Assembly: GCA_949494735.1 (NCBI GenBank)
Contig: CATABD010000012.1
Coordinates: forward strand, 1-46,750
Reading direction: 5' to 3'
DNA from: an uncultured Oscillospiraceae bacterium
GTDB lineage: Bacteria; Bacillota; Clostridia; Oscillospirales; Oscillospiraceae
DNA length: 46,750 nucleotides
The position numbers and the translations under genes are program-made. Positions 1 to 46,750 of the stretch are shown here, one piece after another. Numbering within the stretch: the stretch's first letter is position 1; every line of letters starts with the position of its first letter. The notes under the pieces were generated by a model. The model searched no databases. It was not told the DNA's origin and was given only the letters and a program-made list of their open reading frames with translations.

Positions 1-2
1 GC

Positions 3-476
3 TTTGAGATCATCCCCCTGCCGGGACATTTCTTTGATATGGTGGGCTTTCGGACACCCGATGATGTGGTCTACTTGGCGGATTGCCTGTCCAGCAGGGA
101 AACGCTGGACAAGTATCAGATCGGCTTCATCTATGATGTCGCCGCCTACCTGAACACGCTGGAAATGGTGAAGTCCCTGCAAGCGAAGATGTTTGTCCCA
201 GCCCATGCCGCTGCCTCCGAAGATATAGCTAACCTCGCACAGTACAATATCGACAAGGTGCTGGAGATCGGGGATAAGATCACCGGCATCTGCAAGGAAC
301 CGCTTTGCTTTGAGAAAATCCTGCAAAAGCTGTTTACGGACTACGGGCTGACAATGAACTTTGAACAATACGTTTTGGTGGGCAGCACCGTCCGCTCCTA
401 TCTGGCATGGCTAAAGGACACCAGCAGAATCAACGGCCTGTTTGAAAATAATATGCTGCTCTGGCAGCGGGTATAG
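3..476 (+). CDS. Metallo-beta-lactamase-fold hydrolase, 5' truncated by window edge
   Basis: The frame is open from the first bases of the window, so the N-terminal half, including the HxHxDH zinc motif, lies outside. What remains shows the later metal ligands of the MBL fold: a His in LPGHFFDMVG, the bridging Asp in YLADCL and the last His in VPAHA, followed by a helical C-terminal extension that ends in RV. The family hydrolyses thioesters, lactones, lactams or similar bonds; the substrate cannot be read from this fragment. The stop is followed within 10 nt by the next gene, with AGGAGG between them, so the two are probably co-transcribed. Confidence 0.8.
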   Translation, partial: FEIIPLPGHFFDMVGFRTPDDVVYLADCLSSRETLDKYQIGFIYDVAAYLNTLEMVKSLQAKMFVPAHAAASEDIANLAQYNIDKVLEIGDKITGICKEPLCFEKILQKLFTDYGLTMNFEQYVLVGSTVRSYLAWLKDTSRINGLFENNMLLWQRV

Positions 477-485
477 GAGGACAGT

Positions 486-905
486 ATGGATAAACGGGAA
501 AAGATCATCAGACTATGGTTTGATATGTGGCTACAAAAGAAAGACCTCGGCATAGAGGATATATTTTCTGCTGATGCTCTTTACATCGAAAGCTGGGGGC
601 CGCAGTATCATGGCTCTGCCAAAGTGAAGCACTGGTTTGAGGAATGGAATACGCGCGGGACTGTCCTCCAGTGGGACATCAAACAGTATTTCCACAAAGA
701 GGATCAGACTATCGTTGAGTGGTACTTTAAGAATACGATGGATGACGGCAGGGTGGAGGCTTTTGATGGAATGACCCTTGTGAAGTGGACGCCGGAGGAT
801 ATGATTTGCTTTTTACAGGAGTTCGGCTGTAATGAGCATCGCTATGACCCGTATCAAGACGGGCCGGTTCCAAAGTTTAGAGATGAACAAGCTATGTGGT
901 TCTGA
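486..905 (+). CDS. NTF2/SnoaL-like protein
   Basis: A 139-aa protein of the size and pattern of the NTF2-like (SnoaL) alpha+beta barrel. It has an N-terminal helix (KREKIIRLWFDMWLQKKD), then DIFSADALYIES, the HGSAKVKHWFEEW segment and alternating strands such as TIVEWYF. Members are small cytoplasmic proteins that bind or transform hydrophobic small molecules, or simply form dimers; no catalytic assignment is possible here. AGGAGGACAGT precedes the ATG, and the gene sits 9 nt after the MBL-fold gene and is closed by a strong terminator, so the pair forms one short operon. Confidence 0.7.
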   Translation: MDKREKIIRLWFDMWLQKKDLGIEDIFSADALYIESWGPQYHGSAKVKHWFEEWNTRGTVLQWDIKQYFHKEDQTIVEWYFKNTMDDGRVEAFDGMTLVKWTPEDMICFLQEFGCNEHRYDPYQDGPVPKFRDEQAMWF

Positions 906-910
906 TTTTT

Positions 911-958
911 GACAAAGCGGCGCAGGGATTGGCTGACCCATCCCTGCGCCGTTTTGTC
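911..958 (+). terminator. Rho-independent terminator after the NTF2-like gene
   Basis: An 18-bp stem (911-928 with 941-958, one G-U pair) has a core of CGGCGCAGGGA paired with TCCCTGCGCCG and a run of T at 952-955 within the right arm. It lies directly after the NTF2-like stop and before the AraC-type gene. Confidence 0.8.
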
Positions 959-1039
959 AGTCCTGCGAAAATTGAAGATATTTTACAAGCCAGCTCAACC
1001 CTCGGCTGGTATAATGGGACAGACAAGGAGGTACACCGC

Positions 1040-1876
1040 ATGAAAAAAGAAGTACGAACGGTGGTCTACGATGACGAGCTACACATTGAGGCTTACCGTT
1101 TCGAGGGCATCGTGCAGCCTTTTCCGAACCATTTTCACGAATACTATGTGATTGGCTTCATGGAGGACGGAGAGCGTGTCCTGTCCTGCAAAAATCAGGA
1201 GTACACCATCACAAAGGGTGATGTTCTCCTGTTTAACCCAGGGGACAGCCACGCCTGTGTTCAGAATGACGGCGGTACGCTGGATTATCGGGGCTTCAAC
1301 ATCACCAAGGAGGTCATGTTGGATTTGGCGGAGGAAGTCACCGGCAAGCGGGAACTGCCCGGATTTTCCCAAAACGTGATTTTTGATGAAGAAGTCACCT
1401 GCTATCTGCGCCCGCTCCATGAGCTGGTGATGAAAGGCTCCAATGAATTTGGGAAAGAGGAAAATCTACTGTTTTTGATTTCTTTGCTGATCCAGCAATA
1501 CGGCCAGCCTTTTGAGAACTGCGTCCCGGAGTGCCGGGAGGAAATTGAAAAAGCCTGTGCCTTTATGGAACAGCATTATGCCCAGCGGATTTATCTGGAT
1601 CAGATCTGCCGCTGCGCCGGATTGAGCAAATCCACCCTGCTCCGGGCCTTTGCCCTCTCCAAAGGCGTCACACCGTACAGCTACCTGGAAAACATTCGCA
1701 TTGGCAAGGCCAAAAAGCTGTTGGAGCAAGGAGTTCCTCCCGTTGATGCGGCGCTGCAAACCGGCTTCTCCGATCAGAGCCATTTCACCAATTATTTCAA
1801 CCGATTTATTGGCCTGGCTCCTGGTGTTTACCGGGACATATTCAGGGATACGGAGGAAATGCCGCATGAAGGGTAA
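1040..1876 (+). CDS. AraC-family transcriptional regulator
   Basis: A 278-aa protein with an N-terminal cupin-type effector domain (roughly residues 1-150; HFHEYYVIGFMEDG and GDVLLFNPGDSH are typical) and a C-terminal double helix-turn-helix (about 180-275), with LDQICRCAGLSKSTLLRAF and AALQTGFSDQSHFTNYFNR as its two HTH units. The start at 1040 is chosen because AAGGAGG lies 9 nt upstream and the protein begins MKKEVRTVV; the frame stays open further upstream but crosses the terminator. It overlaps the following exporter gene by 11 nt, so it probably controls, and is co-expressed with, that transporter. The ligand is unknown. Confidence 0.9.
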   Translation: MKKEVRTVVYDDELHIEAYRFEGIVQPFPNHFHEYYVIGFMEDGERVLSCKNQEYTITKGDVLLFNPGDSHACVQNDGGTLDYRGFNITKEVMLDLAEEVTGKRELPGFSQNVIFDEEVTCYLRPLHELVMKGSNEFGKEENLLFLISLLIQQYGQPFENCVPECREEIEKACAFMEQHYAQRIYLDQICRCAGLSKSTLLRAFALSKGVTPYSYLENIRIGKAKKLLEQGVPPVDAALQTGFSDQSHFTNYFNRFIGLAPGVYRDIFRDTEEMPHEG

Positions 1877-2780
1877 CAGCACAGCAGGCCATCTCTCCGC
1901 CCTGCTCACGATCATCATTTGGGGAACGACCTTTATCTCTACAAAAATTCTGCTGGCGGACTTCCAGCCGGTAGAGATACTATTCTTCCGCTTTGTCATG
2001 GGGCTGCTGGCACTTCTGCTGGTCTATCCCCGGCGTTTGAAAGGGACGAACAGTCAGCAGGAATTGACCTTTGCCGCTGCGGGCTTGTGTGGAATATGCC
2101 TTTACTATCTGTTGGAAAATATCGCGCTCACCTACACAATGGCCTCCAATGTCGGGGTGATTATCTCCGTAGCTCCGTTTTTCACGGCCATTCTATCCCA
2201 TCTGTTTCTGAAAGAGGAAAAGCCTCATGCCAGCTTTTTCATTGGCTTTGTCGTGGCAATGGCTGGGATCGCTCTTATCAGCTTCAATGGCTCCAAGCTG
2301 GAGCTAAATCCCACCGGGGACTTGCTGGCGCTGCTGGCCGCACTGATTTGGGCCTGCTATTCTGTGCTGACAAAGAAAATCAGTGGCTACGGCTACAATA
2401 CCATCCTCACCACCCGGCGGGTGTTTTGCTACGGTATCCTGTTCATGTTCCCGACACTGTTCCTGTTCAATTTCAAGCTGGAATTGACAAGGTTTGCAAA
2501 TCCCGTATACCTGTTCAATATTCTCTTTTTGGGGCTGGGTGCATCGGCCCTGTGCTTTGTCACCTGGAATTTCGCGGTCAAGGCGTTGGGAGCAGTCAAA
2601 ACGAGCGTTTACATCTACATGGTTCCTGTTATTACAGTGGTGACTTCCGTGGCAATTCTCCATGAAAAAATCACTGCTTTGGCCGCTATTGGGACGTTTC
2701 TGACACTGGCGGGCCTGCTCCTATCCGAGAGCAAACTATTTTTGAGAAATGAGGCAAAACAAAATGGATTGGCAAAATGA
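1866..2780 (+). CDS. EamA/DMT-superfamily transporter
   Basis: A 304-aa integral membrane protein with about ten hydrophobic segments and the two-fold EamA repeat. The N-terminal IIIWGTTFISTK and the mid-protein LLAALIWACYSVLTKK are the matching starts of the two halves. DMT transporters of this type export metabolites or drugs across the cytoplasmic membrane. The start at 1866 overlaps the end of the AraC-type gene and has GGAGG at 1852-1856. Translational coupling suggests that the AraC protein governs export of its own ligand. Substrate unknown. Confidence 0.88.
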   Translation: MKGNSTAGHLSALLTIIIWGTTFISTKILLADFQPVEILFFRFVMGLLALLLVYPRRLKGTNSQQELTFAAAGLCGICLYYLLENIALTYTMASNVGVIISVAPFFTAILSHLFLKEEKPHASFFIGFVVAMAGIALISFNGSKLELNPTGDLLALLAALIWACYSVLTKKISGYGYNTILTTRRVFCYGILFMFPTLFLFNFKLELTRFANPVYLFNILFLGLGASALCFVTWNFAVKALGAVKTSVYIYMVPVITVVTSVAILHEKITALAAIGTFLTLAGLLLSESKLFLRNEAKQNGLAK

Positions 2781-3186
2781 AAAGTGCGTCATGGTCATTG
2801 ACGAGAGCCTGCCCCTGGGTATTATCGCAAATACGGCGGCGATCATGGGGATCACCCTGGGAAAGAAAATGCCGGAGGTGGTAGGGGCTGACGTGACCGA
2901 CCAAAGCGGCAACGAGCATCTTGGCATCATCGAATTTCCTGTGCCGATCCTGCGCGGTTCGCCGGAAATTATCAAACAGATACGGGAAAAGCTCTACCAG
3001 CCTGATTTTCAAGATTTAACGGTGGTGGACTTCTCCGATCTGGCCCAGGGCTGCAAGACCTATGACGAATTTATTGAGAAGATGGGCCACGTTCCCGAAA
3101 GCACCCTGCAATATTTCGGTGTTGCGCTCTGCGGCCCAAAGAAAAAGGTCAATAAGCTGACCGGGAGTATGCCGCTGTTGAGGTAA
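2764..3186 (+). CDS. DUF2000 family protein
   Basis: A 140-aa soluble protein resembling the DUF2000 family: CVMVIDESLPLGIIANTAA at the start, then GKKMPEVVGADVTDQSG and GVALCGPKKKVNKLTG. The family has a peptidyl-tRNA-hydrolase-like fold and no firm function. A start at 2764 is preferred over 2749 because GAGG at 2751-2754 is then 9 nt upstream; either way it overlaps the transporter. It is the last gene of the AraC-DMT run and faces the convergent HxlR gene, with only 3 nt between their ends. Confidence 0.75.
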   Translation: MDWQNEKCVMVIDESLPLGIIANTAAIMGITLGKKMPEVVGADVTDQSGNEHLGIIEFPVPILRGSPEIIKQIREKLYQPDFQDLTVVDFSDLAQGCKTYDEFIEKMGHVPESTLQYFGVALCGPKKKVNKLTGSMPLLR

Positions 3187-3189
3187 AGG

Positions 3190-3534
3190 TTATGCGCCGC
3201 AGCATGGCGGTTGCACATCCAATCCGTCCAGGTAGTCCGTCCCCCATTGACACATGGCATCTATGACAGGAATAATGCTTTCCCCAAAGGCCGTCAGGGA
3301 ATACACCGTTTTCGGTGGCTTCTCCGGGATCACCTCTCTATGTATCATCCCGCATCCTTCCAGATCGTGAAGCTGTTGGGAAAGCATTTTAGGTGTTGCG
3401 CTGGGGATACGCCGCTGTAACTCCATGTAATGCAGAGGCCGGTCTACTAAATGCCAGAGAATGAGCGGCTTATATTTCCCGCCAATCAACGACAGCGTGG
3501 CCTCAACAGGACAATTAAACTGCGTCTGCTTCAT
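3190..3534 (-). CDS. HxlR-type winged-helix regulator (first of three)
   Basis: A 114-aa protein with the HxlR signature: an N-terminal Cys (residue 8), LIGGKYKPLILWHL, then ELQRRIPSATPKMLSQQL as recognition helix and a wing region KTVYSLT. The N-terminal Cys is the position that in characterised HxlR proteins of Bacillus (YodB, HypR) senses quinones, diamide or hypochlorite. It is divergent from the nitroreductase at 3710, the arrangement seen for YodB/YodC and HypR/HypO, so it probably represses that gene until an electrophile modifies the Cys. GAGGTGAG precedes the ATG. The C-terminus carries CC. Confidence 0.88.
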   Translation of the reverse strand: MKQTQFNCPVEATLSLIGGKYKPLILWHLVDRPLHYMELQRRIPSATPKMLSQQLHDLEGCGMIHREVIPEKPPKTVYSLTAFGESIIPVIDAMCQWGTDYLDGLDVQPPCCGA

Positions 3535-3709
3535 AGTCTCACCTCACGCCAAGTATATCATGGTATGTTCCTTTAGAAAAGGACTATCTTTTTGGGAAGT
3601 ACCTACCTAAAAAGTGCAATCTTGTGTAGATTTCTGGATATTGCTAAAATCATAGCAGATGGTACTCCTGATCGTCAGCCATCAAACTATTCAGAAAGGA
3701 CAACATATC

Positions 3710-4228
3710 ATGGATTTTATTACGATTGCTAAAACTCGCTGCTCCATCCGCAGCTACACCGACAAGAAGGTGGAGCCGGAAAAGCTGGAGAAAATTTTGG
3801 AGGCCGCTCATGTGGCCCCCACCGCCGCCAACCTCCAGCCGGTTCACCTTATCGCCGTCCAGAGCGAGGACGGGCTGGCGAAGATTGGCAAAGCCGCAAA
3901 CATCTATGGTGCGCCCTTGGCTATCATCGTCTGCGCTGACCACAACAAGGCATGGGTGCGGCCCTTTGACCAAAAGCAGACCGGGGACATTGATACCTCC
4001 ATCTTGACCGACCACATGATGCTCCAGGCCACGGAGTTGGGTCTGGGCAGCGTATGGGTGTGCTATTTCAAGCCGGATGTTCTGCGCCGGGAGTTCGACC
4101 TTCCCGCCAATCTGGAGCCGGTCAATATCCTGGTGATCGGCTATGCTGGGGAAAACTTTGCTGACCCGGAGCGGCACAGTCAGACACGAATCCCGGTAAG
4201 TGAGCTGGTTTCCTACGAAAGCCTGTAA
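3710..4228 (+). CDS. Nitroreductase-family FMN oxidoreductase
   Basis: A 172-aa flavoprotein of the nitroreductase fold: the N-terminal KTRCSIRSYTDKKVE supplies the FMN-phosphate-contacting Arg/Ser residues, HVAPTAANLQPVH is the central motif, and LGLGSVWVCYF comes late in the chain. Members reduce nitro compounds, quinones or other electrophiles with NAD(P)H. The start at 3710 is chosen over an upstream ATG at 3659 because AGAAAGGA lies just before it and conserved sequence begins there. It sits divergent from an HxlR regulator with a thiol-sensor Cys, which fits induction by electrophilic stress. Confidence 0.88.
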   Translation: MDFITIAKTRCSIRSYTDKKVEPEKLEKILEAAHVAPTAANLQPVHLIAVQSEDGLAKIGKAANIYGAPLAIIVCADHNKAWVRPFDQKQTGDIDTSILTDHMMLQATELGLGSVWVCYFKPDVLRREFDLPANLEPVNILVIGYAGENFADPERHSQTRIPVSELVSYESL

Positions 4229-4238
4229 GCCGACTAAC

Positions 4239-4266
4239 TGCACCAGGGGGGCGTCCTCCTGGTGCA
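4239..4266 (+). terminator. Hairpin after the nitroreductase gene
   Basis: TGCACCAGG (4239-4247) pairs with CCTGGTGCA (4258-4266). The tail is only ACCTTT, so termination would be weak; it ends 25 nt before the next start and may allow read-through. Confidence 0.5.
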
Positions 4267-4290
4267 ACCTTTATGGAAAGGCAAGTTGAA

Positions 4291-4914
4291 ATGGTCACTT
4301 TTTATATCGTTCGCCATGGGCAAACCCTGTTGAATCAACTTGACAGGGCGCAGGGATGGGCTGACGCCCCCTTGACCGCATCAGGAGAGCAGGCGGCAAA
4401 GGAGTTGGGGAAGTCCCTATCTTCCGTTGTATTTCAAGCAGCATACACAAGCGATACATACCGGGCATTCCATACCGCTCGGCTGATGTTAGAAGAACAC
4501 GGCCACCCCGATATTCCAATACATCAGGATGCTCGCTTGCGGGAATGGTGTCTTGGGGTAATGGAAGCAGAACAAAACACCATCTTTATCAAAAGAGTGT
4601 CGGAATGGCTGGGAGGCGTTTCTTTTTCTGAAATGAACAAACGACTTCCAGAGGTTGCCACAGCAATCAAACAGAATGATACTACTGGAATGGCAGAAAC
4701 CTTTGAGCAGATAAGCAAACGGCTAAAGGAACTGCTTATATCCGTTGGATCGGCCTATCCTGATGGCAGCAACATTCTTGTTGTCACACACGCATTTTTA
4801 ATTAAAACGATACTCTATTTGTTCCATTATGCAGGGATAGGGAGTACGTCACAAATTCGCAATACGGATAGTTTTCGCTTGTTCTATGATAATCAGACGT
4901 TCAAAACAGAGTAA
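4291..4914 (+). CDS. Histidine phosphatase (phosphoglycerate mutase-like)
   Basis: A 207-aa protein of the histidine phosphatase superfamily. The catalytic RHGQT lies at residues 8-12, the second Arg in TSDTYRAFHTA, and the second catalytic His in LVVTHAFLIKTI. These enzymes act on phosphosugars, nucleotides or other small phosphates; the substrate here is unknown. A start at 4291 is preferred to the ATG at 4273 because AAAGG at 4277-4281 then serves as ribosome-binding site and RHG is close to the N-terminus as usual. Base composition is more AT-rich than the nitroreductase gene before it. Confidence 0.85.
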   Translation: MVTFYIVRHGQTLLNQLDRAQGWADAPLTASGEQAAKELGKSLSSVVFQAAYTSDTYRAFHTARLMLEEHGHPDIPIHQDARLREWCLGVMEAEQNTIFIKRVSEWLGGVSFSEMNKRLPEVATAIKQNDTTGMAETFEQISKRLKELLISVGSAYPDGSNILVVTHAFLIKTILYLFHYAGIGSTSQIRNTDSFRLFYDNQTFKTE

Positions 4915-4920
4915 AACAGG

Positions 4921-5256
4921 TCATCTTTCTTCCGGCAAATTCTGATCGCCCCAGGTTTTCATGTAATCAATCACATCCATGAAGCTCCGGCCTAAATCAG
5001 ACAGAGTATATTCTACTCTCGGCGGAATCTCCTTGAAGTCATGCCGGATTAAAAAGCCATCGGCTTCTAATTCCCGAAGCTGTTTCGTCAGGGATGACTC
5101 CGTAATTTCACCGAGCTGGCGGCGTAGCTCTCCAAACCTATGGATGTCATTGAAAGCGATATAGTAGAGTATTTCAAGTTTCCACTTGCCCCCCAAGATT
5201 TTTTGGAGCGTTGACATCGTTTTACAGCGTTGGATCGCTGTTTCTGTTTTCCTCAT
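4921..5256 (-). CDS. HxlR-type winged-helix regulator (second of three)
   Basis: A 111-aa protein with an N-terminal Cys (residue 11) followed by the family hallmark ILGGKWKLEILYYI, a recognition helix in ELRRQLGEITESSLTKQL and a wing PRVEYTLSDLGRSF. AGGAGG lies 9 nt upstream of its ATG. It is divergent from the radical SAM gene at 5384, and the shared 127-nt spacer contains two overlapping inverted repeats over the likely promoter, so it is expected to repress that gene and perhaps itself. The Cys position suggests thiol-based sensing, by analogy with Bacillus HxlR proteins. Confidence 0.87.
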   Translation of the reverse strand: MRKTETAIQRCKTMSTLQKILGGKWKLEILYYIAFNDIHRFGELRRQLGEITESSLTKQLRELEADGFLIRHDFKEIPPRVEYTLSDLGRSFMDVIDYMKTWGDQNLPEER

Positions 5257-5306
5257 TTTTCATAACCTCCTGATGGCATTATATCTTCTTTGCAGTCAAA
5301 AAGCAA

Positions 5307-5357
5307 GGTACTGCAAAAAAGTACCGTACTTTTATTTTCTCCGTACCATGATATAAT
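5307..5357 (+). promoter_or_regulatory. Radical SAM promoter with HxlR-type operators
   Basis: TATAAT at 5352-5357 is the -10. The -35 region falls in a perfect palindrome, AAAAGTAC-C-GTACTTTT (5317-5333). A second inverted repeat, GGTACT (5307-5312) with AGTACC (5320-5325), shares its A-rich centre. Two overlapping sites of this form over the -35 suit a dimeric repressor, most simply the divergent HxlR protein. AAGGAGG lies further on, before the start at 5384. Confidence 0.6.
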
Positions 5358-5383
5358 GGCAAAAAAGACAAGGAGGTTCTACT

Positions 5384-6319
5384 ATGCACTACACTGGAAC
5401 AATATGGAGGCCACCCTATGAGGCTTCCTCGCTGTTGCTTGAAGTAACGGCTGGCTGTACCCATCACAAATGCAAATTCTGTACGCTCTACAACGACTTG
5501 CCGTTCAAATTCAGAATGTCACCCCTCGAAGATGTGGAGAGTGACTTGCAGGAGGCACAGCTTTGGAGTACAGACCCTATTGCGCTACTGACGGCCCGTT
5601 TGCAGGGATTACCCAGGCCAGAGCGTATTCAGCGGGCTTTTTTGACCGGGGCAAACCCTTTTGTCTTAAAATCTGAACGGCTCCTGGCTATCGCTGACCT
5701 AATCCGGCAATATGTTCCCTCAATTAAAACGATTGGATGTTTTGCCCGGATCACAGATGTCACGTTAAAGTCGGACGAGGAATTGGCGTCCCTCCATCGG
5801 GCCGGATATGACGGCCTGACAATCGGGATTGAAACAGGCGATGATGAAGCCCTGCAATTTATGAATAAGGGCTATACCGCCGCCGATATTGTGAAACAAT
5901 GCCAGCGGTTAGATCAAGCCGGTATTCATTACAGTTTCTTTTACTTGGTGAGCATTTCAGGCGCTGGCCGTGGTGAGATCGGCGCAAAGGCAACTGCCGA
6001 TATTTGTAATCAACTCCACCCGACGCTCATTGGCGTCAATATGCTGACCATTTACCCGGACTCGGAGCTTTACCAGGAAATCCAGCGCGGCAACTGGAAA
6101 GAGGAAAGCGAGATTGAAAAATACAAGGAAATCCGCACTTTGCTTGAAAGCCTGGAAATACCCACCCAATTTGCCGCTTTAGGTGCGTCAAACGCATTTC
6201 AATTTCAAGGAACGCTGCCAGAGGATAAAGAGGCTCTTGCGGCGGCACTTGATAAAATCATCGAAACCGTAAAAGAAGATGATTTACGGGAGTACCGCGT
6301 CAATCTTCGGCATCTGTAA
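5384..6319 (+). CDS. Radical SAM protein (COG1032-like)
   Basis: A 311-aa enzyme with a [4Fe-4S] site near residue 25 in the form GCTHHKCKFC, that is C-x4-C-x2-C instead of the textbook C-x3-C-x2-C; this spacing also occurs in a clade of small clostridial radical SAM proteins. GIETGDDEAL is the SAM-binding GIESG-like motif. It uses SAM to make a 5'-deoxyadenosyl radical; the substrate is unknown, and no B12 domain is evident. Under the control of a divergent HxlR gene. Its last 20 nt overlap the end of the third HxlR gene on the other strand. Confidence 0.85.
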   Translation: MHYTGTIWRPPYEASSLLLEVTAGCTHHKCKFCTLYNDLPFKFRMSPLEDVESDLQEAQLWSTDPIALLTARLQGLPRPERIQRAFLTGANPFVLKSERLLAIADLIRQYVPSIKTIGCFARITDVTLKSDEELASLHRAGYDGLTIGIETGDDEALQFMNKGYTAADIVKQCQRLDQAGIHYSFFYLVSISGAGRGEIGAKATADICNQLHPTLIGVNMLTIYPDSELYQEIQRGNWKEESEIEKYKEIRTLLESLEIPTQFAALGASNAFQFQGTLPEDKEALAAALDKIIETVKEDDLREYRVNLRHL

Positions 6320-6671
6320 AAGACCCGCCCGGATCGTTGGCTGGTATCACAGCGGTTTGATAATTTGTTCCCCAATCACACAGCGACTTCAAAACGGGAT
6401 AAATACTCTTGCCAAGTTCCGTCAAAGCGTACTCCACTTTCGGCGGATTATCTGGATAGACTGTCCTCTGAACGATTTTCTGATCTTCCAGCTCCCGGAG
6501 CTGCTGTGTCAGCGTTTTCGTTGTGATCTTCCCTAAACGCCTCTGCAATTCATTGAAGCGCACGGCACCTTTGGAAATCTGCCACAGGATTTTCAATTTC
6601 CACTTGCCGCCTAAAATATTCAGCCCGATCTCCATAGGGCATTGTTCGGTAATTGCAACTGCTTTTGCCAT
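6300..6671 (-). CDS. HxlR-type winged-helix regulator (third of three)
   Basis: A 123-aa protein with Cys at residue 11, ILGGKWKLKILWQI, the recognition region ELQRRLGKITTKTLTQQL and wing PKVEYALTELGKS. It is closer to the second HxlR protein here than to the first, which suggests duplication of the cassette. The C-terminus (about 15 residues, acidic) overlaps the radical SAM gene tail-to-tail. It is divergent from the amidohydrolase at 6787, with one palindromic site in between, so it probably controls that enzyme. Confidence 0.87.
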   Translation of the reverse strand: MAKAVAITEQCPMEIGLNILGGKWKLKILWQISKGAVRFNELQRRLGKITTKTLTQQLRELEDQKIVQRTVYPDNPPKVEYALTELGKSIYPVLKSLCDWGTNYQTAVIPANDPGGSFTDAED

Positions 6672-6688
6672 AGCGTTTCCTCCATAGC

Positions 6689-6706
6689 AGTATCAAAAAA
6701 GACACT
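6689..6706. promoter_or_regulatory. Candidate HxlR operator
   Basis: AGTATC, six A, GACACT: a near-perfect dyad with an A-tract centre, 18 nt upstream of the third HxlR start and in front of the amidohydrolase. It has the same general form (half-site, A/T-rich centre, half-site) as the site at 5307-5325. Confidence 0.45.
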
Positions 6707-6786
6707 ACATACCAAAAATGTGCGTTCTTGTTCACTATTCCTGCCTGTGCTATGCTTAATTACGCCATATCAGGGCAAGGAAAGGA

Positions 6787-7599
6787 ATGAAAACCATGAT
6801 TGTAGACAGCCACCAACACGTTATGCTCCCCACTTCCATGCAGATTCAGAAAATGAATGATGCTGGAGTGGACAAAGCGATTCTATTCACAACGATCCCT
6901 CATGTTGAAAGGGCCGCAGCTGCAACCTTAGAAGCAATCGGCGCGGAAATGCAAGTGCTGTACCAACTCCTGTCCGGCAGCTATTCTCCCGAAGCACGAA
7001 TATCAAAAATGAAAGACACCATTCTGGAGCTGAATCAGGCTATCCAGGTCGCGCCAGACCGGTTCTACGGTTTTGGCCCGGTTCCGCTGGGGCTTTCCGA
7101 ACAGGCAACAGCAGAGTGGGTATCGGAGTATATCGCTGGAAACTCCTTCAAAGGCATTGGCGAGTTTACCCCCGGCTCGGAAACGCAGATTGAACAGTTA
7201 GAGCCTGTGTTCAAAGCTCTGGAGGATTATCACAGTCTCCCCATTTGGGTACACACCTTCAACCCGGTTACGCTGAATGGCATAAGAATCCTTATGGAGC
7301 TGTGCCGGATACACCCTACTGTGCCGGTGATCTTTGGACACATGGGCGGTTCCAACTGGATGGACGTGATCGCCTTTGCAAAGGAGCATGGACAGGCATA
7401 TTTGGATTTGTCTGCGGCCTTCACACCGCTGTCGGTCAAGACGGCCCTGACAGAAGTGCCGGGAAAATGCCTGTTCGGTTCTGATGCACCGTTTGGGGAG
7501 CCGCAACTATGCAGGCAACTCATTGAGTTCGTCAGCCCCGCACACTCTGTCACCGAAATGGCCTTGGGCGGCAACATCAAAAGGCTGCTGCAAATTTAA
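6787..7599 (+). CDS. Metal-dependent amidohydrolase (amidohydrolase 2 family)
   Basis: A 270-aa TIM-barrel hydrolase or decarboxylase of the PF04909 type. The metal-binding HxH is in VDSHQHV near the N-terminus, His ligands follow in IWVHTFN and IFGHMGGS, and the catalytic Asp in LFGSDAPFG. Relatives hydrolyse lactones or decarboxylate aromatic acids; the substrate is not evident. The alternative start at 6796 (MIVDSHQH) has AAGGA 9 nt upstream and may be the true one. Divergent from the third HxlR gene and overlapping the MerR gene by 4 nt tail-to-tail. Confidence 0.85.
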   Translation: MKTMIVDSHQHVMLPTSMQIQKMNDAGVDKAILFTTIPHVERAAAATLEAIGAEMQVLYQLLSGSYSPEARISKMKDTILELNQAIQVAPDRFYGFGPVPLGLSEQATAEWVSEYIAGNSFKGIGEFTPGSETQIEQLEPVFKALEDYHSLPIWVHTFNPVTLNGIRILMELCRIHPTVPVIFGHMGGSNWMDVIAFAKEHGQAYLDLSAAFTPLSVKTALTEVPGKCLFGSDAPFGEPQLCRQLIEFVSPAHSVTEMALGGNIKRLLQI

Positions 7600-7973
7600 G
7601 GCGTGTCCGAACAGCGGCGTTCAATCTCCTGCCGGTAAAAAGCAATTTTTTCGTCCAGCATGGCCTCATGCTCCTGCAACTGCCTGATCTGTTCATTCAA
7701 AGATCGGCGGTGCTGCACCAGCATCTCCATACGTTCTGAAAGAGTAGCATCCCCTTTAGCCCTCAGCACCGCATATTTCTTGATTTCCTTTATTGGCATC
7801 CCTGTTGCTTTCAGACGTTTAATAAAGGCGATCCAGGCAATATCCTTTTCCGAATAGCGGCGGCGGTTGCTGGCGTTCCGTAACGGGATAATCAGGCTCT
7901 CATGCTCATAGTAGCGCAGAGTATGTATCCCAAGCCCCGTGACCTTTGAAAATTCTCCAATGGAGTAATCCAA
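7596..7973 (-). CDS. MerR-family regulator
   Basis: A 125-aa protein: winged helix with YSIGEFSKVTGLGIHTLRYY at residues 3-22, then RRRYSEKDI, and a long dimerisation coil (about 75-118) ending ERRCSDTP. It lacks a large effector domain, and its only Cys is near the C-terminus, so the signal is unclear; the short form resembles AdhR-type aldehyde or electrophile regulators. It is divergent from the SDR gene, whose promoter has the stretched 19-bp spacer that MerR activators act on. Confidence 0.9.
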   Translation of the reverse strand: MDYSIGEFSKVTGLGIHTLRYYEHESLIIPLRNASNRRRYSEKDIAWIAFIKRLKATGMPIKEIKKYAVLRAKGDATLSERMEMLVQHRRSLNEQIRQLQEHEAMLDEKIAFYRQEIERRCSDTP

Positions 7974-7991
7974 AAAAATCCCCCCATCCTC

Positions 7992-8022
7992 TTGACATAG
8001 AGTTTACTCTACATTGTATGCT
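7992..8022 (+). promoter_or_regulatory. MerR-type promoter of the SDR gene
   Basis: TTGACA (7992-7997) and TATGCT (8017-8022) are separated by 19 bp, 2 bp longer than optimal. TAGAGT-TT-ACTCTA (7998-8011), a perfect dyad, fills the spacer just after the -35. This is the classical layout in which a MerR dimer twists the DNA to bring -35 and -10 into register. Confidence 0.8.
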
Positions 8023-8054
8023 CTCATTATACCTGATGAACGGAGGAATTTCAA

Positions 8055-8846
8055 ATGGAAACCACAAAAAAATACACCGTCATTACCGGGGCCAGCTCCG
8101 GGATTGGCAGGGAAACCGCAAAAGCCTTTGCAGGACGGGGCAAGAACCTGATTGTCGCTGCCCGCCGCACAGAAAATCTTGAAGCCTTAAAGTGTGAGAT
8201 TTTAGAGCAGCACCCCACACTGGATGTTGTTATCAGGACGGTTGACCTGTCTGTGCTGGAAAGCGTATATCAGTTTTATTTCAGTCTAAAGGACTTCCGC
8301 CTGGAAACCTGGATCAACAATGCGGGCTTTGGAAACTATGACAGCGTGGCACAGCAGGACTTGGGGAAGATTGGCACCATGCTCCGGCTGAATGTTGAAG
8401 CCCTAACCATCCTGTCCTCGCTGTTCGTCCGGGACTATAAAGATACTCCGGGAACACAGCTTATCAACCTGTCCTCCTGCGGCGGCTACACCATCGTCCC
8501 CACGGCTGTTACCTACTGTGCGACAAAATTCTATGTCAGTACGTTCACCGAGGGGCTGGCCTGGGAGCTGATCGAAACAGGCGCAAAAATGCGGGCCAAG
8601 GTTCTGGCTCCTGCGGCAACGCAGACGGAGTTCGGGAAAAAGGCCAACAACGTGGACGCCTACGATTATGACAAAGCGTTTGGTACTTACCATACGGGCC
8701 AGCAGATGGCGGAGTTCCTGCTGAAGCTATACGACGGTGACAGCACCCTCGGAATCGTAGACCGCGAGACTTTCCAATTTGAACTGCGGCCCCCGATGTT
8801 CCCTTATGCGAACAGTTCTACCCATAATCAGCATCTAAGTAAATAG
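8055..8846 (+). CDS. Short-chain dehydrogenase/reductase
   Basis: A 263-aa classical SDR: the Rossmann glycine motif TGASSGIGRE near residue 12, NNAGFGNYD, catalytic Ser in NLSSCGGY and the YxxxK pair in YCATKF. It reduces carbonyls or oxidises alcohols with NAD(P)(H) in the cytoplasm. AACGGAGG precedes the ATG. Its only neighbour on this strand is the regulatory region shared with the MerR gene, so it is probably induced by the MerR signal, for instance a toxic carbonyl compound. Confidence 0.9.
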   Translation: METTKKYTVITGASSGIGRETAKAFAGRGKNLIVAARRTENLEALKCEILEQHPTLDVVIRTVDLSVLESVYQFYFSLKDFRLETWINNAGFGNYDSVAQQDLGKIGTMLRLNVEALTILSSLFVRDYKDTPGTQLINLSSCGGYTIVPTAVTYCATKFYVSTFTEGLAWELIETGAKMRAKVLAPAATQTEFGKKANNVDAYDYDKAFGTYHTGQQMAEFLLKLYDGDSTLGIVDRETFQFELRPPMFPYANSSTHNQHLSK

Positions 8847-8857
8847 AAAAACAAAAA

Positions 8858-8899
8858 CTGCCGCACGACGGCAAAAGAAAAAAAGCCGTCGTGCAGCAG
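8858..8899. terminator. Hairpin after SDR gene
   Basis: A 15-bp arm, CTGCCGCACGACGGC (8858-8872), pairs with 8885-8899 with one mismatch; the loop is A-rich. No T tract follows on the + strand. It forms a tandem with the next terminator. Confidence 0.5.
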
Positions 8900-8921
8900 T
8901 CCATAGTTATGCCCATTTTGC

Positions 8922-8960
8922 GAACGGCGGCTTTTGAAATATCAAAGCCGCCGTTCTTTT
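8922..8960 (+). terminator. Rho-independent terminator of the cargo region
   Basis: GAACGGCGGCTTT (8922-8934) pairs perfectly with 8944-8956 and TTTT follows. It isolates the SDR cassette from the element's core module. From here to the sigma-like gene at 9292 there is only one weak small reading frame (9020-9163), a terminator and a ribosome-binding-site hairpin. Confidence 0.75.
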
Positions 8961-9019
8961 GCCCCAAAGGAATGATGCGGTCAAAACTGCAACAGCGGCG
9001 GCTCAAGGAGGTAGCCGCC

Positions 9020-9163
9020 ATGAGGCCGAAAGTGTTTCGACCAAATCTGACAAGGAATGACCCATCAAAAAAATCCTGTTTCCCACCATGGGACATTTTA
9101 ACCATGAAGATGAACTATACAATGTCGCCATGGCTAAATTTTATTCTCCCTCCCGCCCGGTAG
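9020..9163 (+). CDS. Possible 47-aa peptide, unrecognised
   Basis: An ATG preceded by AAGGAGG (9006-9012) opens a 47-codon basic frame (MRPKVFRPNLTRNDPSKK at the start, ending PPAR) whose stop lies in the left arm of the terminator at 9155. A second frame over the same DNA also reads well for some distance, so this may be a remnant or a leader peptide instead of a real gene. No family recognised. Confidence 0.25.
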   Translation: MRPKVFRPNLTRNDPSKKSCFPPWDILTMKMNYTMSPWLNFILPPAR

Positions 9164-9188
9164 GTCTACGACCTGCCGGGCGTTTTTT
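9155..9188 (+). terminator. Rho-independent terminator/attenuator upstream of the sigma-like gene
   Basis: GCCCGGTAGGTC (9155-9166) pairs with GACCTGCCGGGC (9170-9181), one G-U pair, then GTTTTTT. A textbook terminator. Because it lies between a short leader frame and the sigma-like gene it could also work as an attenuator. Confidence 0.8.
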
Positions 9189-9246
9189 GCCGTCTTTGGG
9201 GGAATTGTGGGATAAAACCACTTTTTATATGGGGTGCCGTGGCCCA

Positions 9247-9282
9247 CCTCCAGTCTGAATTTTCAAAAATTCAGACTGGAGG
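9247..9282 (+). promoter_or_regulatory. Hairpin sequestering the ribosome-binding site of the sigma-like gene
   Basis: A perfect 17-nt inverted repeat, 9247-9263 with 9266-9282, begins CCTCCAGTC and ends GACTGGAGG. The last GGAGG of the right arm is a good Shine-Dalgarno at 9278-9282, 9 nt before the ATG at 9292, and would be fully paired with CCTCC at 9247-9251. Translation should need the hairpin to open (or use the weaker AAAGGA at 9284-9289). Confidence 0.6.
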
Positions 9283-9291
9283 TAAAGGAAA

Positions 9292-9813
9292 ATGGCAGAC
9301 AGCCATCCAAAAAACCTTGATCCCCGGCCCAAGCGCCGGAGGGATGAAGAAAACCCCTATGAGATATACACCGCGGGCATCAACACAGCCCACCCGCGTT
9401 ACTTTCTGGCGTTTACAGACGGCAGAAAGGTAAAACGCTGGATGGAGATCGACAAGCCCCTGTTCGATGCGTTCAACGAGTTTGAACTGGACGATCTTTC
9501 TTTTTTCAATGAAGTGGACAGGCACTATGAGAAATCCGAGGTGACGGAGGCGACGCTGAACAGGCGGGCAGCAAAGCCCCAGGAGAGCGTGGAAGAAACT
9601 GTTTCTCAGCGGATAGAAGTGGACAAGCTGCATCAGGCAATCGCCCAACTGCCTGAAAAGCAGCGCCGCCGTCTGGTGCTGTACTACTTTGGGGAGTTTA
9701 CATACGAGCAGATTGCGGATATGGAAGGATGTAAGCACCCCGCTGTGATGAAGTCAATTTCTTCTGCATTGAAGAAACTCAAAAATTTCTTGTCCGGGGA
9801 GGTTACAATTTAG
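9292..9813 (+). CDS. Sigma-70 region 4-like protein of an integrative element
   Basis: A 173-aa protein. Residues 1-90 are a family-specific N-terminus (NPYEIYTAGINTAHPRYFLAF), and residues 105-170 form a sigma region 4 helix-turn-helix: LHQAIAQLPEKQRRRLVLYYF, then FTYEQIADMEG and SALKKLKNFLSG. Such proteins are common near the integrase of Tn916/Tn1549-like elements in clostridia, where they probably control element genes; the core region 2 needed for -10 recognition is not recognisable. It lies under a hairpin-masked ribosome-binding site and upstream of the folded non-coding stretch. Confidence 0.8.
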   Translation: MADSHPKNLDPRPKRRRDEENPYEIYTAGINTAHPRYFLAFTDGRKVKRWMEIDKPLFDAFNEFELDDLSFFNEVDRHYEKSEVTEATLNRRAAKPQESVEETVSQRIEVDKLHQAIAQLPEKQRRRLVLYYFGEFTYEQIADMEGCKHPAVMKSISSALKKLKNFLSGEVTI

Positions 9814-9822
9814 CGTTTGAGT

Positions 9823-10392
9823 GAGGAAACAGGTGGAGGGCGATGGAAAGCCCTTCACCTATTCCTCGTTTGTGCGGCGAATGGGTTTGACCTTTGAAAA
9901 CTTCATACCCATTCATCAAGCACATTCCTATTGCCGTGAGCCACTTTTGCCGCCGCGCCAGGATGTGCCGGACAGGACAGCGGGATGCCACACTATCATT
10001 TCGTCCACGGTCTGTTATCCGGCACGGAGCGAGAACCAGCGGCCATGAAATACCGGGCGGCTCCCGGTACGGCCACGACCGGCAATAGGGCCAACGATAC
10101 TCCTGCTCAGTCACAGTCCGAGCGTGAAAGTGTTTCCAGCACTATGCCGTCGCAGGCAATGAGAGCAGCCGCATGAGAACCATGCGGGGGTGAAATTCCC
10201 GTGGAGCTGGTCGCCGCCAGCCGCTTGATGACTTCCCATAGCGAGCCGGGGTGTCGCGGACAAATAGGCTTGCTTTGATATAAGCCGGACAGCGGGACTT
10301 ATTTTATGGAAACGGGAGCGTTCATGCCCCGCCAACCTTGATATGTCATACTGTCCGGCCCCTACATAGGCGGCGCAGGCCGTCTAATTTTT
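9823..10392 (+). ncRNA. Candidate structured RNA, about 570 nt, between sigma-like and mazF-like genes
   Basis: No convincing coding frame, but many stable stems: 9823-9828/9862-9867 enclosing 9831-9841/9850-9860; 9879-9886/9907-9914; 9965-9972/10018-10025; 10041-10044/10071-10074 enclosing 10051-10057/10063-10069; 10169-10175/10181-10187; 10284-10292/10351-10359. The stem GGCTT (10267-10271)/AAGCC (10282-10286) would compete with the last one, giving two alternative folds. GCCGGACAG occurs at 9967-9975 and again at 10284-10292, each with a downstream complement. It could be a regulatory or ornate mobile-element RNA, a 5' leader of the mazF-xis operon, or the element's regulatory DNA. Transcription and conservation are not shown. 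Confidence 0.4.
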
Positions 10393-10410
10393 ATGGGGAG
10401 GTCAAATACC

Positions 10411-10944
10411 ATGAGCAGGACATATTTGCGCGGCGACTTATACTACGCCGACCTGGGCCACGGGATCGGCTCGGAGCAGAAGGGCACCCGGCCCGTCGTT
10501 ATCATCCAGAATAACGTGGGCAACAAGTACAGCCCTACCGTTATCATCGCCGCCATCACCAGCAAGGCCAACATCAAGGCCAAGCTGCCCACCCACTACT
10601 ACCTGGACGCCGGGAACGGGCTGACACAGCCGTCCCTTGTTTTGTTGGAGCAAATTCGCACCATAGACAAGCAGCGGTTGTCCGGCTACATCGGCAGGCT
10701 GGACGAGAAACATATCCGGGGCATCAACCACGCCCTGGCGGTCAGCATCGGCCTGATCGAACCCGTACCCCCGAAACTGACCCTTTGCTTATGCGGCGCT
10801 TGTGCTGACGCTTTTCGCGGCACAGGCGCTTTTGCTTTGCGGGAGGCCGCGCCGGGACAGGCTGAAAAGGAGGTCTGCGTCTACTGCGGCCAGCGCCCCG
10901 GTATGGAGTATGTGGTCACGCCGAAAGGAGGGGCGGGCGTATGA
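10411..10944 (+). CDS. MazF/PemK-like protein with C-terminal Cys-rich tail
   Basis: A 177-aa protein. Residues 1-115 are a MazF/PemK barrel: [11 protein letters not shown], the RPVVIIQNN strand with the conserved Arg, IIAAITSK and [12 protein letters not shown]. MazF proteins are sequence-specific endoribonucleases. Residues 125-177 add CLCGAC and CVYCG, which could form a zinc ribbon, and this is longer than ordinary MazF. No protein antitoxin gene is adjacent on either side. The start is at 10411 after GGGGAGG; the upstream ATG at 10393 lies over that site. The last 4 nt overlap xis (ATGA), so the two are translationally coupled. Confidence 0.82.
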
Positions 10945-11144
10945 GTTATCCTGACGTGCCCATTTGGGAGAAGTACACCCTGACCATCGAGGAAGCGGCC
11001 AAGTATTTCCGCATCGGGGAAAAGAAGCTGCGGAAACTGGCGGAGGAAAACCCGGACGCCAACTGGCTGATAATGAACGGCAACCGCATCCAGATCAAGC
11101 GCAGGCAGTTTGAAAAGGTCATTGACTCCCTGGATGTAATTTGA
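10941..11144 (+). CDS. xis: Excisionase (Tn916 Xis-type)
   Basis: A 67-aa protein with a MerR-like winged helix typical of Tn916-family excisionases: [25 protein letters not shown] followed by [21 protein letters not shown]. It bends DNA at the element ends and steers the integrase towards excision. It overlaps the mazF-like gene by 4 nt and precedes the integrase by 87 nt, the normal xis-int order. Confidence 0.9.
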
Positions 11145-11152
11145 TCGCAGAT

Positions 11153-11180
11153 TTGTATTGAGCCGGAAATATGATAGAAT
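11153..11180 (+). promoter_or_regulatory. Probable integrase promoter
   Basis: TTGTAT (11153-11158) and TAGAAT (11175-11180) with a 16-bp spacer lie in the xis-int gap; AAAGGAG follows before the ATG at 11232. A separate int promoter would let integrase be made without the upstream genes. Confidence 0.5.
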
Positions 11181-11231
11181 ATAGTCAAGTCGTATCAAGG
11201 CTCGTTCCAGTTTTGGAAAGGAGTTTTACCA

Positions 11232-12419
11232 ATGGCGGAAAAACGACGTGACAGCAAAGGCCGCATTTTAAGAACTGGAGAGAGCCAGCGAAAAGACGGG
11301 AGATACGCATATAAGTACACGGACAGCACCGGCAAGCCCCAATTCGTCTATGCCTGGAAGCTGGTAGCCACGGACAAGACCCCGGCTGGCAAGCGGGACG
11401 ATATTTCCCTGCGGGAGAAGGAAAAGGAGATCAACCGGGATATTGCGGACGGCATCGACACCGTGGGCAAAAAAATGACCGTCTGCCAGCTCTACGCCAA
11501 GCAGAACAGTCAGCGGGCGGATGTGAAGCGGGGCACCAAGAAACAGCGGGAGTACCTGATGGGCCTCCTGCGGGATGACCCTCTCGGCGGGAAAAGCATT
11601 GACGCGGTAAAGCCCTCCGATGCCAAAGAGTGGGCCATCCGCATGAGGGAAAAGGGCTTTAGCTTCCAGTCTATCAGCAACTACAAGCGTTCCCTCCGGG
11701 CCGCATTTTTCATCGCCATTGAGGACGATTGTATTCGCAAGAACCCGTTCAGCTTTGCCCTGAACAAAGTTCTGGAGGACGACAGGGGTGAGAAAACCGT
11801 GCTGACGCCGGAACAGGAGGTAAGCCTGATCGACTTCGCACAGAATGACCCGGTATATCAGAAGTACGCCGACGAGCTTATCATCCTGCTGGGAACCGGG
11901 CTTCGCATTTCCGAGTTCTGCGGGCTGACCACGAACCTTGACTTTAAGAGCCGACTGATCCAGGTAGACCACCAGCTTTTGCGGGACAGTGAGAACGGCT
12001 ACTATATCGAAACGCCCAAGACCAAAAACGGCTACCGGGAAATCCCCATGAGTGAGCCGGTCTACCGGGCGTTAAAGCGGGTGCTGAAGAACCGGGGGAA
12101 GAAAGCCACCATCACGGTGGACGGGTACACCAACTTCCTGTTCCTCAAAAGGGACGGGATGCCGAGGGTAGGCGTCAATTACAATGCCATGATTAGGGGC
12201 CTTGTGAAGAAGTACAACAAGCAGCACAAGGAGCAGTTGCCCAACATCACCCCGCACTCCCTCCGGCACACGTTCTGTACCCGCATGGCAAACGCCGGTA
12301 TGAACCCCAAGGCGTTGCAGTACATCATGGGCCACGCCAACATCACCATGACGCTGGACTACTACACCCATGTTGATGCCTGTTCCGTAAAGGCGGAGAT
12401 GGAGCGGCTGGCTGCGTAG
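11232..12419 (+). CDS. int: Tyrosine recombinase, Tn916-family integrase
   Basis: A 395-aa integrase at normal length for the family. Residues 1-75 form the arm-binding domain (RRDSKGRILRTGESQRKDGR), about 85-180 the core-binding SAM-like domain, and about 190-395 the catalytic domain with Arg225 (TGLRISE), Lys in TPKTKNGYR, His342/Arg345 (HSLRH), His368 (GHANIT) and the nucleophile Tyr378 (DYYTH). It integrates and excises the element together with Xis. The gene ends about 180 nt before the hsdM fragment, which places the element's right end in that gap. Confidence 0.95.
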   Translation: MAEKRRDSKGRILRTGESQRKDGRYAYKYTDSTGKPQFVYAWKLVATDKTPAGKRDDISLREKEKEINRDIADGIDTVGKKMTVCQLYAKQNSQRADVKRGTKKQREYLMGLLRDDPLGGKSIDAVKPSDAKEWAIRMREKGFSFQSISNYKRSLRAAFFIAIEDDCIRKNPFSFALNKVLEDDRGEKTVLTPEQEVSLIDFAQNDPVYQKYADELIILLGTGLRISEFCGLTTNLDFKSRLIQVDHQLLRDSENGYYIETPKTKNGYREIPMSEPVYRALKRVLKNRGKKATITVDGYTNFLFLKRDGMPRVGVNYNAMIRGLVKKYNKQHKEQLPNITPHSLRHTFCTRMANAGMNPKALQYIMGHANITMTLDYYTHVDACSVKAEMERLAA

Positions 12420-12470
12420 TAAAGTAGTAAAACAGGAGCGGCAGGCCGCTTTTACTACTTCCGTACTACG
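12415..12470. terminator. Large hairpin at the end of int
   Basis: CGTAGTAAAGTAGTAAAA (12415-12432) pairs with 12450-12470, with a small bulge, around an inner GCGG/CCGC stem. No T tract follows, so it may act as an mRNA end structure or as part of the recombination site. Confidence 0.5.
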
Positions 12471-12525
12471 TTTCAGCGCAAAGTCACGCCGGGATACGCC
12501 GAGATATGCGAATAACTCTCCCAAA

Positions 12526-12600
12526 CGGCAAATGGCGGAAACGCCTGAAAATCAAGGCTTTGCCACCATTTGCCGAGTTACATAAGGTTAGGGCTGGAAA
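12526..12600. other. Right end of the integrative element (attachment junction, approximate)
   Basis: The inverted repeat CGGCAAATGG (12526-12535) / CCATTTGCCG (12566-12575) lies in the last part of the element, as expected of integrase-binding sites. Just after it the sequence changes abruptly to AT-rich hsdM coding sequence whose frame opens after a TAG at 12589-12591. The exact crossover is placed only by this change, somewhere around 12575-12605; the left end is outside the window. Confidence 0.6.
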
Positions 12601-13788
12601 TTGCAAAATCTTTCTATGAAGCCATTACATGGTACTGGATTCGACTTATTTGGGGCTGTTTATGAAATGTTCGCTTCCTCAAAAGAAAAGAAAGACTTTG
12701 GCGAGTACTTTACCAGACGGCATTATACTCATATCTTTGCTAAGCTATTATTGCAAAATGAAGATGTTTATAATTCAGAAAAAGAGTTTTCAATTATTGA
12801 TCCTGCCTGCGGCACAGGTGGTTTTCTTACAGAAAGCTTCAAAGTTTTAATTAATAACTATGAAAAGAGCGGAACTCTAAGTGATGATGCAAAAGAATTC
12901 TTGGCTAAGAGATGTTTCTATGGTGTTGACGTAAGAGATGAGAATATATCAAGAACCAGGTTAAATATGTTTTTGGTTGGTGACGGCCACACACATATGT
13001 ACTCAGACAATTCACTCAAACCGTCGAAATTCCAAGGAAAGTCAGTCCTTGGAAAGACATATCAATATGTTATCACAAATCCCCCATATGGAAGTGGTAC
13101 AATTAAGGCGAATACTAATTCTATAACTACAAATCGAACTGAAATTGCGTTTATTTGTAAAGTAATTGATTTGCTGAATGTTGGTGGAAAGGCTTGCATT
13201 ATTACTCCAGATGGCGTTTTAGAAAATCCGTCATATAAAAAGTTTCGCAAGGAGTTACTCGAACAATGTGAAATATATGCAATTGTTTCCTTGCCCAAGT
13301 TTGCATTCGCTCCATATACAAAAGAAAAAACGTATGCCCTTTTTATTAAAAAGCGCAGTACAAAAATAACAAAAATTCAAGACAAGCCTATATGGATGTA
13401 TATTATTGATAACGATGGATTAGCAAACTCTGATAAACGTTTCCCCACAAAGCTTCGTAACAATCGTAATGGGTGGATGCATGATGAAATATCTGGTTGG
13501 GTTAGCACTGATGGTATAGAAATGCCTGGAATTTTGGAAAAGCGCTGGCTGACTTTTGATGATAGCGAGGCTCATACGAGTTGGATTGACGAAAAAGGTA
13601 TTTCTCAGTGTTCAAGGAAAGGCGGCTTTGTTGCAATACAAGATGTTTGGAACGATAACTATATTACGCTTCTTCCCGAATACTATCTACGTCCATATTC
13701 ACCGCACTACATAGATGAAAAAGATTTTCAGCAAGAATTGGATGCAATAGAGGCTGAGGTCAGGAGGCTTTTAGATGAGATTCCTTGA
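12601..13788 (+). pseudogene. hsdM: Type I modification methylase HsdM, 5' part missing
   Basis: A 395-codon open frame (TTG at 12601 or ATG at 12616 are its first possible starts) that begins inside the N6-adenine methylase domain. FDLFGAVYEMFASSKEKKDF is followed by motif I DPACGTGGFL and motif IV NPPYGSG. Complete HsdM proteins carry roughly 130 or more residues ahead of this, including the helical HsdM_N domain, which is absent. The loss coincides with the integrative element's end, so the element most likely split the gene; the N-terminal part should be found beyond the other end. DNA is strikingly AT-rich against both neighbours. Overlaps hsdS by 14 nt. Confidence 0.82.
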
Positions 13789-14908
13789 CGTTTTTAACGA
13801 AATTCAAAAAGGGGATTATGCTTTAACCGATGAGGCTGTTTATCATTCTTTGCAAAATGGAGATGAGTTGATCCCTCTATATGGTGGCAACAAAAGCCAC
13901 AATCGAACTGATCGAAAGATTTCTATTACTGCAAAGACAAAAAAGGGAGTGCCTATTACTGTTTTTTGGGGAGAGGGAATTATTATAAGTTTGGATGGCA
14001 GTGCAGGAAGCATGACTTATAAATGCAATGAACAATTCTCACTCAATCATCATGCCGGATTTATCACCCTTCGGGATAGTGTAGAAGATGAAGTGTGTCT
14101 CGAATTTTTTGCTCTGTATATGCAGAATTTCTATAAAAGCCTGAGCGTCAGCAATGGTTCCAAGACCTTATCTTTAGAGCAAATATACTCCGTAGAATTT
14201 GATCTACCTGATTTTTCGATACAGCAGAGCATATTGGGAAAGCTAAAGAAAATCAAGAATTTCCTTGATATTTTGCAAAAAGTGGAGGAACGTTATTTAT
14301 CAATTTATGAAAAAGAGATTGTTTTTGAATATAAAGACTACCAAGCAAAAAACATTCCACTTTCCTCATGCATAGACTATTTAAGTGGAAATACTGGGTT
14401 AACTGAGGAAATCATATATCAGATGCAACAGAATGAAAATGAACGCTATTCGGTTTTGTCAAGTGCAACTGAAGAAAGAACAATGATGGGCACTATTCCT
14501 CTTTGTAGCATTAATAACAAATTGCTAAAAGTTTTCAAGGGGCAAGAAGGGCTTTTAGTAACTCGAAATGGGAAAGCTGGGCAAATAAGGTTTCTTCCAA
14601 TCGGGAAATACACAATCAACGATCATGCATACATTCTTTATAAAAGAAAGGATTCGCCGTATCTGATTGATTTACGATGGTTAGCTCTTCAATATCGCCC
14701 ACAATTTTTACAATATTCTTCAAGTGCTGATAATGGAACGTGGAATATGACGGGGTTTTTTAAATATACAAAAATTGATATCCCATCTATTACTGAGCAG
14801 CAAGCTGTTGTTGCAAAATATCTTCCCATCGAAAAACGTATTGAGGAGATTCATAGGGTTATAAACGCTTATGATATACTTCTTACCAAAGAAATAGCTT
14901 TTGCATAA
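13775..14908 (+). CDS. hsdS: Type I restriction specificity subunit HsdS
   Basis: A 377-aa protein with two target-recognition units. The first ends with SLEQIYSVEFDLPDFSIQQSILGKLKKI (conserved helix after TRD1) and the second with KYTKIDIPSITEQQAVVAKYL (conserved helix after TRD2); NGSKTLSLEQI and NGTWNMTGFFKY mark the ends of the recognition domains. HsdS decides the DNA sequence methylated or cut by the HsdM/HsdR complex. AGGAGG is at 13762-13767, within hsdM. No hsdR lies downstream; if present it must be upstream of the element. AT-rich like hsdM. Confidence 0.88.
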   Translation: MRFLDVFNEIQKGDYALTDEAVYHSLQNGDELIPLYGGNKSHNRTDRKISITAKTKKGVPITVFWGEGIIISLDGSAGSMTYKCNEQFSLNHHAGFITLRDSVEDEVCLEFFALYMQNFYKSLSVSNGSKTLSLEQIYSVEFDLPDFSIQQSILGKLKKIKNFLDILQKVEERYLSIYEKEIVFEYKDYQAKNIPLSSCIDYLSGNTGLTEEIIYQMQQNENERYSVLSSATEERTMMGTIPLCSINNKLLKVFKGQEGLLVTRNGKAGQIRFLPIGKYTINDHAYILYKRKDSPYLIDLRWLALQYRPQFLQYSSSADNGTWNMTGFFKYTKIDIPSITEQQAVVAKYLPIEKRIEEIHRVINAYDILLTKEIAFA

Positions 14909-14914
14909 ATTGAG

Positions 14915-14941
14915 GCGGCAGGGATTTCTATTCCCTGCCGC
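14915..14941 (+). terminator. Hairpin after hsdS
   Basis: GCGGCAGGGA (14915-14924) pairs with TCCCTGCCGC (14932-14941); tail TGTTGCTG is poor in T. Likely end of the hsd transcript. Confidence 0.6.
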
Positions 14942-14949
14942 TGTTGCTG

Positions 14950-15318
14950 TCAACTATAAATTAACTCACTATAAACTATTTCCACCGCCTGACCTCTGAT
15001 GACGTTCATTTGTTTCACCCATTCCATCTGATTTTCTACTTTAAGCTGTTCAGAGACACCATTTTGCGCTGCCAGTTGTATGACCAACTGAAAAAACATA
15101 GCGTCTGCTTGAGTGTCAACCTCAACCAAATGGTCATCCAGCTTGCCGCTAAGAAGCAGGGCGTTGTAAAGTGGCTCCCGCTGCGTTTTCAGGTAGCGCT
15201 TCCGCCGTTGCCCCCAGATACCAACAGGAGGGCTTTCCGGCACAGTGAGGTTGGGGAGAAGGTAATCTCCCTCTCGGTGGTAGGTTCCATCCATTTGCTC
15301 AAATGCAGACTTTTCCAT
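14950..15318 (-). CDS. TnpV transposon-encoded protein
   Basis: A 122-aa protein matching the TnpV family of clostridial mobile elements: MEKSAFEQMDGTYHREGDYL, the basic IWGQRRKRYLKTQRE, LNALLLSGKL-like LYNALLLSGKL and DTQADAMFFQLV. Function is unknown; it usually travels with Tn4451-type or similar transposons. The start at 15318 is chosen because CGGAGG lies 8 nt upstream; a further in-frame ATG at 15357 lacks such a site. No transposase or resolvase adjoins, so this is probably a remnant that marks the island boundary against the GC-rich chromosome. Confidence 0.85.
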   Translation of the reverse strand: MEKSAFEQMDGTYHREGDYLLPNLTVPESPPVGIWGQRRKRYLKTQREPLYNALLLSGKLDDHLVEVDTQADAMFFQLVIQLAAQNGVSEQLKVENQMEWVKQMNVIRGQAVEIVYSELIYS

Positions 15319-15381
15319 TATAATTACCTCCGAAGTGTTGGATTCCCCACAATTCAATCACATCTGGCTGGCTATAAAAAT

Positions 15382-15417
15382 GAGGGAGAGGTAACATCTT
15401 TACGTTACCTCTCCCTC
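15382..15417 (-). terminator. Terminator of glgP
   Basis: GAGGGAGAGGTAAC (15382-15395) pairs with 15404-15417. On the minus strand the stem is followed by ATTTTTAT. It lies 34 nt after the glgP stop. Confidence 0.8.
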
Positions 15418-15451
15418 GCGGCGGGGGGCTTCTTTGTGCGGTGATCCGGCC

Positions 15452-17746
15452 TTAGCCCAGGCGCCAGATGTCCCGGTTATACTCCGCGATGGTGCGGTCA
15501 CTGGAGAAATAGCCGCTGCGGGCGGTGTTCACGAGCATCTTGCGGGCCCAGGCGGCGCGGTCGCCGTAGTCGGCGATGGCCCGGTCCCGGGCGGCGGTGT
15601 ACGCCTCCACGTCCAGCAGGGCCATGAACCAGTCCTTGGTGGTCAGGTCGGTCCACAGCGCCTTCAGCGCTGCCTCGTCCCCCAGGGAGGTGAGGGCGGG
15701 GGAGATGAGGAAGTCCACCAGGGGCTTCACCGCCGGGCGCTCATAGTACACCCGGGACTGGTAGCCCTTGGCGCCGTCCTTCATCTTTTGGTCGTACAGC
15801 TCAATGACGTAGTTGCTGCCCGCGCCAAAGGTGTAGATGTTGTCCGGCCCCACCAGCTCGGCGATCTCCACGTTGGCCCCGTCCAGGGTGCCCAGGGTGA
15901 CCGCGCCGTTGGCCATGAATTTCATGTTGCCGGTGCCGCTGGCCTCCTTGGAGGCCAGGGAGATCTGCTCGGAGATGTCGCAGGCGGGGATGAGCCGCTC
16001 CGCCCAGGTGACGTTGTAATTTTCCACCATAGCCACGTGGAGCCAGGGGCGGACCTGGGGGTCGTTCTCAATGAGGCGGCGCAGGCACAAAATAAGGTGG
16101 ATGATGTGCTTTGCCATCACATAGGCCGGGGCGGCCTTGGCGCCGAAAATCACGGTAACGGGGCGCTGGGGGGTCTTGCCTGCCTTGATCTCCAGGTACT
16201 TGTGGATGACATACAGCGCGTTCATCTGCTGGCGCTTGTATTCGTGCAGGCGCTTGACCTGGATGTCGAACACCGCGTCGGGGTCCAGGCGGATGCCGTA
16301 CTGGTCCCGGGCGAACAGGTCGGAGGCGGCGCGCTTGTTGGCCGCCTTGATGTCCAGCAGCTTTTCCAGCACCGGGCTGTCGTTGTAATAGTCCATCAGG
16401 CGGCTGAGCCGGGTGGGGTCGGCGCGCCATTCGGGGCCCACGCACTGGTCCAGCAGGGCGGCCAGCTGGGGATTGCACACCTCCAGCCAGCGCCGCAGGG
16501 TGACGCCGTTGGTCTTGTTGTTGAACTTGGCGGGGTAGATGTCATAGAAATGGCGCAGCTCGGAGCCCTTTAAAATCTCCGTATGGAGGGCGGCCACGCC
16601 GTTCACCGAGTAGCCGAAGTGGATGTCCAGGTGGGCCATGTGGACAATCTCTTTGCCCTCCTCCCCCTGGAGTATGGCCACCTTGGGGTCGGGATGGGCG
16701 GCGCGGGCCCGCGCGTCCAGCTCCCGGATGATGGGCACCAGCTGGGGGGCAACCTTCTCAATGAAGGTGAGGGGCCACTTCTCCAGCGCCTCGGCCAGGA
16801 TGGTGTGGTTGGTGTAGGCGCAGGTTTTGGACACCTGCTCCACCGCCTGGTCCATGGTGAGGCCCCGCGCGGCCAGCAGGCGCACCAGCTCGGGGATGAC
16901 CATGGAGGGGTGGGTGTCGTTGATCTGGACGGCCACGTGGTCGGAGAGCGTCTCGGGGCCGCAGCCCCGCTCATCCAGCTCCTTTAAAATAAGCTGGGCC
17001 CCGGCGGACACCATGAAATACTGCTGGTACACCCGCAGAAGCCGCCCCGCCTCGTCGCTGTCGTCGGGGTAGAGGAAGGAGGTCAGGTGGGCGGGCAGGT
17101 CGGTCTTGTCAAAGTCAATGCCCTCCCGGGGGGCGGGGGCGGGGTGTTCCACGTCGAACAGGTGCAGCCGGTTGGCAATGCCTGTGTTTGCGCCGGGGAC
17201 GGCGATGTCAAAAAGCCTGGCCTTTACGGGGCCGAAGCCGAAGGGCACCTCAAACTCCGTCCCGGTGGGGATGAGCCAGCTGTCGTCCTCAATCCAGGGG
17301 TTGGGCTGCTCAAACTGGTGGCTCATATGGAATTCCTGCTTAAACAGGCCGTAGTGGTAGTTGAGGCCCACCCCGTCCCCGGGCAGCCCCAGGGCGGCGA
17401 TGGAGTCCAGGAAGCAGGCGGCCAGGCGGCCCAGCCCGCCGTTGCCCAGGGAGGGCTCGGGCTCCACGTCCTCAATGGCGGCCAGGGACTTGCCGCACTG
17501 GGCCAGGGCCTGCTTTGCCTCATCATAAATGCCCAGGGCAAGCAGGTTGTTGGACAGCAGCTTACCAATCAGGAACTCGGCGGAGAAGTAGTACAGCTTG
17601 CGCTCCCCCTGGGGGGCGGGACGGGCCTGGGCCAGCTCCTGGGTGAGCTGGAGCAGCACGCGGTACAGCTCGCCGTCACCGCACTGGGCGGGCTCCCGGC
17701 CATACCTGGCCTGGGCCAGCTCCTGCATCCGTTGTTTGACGTCCAT
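15452..17746 (-). CDS. glgP: Glycogen/starch/alpha-glucan phosphorylase
   Basis: A 764-aa GT35 phosphorylase that releases glucose 1-phosphate from alpha-1,4-glucan. Conserved segments appear in order: YYFSAEFLIG, PSLGNGGLGRLAACFLDS, QINDTHPSMVIPEL, FNNKTNGVTLRRW, QVKRLHEYKRQQMN and EASGTGNMKFM with Lys609 as the pyridoxal-phosphate lysine. The start at 17746 follows AAAGGAGC and matches the family N-terminus; the frame stays open further upstream by chance of high GC. It lies alone, about 200 nt from the SprT gene upstream of it on the same strand. A cytoplasmic GH13 glycosidase at 41 kb may act on related glucans. Confidence 0.95.
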   Translation of the reverse strand: MDVKQRMQELAQARYGREPAQCGDGELYRVLLQLTQELAQARPAPQGERKLYYFSAEFLIGKLLSNNLLALGIYDEAKQALAQCGKSLAAIEDVEPEPSLGNGGLGRLAACFLDSIAALGLPGDGVGLNYHYGLFKQEFHMSHQFEQPNPWIEDDSWLIPTGTEFEVPFGFGPVKARLFDIAVPGANTGIANRLHLFDVEHPAPAPREGIDFDKTDLPAHLTSFLYPDDSDEAGRLLRVYQQYFMVSAGAQLILKELDERGCGPETLSDHVAVQINDTHPSMVIPELVRLLAARGLTMDQAVEQVSKTCAYTNHTILAEALEKWPLTFIEKVAPQLVPIIRELDARARAAHPDPKVAILQGEEGKEIVHMAHLDIHFGYSVNGVAALHTEILKGSELRHFYDIYPAKFNNKTNGVTLRRWLEVCNPQLAALLDQCVGPEWRADPTRLSRLMDYYNDSPVLEKLLDIKAANKRAASDLFARDQYGIRLDPDAVFDIQVKRLHEYKRQQMNALYVIHKYLEIKAGKTPQRPVTVIFGAKAAPAYVMAKHIIHLILCLRRLIENDPQVRPWLHVAMVENYNVTWAERLIPACDISEQISLASKEASGTGNMKFMANGAVTLGTLDGANVEIAELVGPDNIYTFGAGSNYVIELYDQKMKDGAKGYQSRVYYERPAVKPLVDFLISPALTSLGDEAALKALWTDLTTKDWFMALLDVEAYTAARDRAIADYGDRAAWARKMLVNTARSGYFSSDRTIAEYNRDIWRLG

Positions 17747-17964
17747 ATACGGGCTCCTTTCAAATCTGAAATGTGCCGCCCTGCCGGCGGCGGGTTGGAA
17801 ACGGTTCCGATCAAAAAATTGGAAGCATTTGGACCATTCAGGTTCCACGGAAAGTATAGCCCGCTTTGCCGCCGCCGTCAAAGGTTTTCTGAACAAAAAT
17901 GTGGAAAATTTCGCCGTATTTTCGGGCACAACATATGAAAATTCGACGAAACCGCCCTGAGCGG

Positions 17965-18489
17965 TCATATTTTTCCGTTTTCTGGCTGGCTGTTTCCCGC
18001 CCGTTCCACCCCCAGCGTCCCCCCGCAGGCGCAGCGGTAGCGCTCGGGGTGGTCCACCAGGGGGGAGCGCTTCATCCGGGGGATGCGGCGGCCGCATTGG
18101 GCGCACACGACCCAGTAGCGCACCGGCCGGTCGTCCTGAATGCCCAGTTCGCCATAGTTGTCGGTGCGCCGGATCTGGTAGCCGTAGGCGGCGTTCATCC
18201 GCTGGGCGTAGCCCTTCCACCGCGCGCCGTGGTTGGAGCAGCCATAGCAGGTGTGGAGTACCTCATGGCACAAAACTTGAAGGATGGCCCGCTCTTCCCC
18301 CTGCCGGGCCAGAAGCTCGGACAGCTCGATGGTGTAGGCGCCGTCCCTTCGGACGCAGCAGCCGAACCGGGTGCGGGCCCGGCGGTTGAGCCGCACCTGG
18401 GGCCGGATGTTTTGGGATACGGGGATGTTCACCGCCCTGGCCTGGGAGACGGCCAGGGCCAGCAGCCCGTCTATGTACTGCTGGGTCAT
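17965..18489 (-). CDS. SprT-like zinc metalloprotease-fold protein
   Basis: A 174-aa SprT-like protein: HEVLH at residues 75-79 in ILQVLCHEVLHTCYG is the zinc-binding HExxH, and a C-terminal zinc ribbon has CAQC at 129-132 and CAC at 153-155. The fold is that of eukaryotic Spartan/bacterial SprT; the bacterial role is not well established. GGGGTGA precedes the ATG at 18489, 11 nt after the sfsA stop, so it is the third gene of the ArAE-sfsA operon. The 218 nt between it and glgP hold no recognisable feature apart from the glgP ribosome-binding site. Confidence 0.82.
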   Translation of the reverse strand: MTQQYIDGLLALAVSQARAVNIPVSQNIRPQVRLNRRARTRFGCCVRRDGAYTIELSELLARQGEERAILQVLCHEVLHTCYGCSNHGARWKGYAQRMNAAYGYQIRRTDNYGELGIQDDRPVRYWVVCAQCGRRIPRMKRSPLVDHPERYRCACGGTLGVERAGNSQPENGKI

Positions 18490-18500
18490 GGGCTCACCCC

Positions 18501-19232
18501 TCACAGCCTGACGGGCACCGGCCCGGTGATGGTCAGGGAATCCGGGGCGGTGGCGCACTCCACAGCCAGCACCCGCACCCCGGCCCGGGCGGCCTCCCGC
18601 AGGGCGGAGCCGAACTGGGGATGGGTGCGGTCGTTGGGGGAGAAGGCGGCCATGCCCGCCATCTGGACCACCACGCACACCGCCGTCTCATAGCCCGCCT
18701 CCCGGCAGGCGATGAGCTCACGCAGGTGCTTCACGCCGCGCTGGGTGGGCGCGTCGGGGAAGAGGGCCAGGCCGTCTTCCTCCAGGGTGCAGCCCTTGAC
18801 CTCCACAAAGCCCTTTCGCAGAACGGACGTTTCGTGTGAAACGTCCGTTCTCTCCCAGTAGAAGTCGAACCGGGAACGGCCCCACACGGTCTCCGGGCGC
18901 AGCAGGGCGGGGCGGGGCAGGCCCAGCGCCTGGCCGCCGCCCGCCTCCATCCACTCCCGGAACACCTGGTTGGGGGCCTGGGCGTCCATATTGATGAGCA
19001 GGGGGGGCAGGCCGGGACGCCCCTTTTCCACCGCCACCAGGTCGTATCTGGTCTTGCGGGCGGGGTTGGCGCTCCCCTCCAGGTATACGGTGCAGCCGGG
19101 GAGGAGCAGCTCCCGGCACCGCCCGGTGTTTTTCACGTGGACGGTCTCCACCGCGCCGTCCAGCTCCACCTGGGCGATGAAGCGGTTGGGCCGGGCCAGG
19201 AACCGGGCGGCGTGGATGTCCTGATAGGTCAC
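18501..19232 (-). CDS. sfsA: SfsA family protein (DNA/RNA nuclease SfsA)
   Basis: A 243-aa SfsA protein: FIAQVELDGAVETVHVKNTGR (N-terminal OB-like part), then SRFDFYWE, FVEVKGCTLE, the conserved FPDAPTQRGVKHLREL and late FSPNDRTHPQF. SfsA has a PD-(D/E)xK nuclease core; the exact role is debated. The gene begins with GTG at 19232, whose GTGA overlaps the stop of the upstream ArAE gene, so translation is coupled. Odd: between SRFDFYWE and FVEVKG it has about ten extra residues (RTDVSHETSV) encoded by a perfect 30-nt palindrome. Confidence 0.9.
   Translation of the reverse strand: MTYQDIHAARFLARPNRFIAQVELDGAVETVHVKNTGRCRELLLPGCTVYLEGSANPARKTRYDLVAVEKGRPGLPPLLINMDAQAPNQVFREWMEAGGGQALGLPRPALLRPETVWGRSRFDFYWERTDVSHETSVLRKGFVEVKGCTLEEDGLALFPDAPTQRGVKHLRELIACREAGYETAVCVVVQMAGMAAFSPNDRTHPQFGSALREAARAGVRVLAVECATAPDSLTITGPVPVRL
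18821..18850. repeat. Perfect 30-nt palindrome inside sfsA
   Basis: GAACGGACGTTTC (18821-18833), a GTGT loop, then the exact reverse complement (18838-18850). It adds 10 codons in frame in a surface-loop position. See findings. Confidence 0.85.
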
Positions 19233-19888
19233 TTTTCCTCCTCCGCCTCCCCAGAGGGGGCGTCCTGCGGCTGCCCGTCCCGCTGCGCCGCGCTTTCCTC
19301 CCCCGGTTGTTCATCCTGCCCCGGCGCGGCGCTCTCCCCCTCCGGCTGCGGGGGCTCGGGCGGGATGGGCTGGGGCATGGGCTGGTAGGGGAGCAGTATG
19401 TCGATGCCGCAGGCCAGCGCCACCCCCACCAGCGTTTCAAAAAGGCGGTCGATGGAGTAGACGGCGGGGGTGTCCCCGATGCTGTGGTTGATGGTGACGC
19501 ACAGGAACACGATGCAGGCCATGGCGGCGCACCCAGGCTTCTTGATGGCAAGGCACAGCTTGATGATGGGGATGAGCATCACCGACAGCACCGCGTAGCG
19601 CAAAAGCTCCATGTACAGCACGCCCAGCATGTCCAGGCTGTACACCACCAGCACCCCCGCCACGCCGCCGATGAGGGTGCCGGCCATGCGGTTGATGGAC
19701 GATTCAATGGTTTTGCCGGCGGAGTTCTGAATGCACACCACGGCGGCGATCATGGAGTAGAAGCCGGACGCCTCCCGGAAAAAGGCCAGCAGGCCGCACA
19801 GAAACACCGCTATCACGGTCTTGATGATGCGCATCCCGATCCAGTGCCGGTGTTCCGGGGGAAGGGCTTGGATAGTCTGCCGTTCCAT
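19229..19888 (-). CDS. Aromatic acid exporter family (ArAE/FUSC-like) membrane protein
   Basis: A 219-aa membrane protein with about five hydrophobic segments in the first 155 residues (IIKTVIAVFLCGLLAFF, YSMIAAVVCIQ, GTLIGGVAGVLVVYS, YAVLSVMLIPIIKLCL, MACIVFLCVTIN) and RLFETLVGVALA, the pattern of the ArAE_1/FUSC family. The C-terminal 60 residues are a charged, Pro/Glu/Gln-rich cytoplasmic tail of low complexity. It is half the length of full FUSC exporters, as is usual in Firmicutes. First gene of an operon with sfsA and the SprT-like gene. Confidence 0.8.
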   Translation of the reverse strand: MERQTIQALPPEHRHWIGMRIIKTVIAVFLCGLLAFFREASGFYSMIAAVVCIQNSAGKTIESSINRMAGTLIGGVAGVLVVYSLDMLGVLYMELLRYAVLSVMLIPIIKLCLAIKKPGCAAMACIVFLCVTINHSIGDTPAVYSIDRLFETLVGVALACGIDILLPYQPMPQPIPPEPPQPEGESAAPGQDEQPGEESAAQRDGQPQDAPSGEAEEEK

Positions 19889-19909
19889 AGCGTATCTCCT
19901 TTAAACGTT

Positions 19910-19945
19910 TTATAAAAACCGCCGGTTCGATCAGCGGCTTTTTCC
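19910..19945 (-). promoter_or_regulatory. Terminator-like hairpin in the ArAE leader
   Basis: On the minus strand AAAAAGCCGC and GCGGTTTTT flank a short loop and can pair with one bulge, ending in five T, about 20 nt before the start codon region. It could attenuate transcription or merely be the end of a read-through transcript from the other side. Confidence 0.35.
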
Positions 19946-19946
19946 T

Positions 19947-19975
19947 ATCATATCACATCCCTCAAGGCGCCGCAA
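19947..19975 (-). promoter_or_regulatory. Promoter of the ArAE-sfsA-sprT operon
   Basis: On the minus strand TTGCGG (19975-19970), a 17-bp spacer and TATGAT (19952-19947). Confidence 0.55.
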
Positions 19976-20046
19976 CGGGAGTTTGCCTGTAAAAACCGCT
20001 TCCATTGCGATAATTTTTGTGCTAAACTGCCCCTTGAGGTGATTTT

Positions 20047-20667
20047 ATGCACATTCCAAAGGGCGATACCGCCCTGCTGGAGCTGGTCCGCTTCGACAAC
20101 GCGCTGGAGGCGGCCCTGGCCCCCTCCCCGGACTACGACGCAAGCCGGTGGCTCTACGTCCCCAATACCTACGGCGAGTACCGATACATCCTGGGCACCC
20201 GGGGGGAGCGGCCCCTGATCTGCGTGGGGGTGAACCCGTCCACCGCCGCCCCAGGCGATTTGGATCCCACCCTGAAATCGGTGGAACGGGTGGCCCTCCA
20301 CAACGGGTATGACAGCTTCATCATGTTCAACGTCTACGCCCAGCGGGCCACCCGCCCCGAGGACATGGAGCGCGCCTGCAATGCCGACCTCCACGCCGAG
20401 AACATGCGGGCCTTCGACTATGCCCTGTCGCTGGACAAAACCGGGGCCCCGGCGGTGTGGGCGGCCTGGGGGGCGGTTATCGAGAAGCGGGACTACCTGC
20501 CCCAATGCGTCCGGGACATGATCGCGGTGGGGGAAAGGCGGAACGCCCGCTGGTTCTCCGCCGGGAAGCGGACAAAAGCGGGGCACCCCCACCACCCCCT
20601 CTATCTCCGAAAGGACAGTCCCCTCGACCCCTTTGACGTGGGGGCCTACCTGGACGCCCTCCCTTGA
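20047..20667 (+). CDS. DUF1643 family protein
   Basis: A 206-aa protein of the DUF1643 family: residues 45-75 carry YRYILGTRGERPLICVGVNPS followed by TA and DPTLKSVERVA, then YDSFIMFNVYAQRAT and a conserved C-terminal GHPHHPLYL. The function is unknown. AGGTGA precedes the ATG. CCTCAAGG (19961 on) and CCTTGAGG (20031 on) form a widely spaced inverted repeat upstream. The gene is monocistronic, closed by a hairpin about 120 nt after the stop. Confidence 0.8.
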   Translation: MHIPKGDTALLELVRFDNALEAALAPSPDYDASRWLYVPNTYGEYRYILGTRGERPLICVGVNPSTAAPGDLDPTLKSVERVALHNGYDSFIMFNVYAQRATRPEDMERACNADLHAENMRAFDYALSLDKTGAPAVWAAWGAVIEKRDYLPQCVRDMIAVGERRNARWFSAGKRTKAGHPHHPLYLRKDSPLDPFDVGAYLDALP

Positions 20668-20789
20668 GGGGCCGCCCTCCGGGGACGCCCGATACAGCAG
20701 CCCGGCGTGAACCCTTCCGGCGCGTGGGGCTTTACGACTGGTATCCCCCTGTTTGTGCTGGCGCTTGTGTCCTGCCACTGAGAAGCTGC

Positions 20790-20818
20790 GGTCCATCCCC
20801 TGCGCCTGGGGGTGGACC
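20790..20818 (+). terminator. Hairpin downstream of the DUF1643 gene
   Basis: GGTCCATCCCC (20790-20800) pairs with GGGGGTGGACC (20808-20818), one G-U pair, tail GTTTGG. The roughly 300-nt gap 20668-20964 otherwise shows only the promoter and operators at 20890-20938. Confidence 0.55.
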
Positions 20819-20889
20819 GTTTGGCTTGCCGGCGGTTATCGCCTGTCCCGGGGAAATGGTGCGATGCAAAGAAAACTTTGCAAAAGGTG

Positions 20890-20938
20890 TTGACAAGTTT
20901 ACTTGGCGGTGCTATGATAAAGATACCAAGTAAACTTG
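20890..20938 (+). promoter_or_regulatory. Promoter with two palindromic operators
   Basis: TTGACA (20890-20895), 17-bp spacer, TATGAT (20913-20918). CAAGTTTACTTG (20894-20905) overlaps the -35/spacer and CAAGTAAACTTG (20927-20938) lies at the start site. Each is a perfect 12-bp palindrome, the two are reverse complements apart from orientation, and their centres are 33 bp apart, about three helical turns. The likely ligand is the XRE repressor encoded second in this operon. Confidence 0.75.
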
Positions 20939-20964
20939 GCAATACGGTTTGGAAGGCCTGCCTC

Positions 20965-21291
20965 ATGGACAGAGATGAAATTTTAAAAAGAAGCCGGGAG
21001 GAAAACAAGGACCGGGACTTTGTGGAGGAGGCCGTGCTGGCCACGGCCAATTCCCTGAGCCTGGGTGTGGGTATGATCGTGTGCGGCCTGGTCAGCGTAC
21101 TGTCCGCTATTTTTCAGGGCGGCCCGGAGTACAGCGTCTGGACGGTTATGTGGGCTATCCACGCGTCCACCTTCCTGTTTAAGTACCGCAAGCTCCGCAA
21201 GCGCCACGAGCTGATGATGGGTCTGTTTTATATAGCGCTGGCTGTGTTCTTCTTCGTCTGCTACCTGCACCTTGAGCTGGGGGTCTTTTGA
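20965..21291 (+). CDS. DUF6442-like small membrane protein
   Basis: A 108-aa protein: a charged N-terminus DRDEILKRSREENKDRD, then three hydrophobic stretches (SLGVGMIVCGLVSVLSAIF, VWTVMWAIHASTFLF, LFYIALAVFFFVCYL). The N-terminal charged motif and layout match small clostridial proteins found beside a short XRE regulator (DUF6442). Function unknown. The start at 20965 is the first ATG after the promoter with AAGG upstream. Its TGA overlaps the ATG of the regulator by one base, so the membrane protein may modulate the repressor. Confidence 0.7.
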   Translation: MDRDEILKRSREENKDRDFVEEAVLATANSLSLGVGMIVCGLVSVLSAIFQGGPEYSVWTVMWAIHASTFLFKYRKLRKRHELMMGLFYIALAVFFFVCYLHLELGVF

Positions 21292-21497
21292 TGGACGACG
21301 GACTGATTCTGAAAAACCGTCTGAAGGAGGCCCGCGGCGAAAAGGGCCTGTCCCAGGCGGCGCTGGCGGCGCTGGTGGGCGTGTCCCGCAATACCATCAG
21401 CTCCATTGAGACGGGGCAGTTCAACCCCACCGCTAAGCTGGCGCTCATTTTGTGCGTGGCGCTGGACAAGAAGTTCGAGGACTTGTTCTACTTTTAA
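21291..21497 (+). CDS. XRE-family regulator
   Basis: A 68-aa protein that is only a helix-turn-helix domain: LKNRLKEARGEKGLSQAALA, then LVGVSRNTISSIETGQFNPT and an ALDKKFEDLFYF end. Such minimal regulators bind palindromic operators as dimers. It overlaps the preceding membrane-protein gene by one base and lies 16 nt before the next gene, so all four genes 20965-22130 form an operon. The two palindromes at the promoter suggest autoregulation. Confidence 0.9.
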   Translation: MDDGLILKNRLKEARGEKGLSQAALAALVGVSRNTISSIETGQFNPTAKLALILCVALDKKFEDLFYF

Positions 21498-21512
21498 GGG
21501 GGAGACGATGAA

Positions 21513-21818
21513 ATGGAGTATATCCTATTGCTGGGACTGGGGCTGGCCCTGATTGCCGCCAGCGTGCCCGGCCTGCGGGGCAGCGCGTCCACTGTCCACT
21601 GGTATAACCGCCGCAGGGTGAGCAAAGAGGACGCGCCCAAGTACGGGAGGGCCATGGGCGCGGGGACGCTGATTATGGGTGCCTGCGTAACAGCTACGGC
21701 GGCGCTCCAGATGATTTTTGACGCGGAGCCCATTTTCTACCTCACAGCCGCCGGGGCGGCAATCGGGCTCGCCGTCATGATTTACGCCCAGTTCAAGTAC
21801 AATAAGGGGATATTTTAG
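21513..21818 (+). CDS. DUF3784 family membrane protein
   Basis: A 101-aa protein with three hydrophobic segments (YILLLGLGLALIAASVPGL, AGTLIMGACVTATAALQMIF, FYLTAAGAAIGLAVMIYAQF) and the intervening cytoplasmic HWYNRRRVSKEDAPKYGRAMG typical of DUF3784. Unknown function; commonly found with small membrane proteins and XRE regulators in clostridia. GGGGGAGACGA upstream of the ATG. Confidence 0.7.
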   Translation: MEYILLLGLGLALIAASVPGLRGSASTVHWYNRRRVSKEDAPKYGRAMGAGTLIMGACVTATAALQMIFDAEPIFYLTAAGAAIGLAVMIYAQFKYNKGIF

Positions 21819-21830
21819 GGGGTACGGACG

Positions 21831-22130
21831 ATGGATAAAATGTATGTGGTAAGCTTGTGCTGGCGGGGCGGCCTGCTGGGGGGCGAGCTGCGCCTGGACG
21901 ACGAGCGGCTCACCTATTACACCACAAAGCTCACGGTGCCGCCGGAGATCCGAAAGATGCCGCTTCCCTATTGCCGGATCAAGGGTGTGGAAAAAAACAA
22001 GGCGCTGTTCCTGCCCACCGTGACCATCAGGATGGAGGATGGCCGGGAGTGGAAGTTCCTGGTGTTTGGCCGGAAGAGCTTCCTGGAAAACCTGAAAACC
22101 GCCATGGACGCCTACGCGTCCGGCGATTGA
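21831..22130 (+). CDS. Small soluble protein, GRAM/PH-like, unknown
   Basis: A 99-aa protein that alternates short beta strands (GGELRLDDERLTYYT, PLPYCRIKGVEKN, TVTIRMEDGREWKFLVFGR) and ends in a helix (KSFLENLKTAMDAY). This is the strand-strand-helix pattern of GRAM/PH-like domains, but no family can be named with confidence. It is the last gene of the DUF6442/XRE/DUF3784 operon, 12 nt after its neighbour and directly followed by a terminator. Confidence 0.6.
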   Translation: MDKMYVVSLCWRGGLLGGELRLDDERLTYYTTKLTVPPEIRKMPLPYCRIKGVEKNKALFLPTVTIRMEDGREWKFLVFGRKSFLENLKTAMDAYASGD

Positions 22131-22132
22131 GC

Positions 22133-22174
22133 GCGCAAAAAGACCGGCGGCACGCGCCGCCGGTCTTTTTGCGC
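22133..22174. terminator. Bidirectional terminator between convergent operons
   Basis: GCGCAAAAAGACCGGCGGC (22133-22151) pairs perfectly with 22156-22174. A runs on one side and T runs on the other make it usable from both strands: it ends the XRE operon (+) and psuG (-). Confidence 0.9.
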
Positions 22175-23092
22175 TTATTTCGCCAGGCAGGCGGCCGTTT
22201 TCGCGGCCAGCCGGGCGTTGTTGAACACCAGCTGGATGTTGGAGTCAAGGCTGTCGCCCCCGGTGAGCTCCTTCACCTTGGCCAGCAGGAAGGGGGTGGT
22301 CTCCTTGCCGTGGATGCCGTTGGCCTTCGCCTGGGAAAGCGCCTCCTCAATGGCCCCATTGATGACCGCCGGGTCCATGGAGTATTCCTCGGGGATGGGG
22401 TTGGCCACCAGCATGCCGCCCTGGAAGCCCAGCTCCAGGCTGGCCTTGAAGGCCGCCGCCAGCCCCTCGGGGCTGTCCACCTGGTAGTCCACGGAAAAGC
22501 CGCTGTGCCGGGTGTAGAAGGCGGGCAGCTCCTTGGTGCCGTAGCCCAGCACGGGCACGCCGTGGGTCTCCAGGTACTCCAGGGTCAGTCCCAGGTCCAG
22601 GATGGACTTGGCCCCGGCGCACACCACCATCACGGGGGTATGGGCCAGTTCCTCCAGGTCGGCGGAGATGTCCATGGTGGTCTCCGCCCCCCGGTGGACG
22701 CCGCCGATGCCGCCGGTGGCGAATACCTTGATGCCCGCCATGTGGGCGATAATCATGGTGGTGGTGACGGTGGTGGCCCCGTCCTGCCCACGGGCGCACA
22801 GCATGGCCAGGTCCCGGCGGCTGGCCTTGGTGACCTTGGTCCCCGCCTTGCCCAGGTATTCGATCTCCTCCCTGGTGCACCCGGCCTTCAGCTGTCCGCC
22901 GATGACGGCGATGGTGGCGGGCACCGCGCCGTTCTCCCGGATGATGGACTCCACCGCCAGGGCGGTCTCCACGTTCTGGGGGTAGGGCATGCCGTGGGAG
23001 ATGATGGTGGACTCCAGGGCCACCACGGGCTTGCCCGCCGCCAGGGCCTGGGCCACCTCGGGGGATACGTCCAGATACTTGTTCAAAGCCAT
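22175..23092 (-). CDS. psuG: Pseudouridine-5'-phosphate glycosidase
   Basis: A 305-aa PsuG: VVALESTIISHGMPYPQN, the GCTREEIEYLGKAG motif, DGATTVTTTMIIAHMAGI, FATGGIGGVHRGAETTMDIS and the late NPIPEEYSM are all family hallmarks. It splits pseudouridine 5'-phosphate into uracil and ribose 5-phosphate (reversible reaction), the second step of pseudouridine breakdown. Full length. It is the last gene of the operon with the kinase at 24360 and a 49-aa peptide in between. Confidence 0.95.
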   Translation of the reverse strand: MALNKYLDVSPEVAQALAAGKPVVALESTIISHGMPYPQNVETALAVESIIRENGAVPATIAVIGGQLKAGCTREEIEYLGKAGTKVTKASRRDLAMLCARGQDGATTVTTTMIIAHMAGIKVFATGGIGGVHRGAETTMDISADLEELAHTPVMVVCAGAKSILDLGLTLEYLETHGVPVLGYGTKELPAFYTRHSGFSVDYQVDSPEGLAAAFKASLELGFQGGMLVANPIPEEYSMDPAVINGAIEEALSQAKANGIHGKETTPFLLAKVKELTGGDSLDSNIQLVFNNARLAAKTAACLAK

Positions 23093-23114
23093 GATAAAAA
23101 CCTCCGTATATAAA

Positions 23115-23264
23115 TTATTCGTGTTTATCGTTGGTAAACAGTCCCGTCAGCACAACCAGGATTCCAAGGGCACCGCCGCACCAGGCCAGAAAATTCATAG
23201 TTCCGGCGGCCATGCCCAGCAATATGACCGCGATGCCCAGGAGCATCCGCTTGACGCCTTTCAC
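23115..23264 (-). CDS. 49-aa small membrane protein in the psu operon
   Basis: A GTG at 23264, preceded by GGGGAGA from the end of psuK, opens a 49-residue protein: basic start KGVKRM, then two hydrophobic segments (LLGIAVILLGMAAG and LAWCGGALGILVVLTGLF) and a charged end NDKHE. It is too short for routine gene calls but fits exactly in the gap between psuK and psuG, on the same strand, with its own ribosome-binding site. No family recognised; it could help pseudouridine uptake or be a small membrane regulator. Confidence 0.6.
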   Translation of the reverse strand: MKGVKRMLLGIAVILLGMAAGTMNFLAWCGGALGILVVLTGLFTNDKHE

Positions 23265-23268
23265 GGGC

Positions 23269-24360
23269 CTATCTCCCCTTCATCCGCTCTGCCAGGGCCT
23301 GGGCGCTGAGCTGGCCGTTGATGGTCTCGCCGCTCTCCATGGCGATGGCCGCGGCGGCGGAGCCCGCCCGGGCGGTGCCCTCCAGGCCGGTGCCCTCCAG
23401 ATAGGCCCAGGCCAGCGCCGCCATGAATGCGTCCCCGCAGCCGGTGGTGTTCACCATGCGCCCCTCCATACAGGCCAGGCGCACCCGGCCATTGTGGTCG
23501 GCGGCCAGCACCCCGTTCCCCCCCAGGGAGATGAACACCCGGCGCAGGCCGGTGCCCAGCAGGGCGTCCGCCGCCCGGTTCAGGCTGACTTCGTCGGTGA
23601 TGGGCACGCCGGACAGCAGCTCCGCTTCCATGCGGTTGGGCTTGAGGGTGTGGAGCCTGCCCAGTACCGGGCGCAGCTTGTCCGCCTTGGCGGTGGAAAC
23701 CGGGTCGGCAAAGAGGGGAGGGGTCACGTGGTGGGCCAGCCATTGGATGGACTCCTCCGGGATGTTGGCGTCCACCACCACCAGCTGGGCGTTTTGCAGC
23801 AGCTGGGCGCGGGAGGACAGGAAGGCCGGGGTGATGTGGCGGTAGATGTCCATGTCGGACAGGGCCAGCGCCATCTCGCCCCGCTCATCGGCGATAAAGA
23901 GGTAGGTGGAGGTGCGCTCCCCCGGCACCTGGAGGGCCCGGCTGATGTCGATGCCCAGCTCCCCGCAGGAGGCGGCGATGCGTTGGGCGTGGCCGTCGTC
24001 CCCAAAGGCGGTGAGCAGCCGGACGTCTACCCCCAGCAGGGCCATGTTGTGGGCGATGTTCCGCCCCACGCCCCCCAGGCTGATGCGCACCGCCCCGGGG
24101 TTGGAGTCCGCGCGCACCAGCGGGGCCGAGGACACCCCGCCGATATCCATATTGACCCCGCCCACCACCACGGCGTAGGGGGCGGTGGACACGATATAGC
24201 CCTTGCCGGCGATGTGGCCCTTTTTCATCAGGTTGGATATGTGCACCGCCACCGAGGACCGGGCGATGCCCGCTTTGTCCGCCAGCTCCTGCTGGGAAAT
24301 CAGGGGATTTTCCTCAATCCACCGAAGGATCTGCCGTTCCCGCTGGGTCATGGGCGCCAC
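23269..24360 (-). CDS. psuK: Pseudouridine kinase (PfkB family) with N-terminal winged helix
   Basis: A 363-aa two-domain protein. Residues 1-58 are a winged HTH (ILRWIEENPLISQQELADKA, ARSSVAVHISNLMKKG, wing GKGYIV); residues 62-363 are a PfkB/ribokinase fold with VVVGGVNMDIGG, SLGGVGRNIAHNMALLG and the anion-hole/catalytic NTTGCGDAFMAAL. Next to psuG it is best read as the kinase that makes pseudouridine 5'-phosphate. The fused HTH could make the kinase its own regulator, and a 14-bp palindrome sits on its -10 box. Start at 24360 or at the second Met (24351). Confidence 0.9.
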   Translation of the reverse strand: MAPMTQRERQILRWIEENPLISQQELADKAGIARSSVAVHISNLMKKGHIAGKGYIVSTAPYAVVVGGVNMDIGGVSSAPLVRADSNPGAVRISLGGVGRNIAHNMALLGVDVRLLTAFGDDGHAQRIAASCGELGIDISRALQVPGERTSTYLFIADERGEMALALSDMDIYRHITPAFLSSRAQLLQNAQLVVVDANIPEESIQWLAHHVTPPLFADPVSTAKADKLRPVLGRLHTLKPNRMEAELLSGVPITDEVSLNRAADALLGTGLRRVFISLGGNGVLAADHNGRVRLACMEGRMVNTTGCGDAFMAALAWAYLEGTGLEGTARAGSAAAAIAMESGETINGQLSAQALAERMKGR

Positions 24361-24382
24361 TCCTAAACTTTTTTCTTTTTAT

Positions 24383-24413
24383 TAAGCATATGCTTATAAA
24401 ACGGATTTGTCAA
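24383..24413 (-). promoter_or_regulatory. psuK promoter with palindromic operator
   Basis: On the minus strand TTGACA (24413-24408), 17-bp spacer, TATGCT (24390-24385). TAAGCATATGCTTA (24383-24396), a perfect 14-bp palindrome, covers the -10. Probable binding site of the PsuK winged helix. Confidence 0.7.
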
Positions 24414-24433
24414 GTGCTTTTTCCGTTTTGCGC

Positions 24434-24462
24434 AAAAAAAGCCCGCCGGAAAACCGGCGGGC
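24434..24462 (-). terminator. Terminator of the ABC importer operon
   Basis: GCCCGCCGG (24441-24449) pairs with CCGGCGGGC (24454-24462); on the minus strand seven T follow (24440-24434). Confidence 0.88.
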
Positions 24463-24483
24463 GGGTGCGGCTTGATTGCGTTG

Positions 24484-25278
24484 TCAGCCCAGCAGCAGCT
24501 TGTCGTCCGCCTCGTCCGACCCGGTGGCCTGGCCGAACTTGGCCAGCAGCTGTTCCACGGTGAGCTTTTTCTTGTCCTCCCCGGCGATGTCCAGGGCGAT
24601 GCGCCCCTCGTACATCATAATAAGCCGGTTGCCGTGGACGATGGCGTCCCGCATGTTGTGGGTGATCATCAGGGTGGTCAAATGATCCTTCTGGACAATG
24701 CGCTCGGTGGCCGCAAGCACCTTGGCGGCGGTCTTGGGGTCCAGGGCGGCGGTGTGCTCGTCCAGCAGCAGCAAATCGGGCTTGCGCAGGGCGGCCATCA
24801 GCAGGGTGAGGGCCTGGCGCTGGCCGCCGGACAGCAGCCCCACCTTGGAGGTGAGCCGGTCCTCCAGCCCCAGGTCCAGGATTTTCAGCGTCTCCCGGTA
24901 GCGCTCCCGCTCGTCCCGGGTGATGCCGGGGCGCAGGGTGCGGGAGCGGCCCCGCCGGGCGGCCAGGGCCATGTTTTCCTCGATCTGCATGGTGGCGGCG
25001 GTGCCCATCATGGGGTCCTGGAACACCCGGCCGATGTATTTGGCCCGCTTGTGCTCCGGGAGCTTGGTCACGTCCGCCCCGCCGATGGAGATGGAGCCGG
25101 AATCCACCGGCCACACCCCCGCCACCGCGTTGAGCAGGGTGGACTTGCCCGCCCCGTTGCCGCCGATGACGGTGACGAAATCCCCGTCGTTGAGGGTGAG
25201 GGACACCCCGGCCAGCGCCGTCTTTTCGTTGACGGTGCCGGGGTTAAAGGTCTTGCGGATATTCTGTACGTCAAGCAT
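24484..25278 (-). CDS. ABC transporter ATP-binding protein (TrpXYZ-type)
   Basis: A 264-aa ATPase: Walker A GGNGAGKST at residues 39-47, Q-loop in VFQDPMMG, signature LLSGGQRQAL, Walker B LLLLDEHTA, and the H-loop in MITHNM. It energises the importer encoded with it. It overlaps the permease gene by 8 nt, a sign of coupled synthesis. With a PF04392-like binding protein, the set resembles the tryptophan/tyrosine importers of streptococci; the substrate is inferred only from that resemblance. Confidence 0.9.
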   Translation of the reverse strand: MLDVQNIRKTFNPGTVNEKTALAGVSLTLNDGDFVTVIGGNGAGKSTLLNAVAGVWPVDSGSISIGGADVTKLPEHKRAKYIGRVFQDPMMGTAATMQIEENMALAARRGRSRTLRPGITRDERERYRETLKILDLGLEDRLTSKVGLLSGGQRQALTLLMAALRKPDLLLLDEHTAALDPKTAAKVLAATERIVQKDHLTTLMITHNMRDAIVHGNRLIMMYEGRIALDIAGEDKKKLTVEQLLAKFGQATGSDEADDKLLLG

Positions 25279-26230
25279 GGGGGTTCCCCTCCTTTTTGGC
25301 GGGTTTGACAGGCTTGGAGAAGTACCGCCCCTTCCAGTAGGGGATGGTGAGGAACACGGCCACCACCAGGGCGGTGAGCAGCTTGAGGTAGTTGGCGTTG
25401 AGGTTGCCCAGCTTGAGCACCGCCGTGATGACCACGTAGTAGATGATGGCGCCCAGGGACACCGCCAGCAGCTTCAAAGCAAAGTTGCGGAAGACCTTGC
25501 CGAAGAGGACCTCGCCGATGACCACGGCGGCCAGACCGATGACGATGGCGCCCCGGCCCACGTCGATGTTGTTGGCGCCGTTATACTGGCACATCAGCGC
25601 CCCGGACAGGGCTACCAGCCCGTTAGAGAGGACGAGGCCCAGCACCTTGGACCAATTCGTGTCGATGCCCTGGGCCCGGGCCATGTTCTGGTTGGAACCG
25701 GTGGCCCGCAGGGCGGAGCCCAGCTCGGTGCCGAAGAACCAGTACAAAATGGCGATGAGGGCGGCGGTCATGAGGCCCACCACCACCACGGGGTGCCGCC
25801 AGATGGGATAGCCCGATTTGGAGCCCTGGACAAAGCGCAGGGAGACCAGCAGCTTGTTGAGCATGTCCTCCTGGGTGATGGGCAGGGCCACCGACGACTT
25901 GAAGTCCATGATTGCCATGTTCACCGTGTACAGGCCCAGCTGGGTGAGGATGCCCGCCAGGATGGCGGGGATGCCGCACACCGTATGGAGCAGGCCGGTG
26001 GCCAGCCCCGCCAGCATCCCGGCCAGCAGCGCCGCCAGCATGGCGGCCCACACGTTGACGCCGCCGGCGAACAACACCACGAACACCGCGCCGCCGGTGC
26101 AGAAGGAGCCGTCCACCGTCAGATCCGCGATGTCCAGTATCTTATAGGTAATATATACGCCGACGGCCATGACGCCCCAGATCAGGCCCTGGGACGCCGC
26201 CCCCGGCAGCGCGCTTAAAAATCCTGCCAT
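25271..26230 (-). CDS. ABC transporter permease (TrpXYZ-type)
   Basis: A 319-aa membrane protein with around eight to nine hydrophobic segments, including GLIWGVMAVGVYITYKIL, AMLAALLAGMLAGLATGLL, VVVVGLMTAALIAILYW and LLTALVVAVFLTIPYW. DLTVDGSFCTGGAV and LRATGSNQNMARAQGID are typical of this branched-chain-like permease family. Start at 26230 (MAGFLSALPG) with GGGAGG upstream; the extra upstream codons begin with a TTG that lies over the ribosome-binding site. It stands between its binding protein and ATPase genes. Confidence 0.88.
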   Translation of the reverse strand: MAGFLSALPGAASQGLIWGVMAVGVYITYKILDIADLTVDGSFCTGGAVFVVLFAGGVNVWAAMLAALLAGMLAGLATGLLHTVCGIPAILAGILTQLGLYTVNMAIMDFKSSVALPITQEDMLNKLLVSLRFVQGSKSGYPIWRHPVVVVGLMTAALIAILYWFFGTELGSALRATGSNQNMARAQGIDTNWSKVLGLVLSNGLVALSGALMCQYNGANNIDVGRGAIVIGLAAVVIGEVLFGKVFRNFALKLLAVSLGAIIYYVVITAVLKLGNLNANYLKLLTALVVAVFLTIPYWKGRYFSKPVKPAKKEGNPHA

Positions 26231-26265
26231 AGTGGATGTTCCTCCCAAATTAAACTGCGCGAAAG

Positions 26266-26294
26266 CGGCGGGAAAGGGGGGCCCTTTCCCGCCG
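26266..26294 (-). promoter_or_regulatory. Intergenic hairpin between binding protein and permease
   Basis: CGGCGGGAAAGGG (26266-26278) pairs with CCCTTTCCCGCCG (26282-26294). No T tract. Such a stem after a binding-protein gene usually protects its mRNA and lowers expression of the distal genes. Confidence 0.6.
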
Positions 26295-26311
26295 TTTACA
26301 CTGCGTTGTGA

Positions 26312-27337
26312 TTATTCGGCGGCAATGGCCTCGTAGCCGTCGGGCGGGGTGATGTTCAGCGCCTGGCAGGTGACGGGGTTGTACTTTTTCACAAACTGGG
26401 GCGCGTACTCAATGGGCATGCTGGCCACGTCGGCCTCGCCGGTGAGGATCTGGGCGGCCATCTCGCCGGTCTTATAGCCGATATCATAGTAGCTGATGGA
26501 CAGGGTGGCGATGCCGCAGCCGCCGCAGATGCCCTCCTCGCCGGCGAACACGGGGACGACCCCCTGGCAGATGTTGTTGATGATGCCGGTGTTGTTGGCG
26601 GCGGTGTTGTCGGTGGGCACGTAGAGCACGTCGTTGTTATCGGCGGCGTCCTGCACCACGCTGGCCATGTCGTTGGTGTCGGAGAAGGGGTACTGCTTGC
26701 AGGAATAGCCCAGCTCCTCCAGCTTCTTCTGCACGTTGTCCACCTGGTACTGGCTGTTGGCTTCGGCGGAGCAGTAGATGAGGCCCACGGTCTTGGCGTC
26801 GGGATACCACTCCTTAATCATCTCGGCCTGCTGGTCCAGGGGGGCCAGGTCGGAGGTGCCGGACACGTTGGTGCCCACGGTGCCGGAGAAGTTCTCGATC
26901 CCCAGGGCCACGCCGTACTCGGTGATGGAGGTGCCCAGCACGGGGATGGAGTTGGTGGCGGAGGCGGCGGCCTGGAGGGGGGCGGTGGCGTTGGCCATAA
27001 TCAGGTCCACCCCGTCGGACACGAAGCCGTTGATGATGGTGGCGCAGGTGGGGGAGTCGCCGGCGGCGTTCTTGTTCTGAATCTCCACCTGGCCGGGGAG
27101 CTTCTCGTTCAGCGCGTCGATAAAGCCCTCGGTGGCGGCGTCCAGGGCCACATGGGGGGCCAGCTGGCAGATGCCAACCACATATTTCGCGTCCCCGGCG
27201 GGTTCGTTGCTGTTTTCGGGGGCGGCCTTGGATTCGTTGGGGGCGGCGCTGTCCAGGTCAGTGCCGGAACAGGCGGCCAGGGACAGGGCCATCGCCAGCG
27301 CCAGCAGCAGCGCGGCGAGCTTTACGGTCTTTTTCAT
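26312..27337 (-). CDS. ABC transporter substrate-binding lipoprotein
   Basis: A 341-aa lipoprotein. A signal peptide (residues 1-22, KKTVKLAALLLALAMALS) ends in the lipobox LAAC; a Ser/Glu/Ala-rich linker follows, then two alpha/beta lobes of the PF04392 type (VVGICQLAPHVALDAATEGF, VLGTSITEYGVA, TVGLIYCSAEANS, PVFAGEEGICGGCGIATLSI). Acts on the outer face of the membrane. Relatives bind aromatic amino acids. First gene of the importer operon, with a clear promoter 90 nt upstream. Confidence 0.9.
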   Translation of the reverse strand: MKKTVKLAALLLALAMALSLAACSGTDLDSAAPNESKAAPENSNEPAGDAKYVVGICQLAPHVALDAATEGFIDALNEKLPGQVEIQNKNAAGDSPTCATIINGFVSDGVDLIMANATAPLQAAASATNSIPVLGTSITEYGVALGIENFSGTVGTNVSGTSDLAPLDQQAEMIKEWYPDAKTVGLIYCSAEANSQYQVDNVQKKLEELGYSCKQYPFSDTNDMASVVQDAADNNDVLYVPTDNTAANNTGIINNICQGVVPVFAGEEGICGGCGIATLSISYYDIGYKTGEMAAQILTGEADVASMPIEYAPQFVKKYNPVTCQALNITPPDGYEAIAAE

Positions 27338-27425
27338 TCTCTATTCCTCCAAACGGTTTGCTTTACTGCTTTGCGCCGCCAAAGTGCCGGACACAAAGGA
27401 ATGAGCCTTTCAGCTCACGGACGCT

Positions 27426-27454
27426 AGTATAACGCTTTAATGCGCTGGTGTCAA
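27426..27454 (-). promoter_or_regulatory. Promoter of the ABC importer operon
   Basis: On the minus strand TTGACA (27454-27449), 17-bp spacer, TATACT (27431-27426). The leader of about 80 nt contains a small TGAGC/GCTCA hairpin but no riboswitch I can name. Confidence 0.75.
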
Positions 27455-27548
27455 GGGCAAAATAGACAAAATTCAAAAAATAGGCGGGCGGTTTGACACC
27501 GGCCGCACAAAGTAGGATGAACAAACTATAAATACTGCCTGCCATGGG

Positions 27549-27577
27549 TGGACTTTTCCCAGGGATTGTGTTAAAAT
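27549..27577 (+). promoter_or_regulatory. Promoter of the glycosyltransferase/DJ-1/fthC run
   Basis: TGGACT (27549-27554), 17-bp spacer, TAAAAT (27572-27577); GGGGAGGG follows before the start at 27623. Confidence 0.5.
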
Positions 27578-27622
27578 GCCAACAGAAAACCGGCGGCACA
27601 CAAGACAGGGGAGGGATGCGCC

Positions 27623-28345
27623 ATGCGCACCGACGTGCTGGGCGTGGCCTTTGACAATGTGACCTTGGACGAGGCGGTGGACCGGGCGCTGGCCATGCTG
27701 GAGGAGGACGGCCCCCACATGGTGGCCACCCCCAATCCAGAGATGGTCCAGCGGGCAAAAAAAGACCGGGAATTTGCCGGGATACTGTCCCAGGCGGAGC
27801 TGGTCATCCCCGACGGGGTGGGGGTGGTCCACGCCGCCAAAATCCTGGGCAGGCCGCTGAAGGGCCGGGTTCCGGGCATCGACTTTGCCTCCGCCCTGAT
27901 GGGGCGTATGGCCGGGACGGGCAGGCGGCTTTACCTGCTGGGGGCGGCCCCCGGCGTGGCGGAGCAGGCGGCGGTCAATCTGCGGGCCGCGTATCCGGGG
28001 CTTGTGGTGTGCGGCGCCCGCGACGGCTACTTCCAGGACGACGGCCCGGTTATTGAGGATATCCGCCGGGCCCGGGCGGACGTGGTGTTCGTCTGCCTGG
28101 GCTTCCCCAAGCAGGAGAAGTGGATCGCCGCCCACGGCGGGGAGGCCGGGGCCCGGCTGTACATCGGATTGGGCGGGTCGCTGGACGTGTTCGCGGGCAG
28201 GGTGGAGCGGGCCCCGGAGTCCTTCCAGAGGCTGGGGCTGGAGTGGCTGTACCGGCTGGCGAAGGAGCCCTCCCGCATCGGGCGCATGGCCAAGCTGCCC
28301 CTGTTCCTGGTGTCCGCCGTAGGCGCGCGGCTGGGAAGAAACTAA
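27623..28345 (+). CDS. WecG/TagA/CpsF-family glycosyltransferase
   Basis: A 240-aa GT26 enzyme: VLGVAFDNVTLDEAVDRA, the catalytic-site region VIPDGVGVVHAAKILG, LYLLGAAPGVAEQAA, VVFVCLGFPKQEKWI and the C-terminal LEWLYRLAKEP are all standard. The family transfers N-acetylmannosamine to a lipid-linked GlcNAc in wall teichoic acid or capsule synthesis at the inner face of the membrane. No other wall-polymer genes adjoin. About 40 nt separates it from the DJ-1 gene. Confidence 0.9.
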   Translation: MRTDVLGVAFDNVTLDEAVDRALAMLEEDGPHMVATPNPEMVQRAKKDREFAGILSQAELVIPDGVGVVHAAKILGRPLKGRVPGIDFASALMGRMAGTGRRLYLLGAAPGVAEQAAVNLRAAYPGLVVCGARDGYFQDDGPVIEDIRRARADVVFVCLGFPKQEKWIAAHGGEAGARLYIGLGGSLDVFAGRVERAPESFQRLGLEWLYRLAKEPSRIGRMAKLPLFLVSAVGARLGRN

Positions 28346-28383
28346 TACCATTTCATCATAAAGGAAGGAAAGGTAGATGCTCT

Positions 28384-28941
28384 ATGGTCTATATCCTGTT
28401 GGGCTCGGGCTTTGAGGAGGCGGAGGCCCTGGTGGCCGCCGACGTGCTGCGCCGGGCGAACCTGCCCGTCACGCTGGCGGGTATCGGCGGGGAGTATGTC
28501 ACCGGGTCCCACGATATCACGGTCAAAACCGGCCTGCCGGTGGGGAAGGTGTCCCTGGGGAAGGGGGACATGGTGGTGCTCCCCGGCGGCATGGGGGGCG
28601 TGGCCTCCATGGAGGGCAGCGGGGCCGCCATGGCCCTGATCCGCCGGGCGGCGGGGGACCCAGAACTGTGGCTGGCCGCCATCTGCGCCGCCCCTACCCT
28701 GCTGGCCCGGGCGGGACTGCTGCCCGAGGGGGTTTCCTGTGTGTGCTACCCGGGGATGGAGGGGGAGCTGGCCCGGGCCGGGGCTGTCCCCGCCATGGAC
28801 CGGGCGGCGGTCACGGAGGGCAGGCTCATCACCGGCAAGGGGCCTGGAACCGCGTTTGATTTTGCCCTGGCCCTGGTGGAGGCGCTGGCGGGGGCGGAAG
28901 CGGCCGCCCAGGTCCGCGCCGGGCTGCACTACGGCGTATGA
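28384..28941 (+). CDS. DJ-1/PfpI family protein
   Basis: A 185-aa DJ-1-type protein: the helix GFEEAEALVAADVLRRA with the conserved Glu, GDMVVLPGGMGG, and the nucleophile elbow AAICAAPTLLARAG with Cys101. Members are glyoxalase/deglycase-like or chaperone-like proteins that protect against carbonyl and oxidative stress; the bacterial relatives here are close to the YajL/ThiJ type. AAGGAAGGAAAGG lies upstream. Its TGA overlaps the ATG of the cyclo-ligase gene (ATGA). Confidence 0.88.
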   Translation: MVYILLGSGFEEAEALVAADVLRRANLPVTLAGIGGEYVTGSHDITVKTGLPVGKVSLGKGDMVVLPGGMGGVASMEGSGAAMALIRRAAGDPELWLAAICAAPTLLARAGLLPEGVSCVCYPGMEGELARAGAVPAMDRAAVTEGRLITGKGPGTAFDFALALVEALAGAEAAAQVRAGLHYGV

Positions 28942-29465
28942 CAGTCAAGGAGCGTAAGGCGGAGCTGCGCCGCCACGCCGCCGGCCTGCCCCAGATGGAG
29001 GCCGGGGCGCTGTTTGAGCGGTTTCTGGCCCTCCCGGAGGTGGAGGCGGCGGACACGGTGATGGTGTTTTACGGCACGGGCCGGGAGCCCAATACGGTCC
29101 CCCTCATCCGCGCCCTGCTGGAAAAGGGCAAGCGGGTGGCCCTGCCGGTGGTGCTGCCCCACCGGGCGATGGAAGCCCGGCAGGTGCTGGACGTGGACCA
29201 GCTTATCCCCAACCGTTTCGGCATCCCGGAGCCGGACGACTCCTGCCCCGTCATTCCCAAGGGGGAGATCTCCGCCGCCCTCATCCCCCACCTGATGGTG
29301 GACCGGGAGGGCTACCGCCTGGGCTGGGGCGGGGGGTACTTTGATCGGTGGCTGGCGGACTTTACCGGGTTTACGGCGTGTATCTGCCGCCCTGGGCGGC
29401 TGGCGGAGCGCATCCCCCGGGAGGAATTCGACGTGCCGGTGAAGCTTGTCCTGATTGAGGAGTAG
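28938..29465 (+). CDS. 5-formyltetrahydrofolate cyclo-ligase
   Basis: A 175-aa enzyme of the family: an N-terminal basic KERKAELRRHA, VMVFYGTGREPNT, the substrate-binding LPHRAMEA segment, and the nucleotide loop GYRLGWGGGYFDRWL near the end. It converts 5-formyl-THF to 5,10-methenyl-THF with ATP, rescuing inhibited folate. Slightly short but full. Coupled to the DJ-1 gene by an ATGA overlap; a hairpin follows at once. Confidence 0.88.
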   Translation: MTVKERKAELRRHAAGLPQMEAGALFERFLALPEVEAADTVMVFYGTGREPNTVPLIRALLEKGKRVALPVVLPHRAMEARQVLDVDQLIPNRFGIPEPDDSCPVIPKGEISAALIPHLMVDREGYRLGWGGGYFDRWLADFTGFTACICRPGRLAERIPREEFDVPVKLVLIEE

Positions 29466-29469
29466 GGCC

Positions 29470-29493
29470 GGGCGGAGGGATTCCCCTCCGCCC
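29470..29493. terminator. Hairpin after the cyclo-ligase gene
   Basis: GGGCGGAGGG (29470-29479) pairs with CCCTCCGCCC (29484-29493). Poor T tract. It separates two convergent genes. Confidence 0.5.
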
Positions 29494-29524
29494 GTTGGGT
29501 ATGTTTCGCGCTGTTCGCGGCGGT

Positions 29525-29725
29525 TCAACAACAACCGTCGTTGCAGCCGCAGCCGTTGTTGTTGCAGCCGCAGCCACAGCCGCAGCCGTTGTTGTTGCCG
29601 CCACAGCAGCAGCAATTGTTATTGCCGCCCCAGCTGTTCCCGCCGCAGCAGCAGCACAGCAGGAGGATCAGGATGATGATCCACCAGCAGCCCCCGCCGA
29701 AACCACCATTGTTGCCACAACACAT
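29525..29725 (-). CDS. Cys/Gly/Asn-rich small protein with a membrane segment
   Basis: A 66-aa protein of extreme composition. MCCGNNGGFGGGC is followed by a hydrophobic stretch WWIIILILLL and then CCCC, GGNSWGGNNN, CCCC, GGNNN, a run of alternating Gly-Cys, NNN and GCGC, ending DGCC. About a third of the residues are Cys. GAGGTGAC lies just upstream of the ATG. Clostridia carry similar short Cys-rich proteins, sometimes labelled chorion-like high-cysteine proteins; some are thought to be spore-surface or metal-binding, but nothing is proven. The opposite strand is also open by repeat symmetry. Nearby GGCCGG/CCGGCC repeats at 29752-29767 lie in its upstream region. Confidence 0.65.
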   Translation of the reverse strand: MCCGNNGGFGGGCWWIIILILLLCCCCGGNSWGGNNNCCCCGGNNNGCGCGCGCNNNGCGCNDGCC

Positions 29726-29858
29726 GATTTGTCACCTCACTAATATTGTCCCGGCCTCAAGGCCGGCCGTGGAAGCGGCTTTCTTGCCGTTTCCGTGTCA
29801 TACTATGTGGGGGGCCGGAAATTGGTTCCCCACCCGAAACCCAAAGGAGTGAGTCTCA

Positions 29859-31043
29859 ATGGCAGAAGAGCATCGCGCCGCAAGCCGCGGCCAGTCCCAG
29901 CCCCGCCGGGAGCAGGCGGGGGCCCAGCGCGGCCAGTCCCAGCCCGCCCACCGGAGAAAGCCCGCCCGGCGGCGCAGCACTGCGGCCCGGGTGGCGGGCG
30001 CGTTTTTATATGTCCTGCTGGTCATCGGCGCGTCAGGCGTGCTGGCCACGGTGGGTTGGGTGTGGGCGTGCGATCTGCTGGGCCTGAACAAGGAGGCCGC
30101 CTCCGCCGAAATTATCATCGACGACAACACCGAGTTTTCCTCCGTGGTGGATACGCTGGAGGAAAAGGGGCTGATCCAGTACAAGTTCCTCTTCAAGCTG
30201 TACGCGTGGTTTTCCCACGCGGAGGACAAGATTGCCCCCGGCACCTACGAGCTGAACACCGAGATGGATTACCACGCCCTGGTGTCCAGCATGGGCTCGT
30301 CCTCGTCCACCCGGAAGACGGCGGATGTCACCATCAAGGAGGGGCTCACCATCGACCAGGTCTTTGAGCTGCTGGACGACCGGGGCGTCACGTCGGTGGA
30401 CAAGCTCCGGGATATGGCCGCCAACTACGACTATGCCTTTGACTGGCTGCGGGAGCGCCCCCTGGGCGACTACCACCGGCTGGAGGGCTACCTGTTCCCG
30501 GACACCTATACCTTTGAGCTGGGGGAAAATCCCAAGTATGTCATCAATAAAATGCTGGTGAACTTCGACGCCAAGATGGACGAGTATATGGCCCAGTATA
30601 CCGGGGAGGACATCCAGTATTCCCTCCATGACATCGTGACCATCGCCTCTATGATCGAGAAGGAGACCGACGGCACCAACAACGACGAGCGCAACGACTA
30701 CCGGAGCATCGCCTCCGTCATCTACAACCGTCTGGAGAACCCTGCGGCGGAGACGGTGGGCTACCTCCAGATCGACGCCACCCTGGTCTACCTCAACGGC
30801 GGCAAGGTGCCCACGGTGGCGGACCGGGCTATTGACTCCCCCTACAACACCTACCTGTACAAGGGGCTGCCCGCCGGGCCCATCTCCAATCCGGGCATGA
30901 CCTCCCTGCTGGCCGCCATGAACCCGGCGGACACCAATTACTACTATTACGTCCTCAATCCCGAGACCAAGCAGCACGAGTACAGCCGCACCTATGCCGA
31001 GCACGAGGCGCTGGTGCAGCGCTACCAGGGTAATGGCGGCTAA
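29859..31043 (+). CDS. mltG: Endolytic transglycosylase MltG
   Basis: A 394-aa membrane-anchored enzyme: a cytoplasmic basic, Gln/Arg-rich tail (1-43), one transmembrane helix (about 44-71), a LysM-like region, then the YceG catalytic domain with the LEGYLFPDTYTF motif, IASMIEKE (Glu267 catalytic) and the C-terminal GLPAGPISNPGM and YYYYVLNPETKQHEYS. It cuts nascent glycan strands outside the membrane, setting their length. AAAGGAG lies before the ATG. Its end overlaps the U32 gene by 11 nt. Confidence 0.95.
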   Translation: MAEEHRAASRGQSQPRREQAGAQRGQSQPAHRRKPARRRSTAARVAGAFLYVLLVIGASGVLATVGWVWACDLLGLNKEAASAEIIIDDNTEFSSVVDTLEEKGLIQYKFLFKLYAWFSHAEDKIAPGTYELNTEMDYHALVSSMGSSSSTRKTADVTIKEGLTIDQVFELLDDRGVTSVDKLRDMAANYDYAFDWLRERPLGDYHRLEGYLFPDTYTFELGENPKYVINKMLVNFDAKMDEYMAQYTGEDIQYSLHDIVTIASMIEKETDGTNNDERNDYRSIASVIYNRLENPAAETVGYLQIDATLVYLNGGKVPTVADRAIDSPYNTYLYKGLPAGPISNPGMTSLLAAMNPADTNYYYYVLNPETKQHEYSRTYAEHEALVQRYQGNGG

Positions 31044-32247
31044 GCCGGAGCTGCTGTGCCCCGCCGGGGACCGGGAGAGGCTGGACATGGCCCTGGCCTA
31101 TGGGGCGGACGCGGTGTACCTGGCGGGGGACGCCTTCGGGATGCGGGCCTTTGCGGGGAATTTTGACCGGGAGGGGCTGGCGGCCGCGGTGGAAGCGGCC
31201 CACGCCCGCGGGGTGCGGGTTCACGTGACCTGCAATACCCTGGCCCGCAACCATGAGGCGGCCCGGCTGCCCGAATACCTGGAATACCTGGATTCCATCG
31301 GCGCGGACGCGGTGATCGCCGCGGGCCCCGATGTGCTGGACCTGTGTAAGCGGCACGCCCCCCATGTCCAGGTGCACATGTCCACCCAGACGGGGATCAC
31401 CAATTACGAGACGGCCCGGGTGTGGCATGAGCTGGGGGCGTCCCGGGTGATTTTGGCCCGGGAGCTGTCGCTGGACGAGGTGGCCGAGCTGAAAGCGAAA
31501 GCTCCCCGCGGGCTGGAGGTGGAGTGCTTCGTCCACGGGGCCATGTGCGTGAGCTGGTCGGGGCGGTGCCTGCTCAGCAACTATATGACCGGGCGGGACG
31601 CCTCCCGGGGGGCGTGCGCCCAGCCCTGCCGCTACCAGTACGCGCTGGTGGAGGAAAAGCGCCCCGGGGAGTACTTCCCCGTGTTCGAGGAGAACGGGGA
31701 GACCTTCATCCTGAACAGCCGGGACATGTGCATGATCGACCACATCCCGGAGCTGATCGCCGCCGGGGTAGACTCGCTGAAAATCGAGGGGCGGGCCAAG
31801 AGCGCCTACTACGCCGCCATGACTGCCGCCGCCTACCGCCACGCGGTGGACGCGGCGGCGGAAAACCGCCCGCTGGAGCCCGTCTGGCGCGCCGAGGTGG
31901 ACAAGGTGAGCCACCGGCATTACTCCACCGGCTTCTGGTTCGGCCAGCCGGGGCAGTATACCGACTCCGCCCGGTACGTCCGGGACTGGCAGGTGCTGGC
32001 CGTGGTCACCGCCTGCGACGCCCTGGGGAACGCAAGGCTGTCCCTGCGCAATAAGTTTGCCGCCGGGGACGAGATCGAAGTGGTGGGGCCCGGTGTGCCC
32101 GCCTTTGCCATGGCCGCCCCCATGATGCGGGATATGGACGGCTTTGAGCTTTGCCAGCCACGGCGCCCGCAGATGGAGTTCCGCATGAGGCTGCCAAGGC
32201 CGGTGCCGCCCTTGTCCATTGTGCGGGCCTGCCGGCCCAGCTCATAG
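31033..32247 (+). CDS. Peptidase U32 family protein (RNA hydroxylation type)
   Basis: A 404-aa U32 protein. It begins KPELLCPAGDRERLDMALAYG, carries the family signature ECFVHGAMCVSWSGRC, then SRGACAQPCRYQY with further Cys ligands, and SLKIEGRAKSAYYA. Although named peptidases, characterised bacterial relatives (TrhP, RlhA) take part in hydroxylation of tRNA U34 or 23S rRNA C2501; this is the likelier role. The start at 31033 overlaps the end of mltG, a conserved neighbourhood in clostridia. A terminator lies about 85 nt downstream. Confidence 0.9.
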   Translation: MAAKPELLCPAGDRERLDMALAYGADAVYLAGDAFGMRAFAGNFDREGLAAAVEAAHARGVRVHVTCNTLARNHEAARLPEYLEYLDSIGADAVIAAGPDVLDLCKRHAPHVQVHMSTQTGITNYETARVWHELGASRVILARELSLDEVAELKAKAPRGLEVECFVHGAMCVSWSGRCLLSNYMTGRDASRGACAQPCRYQYALVEEKRPGEYFPVFEENGETFILNSRDMCMIDHIPELIAAGVDSLKIEGRAKSAYYAAMTAAAYRHAVDAAAENRPLEPVWRAEVDKVSHRHYSTGFWFGQPGQYTDSARYVRDWQVLAVVTACDALGNARLSLRNKFAAGDEIEVVGPGVPAFAMAAPMMRDMDGFELCQPRRPQMEFRMRLPRPVPPLSIVRACRPSS

Positions 32248-32264
32248 CGCGACGGCAGGCGCAT

Positions 32265-32325
32265 AGGGGAGCTTGGGGCGCAGCGAAAGCGACCCGGCCA
32301 TGCGCCCGGCCGGAGCGTGAATACA
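32265..32325. repeat. Partial copy of a dispersed intergenic repeat
   Basis: GGGGAGCTTGG and GAAAGCGACCCGGC in this spacer recur, in the same order, at 42491-42580. See the repeats at 42469 and 46549. Confidence 0.55.
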
Positions 32326-32331
32326 AAGCAC

Positions 32332-32360
32332 CTGCCCAGGCAAGCGCCTGGGCAGTCTTT
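32332..32360 (+). terminator. Terminator after the U32 gene
   Basis: CTGCCCAGGC (32332-32341) pairs with GCCTGGGCAG (32346-32355), then TCTTT. Confidence 0.7.
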
Positions 32361-32381
32361 CAACCGATGAGGGGAGGAGAT

Positions 32382-32867
32382 ATGATGCGGGAGATGCGCA
32401 GATTCAAGCAGGCGCTGACCCGGGAGCAGTGCGACGAGATTTTGAACCGGGGGACCTCCGGCGTGCTGGCGGTAGCAGGGGAGGAGGGCTGGCCCTACGC
32501 CGTGCCGCTGAGCTATGTGTGGAGGGACGGCCGGTTATTCTTCCACTTTGCCCCGGCGGGCCACAAGCTGGACGCCATCCGCCGGGAGGAGCGGGTATCC
32601 TTCTGCGTGACCGGCCGGGATCAGGTGGTGCCGGAGGAGTACACCACCTATTACCGCTCGGTCATTGTCTTTGGCCGGGCGCGGGTGGTGGACAGCCCCG
32701 AGGAAAAGCGCCGGGCCATTGAGGCGCTGTGCGGGAAATACCGCCCCGGCTTCCCCGAGGCCATGGCGGCGGAGATCGATGGTTCCTGGGAGCGGTTTTT
32801 GATGGTGGAGCTGGTTCCTGAGAGGGTCACCGGCAAGCAGGCCAGGGAGCTGATGGGGCAGGCATAA
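32382..32867 (+). CDS. Pyridoxamine 5'-phosphate oxidase-fold flavin-binding protein (NimA-like)
   Basis: A 161-aa split-barrel protein: FKQALTREQCDEILNRGTSG, LAVAGEEGWPYAVPLSYVW, FHFAPAGHKLDAIRREERV and SVIVFGRARVV are typical of the Pyridox_ox_2/NimA-like branch. Members bind FMN or heme and reduce small molecules; some give nitroimidazole resistance, which cannot be assumed here. The start at 32382 (or the second Met at 32385) follows GGGGAGGAGAT; the upstream open frame runs back through the U32 gene in another frame and is not real. Confidence 0.82.
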   Translation: MMREMRRFKQALTREQCDEILNRGTSGVLAVAGEEGWPYAVPLSYVWRDGRLFFHFAPAGHKLDAIRREERVSFCVTGRDQVVPEEYTTYYRSVIVFGRARVVDSPEEKRRAIEALCGKYRPGFPEAMAAEIDGSWERFLMVELVPERVTGKQARELMGQA

Positions 32868-32937
32868 CGGGCGGGGTTATGAACCGCGCCGTTTTTGCGT
32901 ATATTGACCAGATACCAAACGAACGGGAGGTTCTTTC

Positions 32938-34098
32938 ATGCTGGACGCCATCCTTGGCCGCCTTATCCCCAATTATGGCAGGCCGGACGACCCGGAGGCC
33001 CGGAAAAGCTGCGGGCTGCTGGCCGGGGGGATAGGGCTGGGGCTCAACCTGCTGCTGTTCGCCGTAAAGCTATGCGCGGGGCTGCTCACCGGGGCTATTT
33101 CGGTGACCGCCGACGCCTTTAACAACCTGTCCGACGCCGCAGGGTCTGCGGTGACGCTGGCGGGGTTCAAGCTGGCGGCCCAGCGGGCGGACGAGCGCCA
33201 CCCCTTTGGCCATGGACGAATTGAGTACCTGGCGGGCTTGGCGGTGTCGCTGCTCATCCTGCTGGTGGGGGTGGAGCTGGGCCGGGAGTCGGTGGCCAAA
33301 ATCCTGCGTTCGGAGCCCGCCGTATTCAGTGCCCTGGCGGTGGCGCTGCTGGCGCTGTCCATCGGGGTGAAGGTGTGGATGGGCTGGTTCTATGCCGCCA
33401 TGGGGCGGCGGGCCCAATCCCCCACCCTGGCCGCCGCCGCGGCGGACGCCCGGTCGGACGTGTTGGCCACCTCGGCGGTGCTGGCGGGGCTGGCCGCCTC
33501 CCACTTCTTCCACGTGCAGCTGGATGGCTGGCTGGGGCTGCTGGTGGCGGTGCTGATTCTGCGCACCGGCTGGGAGGCCGCCCGGGACACCCTGGACCCC
33601 CTGCTGGGCACTCCCCCCGACCCGGCTATGGTGGCGGACATCGAAAAGCTGGTGCTGGGCCACCCTCAGATTCTGGGCCTCCACGACCTGGTGGTTCACG
33701 ACTACGGCCCAGGGCGGCGGATGATGTCCGTCCACGCCGAGGTGCCAGCCGACGGCTCTTTGGTGGAGCTCCACAACGTCATCGACCGGGCGGAGCGGGA
33801 GCTGAAGGAACGCTTTGGGCTGGAGGCGGTGATCCATCTGGATCCGGTGGAGATGGGCGACCCGGGCGCGGACCGGCTGCGGGCGCTGGCGGAGGGGCTG
33901 GCCCGGGAGATCGACCCCGCCGCCACCATCCACGACTTCCGCCGGGGCGGGGAGGGGGAGGTGTCCTTCGACGTGGTGGTGCCCTACGACGTGGCCCTGT
34001 CCGACCGGCAGGTACGGGAGGCGCTGGCGGAAAAACTGGCGCGGCGGGAGCCGGACTGCCGCCCGTCTATTGGGGTGGACCGGTCCCATGTGTTGTAA
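32938..34098 (+). CDS. Cation diffusion facilitator, probably Mn2+-type
   Basis: A 386-aa CDF exporter with six hydrophobic segments and a C-terminal cytoplasmic metal-sensing domain (about 220-300) plus an extra 80-residue tail domain. In the transport site, TM2 has Asn62-x3-Asp66 (FNNLSDA) and TM5 has Asp170-x3-Asp174 (DARSD). Zn exporters usually show His in TM5; the N/D with D/D pattern matches the group described for manganese exporters. HPFGHGRIEY is the family loop. AACGGGAGG precedes the ATG. The tail ends HVL just before the regulator's promoter. Confidence 0.88.
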   Translation: MLDAILGRLIPNYGRPDDPEARKSCGLLAGGIGLGLNLLLFAVKLCAGLLTGAISVTADAFNNLSDAAGSAVTLAGFKLAAQRADERHPFGHGRIEYLAGLAVSLLILLVGVELGRESVAKILRSEPAVFSALAVALLALSIGVKVWMGWFYAAMGRRAQSPTLAAAAADARSDVLATSAVLAGLAASHFFHVQLDGWLGLLVAVLILRTGWEAARDTLDPLLGTPPDPAMVADIEKLVLGHPQILGLHDLVVHDYGPGRRMMSVHAEVPADGSLVELHNVIDRAERELKERFGLEAVIHLDPVEMGDPGADRLRALAEGLAREIDPAATIHDFRRGGEGEVSFDVVVPYDVALSDRQVREALAEKLARREPDCRPSIGVDRSHVL

Positions 34099-34122
34099 TT
34101 TTCCGTTGTTCACAAATTTCTC

Positions 34123-34151
34123 TGGAAATTTTGCAGCGTTCGACGTATAAT
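34123..34151 (+). promoter_or_regulatory. Promoter of the two-component operon
   Basis: TGGAAA (34123-34128), 17-bp spacer, TATAAT (34146-34151). AAATTTC (34114-34120) and GAAATTT (34125-34131) form an inverted repeat over the -35, a possible site for the response regulator itself. Confidence 0.6.
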
Positions 34152-34231
34152 GGCAGGAGAATCATCTCATGGCGCTGCGCATTGCCTGCTCGCGGCGGCT
34201 CAGCGCAATTGAAAGGAAAGGGTGTATCCTA

Positions 34232-34918
34232 ATGCCCCGCAGTATTCTCATCGTTGAGGACGACAAGAATATCGCCGACCTGATTCGGCTGTACCTGGAG
34301 AAGGAGGGCATGACCTGCCATGTGGCCGGGGACGGCCTGGAGGGTCTGGAAAAATTCCACGCCGTCCAGCCCGACCTGGTGATGCTGGACATCATGCTCC
34401 CCTCCATGGATGGCTGGTCCGTGTGCCGGAAGATCCGGGAGACCTCCAAGGTTCCCATCATCATGCTCACCGCCAAGGGGGAGCTGGAGGACAAGGTGTC
34501 CGGCCTGGAAATGGGGGCGGACGACTATATCACCAAGCCCTTCGAGACCAAGGAGGTGCTGGCCCGGGTTCACGCAGTGCTGCGCCGCTTCGGCGAGGAG
34601 GAACAGCCGGAAAAGCGGCTCAGCTTCGACAAGCTGGTGGTTAACCTGGACTCCTATGAGCTGGTGGTGGACGGCAGGCGGGTGGACACCCCACCCAAGG
34701 AGCTGGAGCTGCTTTACCATCTGGCAGCCGCGCCAAACCGGGTGTTCACCCGCAACCAGTTGCTGGATGAGGTGTGGGGCTTCGACTACTTTGGCGACAG
34801 CCGGACGGTGGACGTGCACATCAAACGCCTGCGGGAGAAGCTGGAGGGGGTTTCCGACCAGTGGAGCCTGAAAACCGTGTGGGGCGTGGGCTATAAATTT
34901 GAGGTGACCGCCGCTTGA
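34232..34918 (+). CDS. OmpR/PhoB-family response regulator
   Basis: A 228-aa regulator: receiver domain with acidic pocket EDD (9-11), phospho-acceptor Asp53 (VMLDIMLP) and the conserved Lys in ITKPFE; a C-terminal winged helix follows (ELELLYHLAAAPNRVFTRNQLL, SRTVDVHIKRLREKL, VWGVGYKF). The start at 34232 follows GAAAGGAAAGG. It overlaps the histidine kinase gene by 4 nt and is followed by HtrA-like protease and birA genes on the same strand, so the system may serve envelope stress. Confidence 0.93.
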   Translation: MPRSILIVEDDKNIADLIRLYLEKEGMTCHVAGDGLEGLEKFHAVQPDLVMLDIMLPSMDGWSVCRKIRETSKVPIIMLTAKGELEDKVSGLEMGADDYITKPFETKEVLARVHAVLRRFGEEEQPEKRLSFDKLVVNLDSYELVVDGRRVDTPPKELELLYHLAAAPNRVFTRNQLLDEVWGFDYFGDSRTVDVHIKRLREKLEGVSDQWSLKTVWGVGYKFEVTAA

Positions 34919-36348
34919 AAACCATGTACGGCCGCCAGTTTGCCACCATGGTGGGCATGGTGCTGCTGTCCTTCCTTATGTTGGGCGCGTCCTTTGCCAC
35001 GCTGAGCTACCAGTACACCATCCGGGAAAAAAAGGACACCCTGGAGCGCAACGCCAGGTATATTGCCCAGTTCACCTCCAAATCCCTCCAGTCGCCCATG
35101 GGGGGGGGCGGCCTCGTGTGGCAGACCTCCAGCTTCCAGGACTACCTGAGCTCAGTGGCGCTGGTGTCCGATTCCCACGTGATGGTGGCTACCCCGGAGG
35201 GGATCATCGTCTATGCCACCAGCGGCGGAGCCGACCTGTCCGGCTTCCAAAACGCCGCCCTGTCCCAGGAGACGGTGGACAGCATCGTGGATGGGACGTG
35301 CGTGGGCATGACCTATCTGGACGGGCTGTACCGCGAGCCCCGCTACCTGGTGGGGCTGCCCATCACCAATGGGGAGAGCTTCCTCCAGGGGCTGGTGCTG
35401 GTGTCCTCCTCCGCGTCCAATATCAGCGGGGTGTGGCAGGATCTGTTCGGCATCCTGCTGGTCACCACCCTGGCCGTCATCCTCATCGCCGCCATCATCA
35501 GTTCGGTGACCAGTATGCGCCAGTCCCAGCCAATCAAGGAGATTGCCGCCGCGGCCCGGCAGTTCGGCCTGGGCCGGCTGGACGTGCGGGTGGACGTGGG
35601 TTCCCGCCGGGACGAGGTGGGGGAGCTGGCTGAGGCGTTCAACGCCATGGCCGACTCGCTGTCCAAGAGCGAGCAGCGCCGCAGCGAGTTCATCGCCAAT
35701 GTGTCCCACGAGCTGAAAACCCCCATGACCTCCATCGCCGGCTTTGCCGACGGCATTTTGGACGGCACCATCCCCCCCGACCAGGAGCGGCACTACCTGG
35801 AGATCATCTCCTCCGAGACCCGGCGGCTGTCCCGGCTGGTGCGATCCATGCTGGACCTGTCCCGGCTCCAGTCCGACGAGCGGGCCGCCCAGCAGCAGTT
35901 TGACCTGTGTGAGACCCTGGTGCGGGCGCTGGTCACCCTGGAGAGCAAGGTGAACGCCAAGCACCTGGAGGTGGACGCCCAGCTTCCCCAGGACGAGCCG
36001 GTCCCCGTGTGGGGGGACCAGGACGCCATCACCCAGGTGTGCTATAACCTGCTGGACAACGCCATCAAGTTCTCCCAGGAGGGGGGCGTACTGGGCCTGG
36101 GGGTCACCGTGAAGGGGGCCAAGGCCACCGTTACCATCAGCAACCAGGGGGAGACCATCCCTCCTGAGGAACAGCAGCTGGTCTTTGACCGCTTCCACAA
36201 AACAGACCACTCCCGCTCCGCCGACCGGGACGGGGTGGGTCTGGGACTGTATATCGTCAAAACCATCCTCAACAGCCATAAGGAGACCATCTCCTGTGTC
36301 AGTCAGGACGGGGTGACCAAGTTTATTTTTACCATGACAAGAGCGTAG
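34915..36348 (+). CDS. Sensor histidine kinase with HAMP domain
   Basis: A 477-aa kinase: TM1 (about 10-32), an extracytoplasmic sensing domain (35-175), TM2 (177-199), HAMP (196-250; DEVGELAEAFNAMADSL), dimerisation domain with the phospho-accepting His265 in ANVSHELKTPMTS, and an ATPase domain with N-box NLLDNAIKFS and G-box DGVGLGLYIVK. The start is a TTG overlapping the regulator's stop or the ATG at 34924. The sensed signal is unknown; the neighbouring HtrA-like protease hints at envelope stress. Confidence 0.93.
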   Translation: MKTMYGRQFATMVGMVLLSFLMLGASFATLSYQYTIREKKDTLERNARYIAQFTSKSLQSPMGGGGLVWQTSSFQDYLSSVALVSDSHVMVATPEGIIVYATSGGADLSGFQNAALSQETVDSIVDGTCVGMTYLDGLYREPRYLVGLPITNGESFLQGLVLVSSSASNISGVWQDLFGILLVTTLAVILIAAIISSVTSMRQSQPIKEIAAAARQFGLGRLDVRVDVGSRRDEVGELAEAFNAMADSLSKSEQRRSEFIANVSHELKTPMTSIAGFADGILDGTIPPDQERHYLEIISSETRRLSRLVRSMLDLSRLQSDERAAQQQFDLCETLVRALVTLESKVNAKHLEVDAQLPQDEPVPVWGDQDAITQVCYNLLDNAIKFSQEGGVLGLGVTVKGAKATVTISNQGETIPPEEQQLVFDRFHKTDHSRSADRDGVGLGLYIVKTILNSHKETISCVSQDGVTKFIFTMTRA

Positions 36349-36442
36349 GACCTGGCAGAGCCCGCCCGTGGACGAGAAATATGAATGCCAGCCGTTGAAA
36401 CGGGCATGACCCGCTTTGATGGAGCCGGAAGGAGGAGCTCCC

Positions 36443-37726
36443 ATGGACAATTACCTCAACTACCGCTGGCCCAAAGGGCCGGGCGTCCAGCCGCCCCCGG
36501 TGCCCAGCGCCCGGCCGCTCCTGCCCAGGCCAAAAAAGCGGGGCGTGCGGCGCTGGTTAGCGCCGGTTGTGGCCATTGCGCTATGCCTGGCGCTGCTGGG
36601 CGGGGTCAGCTTTTGGGCGGTGAACGGCATTGCCAATCTTATCGCCCAGGCCGAGCCCAGCGTACCCGAGGATCCCCGCCCCCAGATCAGCTGGGAGGTG
36701 TCCCGGGATTCGGATTGGTCCCCTGACGACCTGCCTTGGGGGGAGCCGGATCCATCGGTGGCGCTGTCCGCCCAGCCCCCAGGATCCGCCGTCACCGGGC
36801 CGGAGGTGTATGAGGCCGTTCTGCCCAGCATGGTGTGTGTGGAGGCAAGCCATTCGGGCAGGTTCAATGGCGGGCTTGTCAGCGTGGGCACCGGGGTGGT
36901 GGTGTCCGCCGAGGGCTATGTACTCACCAACTACCACATCATTGACGAGACGGTGAGCGTCCGGGTGCTGCTGGTGGAGGGCGATTACCGCTATTTCAAG
37001 GCCAAGGTGATCGGCTTTGACCAGGAGTTTGACTTGGCCGTGCTGAAATTTGACCCGGAGGGCTTGGAGCTGACCCCCGCCCGGCTGGGGGACTCCGATG
37101 CGCTCTCGGTGGGGGAGCGGGTATACGCCGTGGGCAACCCCATGGGCTACCTGCTGGGCTCCATGTCCACGGGCATTGTGTCCGCCCTGGGGAGGGACGA
37201 GCAGGAGTCGGGCAGCCCCTTGGGCATGATCCAGACCGATACGCCGCTCAACCCCGGCAATTCCGGCGGGGCGCTGCTCAACGAGGCGGGCCAGGTGGTG
37301 GGCATCACCAGCGCCAAGATCACCGGCCTGTCCCGGGAGGACGGGGAGGCGGTGGAGGACGCCGCCGTCATTGAAAACCTGGGCCTTGCCATCCCCATTA
37401 CCGACGCCATCCCCTTCATTAACCACATCCTGGCCACCGGGGAGAGCTGGCGGCCCGCCATGGGCATACAGTGCAGCGCCGTCCAGGTGGATGGCCGCAA
37501 GGGCATCCAGGTGGCCGAGGTCACCGGCGCCGCCCCCAGGGAGGCGGGGCTGAAAAAGGGGGATCTGATCGTGTCCGCCAACGGCGTGCCGGTGGCCACG
37601 CTGGTGGAGTTGCGCCGGGTGCTCTACCGCACCGGGGCGGGGGAGGAGCTGACCTGCGCCGTTTTCCGGGGCGGGGAGGAGATGGAGATCTCCTTTGCCC
37701 TGATGGACAGCCTGAAAGGGGATTGA
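36443..37726 (+). CDS. HtrA/DegP-like membrane-anchored serine protease with PDZ domain
   Basis: A 427-aa protein: a Pro-rich cytoplasmic N-terminus, one transmembrane helix (about 39-60), a linker, a trypsin-like domain with His165 (LTNYHIID), Asp197 (EFDLAVLKF) and Ser274 (NPGNSGGALL), then a PDZ domain (about 345-425; GAAPREAGLKKGDLIVSANG). It degrades or senses misfolded proteins outside the membrane. Start at 36443 after GGAGGAG. It follows the two-component genes by about 95 nt and precedes birA by 7 nt. Confidence 0.93.
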   Translation: MDNYLNYRWPKGPGVQPPPVPSARPLLPRPKKRGVRRWLAPVVAIALCLALLGGVSFWAVNGIANLIAQAEPSVPEDPRPQISWEVSRDSDWSPDDLPWGEPDPSVALSAQPPGSAVTGPEVYEAVLPSMVCVEASHSGRFNGGLVSVGTGVVVSAEGYVLTNYHIIDETVSVRVLLVEGDYRYFKAKVIGFDQEFDLAVLKFDPEGLELTPARLGDSDALSVGERVYAVGNPMGYLLGSMSTGIVSALGRDEQESGSPLGMIQTDTPLNPGNSGGALLNEAGQVVGITSAKITGLSREDGEAVEDAAVIENLGLAIPITDAIPFINHILATGESWRPAMGIQCSAVQVDGRKGIQVAEVTGAAPREAGLKKGDLIVSANGVPVATLVELRRVLYRTGAGEELTCAVFRGGEEMEISFALMDSLKGD

Positions 37727-37733
37727 GGCGGCT

Positions 37734-38708
37734 GTGGAGCGCGATCAAGTGGCCGCCCTGCTGGCGGGGGCCGGAGGGTATCTCTCGGGCGAAGAGATGA
37801 GCCGCACCCTGGGGGTGACCCGGGCGGCGGTTTGGAAGGAAATCGAGGCCCTGCGGGGGGCGGGCTGGCCCATTGAGTCTTCCACCCGGAAGGGTTACAG
37901 GCTGGCGGGGCCGCCCCCCGCCCTGTCCGCGCCCTACATCAGCGCGCGGCTGGGCCCCGGCAATCTATTTGCCGGAAAGATTACGGTGGAACCCCTGGTG
38001 GACTCCACCAACACCCGGCTGAAGGCGCGCGCCCACTCCGCCCCCACGGGGAGCGTCCTGCTGGCCGAGGAGCAGAGCGGGGGCCGGGGCACCCACGGGC
38101 GCTCCTTCCAGTCCCCCCGCGGGGACGGGCTGTACCTGTCGGCGCTCATCCGGCCCCGGGTGGGGCTTGCCGACCTGCTCACCCTGACGGGATGGGTGGC
38201 GGTGGCCGCCCGGGAGGGAGTGGAAAAGGCCAGCGGGGCCCCGGTGGACATCAAGTGGCTCAACGACCTGTATTTGAACGGGAAAAAGCTGTGCGGCATC
38301 CTCACCGAGTTCGCCCTGCTGGCGGAGAGCGGCGAGCCGGACTACGTGGTCACCGGCATGGGGGTGAACATGAACCAGAGCGCCGAAACCTTCCGCGCCC
38401 AGGGGTTGGAGGGCGTGGCTGCCTCCCTGGCGGGGGAGGGCTGGCCGGTGGAGCAAAACCATCTGGCGGTGTGCCTGCTGGAGGCGCTGGATAAGCTGGT
38501 GCGGGATTTCCCGGAAAAGCGGACGGATTATCTGGAGCGTTACCGCGCCCACTGTATTACCCTGGGGCGGAGGGTGAGCTTTGACGGGGAGGGAAGCCTC
38601 CAGGCCGGCACGGTCACTGGGGTGGACGGAAATTTCGCCCTTGTGGTGGACGGGGACGACGGAAAACGGCATGTGGTGTCCTCTGGGACGGTGAAAATGA
38701 TAGGATAA
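37734..38708 (+). CDS. birA: Biotin--[acetyl-CoA carboxylase] ligase / biotin operon repressor
   Basis: A 324-aa bifunctional BirA. An N-terminal winged HTH (residues 1-58; GEEMSRTLGVTRAAVWKEIE, STRKGYRL) is followed by the ligase domain with GGRGTHGRSF (usual motif GRGRxGR; here Thr-His replace Arg-x), KWLNDLYLNGKKLCGIL, and a C-terminal SH3-like domain. It makes biotinyl-AMP, attaches biotin to carboxylases and represses biotin genes. GTG start at 37734. No biotin synthesis genes are in the window. Confidence 0.93.
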   Translation: MERDQVAALLAGAGGYLSGEEMSRTLGVTRAAVWKEIEALRGAGWPIESSTRKGYRLAGPPPALSAPYISARLGPGNLFAGKITVEPLVDSTNTRLKARAHSAPTGSVLLAEEQSGGRGTHGRSFQSPRGDGLYLSALIRPRVGLADLLTLTGWVAVAAREGVEKASGAPVDIKWLNDLYLNGKKLCGILTEFALLAESGEPDYVVTGMGVNMNQSAETFRAQGLEGVAASLAGEGWPVEQNHLAVCLLEALDKLVRDFPEKRTDYLERYRAHCITLGRRVSFDGEGSLQAGTVTGVDGNFALVVDGDDGKRHVVSSGTVKMIG

Positions 38709-38780
38709 GAGCCGAAAAGCCTCGCAGGGTTTGCGCCCGCAGCCCATTCCGCCGGAAAAGGCAACGCTTTTTTCGATGGG

Positions 38781-38812
38781 GAGAGCCCCGCGCGCCGCGC
38801 GGGGCTCTCTTT
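38781..38812 (+). terminator. Terminator after birA
   Basis: GAGAGCCCCGCG (38781-38792) pairs with CGCGGGGCTCTC (38798-38809), then TTT. It separates birA from the convergent anti-sigma gene. Confidence 0.75.
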
Positions 38813-38817
38813 CGCGT

Positions 38818-39663
38818 TTATTCAAAGCTGTCCAGAATCTGGTGGAGCAGGGTTTCAAGCCCGGCCTCGTCCAGCGGGCTCTGAATATGGCCGTACAGAT
38901 CCACCTCATATAAAACGCCGTCCTTCATAAAGGAACCGATCAGATCGTGGGCCGCGCCCTCCTCGTAATCCACGCTCTGCATGACCACCTCCGCCACGCA
39001 CCCGTTGGCCATGGGGTAGCTGTCCAAAATCTCGGCCTGGAAGTTGTCCCAATCCAACGGCCAGCCGCGCCCGGAAAGGATGTCTCCGGAATAGTCCGGC
39101 GTGTAGATATACGCATCCGTGGTATACGTCAACCCGTTGCTGAGCTTGGCGGCGTTGTATATGTTTACGTATGTGATTTTGCCGTCCCCGTACATCTCAT
39201 ACTTTGCCGAGACGCGGTATTCGTTGGTAAAAATGACGCCGTCCATGCTGTGCCAGACGAGGGGGATGCTGTCCCCCAGATAGGCCTTGGCCTGCTCCCA
39301 GGTGTCGAACTTCTGGTTGAACAAAATGCTGGGGTGGTCCCAGGCCGCGAAGTCGTCCTGAAACTCCTGGGTGAACTCCTCCAGGGCATGGGCGATGGGC
39401 CGGCCGTAAATGTGGTAGCCTGTGAAAGCATCGCCCCAATGCTCCTCCTCATAGGGCCGGACTGCCAGCCGGTAGACGGCGGTGGCGGCGAAGGCCGTCC
39501 CCACCAGCGCCAGGCACAGGCAGGCCGCGAGGAGCGCCGCGCGCAGGGGCCGGGTACGGGGCCGGGGCGTTCCGGCCTCCTCCACCGCCCGCGCCGTCCG
39601 CTCCCGAAGAGTGGGGGCGGGGGTGAAGTTCTCCATGGCCTGCCGGTAAATCTTTTCGTTCAT
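38818..39663 (-). CDS. Membrane-anchored probable anti-sigma factor
   Basis: A 281-aa protein with a short cytoplasmic N-terminus (about 1-40, MNEKIYRQAMENFTPAPTLR and basic RPRTRPLR), one membrane helix (AALLAACLCLALVGTAFA) and a roughly 210-residue outer domain rich in aromatic residues and strands. This single-pass layout, in an ATGA overlap directly after an ECF sigma gene, is that of sigma/anti-sigma pairs. The cytoplasmic part is short and no ZAS zinc motif is seen, so it belongs to a divergent class. Its outer domain is not recognised. Confidence 0.7.
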   Translation of the reverse strand: MNEKIYRQAMENFTPAPTLRERTARAVEEAGTPRPRTRPLRAALLAACLCLALVGTAFAATAVYRLAVRPYEEEHWGDAFTGYHIYGRPIAHALEEFTQEFQDDFAAWDHPSILFNQKFDTWEQAKAYLGDSIPLVWHSMDGVIFTNEYRVSAKYEMYGDGKITYVNIYNAAKLSNGLTYTTDAYIYTPDYSGDILSGRGWPLDWDNFQAEILDSYPMANGCVAEVVMQSVDYEEGAAHDLIGSFMKDGVLYEVDLYGHIQSPLDEAGLETLLHQILDSFE

Positions 39664-40187
39664 GGTTGACCCTCCATTTCTTTGCGCAGCAGCTCCCGGC
39701 CCCGCTTGAGCCGCATTTTCACCGCTGACTGTCCCAGCTTCAGGATCTCGCCGGTCTCCGCCACCGAATAGCCCTCGCAGTAGTGCAGGTGGATGGGGCC
39801 CTTATACTGCTCGGGCAGGGCCACGATGGCCTCCGCCAGCCCCAGGCTTTCCGGGTTTCGGACAGGGAGGCCGGGCTCCAGCTCCACCGCCCGCCTGCGC
39901 CAGAAGCCCCGGAGCTGATCCCGGCACAGGTTTACCGCCACCCGCAGCAGCCACCGCTTCTCGTGCTCCCCGTCCGCAAAGGCGGGGGCGCGGCGGAGCA
40001 GGCGCAGGAAGGCCTCCTGGGTCACGTCCTCCGCGTCCGCCCGGCAGCCCAGGTATACCATGGCCAGCCGGTATACCATGGGGCCGTAGGCGTCATAGGC
40101 CGCCTCGAACCCCAGGGCGGCTTTGGGCGCGCCGTCCATAGGCAGTCCCCCCTCCTTGATGGGGGGCGCCAGTGCTGTGTCCGCCAT
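39660..40187 (-). CDS. ECF-type RNA polymerase sigma factor
   Basis: A 175-aa sigma factor: region 2 around residues 25-90 (YDAYGPMVYRLAMVYLGCRA, DAEDVTQEAFLRLLR, EKRWLLRVAVNLCRDQ) and region 4 around 115-170 (IVALPEQYKGPIHLHYCEGY, SVAETGEILKLGQSAVKMRL). Start at 40187 because AAAGGAG lies 8 nt upstream; a GTG at 40205 overlaps that site. A TATAAT box on the minus strand (40213-40208) lies only about 20 nt before the start. Co-translated with the anti-sigma gene. Confidence 0.92.
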   Translation of the reverse strand: MADTALAPPIKEGGLPMDGAPKAALGFEAAYDAYGPMVYRLAMVYLGCRADAEDVTQEAFLRLLRRAPAFADGEHEKRWLLRVAVNLCRDQLRGFWRRRAVELEPGLPVRNPESLGLAEAIVALPEQYKGPIHLHYCEGYSVAETGEILKLGQSAVKMRLKRGRELLRKEMEGQP

Positions 40188-40266
40188 ATCCTCAACTCCT
40201 TTCACCTATTATAACGGTATGGCGGGGGCTTGGGTCACGCCTGAACCCAAAAAATTTTGCGCTGTG

Positions 40267-40295
40267 TTAACAAAAACAGGGCATCTGACGATATA
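40267..40295 (+). promoter_or_regulatory. Probable promoter of the coiled-coil protein gene
   Basis: TTAACA (40267-40272), 17-bp spacer, GATATA (40290-40295), upstream of the start at 40331. Confidence 0.4.
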
Positions 40296-40330
40296 TTCCA
40301 TAGGATAATCTGATGAAAGGGGTGTGGCAT

Positions 40331-40897
40331 ATGGAGCTGCGCACCACCCGGGAGATGCGGCGGAACGAGCGGCTTGCCAGGGCGATGACGAAGGAAAAGA
40401 AGGTGGAGGGCGCTGCGGCCCCCGCCCAATCCCAGCTTGCCCGGCAGCCCGCCGACAAGCTCACCCTGTCCCGGCAGGCGCTGAACTATTTGGAGGAGCA
40501 GAACCGCCTGGCCTGGGAGCGGGATCAGCAGAGGGAGCAGCAGCGCCAGGGCCGCATGAACGACAGCCTCAGCGCCCTGGACAGCGGGGAGAGCCAGCTG
40601 GACTCCATGGAGAAAAAACTGAAGGTGATGAACAAGTGCCAGAAAATCGCCGCGTCCATCATGCGGGGGAACCGGGTGCCGCCGGAGGACTTGGCATACC
40701 TGATGAATAACGACCCGGAGGGCTATAAGCTGGCCATGGCCATGCGCCGGGAAAACCCGGACCCGGAGGACTGCGAGAGCGTGTTGGACGAGGAGGATCG
40801 TGCCGGGGCCTCCGGCGGAGGGTATGGCGAGGACGCCGCCTCAATTGAGGGCGTGTTCGGAGGCGGGGAGGCGGTCGCCGGAGGGGAACCGGCCTGA
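40331..40897 (+). CDS. Unknown coiled-coil protein
   Basis: A 188-aa soluble, highly charged protein. Residues 1-30 are basic (RTTREMRRNERLARAMTKEK), 60-105 form a Gln/Arg/Glu-rich coiled coil, and a compact conserved-looking segment follows (MNKCQKIAASIMRGNRVPPE, then DLAYLMNNDPEGYKLAMAMRR), ending in an acidic, Gly-rich tail. Similar segments occur in unnamed clostridial proteins; no function is known to me. The start at 40331 is preferred to 40313 because AAAGGGG lies between them. It is divergent from the ECF sigma gene. Confidence 0.7.
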   Translation: MELRTTREMRRNERLARAMTKEKKVEGAAAPAQSQLARQPADKLTLSRQALNYLEEQNRLAWERDQQREQQRQGRMNDSLSALDSGESQLDSMEKKLKVMNKCQKIAASIMRGNRVPPEDLAYLMNNDPEGYKLAMAMRRENPDPEDCESVLDEEDRAGASGGGYGEDAASIEGVFGGGEAVAGGEPA

Positions 40898-40938
40898 AAG
40901 GCCTCCCCTCGATAAATTATGGGGTTTGAAATAGGACT

Positions 40939-40974
40939 GATTCAAGCGGCAAAATGCCGCCGATGGATTGAATC
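40939..40974 (+). terminator. Nested hairpin after the coiled-coil gene
   Basis: GATTCAA (40939-40945)/TTGAATC (40968-40974) encloses GCGGCA/TGCCGC with an AAA loop. No T tract; end-of-transcript structure or regulator. Confidence 0.4.
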
Positions 40975-41002
40975 AATGCTTTCTCAACATGCAATTCCGC
41001 CG

Positions 41003-41031
41003 TTGATGGGGCCTGCGTGATCTGGCATAAT
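41003..41031 (+). promoter_or_regulatory. Promoter of the GH13 gene
   Basis: TTGATG (41003-41008), 17-bp spacer, CATAAT (41026-41031); AGGAGG follows before the ATG at 41109. Confidence 0.6.
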
Positions 41032-41108
41032 AGACTGCGGCCCAAAGCGGGCCTGGAGATGTTCCATCGCGCCCGGCGGAAGAGAAAACTGTACAGGAGG
41101 AATGCGCC

Positions 41109-42392
41109 ATGGCGGAAAACACAGAAAAAACCTGGAGGAACCAGGTAATCTACTCCATTTTTGTGCGTAACCACACCCAGGAGGGCACTTTTGAGGGGGT
41201 GCGTCGGGATCTGCCCCGCATCCGGGAGTTGGGTGCGGACGTGATCTGGCTGCTGCCTGTCCACCCCATCGGGGAAAAAGCCCGCAAGGGGGTGTTGGGC
41301 AGCCCCTACGCCATCCGGGATTATCGGGGGGTGAACCCGGAGTACGGCACGCTGGACGACTTCCGCCGTCTGGTGGACGAGGCCCACAGGCTGGGGATGA
41401 AGTGCATCATCGACGTGGTTTACAACCACACCTCGCCGGACTCAGTGCTGGCGGAGGAGCATCCCGAGTGGTTCTACCACAAGGAGGACGGCGCCTTCGG
41501 CAACCGGGTGGGGGATTGGTCGGATATCATCGACCTAGACTACAAAAACCGCGGGCTGTGGGCCTATCAGATCGAGACGCTGAAGTATTGGGCGTCTATG
41601 GTGGACGGTTTCCGATGCGATGTGGCCCCGCTGGTGCCGCTGGGCTTCTGGCGGGAGGCCAGGGCTGCGGTGGAGAGCGTCCGCCCCGGATGCCTGTGGC
41701 TGGCGGAGACGGTGGATCCAGGTTTCATCGCCCAGCTGCGCGCGGAGGGGTTCGGCTGCCTGTCCGACTGCCAGACCTACGAGGCCTTTGATATCTGCTA
41801 CGACTACGACATCTACCACGTGTTCCGGGACTATCTGGACGGCACAGTCCCCCTGGCCCGCTACGCCGAGGCGGTAAACCGGCAGGAGGTGACCTACCCC
41901 GCCAACTACAGCAAGCTGCGCTTCCTGGAAAACCACGACCAGGCCAGGGCGGCCTTTCTGGTGCCGGACGGGCCCTCCCTGCTCAACTGGACTGCCTTCA
42001 GCTTCTTCCAGAAGGGAACCGGGTTCATCTACGCCGGACAGGAGGCGGGCTGCGCTCATTTGCCCAACCTGTTCTACAAGGATCCGGTGGATTGGACGGG
42101 GCCGGACCGCTCGGAGCAGTTCCGGCGGCTGTGCGCGTTGAAAAAGCACCCGCTCATGACGGACAGCGCCTACACCGTCCAGGCTCTGCCGGGGGACGTG
42201 CTGTACGCCGTCCACCGCAAGGGGAACCGCCGCCTGGCGGGGGTGTTCAGTGTGCGCGGAGCCAAGGCGCTGGTGCGGGTGGATGTGCCGGACGGATGGT
42301 ACGAGAACCTGTTTGACGGCGGCCGGGTGGAGGTGAAGGACGGCCGGGTGAGCTGCCGGGGCGTCCCCATCATCATTGAGACGGCACAGTGA
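41109..42392 (+). CDS. GH13 alpha-amylase-family glycosidase, cytoplasmic
   Basis: A 427-aa enzyme with the GH13 motifs in order: DVVYNHTSPDS (region I), VDGFRCDVA with nucleophile Asp171 (II), CLWLAETVD with acid/base Glu200 (III) and RFLENHDQ with Asp277 (IV), plus a small C-terminal beta domain. No signal peptide, so it acts inside the cell on maltodextrins, glycogen or glucosides. It is shorter than secreted amylases and carries no binding module. Together with glgP it could serve glycogen turnover, though the genes are 25 kb apart. Confidence 0.92.
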   Translation: MAENTEKTWRNQVIYSIFVRNHTQEGTFEGVRRDLPRIRELGADVIWLLPVHPIGEKARKGVLGSPYAIRDYRGVNPEYGTLDDFRRLVDEAHRLGMKCIIDVVYNHTSPDSVLAEEHPEWFYHKEDGAFGNRVGDWSDIIDLDYKNRGLWAYQIETLKYWASMVDGFRCDVAPLVPLGFWREARAAVESVRPGCLWLAETVDPGFIAQLRAEGFGCLSDCQTYEAFDICYDYDIYHVFRDYLDGTVPLARYAEAVNRQEVTYPANYSKLRFLENHDQARAAFLVPDGPSLLNWTAFSFFQKGTGFIYAGQEAGCAHLPNLFYKDPVDWTGPDRSEQFRRLCALKKHPLMTDSAYTVQALPGDVLYAVHRKGNRRLAGVFSVRGAKALVRVDVPDGWYENLFDGGRVEVKDGRVSCRGVPIIIETAQ

Positions 42393-42425
42393 CCCGCCCT
42401 GAATTCTTAAAAAAGCCTAAAGTCT

Positions 42426-42453
42426 GCCCCCGGCGTATGGAAACGCCGGGGGC
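42426..42453 (+). terminator. Terminator after the GH13 gene
   Basis: GCCCCCGGCG (42426-42435) pairs with CGCCGGGGGC (42444-42453), then GTTTATG. Confidence 0.7.
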
Positions 42454-42468
42454 GTTTATGATATGATA

Positions 42469-42642
42469 GAAGCGTGAGCTTAGCCGCGCAGGGGAGCTTG
42501 GACTGGAGCGAGGGCAGAAGCCCAGCCGCCGGGCAGCGGCGGCGGGGTATGCCCGAGACGAAAGGAAAGCGACCCGGCAGCGCGGACAAAGCGAGCGTGA
42601 CAATGGAGAAGCGTGAGCTTAGCCGCGCAGGGGAGCTTGGAC
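42469..42642. repeat. Intergenic repeat with two identical 35-nt copies
   Basis: The 35-nt unit beginning GAAGCGTGAGCTTAGCC and ending GGGGAGCTTGGAC occurs at 42469-42503 and 42608-42642. Between them lie GGGGTATGCCCGAGACG (42553 region), GAAAGCGACCCGGC and GCGTGACAATGGAGAAGCG, parts of which recur at 32265-32325 and, inverted, at 46549-46640. The roughly 290-nt gap between the GH13 and regulator genes is essentially this repeat; no clear promoter is seen in it. Confidence 0.75.
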
Positions 42643-42684
42643 CGCAGAAAGCGCGGCAATACCACTGTTGATAGGAGAACCGCC

Positions 42685-43374
42685 ATGGAAAACGCAAACA
42701 TTCTGGTCGTGGAGGACGATGCCGACATCAACCGCCTGCTGTGCACCATTTTGGAGGGGGCGGGCTATTCCTGCCGCTCTGCCTTTTCCGGCAGCGAGGC
42801 CCTGCTTTGGGCGGAAAAATACGACTATGACCTGATCGTGCTGGATCTGATGCTCCCCGGCCTGACCGGGGAGGAGCTTATCGCCCGCATCCGCCGGGGC
42901 AAGACTATGCCTATTATCGTGGCTTCCGCCAAGGTGGGGGTGTCCGACCGGGTGAACGTGCTCAAGCTGGGGGCGGACGATTTCATCCCCAAGCCCTTTG
43001 ACAATGCCGAGGTGCTGGCCCGGGTGGGTGCCCAGCTGCGCCGAAGCCGGGAGTTTTCCGCCCCCAGGGCAGATGTGCTTACCGCAGGGCCGCTTGTCCT
43101 GGACCGGGACAGCCATACCGCCAGCCTGGACGGGGAGGAGCTGACCCTCACCGGGCGGGAGTTTGATATCCTGGCCCTGCTGATGGAAAACCCCCGCCGG
43201 GCCTTTTCCCGGGCCCAGATCTATGAGGCGGTGTGGGGGGAGGATTTCCTGGGGGACGAGAACACGGTGAACGTCCATGTGAGCAACCTGCGCGCCAAGC
43301 TGGCCAAGGCCGACCCCGATAGAAGTTACATCAAAACGGTGTGGGGCATAGGCTTTAAGCTGGGGGAAGTGTGA
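42685..43374 (+). CDS. OmpR-family response regulator of an ABC-exporter locus
   Basis: A 229-aa regulator: receiver with EDD (10-12), phospho-acceptor Asp54 (IVLDLMLP), Lys in IPKPFD; winged helix with REFDILALLMENPRRAFSRAQI and NTVNVHVSNLRAKL and the end TVWGIGFKL. Start at 42685 after AGGAG. It is followed by ABC exporter genes and, after two small membrane-protein genes, by a histidine kinase, the set seen in bacitracin/lantibiotic-type self-protection or resistance systems. Confidence 0.93.
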   Translation: MENANILVVEDDADINRLLCTILEGAGYSCRSAFSGSEALLWAEKYDYDLIVLDLMLPGLTGEELIARIRRGKTMPIIVASAKVGVSDRVNVLKLGADDFIPKPFDNAEVLARVGAQLRRSREFSAPRADVLTAGPLVLDRDSHTASLDGEELTLTGREFDILALLMENPRRAFSRAQIYEAVWGEDFLGDENTVNVHVSNLRAKLAKADPDRSYIKTVWGIGFKLGEV

Positions 43375-43396
43375 GCTTGGGCGCGCCGCCCCGGGA

Positions 43397-43418
43397 TTTA
43401 GACTTTCTTTATACTTCC
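43397..43418 (+). promoter_or_regulatory. Direct repeats for response-regulator binding
   Basis: TTTAGACTTTC (43397-43407) and TTTATACTTCC (43408-43418) are tandem 11-bp direct repeats, one helical turn apart, the usual OmpR-type site. A TATGCT box (43445-43450) without a good -35 follows, as in activator-dependent promoters, then the ABC genes. Confidence 0.6.
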
Positions 43419-43482
43419 TTTGAGGAGTTTTGGCCTTTCCGCGTTATGCTGTAAACAATCCAAACAGAAAGGCGGAAGCGCT

Positions 43483-44409
43483 ATGAACGACAATTCAGCT
43501 GTCATGGCGGCCTATGGCCTGAAAAAAGCCTACGGCGGGTGCATGGCCCTGGACGGGGTGAACATGCAGGTGCGCCGGGGGGATGTCTACGGCCTGGTGG
43601 GCCGCAACGGGGCGGGCAAGACCACCCTCATGCGGATGGCCACCGGCCAGTCCGAGCCAACAGGGGGTGAGCTGGAGCTGTTCGGCGCGTCGGGAAAGAA
43701 CATGCGCCCCCAGCGATGCCGCACTGGGGCCATGATCGAGATTCCCTCCTTTTCCCCCTTCCTCACCGCTCACGAGAACCTGGAATACTACCGGCTCCAG
43801 CGGGGTATCCCCGGGAAACAGGCGGTGGACGAGGTGTTGGAGCTGGTGGACCTGGCGGACGCGGGCAAAAAGAAGTTCAAGGCCTTCTCCCTGGGCATGA
43901 AGCAGCGGCTGGGGCTGGCCCTGGCCCTGATGAACCATCCGGACTTTCTCATCCTGGACGAGCCCATCAACGGCCTGGATCCGAAGGGGGTGGCGGAGTT
44001 TAGGCAGATCTTGCGCTCCCTCAACCGGGAGCGGGAGACCACGATCTTCATATCCAGCCACATCCTGTCCGAGCTGTCCAACGTGGCCACCCGGTACGGC
44101 TTTATGGAGCAGGGCAGGATTCTGGAGGAAATCTCGGCGGAGGCCCTCCATGACAAATGCCGCACCTGCCTGCGCATGGAGGTGGACGACGCGGCGAAGG
44201 CCGCCGCTGTCCTCCAGACCCAGCTGGGCACGGATAAATTCGAGGTGCTTCCAAACAATGTGGTGCAGCTCTACGACTGCCTGGACGACCCCAAGCGGGC
44301 GTCCTATGCCCTGGCCCAGAACGGCGTGGCCCTGCTGGCCATGGAGCAGAAGGGCGCGGACCTGGAAGCGTACTTCCTCAATCTGATCGGAGGTGGCCGC
44401 CATGCTTAA
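43483..44409 (+). CDS. ABC exporter ATP-binding protein (BcrA/lantibiotic-immunity type)
   Basis: A 308-aa ATPase: Walker A GRNGAGKTT, signature SLGMKQRLGLALAL, Walker B FLILDEPINGLDPKG and H-loop ISSHILSEL, then a C-terminal regulatory part (about 215-308). The SLGMKQRLG signature and GLDPKG are typical of the BcrA/LanF group that exports or fends off peptide antibiotics. AAAGGCGG lies upstream. It overlaps the permease gene by 8 nt. Probably activated by the response regulator upstream through the repeats at 43397. Confidence 0.92.
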   Translation: MNDNSAVMAAYGLKKAYGGCMALDGVNMQVRRGDVYGLVGRNGAGKTTLMRMATGQSEPTGGELELFGASGKNMRPQRCRTGAMIEIPSFSPFLTAHENLEYYRLQRGIPGKQAVDEVLELVDLADAGKKKFKAFSLGMKQRLGLALALMNHPDFLILDEPINGLDPKGVAEFRQILRSLNRERETTIFISSHILSELSNVATRYGFMEQGRILEEISAEALHDKCRTCLRMEVDDAAKAAAVLQTQLGTDKFEVLPNNVVQLYDCLDDPKRASYALAQNGVALLAMEQKGADLEAYFLNLIGGGRHA

Positions 44410-45178
44410 CTACATCCGCGCCGAGGCCTATAAGCTGCTTCACCGGCCCTACACGTATATTGCCCTAGGCGTCCTGCTGGCGTTGGAGGCGCTGTACGCC
44501 TCCATGTTCGCCTTCCACAACAGCCATTCCTTGGTCACCCCCTTCGGCGCGGCTGTCGTCACCCTCGTGGAGATGGGAACCATCGGTTTCTGCATCTGCC
44601 TGCTTATCGGGGACATCGTGTTCGCCGGGCAGTACAAAAACTCCACCCTGAAAAACGAGGTGTCCTTCGGCCTGAGCCGTGCCCAGATTTACTTGGGTAA
44701 GCTCATCGCCCAGACGCTGCTGTCCATCGCCTATCTGGTGGTGATGATGGCTTTCTTCATCGCCCTGTGCGCAGTGTGCCTGCCTATGGAGGCGGGAACC
44801 TTCTATTCCGCGCCGGAGGCGCTGGTCATCGTGGGCTATTTCCTGGCGGCGGGCCTGCCCCTGTGGGTGGGCGCCCAGGCGGCGCTGTGCATGTGTCTGT
44901 TCCTGGTGAACGGAGAGATGGCGTCCTCTTTCTTCTATGTGGGCATCGTGTTTGTGCTGGAGGCCATTTTTGATGTGGCAGGCCTGCTCGCCGGTGGGCC
45001 GGTGGGGGATGTGTTGCTGACCATATGCCGGTACTTCCCCCGTAATATGCTGGATGGAGCCAAGGCAGTGGTGGGCGATTGGATGTACCTGGGCAAGGCG
45101 TGGCTGGTAGGGGCCTTCTGGGTGGTGGTGTGTACGGCCATTGGCCTGTATGGTTTTAGAAAGAAGGAGATCAAATGA
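44402..45178 (+). CDS. ABC-2 type permease
   Basis: A 258-aa membrane protein with six hydrophobic segments, starting MLNYIRAEAYKLLHRPYTYI, a typical N-terminus of LanE/LanG or BcrB permeases, with the conserved GQYKNSTLKNEVSFGLSRAQ loop after TM2. It forms the membrane part of the exporter with the ATPase before it. Its TGA overlaps the ATG of a 33-aa peptide gene. Confidence 0.88.
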   Translation: MLNYIRAEAYKLLHRPYTYIALGVLLALEALYASMFAFHNSHSLVTPFGAAVVTLVEMGTIGFCICLLIGDIVFAGQYKNSTLKNEVSFGLSRAQIYLGKLIAQTLLSIAYLVVMMAFFIALCAVCLPMEAGTFYSAPEALVIVGYFLAAGLPLWVGAQAALCMCLFLVNGEMASSFFYVGIVFVLEAIFDVAGLLAGGPVGDVLLTICRYFPRNMLDGAKAVVGDWMYLGKAWLVGAFWVVVCTAIGLYGFRKKEIK

Positions 45179-45276
45179 GACGAGGGGGAAATCGGATGGG
45201 CATCGCCCTTGGTGTTGTAATCGCGGTGGCCTTTCTTGCCGGGCTGTGCTGCATCCTGCAAAAGCAGGAACATTGA
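45175..45276 (+). CDS. 33-aa single-span membrane peptide
   Basis: ATGA-coupled to the permease stop. Basic start (RRGGNR), one hydrophobic helix (IALGVVIAVAFLAGLCCIL) and a charged end QKQEH. It could instead start at the internal Met8. A strong terminator follows at once, so the frame ends exactly within the transcript. No family recognised; it may be an accessory subunit of the exporter. Confidence 0.5.
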   Translation: MRRGGNRMGIALGVVIAVAFLAGLCCILQKQEH

Positions 45277-45317
45277 AACGGCTTTCAGCCGGGCCGGGAG
45301 GCCCGGCGAAAGCCGTT
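45277..45317 (+). terminator. Terminator after the ABC exporter genes
   Basis: An 18-bp stem, AACGGCTTTC-A-GCCGGGCC (45277-45295) with 45300-45317, one bulged A, tail TTTC. The kinase gene beyond may be made by read-through or its own promoter. Confidence 0.8.
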
Positions 45318-45435
45318 TTCGGAAGCGCGAAGGCAGGCGCCCCTCCTGAACGTGGTGAAGAAGAGGTGTCCTATGAAAACGCTGTTTGTGGTGCTCCTAC
45401 TTGACACGCTGCCTGCCGCTCTTTAGGTGGAGATG

Positions 45436-45618
45436 ATGGATCTGTGGAATTTTTTGGTTCGGCTGGTGATGATGGGCCCGCTGGGCATTCTCGGCCCTGT
45501 CCTCCTGATCTTGGCGGGGCTGTGGGCCAGCCGGGGGGACCGCTCGCCCTGGTATGTGAAAGCGGTACTGCTGGTACTTTTACTGGTGCTTTTCCTCATC
45601 ATGTTTAGAATCATTTGA
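45436..45618 (+). CDS. 60-aa two-span membrane protein
   Basis: Hydrophobic segments LVMMGPLGILGPVLLILAGL and AVLLVLLLVLFLIMFRII flank a short charged loop (SRGDRSPWYVK). AGGTGG precedes the ATG at 45436; ATG 45433 and GTG 45427 are alternative starts. It ends 20 nt before the histidine kinase start. No family recognised; small membrane proteins next to such kinases may assist sensing. Confidence 0.6.
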   Translation: MDLWNFLVRLVMMGPLGILGPVLLILAGLWASRGDRSPWYVKAVLLVLLLVLFLIMFRII

Positions 45619-45638
45619 CGGCTGAAGGGAGGGCTTTT

Positions 45639-46538
45639 ATGAAAACCGTCCTGATTGTCCTGTTGGCCCTGCTGTGTGCCGTCCTCATCGGGCGGCAGAT
45701 CACGCTGGAGCGGGGGCTTCATCGGGCCGCCCGCCGGATGCGGGAGCAGATGGCGGACGTGACCACCGCCCGCCTCTCCCTGCCCTGCCCCAGCGCCGGG
45801 GCGGAGGAGCTGCTGGCCTGCCTGAACCAGCTTTTGGAGCTTCGCCAGGAGGAGCGGGCGGCCTACCGCCGGAAGGAGCGGGCCCTGCGCCAGCAGATCG
45901 CCAACGTGTCCCACGACCTGCGCACGCCGCTGACCTCCATCCTGGGCTATTTGCAGCTGCTGGAGGGGGAGGGGCTGTCCCCGGAAAAAAAGGGGGAGTA
46001 TCTGGCGGTGATTGAGGGGAGGGCCCGGACCCTCCAGACCTTCATCGCCGCCTTTTACGACCTGTCCCGGATCGAGGGGGGCGAGCTGCCTCTGGAGCGG
46101 GAAAAGGTGGATCTGGGCCGGGCGCTGTCCGACCAGCTGGCGGCGGCCTACGAGCAGATTGAGGCGGCGGGGCTGGTGGTGGAGGTGGACATCGCCCCCG
46201 GCCTGCCCCCGGTGTGGGCGGACAGCGGGGCGGTGACCCGGATCTTCTCCAACCTGCTTACCAACGCCCTGCGCCATGGGGAAGACGCCCTGGCCGTGAA
46301 GCTGTACCGGGAGGGGAACGCCGTGGTGTCCGCCTTTTCCAACCGGGCGGGGGGGCTCTCCGAGGAGGACGCGGCCCATGTGTTCGAGCGGTTCTACACT
46401 GCGGACAAAATGCGCACCGGCCAGAGCACCGGGCTGGGGCTGGCCATCGTCAAGGCCCTGGCGGAGCGGATGGGCCACGCCGCCCGCGCCCGGTGGGAGG
46501 ACGGGGTGTTCACGGTGGAGGTCAGGTGGACGGTCTGA
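45639..46538 (+). CDS. Histidine kinase of the ABC-exporter locus
   Basis: A 299-aa kinase with one N-terminal membrane helix (VLIVLLALLCAVLIG), a short linker, dimerisation domain with His92 in NVSHDLRTPLTSIL, and ATPase domain with N-box SNLLTNALRHG and G-box GQSTGLGLAIVK. It has almost no extracytoplasmic part, so it probably senses through the membrane or through the transporter, as intramembrane kinases of peptide-antibiotic systems do. GGGAGGG precedes the ATG at 45639. The partner regulator is the gene at 42685, at the other end of the locus. Confidence 0.92.
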   Translation: MKTVLIVLLALLCAVLIGRQITLERGLHRAARRMREQMADVTTARLSLPCPSAGAEELLACLNQLLELRQEERAAYRRKERALRQQIANVSHDLRTPLTSILGYLQLLEGEGLSPEKKGEYLAVIEGRARTLQTFIAAFYDLSRIEGGELPLEREKVDLGRALSDQLAAAYEQIEAAGLVVEVDIAPGLPPVWADSGAVTRIFSNLLTNALRHGEDALAVKLYREGNAVVSAFSNRAGGLSEEDAAHVFERFYTADKMRTGQSTGLGLAIVKALAERMGHAARARWEDGVFTVEVRWTV

Positions 46539-46548
46539 GGGAAGTGTG

Positions 46549-46750
46549 GCTCACGGCGGCTTCGCGCTTCTCGTTGTCACGCTTCGCCTGTTCGCGACGC
46601 GCGGCTTCGCTCCGTCTCGGGCAAACCCCGGTCCGCCCTGCGGCGGCAGGGCTTTTGCCCTCGCTGCGCTCCATCCGCGCTGCTCACGGCGGCTCCGCGC
46701 TTCTCGTTGTCACGCTTCGCCTGTTCGCGACGCGCGGCTTCGCTCCGTCT
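46549..46750. repeat. Direct repeat at the window end, 133-bp period
   Basis: 46549-46617 and 46682-46750 are the same 69 bases but for one change (T46562/C46695), so the period is 133 bp; the second copy is cut by the window end. The reverse complement shares GGGGT-TGCCCGAGACG and GCGTGACAA-GAGAAGCG with the repeat at 42469-42642. No gene is seen here. Confidence 0.8.

Follow-up and report, generated by a model that had tools for sequence, protein, structure and literature searches.

The closest described system to the RNA considered here is canT, which lies in the orf8-xis region of Tn916 and was characterized as a processive antiterminator that works in cis and in one orientation only (Wirachman and Grossman 2024, PMC11658703). 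As the main text of that paper describes it, canT acts on several terminators, both those of Tn916 and foreign ones, and is required for conjugation and not for excision; canT mutants excise normally. Within a fragment of 400 bp the S3 mutation had little or no effect, and one of 291 nt showed no activity, so that structure and activity are not simply mapped onto each other, and the authors considered structure predictions hard to interpret. The terms pemK, Rfam, Tn1549, boxA and NusB do not occur in that main text. Processive antitermination by or with an RNA has also been described for EAR, put and conAn (PMC11658703; conAn also PMC8955417), the last of which additionally needs a protein, ConAn1 (PMC8955417).

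Our analysis concerns a stretch of the window, that is, of the whole 46,750-nt piece of DNA that was analysed. The reading that fits best, to which we assign a probability of about 0.8, is that this stretch would encode a canT-type processive antiterminator RNA with the Rfam family RF02913 as its core, an option that the first-pass annotation, made from the letters alone, had not named. The stretch occupies a gap of 579 nt between the stop codon (9813) of a sigma-70 region 4-like regulator gene (9292..9813, + strand; Pfam Sigma70_r4_2, E 2.3e-12) and the ATG (10393) of a mazF/pemK toxin-like gene (10393..10944, +; PemK_toxin, E 2.9e-31). The sigma-like gene is the counterpart of the Tn916 gene that precedes orf8, both matching Sigma70_r4_2. 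A Tn916-type excisionase gene (10941..11144, +; Tn916-Xis, E 8.1e-20) and a Tn916-type integrase gene (11232..12419, +; Phage_integrase and Integrase_DNA) follow mazF. Sigma gene, RNA, mazF, xis and int are probably transcribed as one operon, which a terminator-like hairpin with a 13-pair stem and a T run (9154..9182, +), found by a scan only, would separate from the genes upstream; that scan gave five such sites in 9000-12700, against 4.7 expected by chance. The element probably ends on its right at 12613..12614, where two relatives lose similarity. The same comparison did not locate a left end or its terminators, and since the contig begins at window position 1, it lacks the element's left part. 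Upstream of the sigma gene (486-8846) lie genes for an AraC regulator, a nitroreductase, a radical SAM protein, an amidohydrolase and a short-chain dehydrogenase, metabolic-type genes that are probably cargo. Just past the likely right end, low-GC DNA (12601-14908) carries the M and S genes of a type I restriction-modification system.

It had been claimed from the letters that the gap is a folded, non-coding stretch that no reading frame explains, and both parts of this claim hold. Five open reading frames of at least 60 amino acids lie mostly within the gap (9821-10048, 9894-10088 and 9985-10176 on the + strand; 9803-10114 and 10111-10335 on the - strand), none of which has a Pfam match at E 0.001. 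Among 30 relatives aligned with the window as reference, 27 carry internal indels that are not a multiple of three, and 87 of the 101 indels break the frame; we therefore rejected a protein-coding reading. The predicted fold of 9823-10392 has an energy of -240.2 kcal/mol, compared with -203.2 in shuffled sequences (z -4.94; none of 100 shuffles as good). No tRNA or tmRNA was found.

That the stretch belongs to no named class, as the first reading had it, proved wrong. Positions 10091-10204 match RF02913, "pemK RNA" (Rfam type Cis-reg), with 57.7 bits against a gathering cut-off of 34.8. RF02913 is the only Rfam family above its threshold in the window, which also tells against the suggested large ornate RNA: GOLLD, ROOL, OLE and HEARO all have Rfam models, and none of these came up to its threshold. 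A petD intron match on the opposite strand (E 1.5) lay far under its cut-off and was dismissed. The family reportedly stems from an earlier published study, and it serves as a test set in another work. Its model covers 61 positions, with a GAUACU motif and the helices P3-P5, whereas boxA, P0, P1, P2, P6 and P7, described below, lie outside it, and the pemK association in its name covers only part of the family's range.

The RNA is common. Genomes sampled within the family of the window had RF02913 in 139 of 400 cases and those sampled within its phylum in 26 of 398, whereas 14 control genomes had none; the filters of both large surveys were stricter and lost weak matches. The window's own genome holds a second copy on another contig (L002, contig C34), preceded by genes for a sigma-70 region 4 protein and for an HTH_16 protein, the arrangement of Tn916, and we take this copy for a second canT-like RNA; this copy is without a strict boxA (ACAACTGAATA remains), and its P1 helix is present. 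Two other genomes gave seven matches (G796, locus L005) and 15 (G798, locus L009; one of them below the cut-off), which suggests that there are many such elements per host. A blastn comparison of plasmids and phages led to the core in four public records, all of them above the RF02913 cut-off: a Tn916 copy located in a Streptococcus phage record (L136), a tndX element that we take to be of the Tn5397 type, a vanB element, presumably of the Tn1549 type, and an unannotated Subdoligranulum replicon that also carries a mazF-like gene 64% identical to that of the window. In the Tn916, tndX and vanB elements, the RNA sits between regulators and an excisionase or resolvase gene. The annotation of the tndX and vanB elements calls these regulators sigma-70 family and HTH proteins; that of the Tn916 copy calls them hypothetical, but they match Sigma70_r4_2 and HTH_16.

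The published coordinates tie this family to canT. Placed on the Tn916 copy, where the stop codon of orf8 ends at 4675, the S3 triplet falls at 4958-4960 and reads ATA, as stated in the paper; RF02913 starts at 4958, so that the triplet corresponds to model positions 1-3. The deletion delta162 of Tn916 takes out the 3' strand of P1 together with the core. Given the same place in Tn916 and the position of S3 on the model, it appears that RF02913 forms the core of canT and that the window, by its sequence, carries a canT within a Tn916/Tn1549-like element that gained mazF. The position aligned to the S3 triplet is 10091..10093 (+), where the window has CCA for the ATA of Tn916, with only the last A common to both; C at the first position occurs in two of 43 sequences, the window among them, and A in 37. 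Our literature search, thin on subscription journals, found no paper that joins canT with RF02913.

The whole RNA, all of it on the + strand, spans about 385 nt, with a boxA at its 5' edge, a branched domain closed by P0, then P1 and the core, and P7 ending at 10274. P0 closes the branched domain just 3' of boxA by pairing 9913..9921 with 10223..10231, and within it P1 pairs 9927..9936 with 10080..10089 at ten of ten positions. The P1 domain contains the P2 region (9965..10025; 9965-9972 pairs with 10018-10025), which is helix 7 of the consensus and has six of nine pairs changed on both sides; the conserved GGAGCGAG right after it (10026-10033); and a hairpin UACCGGG / CCCGGUA (10051..10069), consensus helix 11. 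The RF02913 core (10091..10204) contributes the GAUACU motif, P3 (10103-10108 with 10163-10168), the P4 hairpin (10168-10187) and the P5 hairpin (10187-10200), with covariation. The P6 hairpin (10204..10221) comes from the consensus fold, and since its pairs never vary in the alignment, its covariation is neutral. P7 (10240..10274) is a stem around GGGGUGUCGCGGACAAAUA that pairs 10240-10247 with 10267-10274 and corresponds to helices 17 and 18, and a leader helix formed by GCCGGACAG and CTGTCCGGC follows close to mazF (10284..10359). Two further details of the first-pass annotation could be placed on this structure. The repeat GCCGGACAG indeed occurs twice (9967-9975 and 10284-10292); the first copy overlaps P2 and the second pairs with CTGTCCGGC at 10351-10359. 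The mutually exclusive pairings noticed near 10267-10359 are also there, and the upstream one, P7, is favoured, with six of its eight pairs changed on both sides among 31 sequences.

Covariation, proposed as a check of the fold, proved strong and confirms a structured RNA whose stems covary. The first alignment (A2) took in the full domain in the window and in 30 relatives, with the structure taken from RNAalifold. Paired bases filled 98.5% of 2866 cells, compared with 93.5% in shuffles, and 36 of 94 pairs had changed on both sides, compared with 15.2 in shuffles (0 of 500 as high) and with 6-11 in slid controls, over which the structure is favoured because it derives from the same alignment; the shuffle statistics ignore the relatedness of the sequences. 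The second alignment (A1) covered the 3' part in 43 diverse sequences, some of which end near P6. It represents 43 of the 45 sequences that remained of 71 after reduction at 93% similarity, L002 and L087 being left out. Rows in which the pattern found no core had been dropped (L091, L093, L098, L008, L023, L030 and L035), as had L102, with a wrong core, and L018 and others, with short upstream sequence; L038, L147, L148, L160 and L161 are also outside the set. Over the 13 pairs of P3-P5 it gave 103 cells with a double change, compared with 29.6 in shuffles (none of 500 had as many), and the weaker measure, the number of pairs with a double change, was 10 against 7.5 (6 of 500 as high).

For P0 and P1, whose sequences differ between lineages, we compared true partner strands with partners swapped between loci. 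P1 had a mean score of 20.7 against 13.9 for swapped partners in the 36 loci with a strict boxA (0 of 5000 permutations), and 22 of the 36 true pairs, each taken singly, scored above 90% or more of the swapped ones; five loci have their best helix away from the expected place (L110, L112, L122, L131, L134). P0 scored 22.0 against 16.6 in 35 loci (L032, without a P5 match, was out; 0 of 5000) and 22.5 against 16.3 in the 28 loci left without the close relatives L003-L034 (0 of 5000), its best helix lying elsewhere in L109, L110, L112, L127, L131 and L134. Both helices thus keep their complementarity while their sequences change.

The compensatory changes in the two alignments indicate that RNA pairing is under selection, and they bear on the idea that the stretch is a DNA site for recombination, as the first-pass annotation had offered among its options, or else a small RNA acting in trans. 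Its closeness to xis-int in the window would suit either, but the canT of Tn916 acts in cis and in one orientation, with mutants that excise normally according to the main text of the report (PMC11658703). Because the RNA is kept with a different recombinase, the resolvase TndX, instead of Xis/Int, and in view of that normal excision, recombination DNA is unlikely, and we regard the two possibilities taken together as very improbable.

The canT-type reading gains from the element at the 5' edge of the RNA. The window has a boxA-like sequence, CTTTGAAAACT, at 9892..9902 (+), the letters of which are those of a motif found 3' of 16S genes in three other genomes, and we take this motif downstream of 16S rRNA genes to be boxA. 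The pattern YYTTGAHAA stands 5' of P1 in 36 of the 44 loci with enough sequence, compared with 1.98 expected from dinucleotide shuffles, and the strict pattern is absent in the other eight. In 31 of the 36 loci, boxA and the best helix lie 32-38 nt apart, while the interior ranges from 73 to 190 nt; one of the 31, L134, has a best helix that is not the expected P1. As for the ribosomal counterparts, CTTTGAAAACTG or TCTTGAAAACTG lies 3' of 16S genes in G125, G579, G604 and G765, all of which also carry the RF02913 RNA. The same or a close motif was seen in seven of 13 rRNA operons examined and in four of six genomes (G125, two of three operons; G579, two of two; G604, one of one; G765, two of four), and was unseen in six operons, one of which, a third operon of G765, has a doubtful variant. 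None was found 3' of 16S in G370 (two operons) or G074 (one), and a further six genomes searched gave no 16S gene. In the window itself, GAATGGGT and ACCCATTC form a hairpin (9879-9914) that has boxA in its loop and overlaps P0 by two bases. The active 452-bp fragment of Tn916 begins inside boxA, keeping TTGAAAACT and losing the preceding CT, and the full boxA is thus dispensable in that fragment. Among the titles and abstract beginnings that a literature search, thin on subscription journals, listed on this subject, none concerns boxA in Tn916-like elements.

A second group of observations concerns mazF. If the Rfam name and type (pemK, Cis-reg) are taken at face value, the RNA would be a cis-regulatory leader, a riboswitch or an attenuator, for mazF, and the first-pass annotation had also thought of a leader that controls mazF-xis. 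The stretch is present in 35 of the 80 MazF loci retrieved. All 35 are among the first 36 of the list, and it was found in none of the remaining 44, of which L039 and L068 came without upstream sequence. Only 13 of the 35 have a Tn916-type xis, the sequence of some loci ending early. Of 45 proteins encoded downstream of the RNA, ten are PemK, nine Resolvase, seven HTH_17, four Tn916-Xis and four AAA_31/ParA; at least one more PemK is missing from the set, since the gene of L123 was left out, so that PemK is undercounted. Upstream, 17 of 45 proteins are Sigma70_r4_2 and five HTH_16, the rest matching other families or nothing. These downstream (A3) and upstream (A4) sets rest mostly on crude ORF calls, chosen by hand among 54 upstream, 48 first-downstream and 21 second-downstream ones. 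For the window, L002, L134 and L136 the genes used are annotated or placed by hand, and L122, L131 and L134 contribute two downstream proteins each. MazF-type genes are frequent, and not constant, neighbours of the RNA. PemK also follows the RNA next to DUF6551 (L119) or a serine recombinase (L123), and in L130 its neighbours are an HTH_17 gene and a weak match to an integrase.

The leader reading also draws on the extra helix and the terminator-like hairpin directly before mazF. CTACATAGG and this hairpin (10362..10386, +; the hairpin at 10367-10386, then ATTTTT) adjoin the mazF ribosome-binding site. As a terminator the hairpin was not retained: it is conserved, with the T run lost in L027, L029, L031 and L135, and the scan placed it at the level of chance (5 sites against 4.7). 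TACATA is present in 39 of 80 loci, many of them close relatives, compared with 3.6 expected, and stands just 5' of mazF in the window (10362-10370) and in 25 of the 26 near-family relatives listed. UACAU is the cut site of MazF of the B. subtilis type, and MazF might thus cut its own leader; as a MazF-specific site, however, UACAU was set aside because it also precedes ParA-type genes (L125, L099, L107) and is absent in the mazF loci L034 and L130. Against a leader for mazF, or for mazF-xis, stands the fact that the RNA precedes xis, resolvase-type recombinases or ParA with no mazF between. It occurs without an adjacent mazF in elements of the Tn916, Tn5397 and Tn1549 types, and its use extends beyond the Tn916 order, since in L095, L099, L107 and L125 the first gene after it is parA-like and not a recombinase (parB comes next in L125). 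Moreover, its Tn916 homologue, with no mazF beside it, acts on Tn916 and foreign terminators alike, as the main text of the report has it (PMC11658703). The RNA is thus not specifically a mazF-xis leader, and we consider a leader that controls mazF very unlikely.

The lack of an antitoxin gene on either side of mazF, whose neighbours are the RNA and xis, could suggest that the RNA is itself the antitoxin, in a pair of the type III-like kind. Yet tandem repeats are absent from the stretch, whose only direct repeats are two short, mutually overlapping families; the RNA stands without an adjacent mazF in the Tn916, Tn5397 and Tn1549 types, and the conservation of its core is common to mazF-free elements. 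This explanation strikes us as very unlikely.

The reading as a canT-type antiterminator takes cis action, orientation dependence, processivity and the need for conjugation from what is known for Tn916, and place, core, anatomy and covariation from the window; across loci, the downstream genes vary and the RNA stays. We propose that the nascent RNA would fold into its P0-closed domain with an rRNA-type boxA at the 5' edge. It would then act in cis on its own polymerase, so that intrinsic terminators would be ignored and the polymerase would read through mazF, xis and int and, in the circular form, would continue over the junction of the two ends into the transfer genes. An association of boxA with S10 and NusB is stated in one report (PMC12691694), and here boxA might recruit NusB-S10 and further Nus factors, as it does in rRNA operons. 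We infer that the window's copy is transcribed and active, a point against which the CCA at the S3 position counts.

If this were so, it is tempting to speculate that conjugative elements took a ribosomal boxA and joined it to a large folded RNA to extend antitermination of the rRNA style through a whole transfer operon. RF02913 would then be an antiterminator and, among regulatory RNAs in the conjugative elements of Firmicutes, one of the most frequent, and mazF a passenger expressed when the element is ready for transfer; we hold this wider picture tentatively, at somewhat less than even odds. The RNA of the window is real, ordinary in kind, and informative. The analysis offers a likely function for RF02913, labelled so far only as a pemK cis-regulator, it gives canT a consensus fold backed by covariation, and it points to a concrete mechanism, boxA with host Nus factors, that would couple excision to the expression of transfer genes. 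Such a mechanism would concern elements of the Tn916/Tn1549 type, a carrier of vanB among them.

Compared with known systems, the window resembles canT of Tn916 most: in both, the RNA lies between regulators and xis on the same strand, and RF02913 core, boxA-like sequence, P0 and P1 are at equivalent positions. The two differ in that the interior of P1 is longer in the window (143 nt against 104 nt), in the added P7 block, in the mazF between RNA and xis, and in the CCA for ATA; moreover, what directly precedes the RNA in the window is the sigma gene, with no HTH gene like orf8 in between. As for EAR, put and conAn, which share the principle of antitermination by or with an RNA, no family other than RF02913 stood above its Rfam threshold in the window, and we know of no sequence common to them and the window RNA. 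The boxA of rRNA operons, finally, has its motif in common with the window, where, however, a large folded and conserved domain comes after it.
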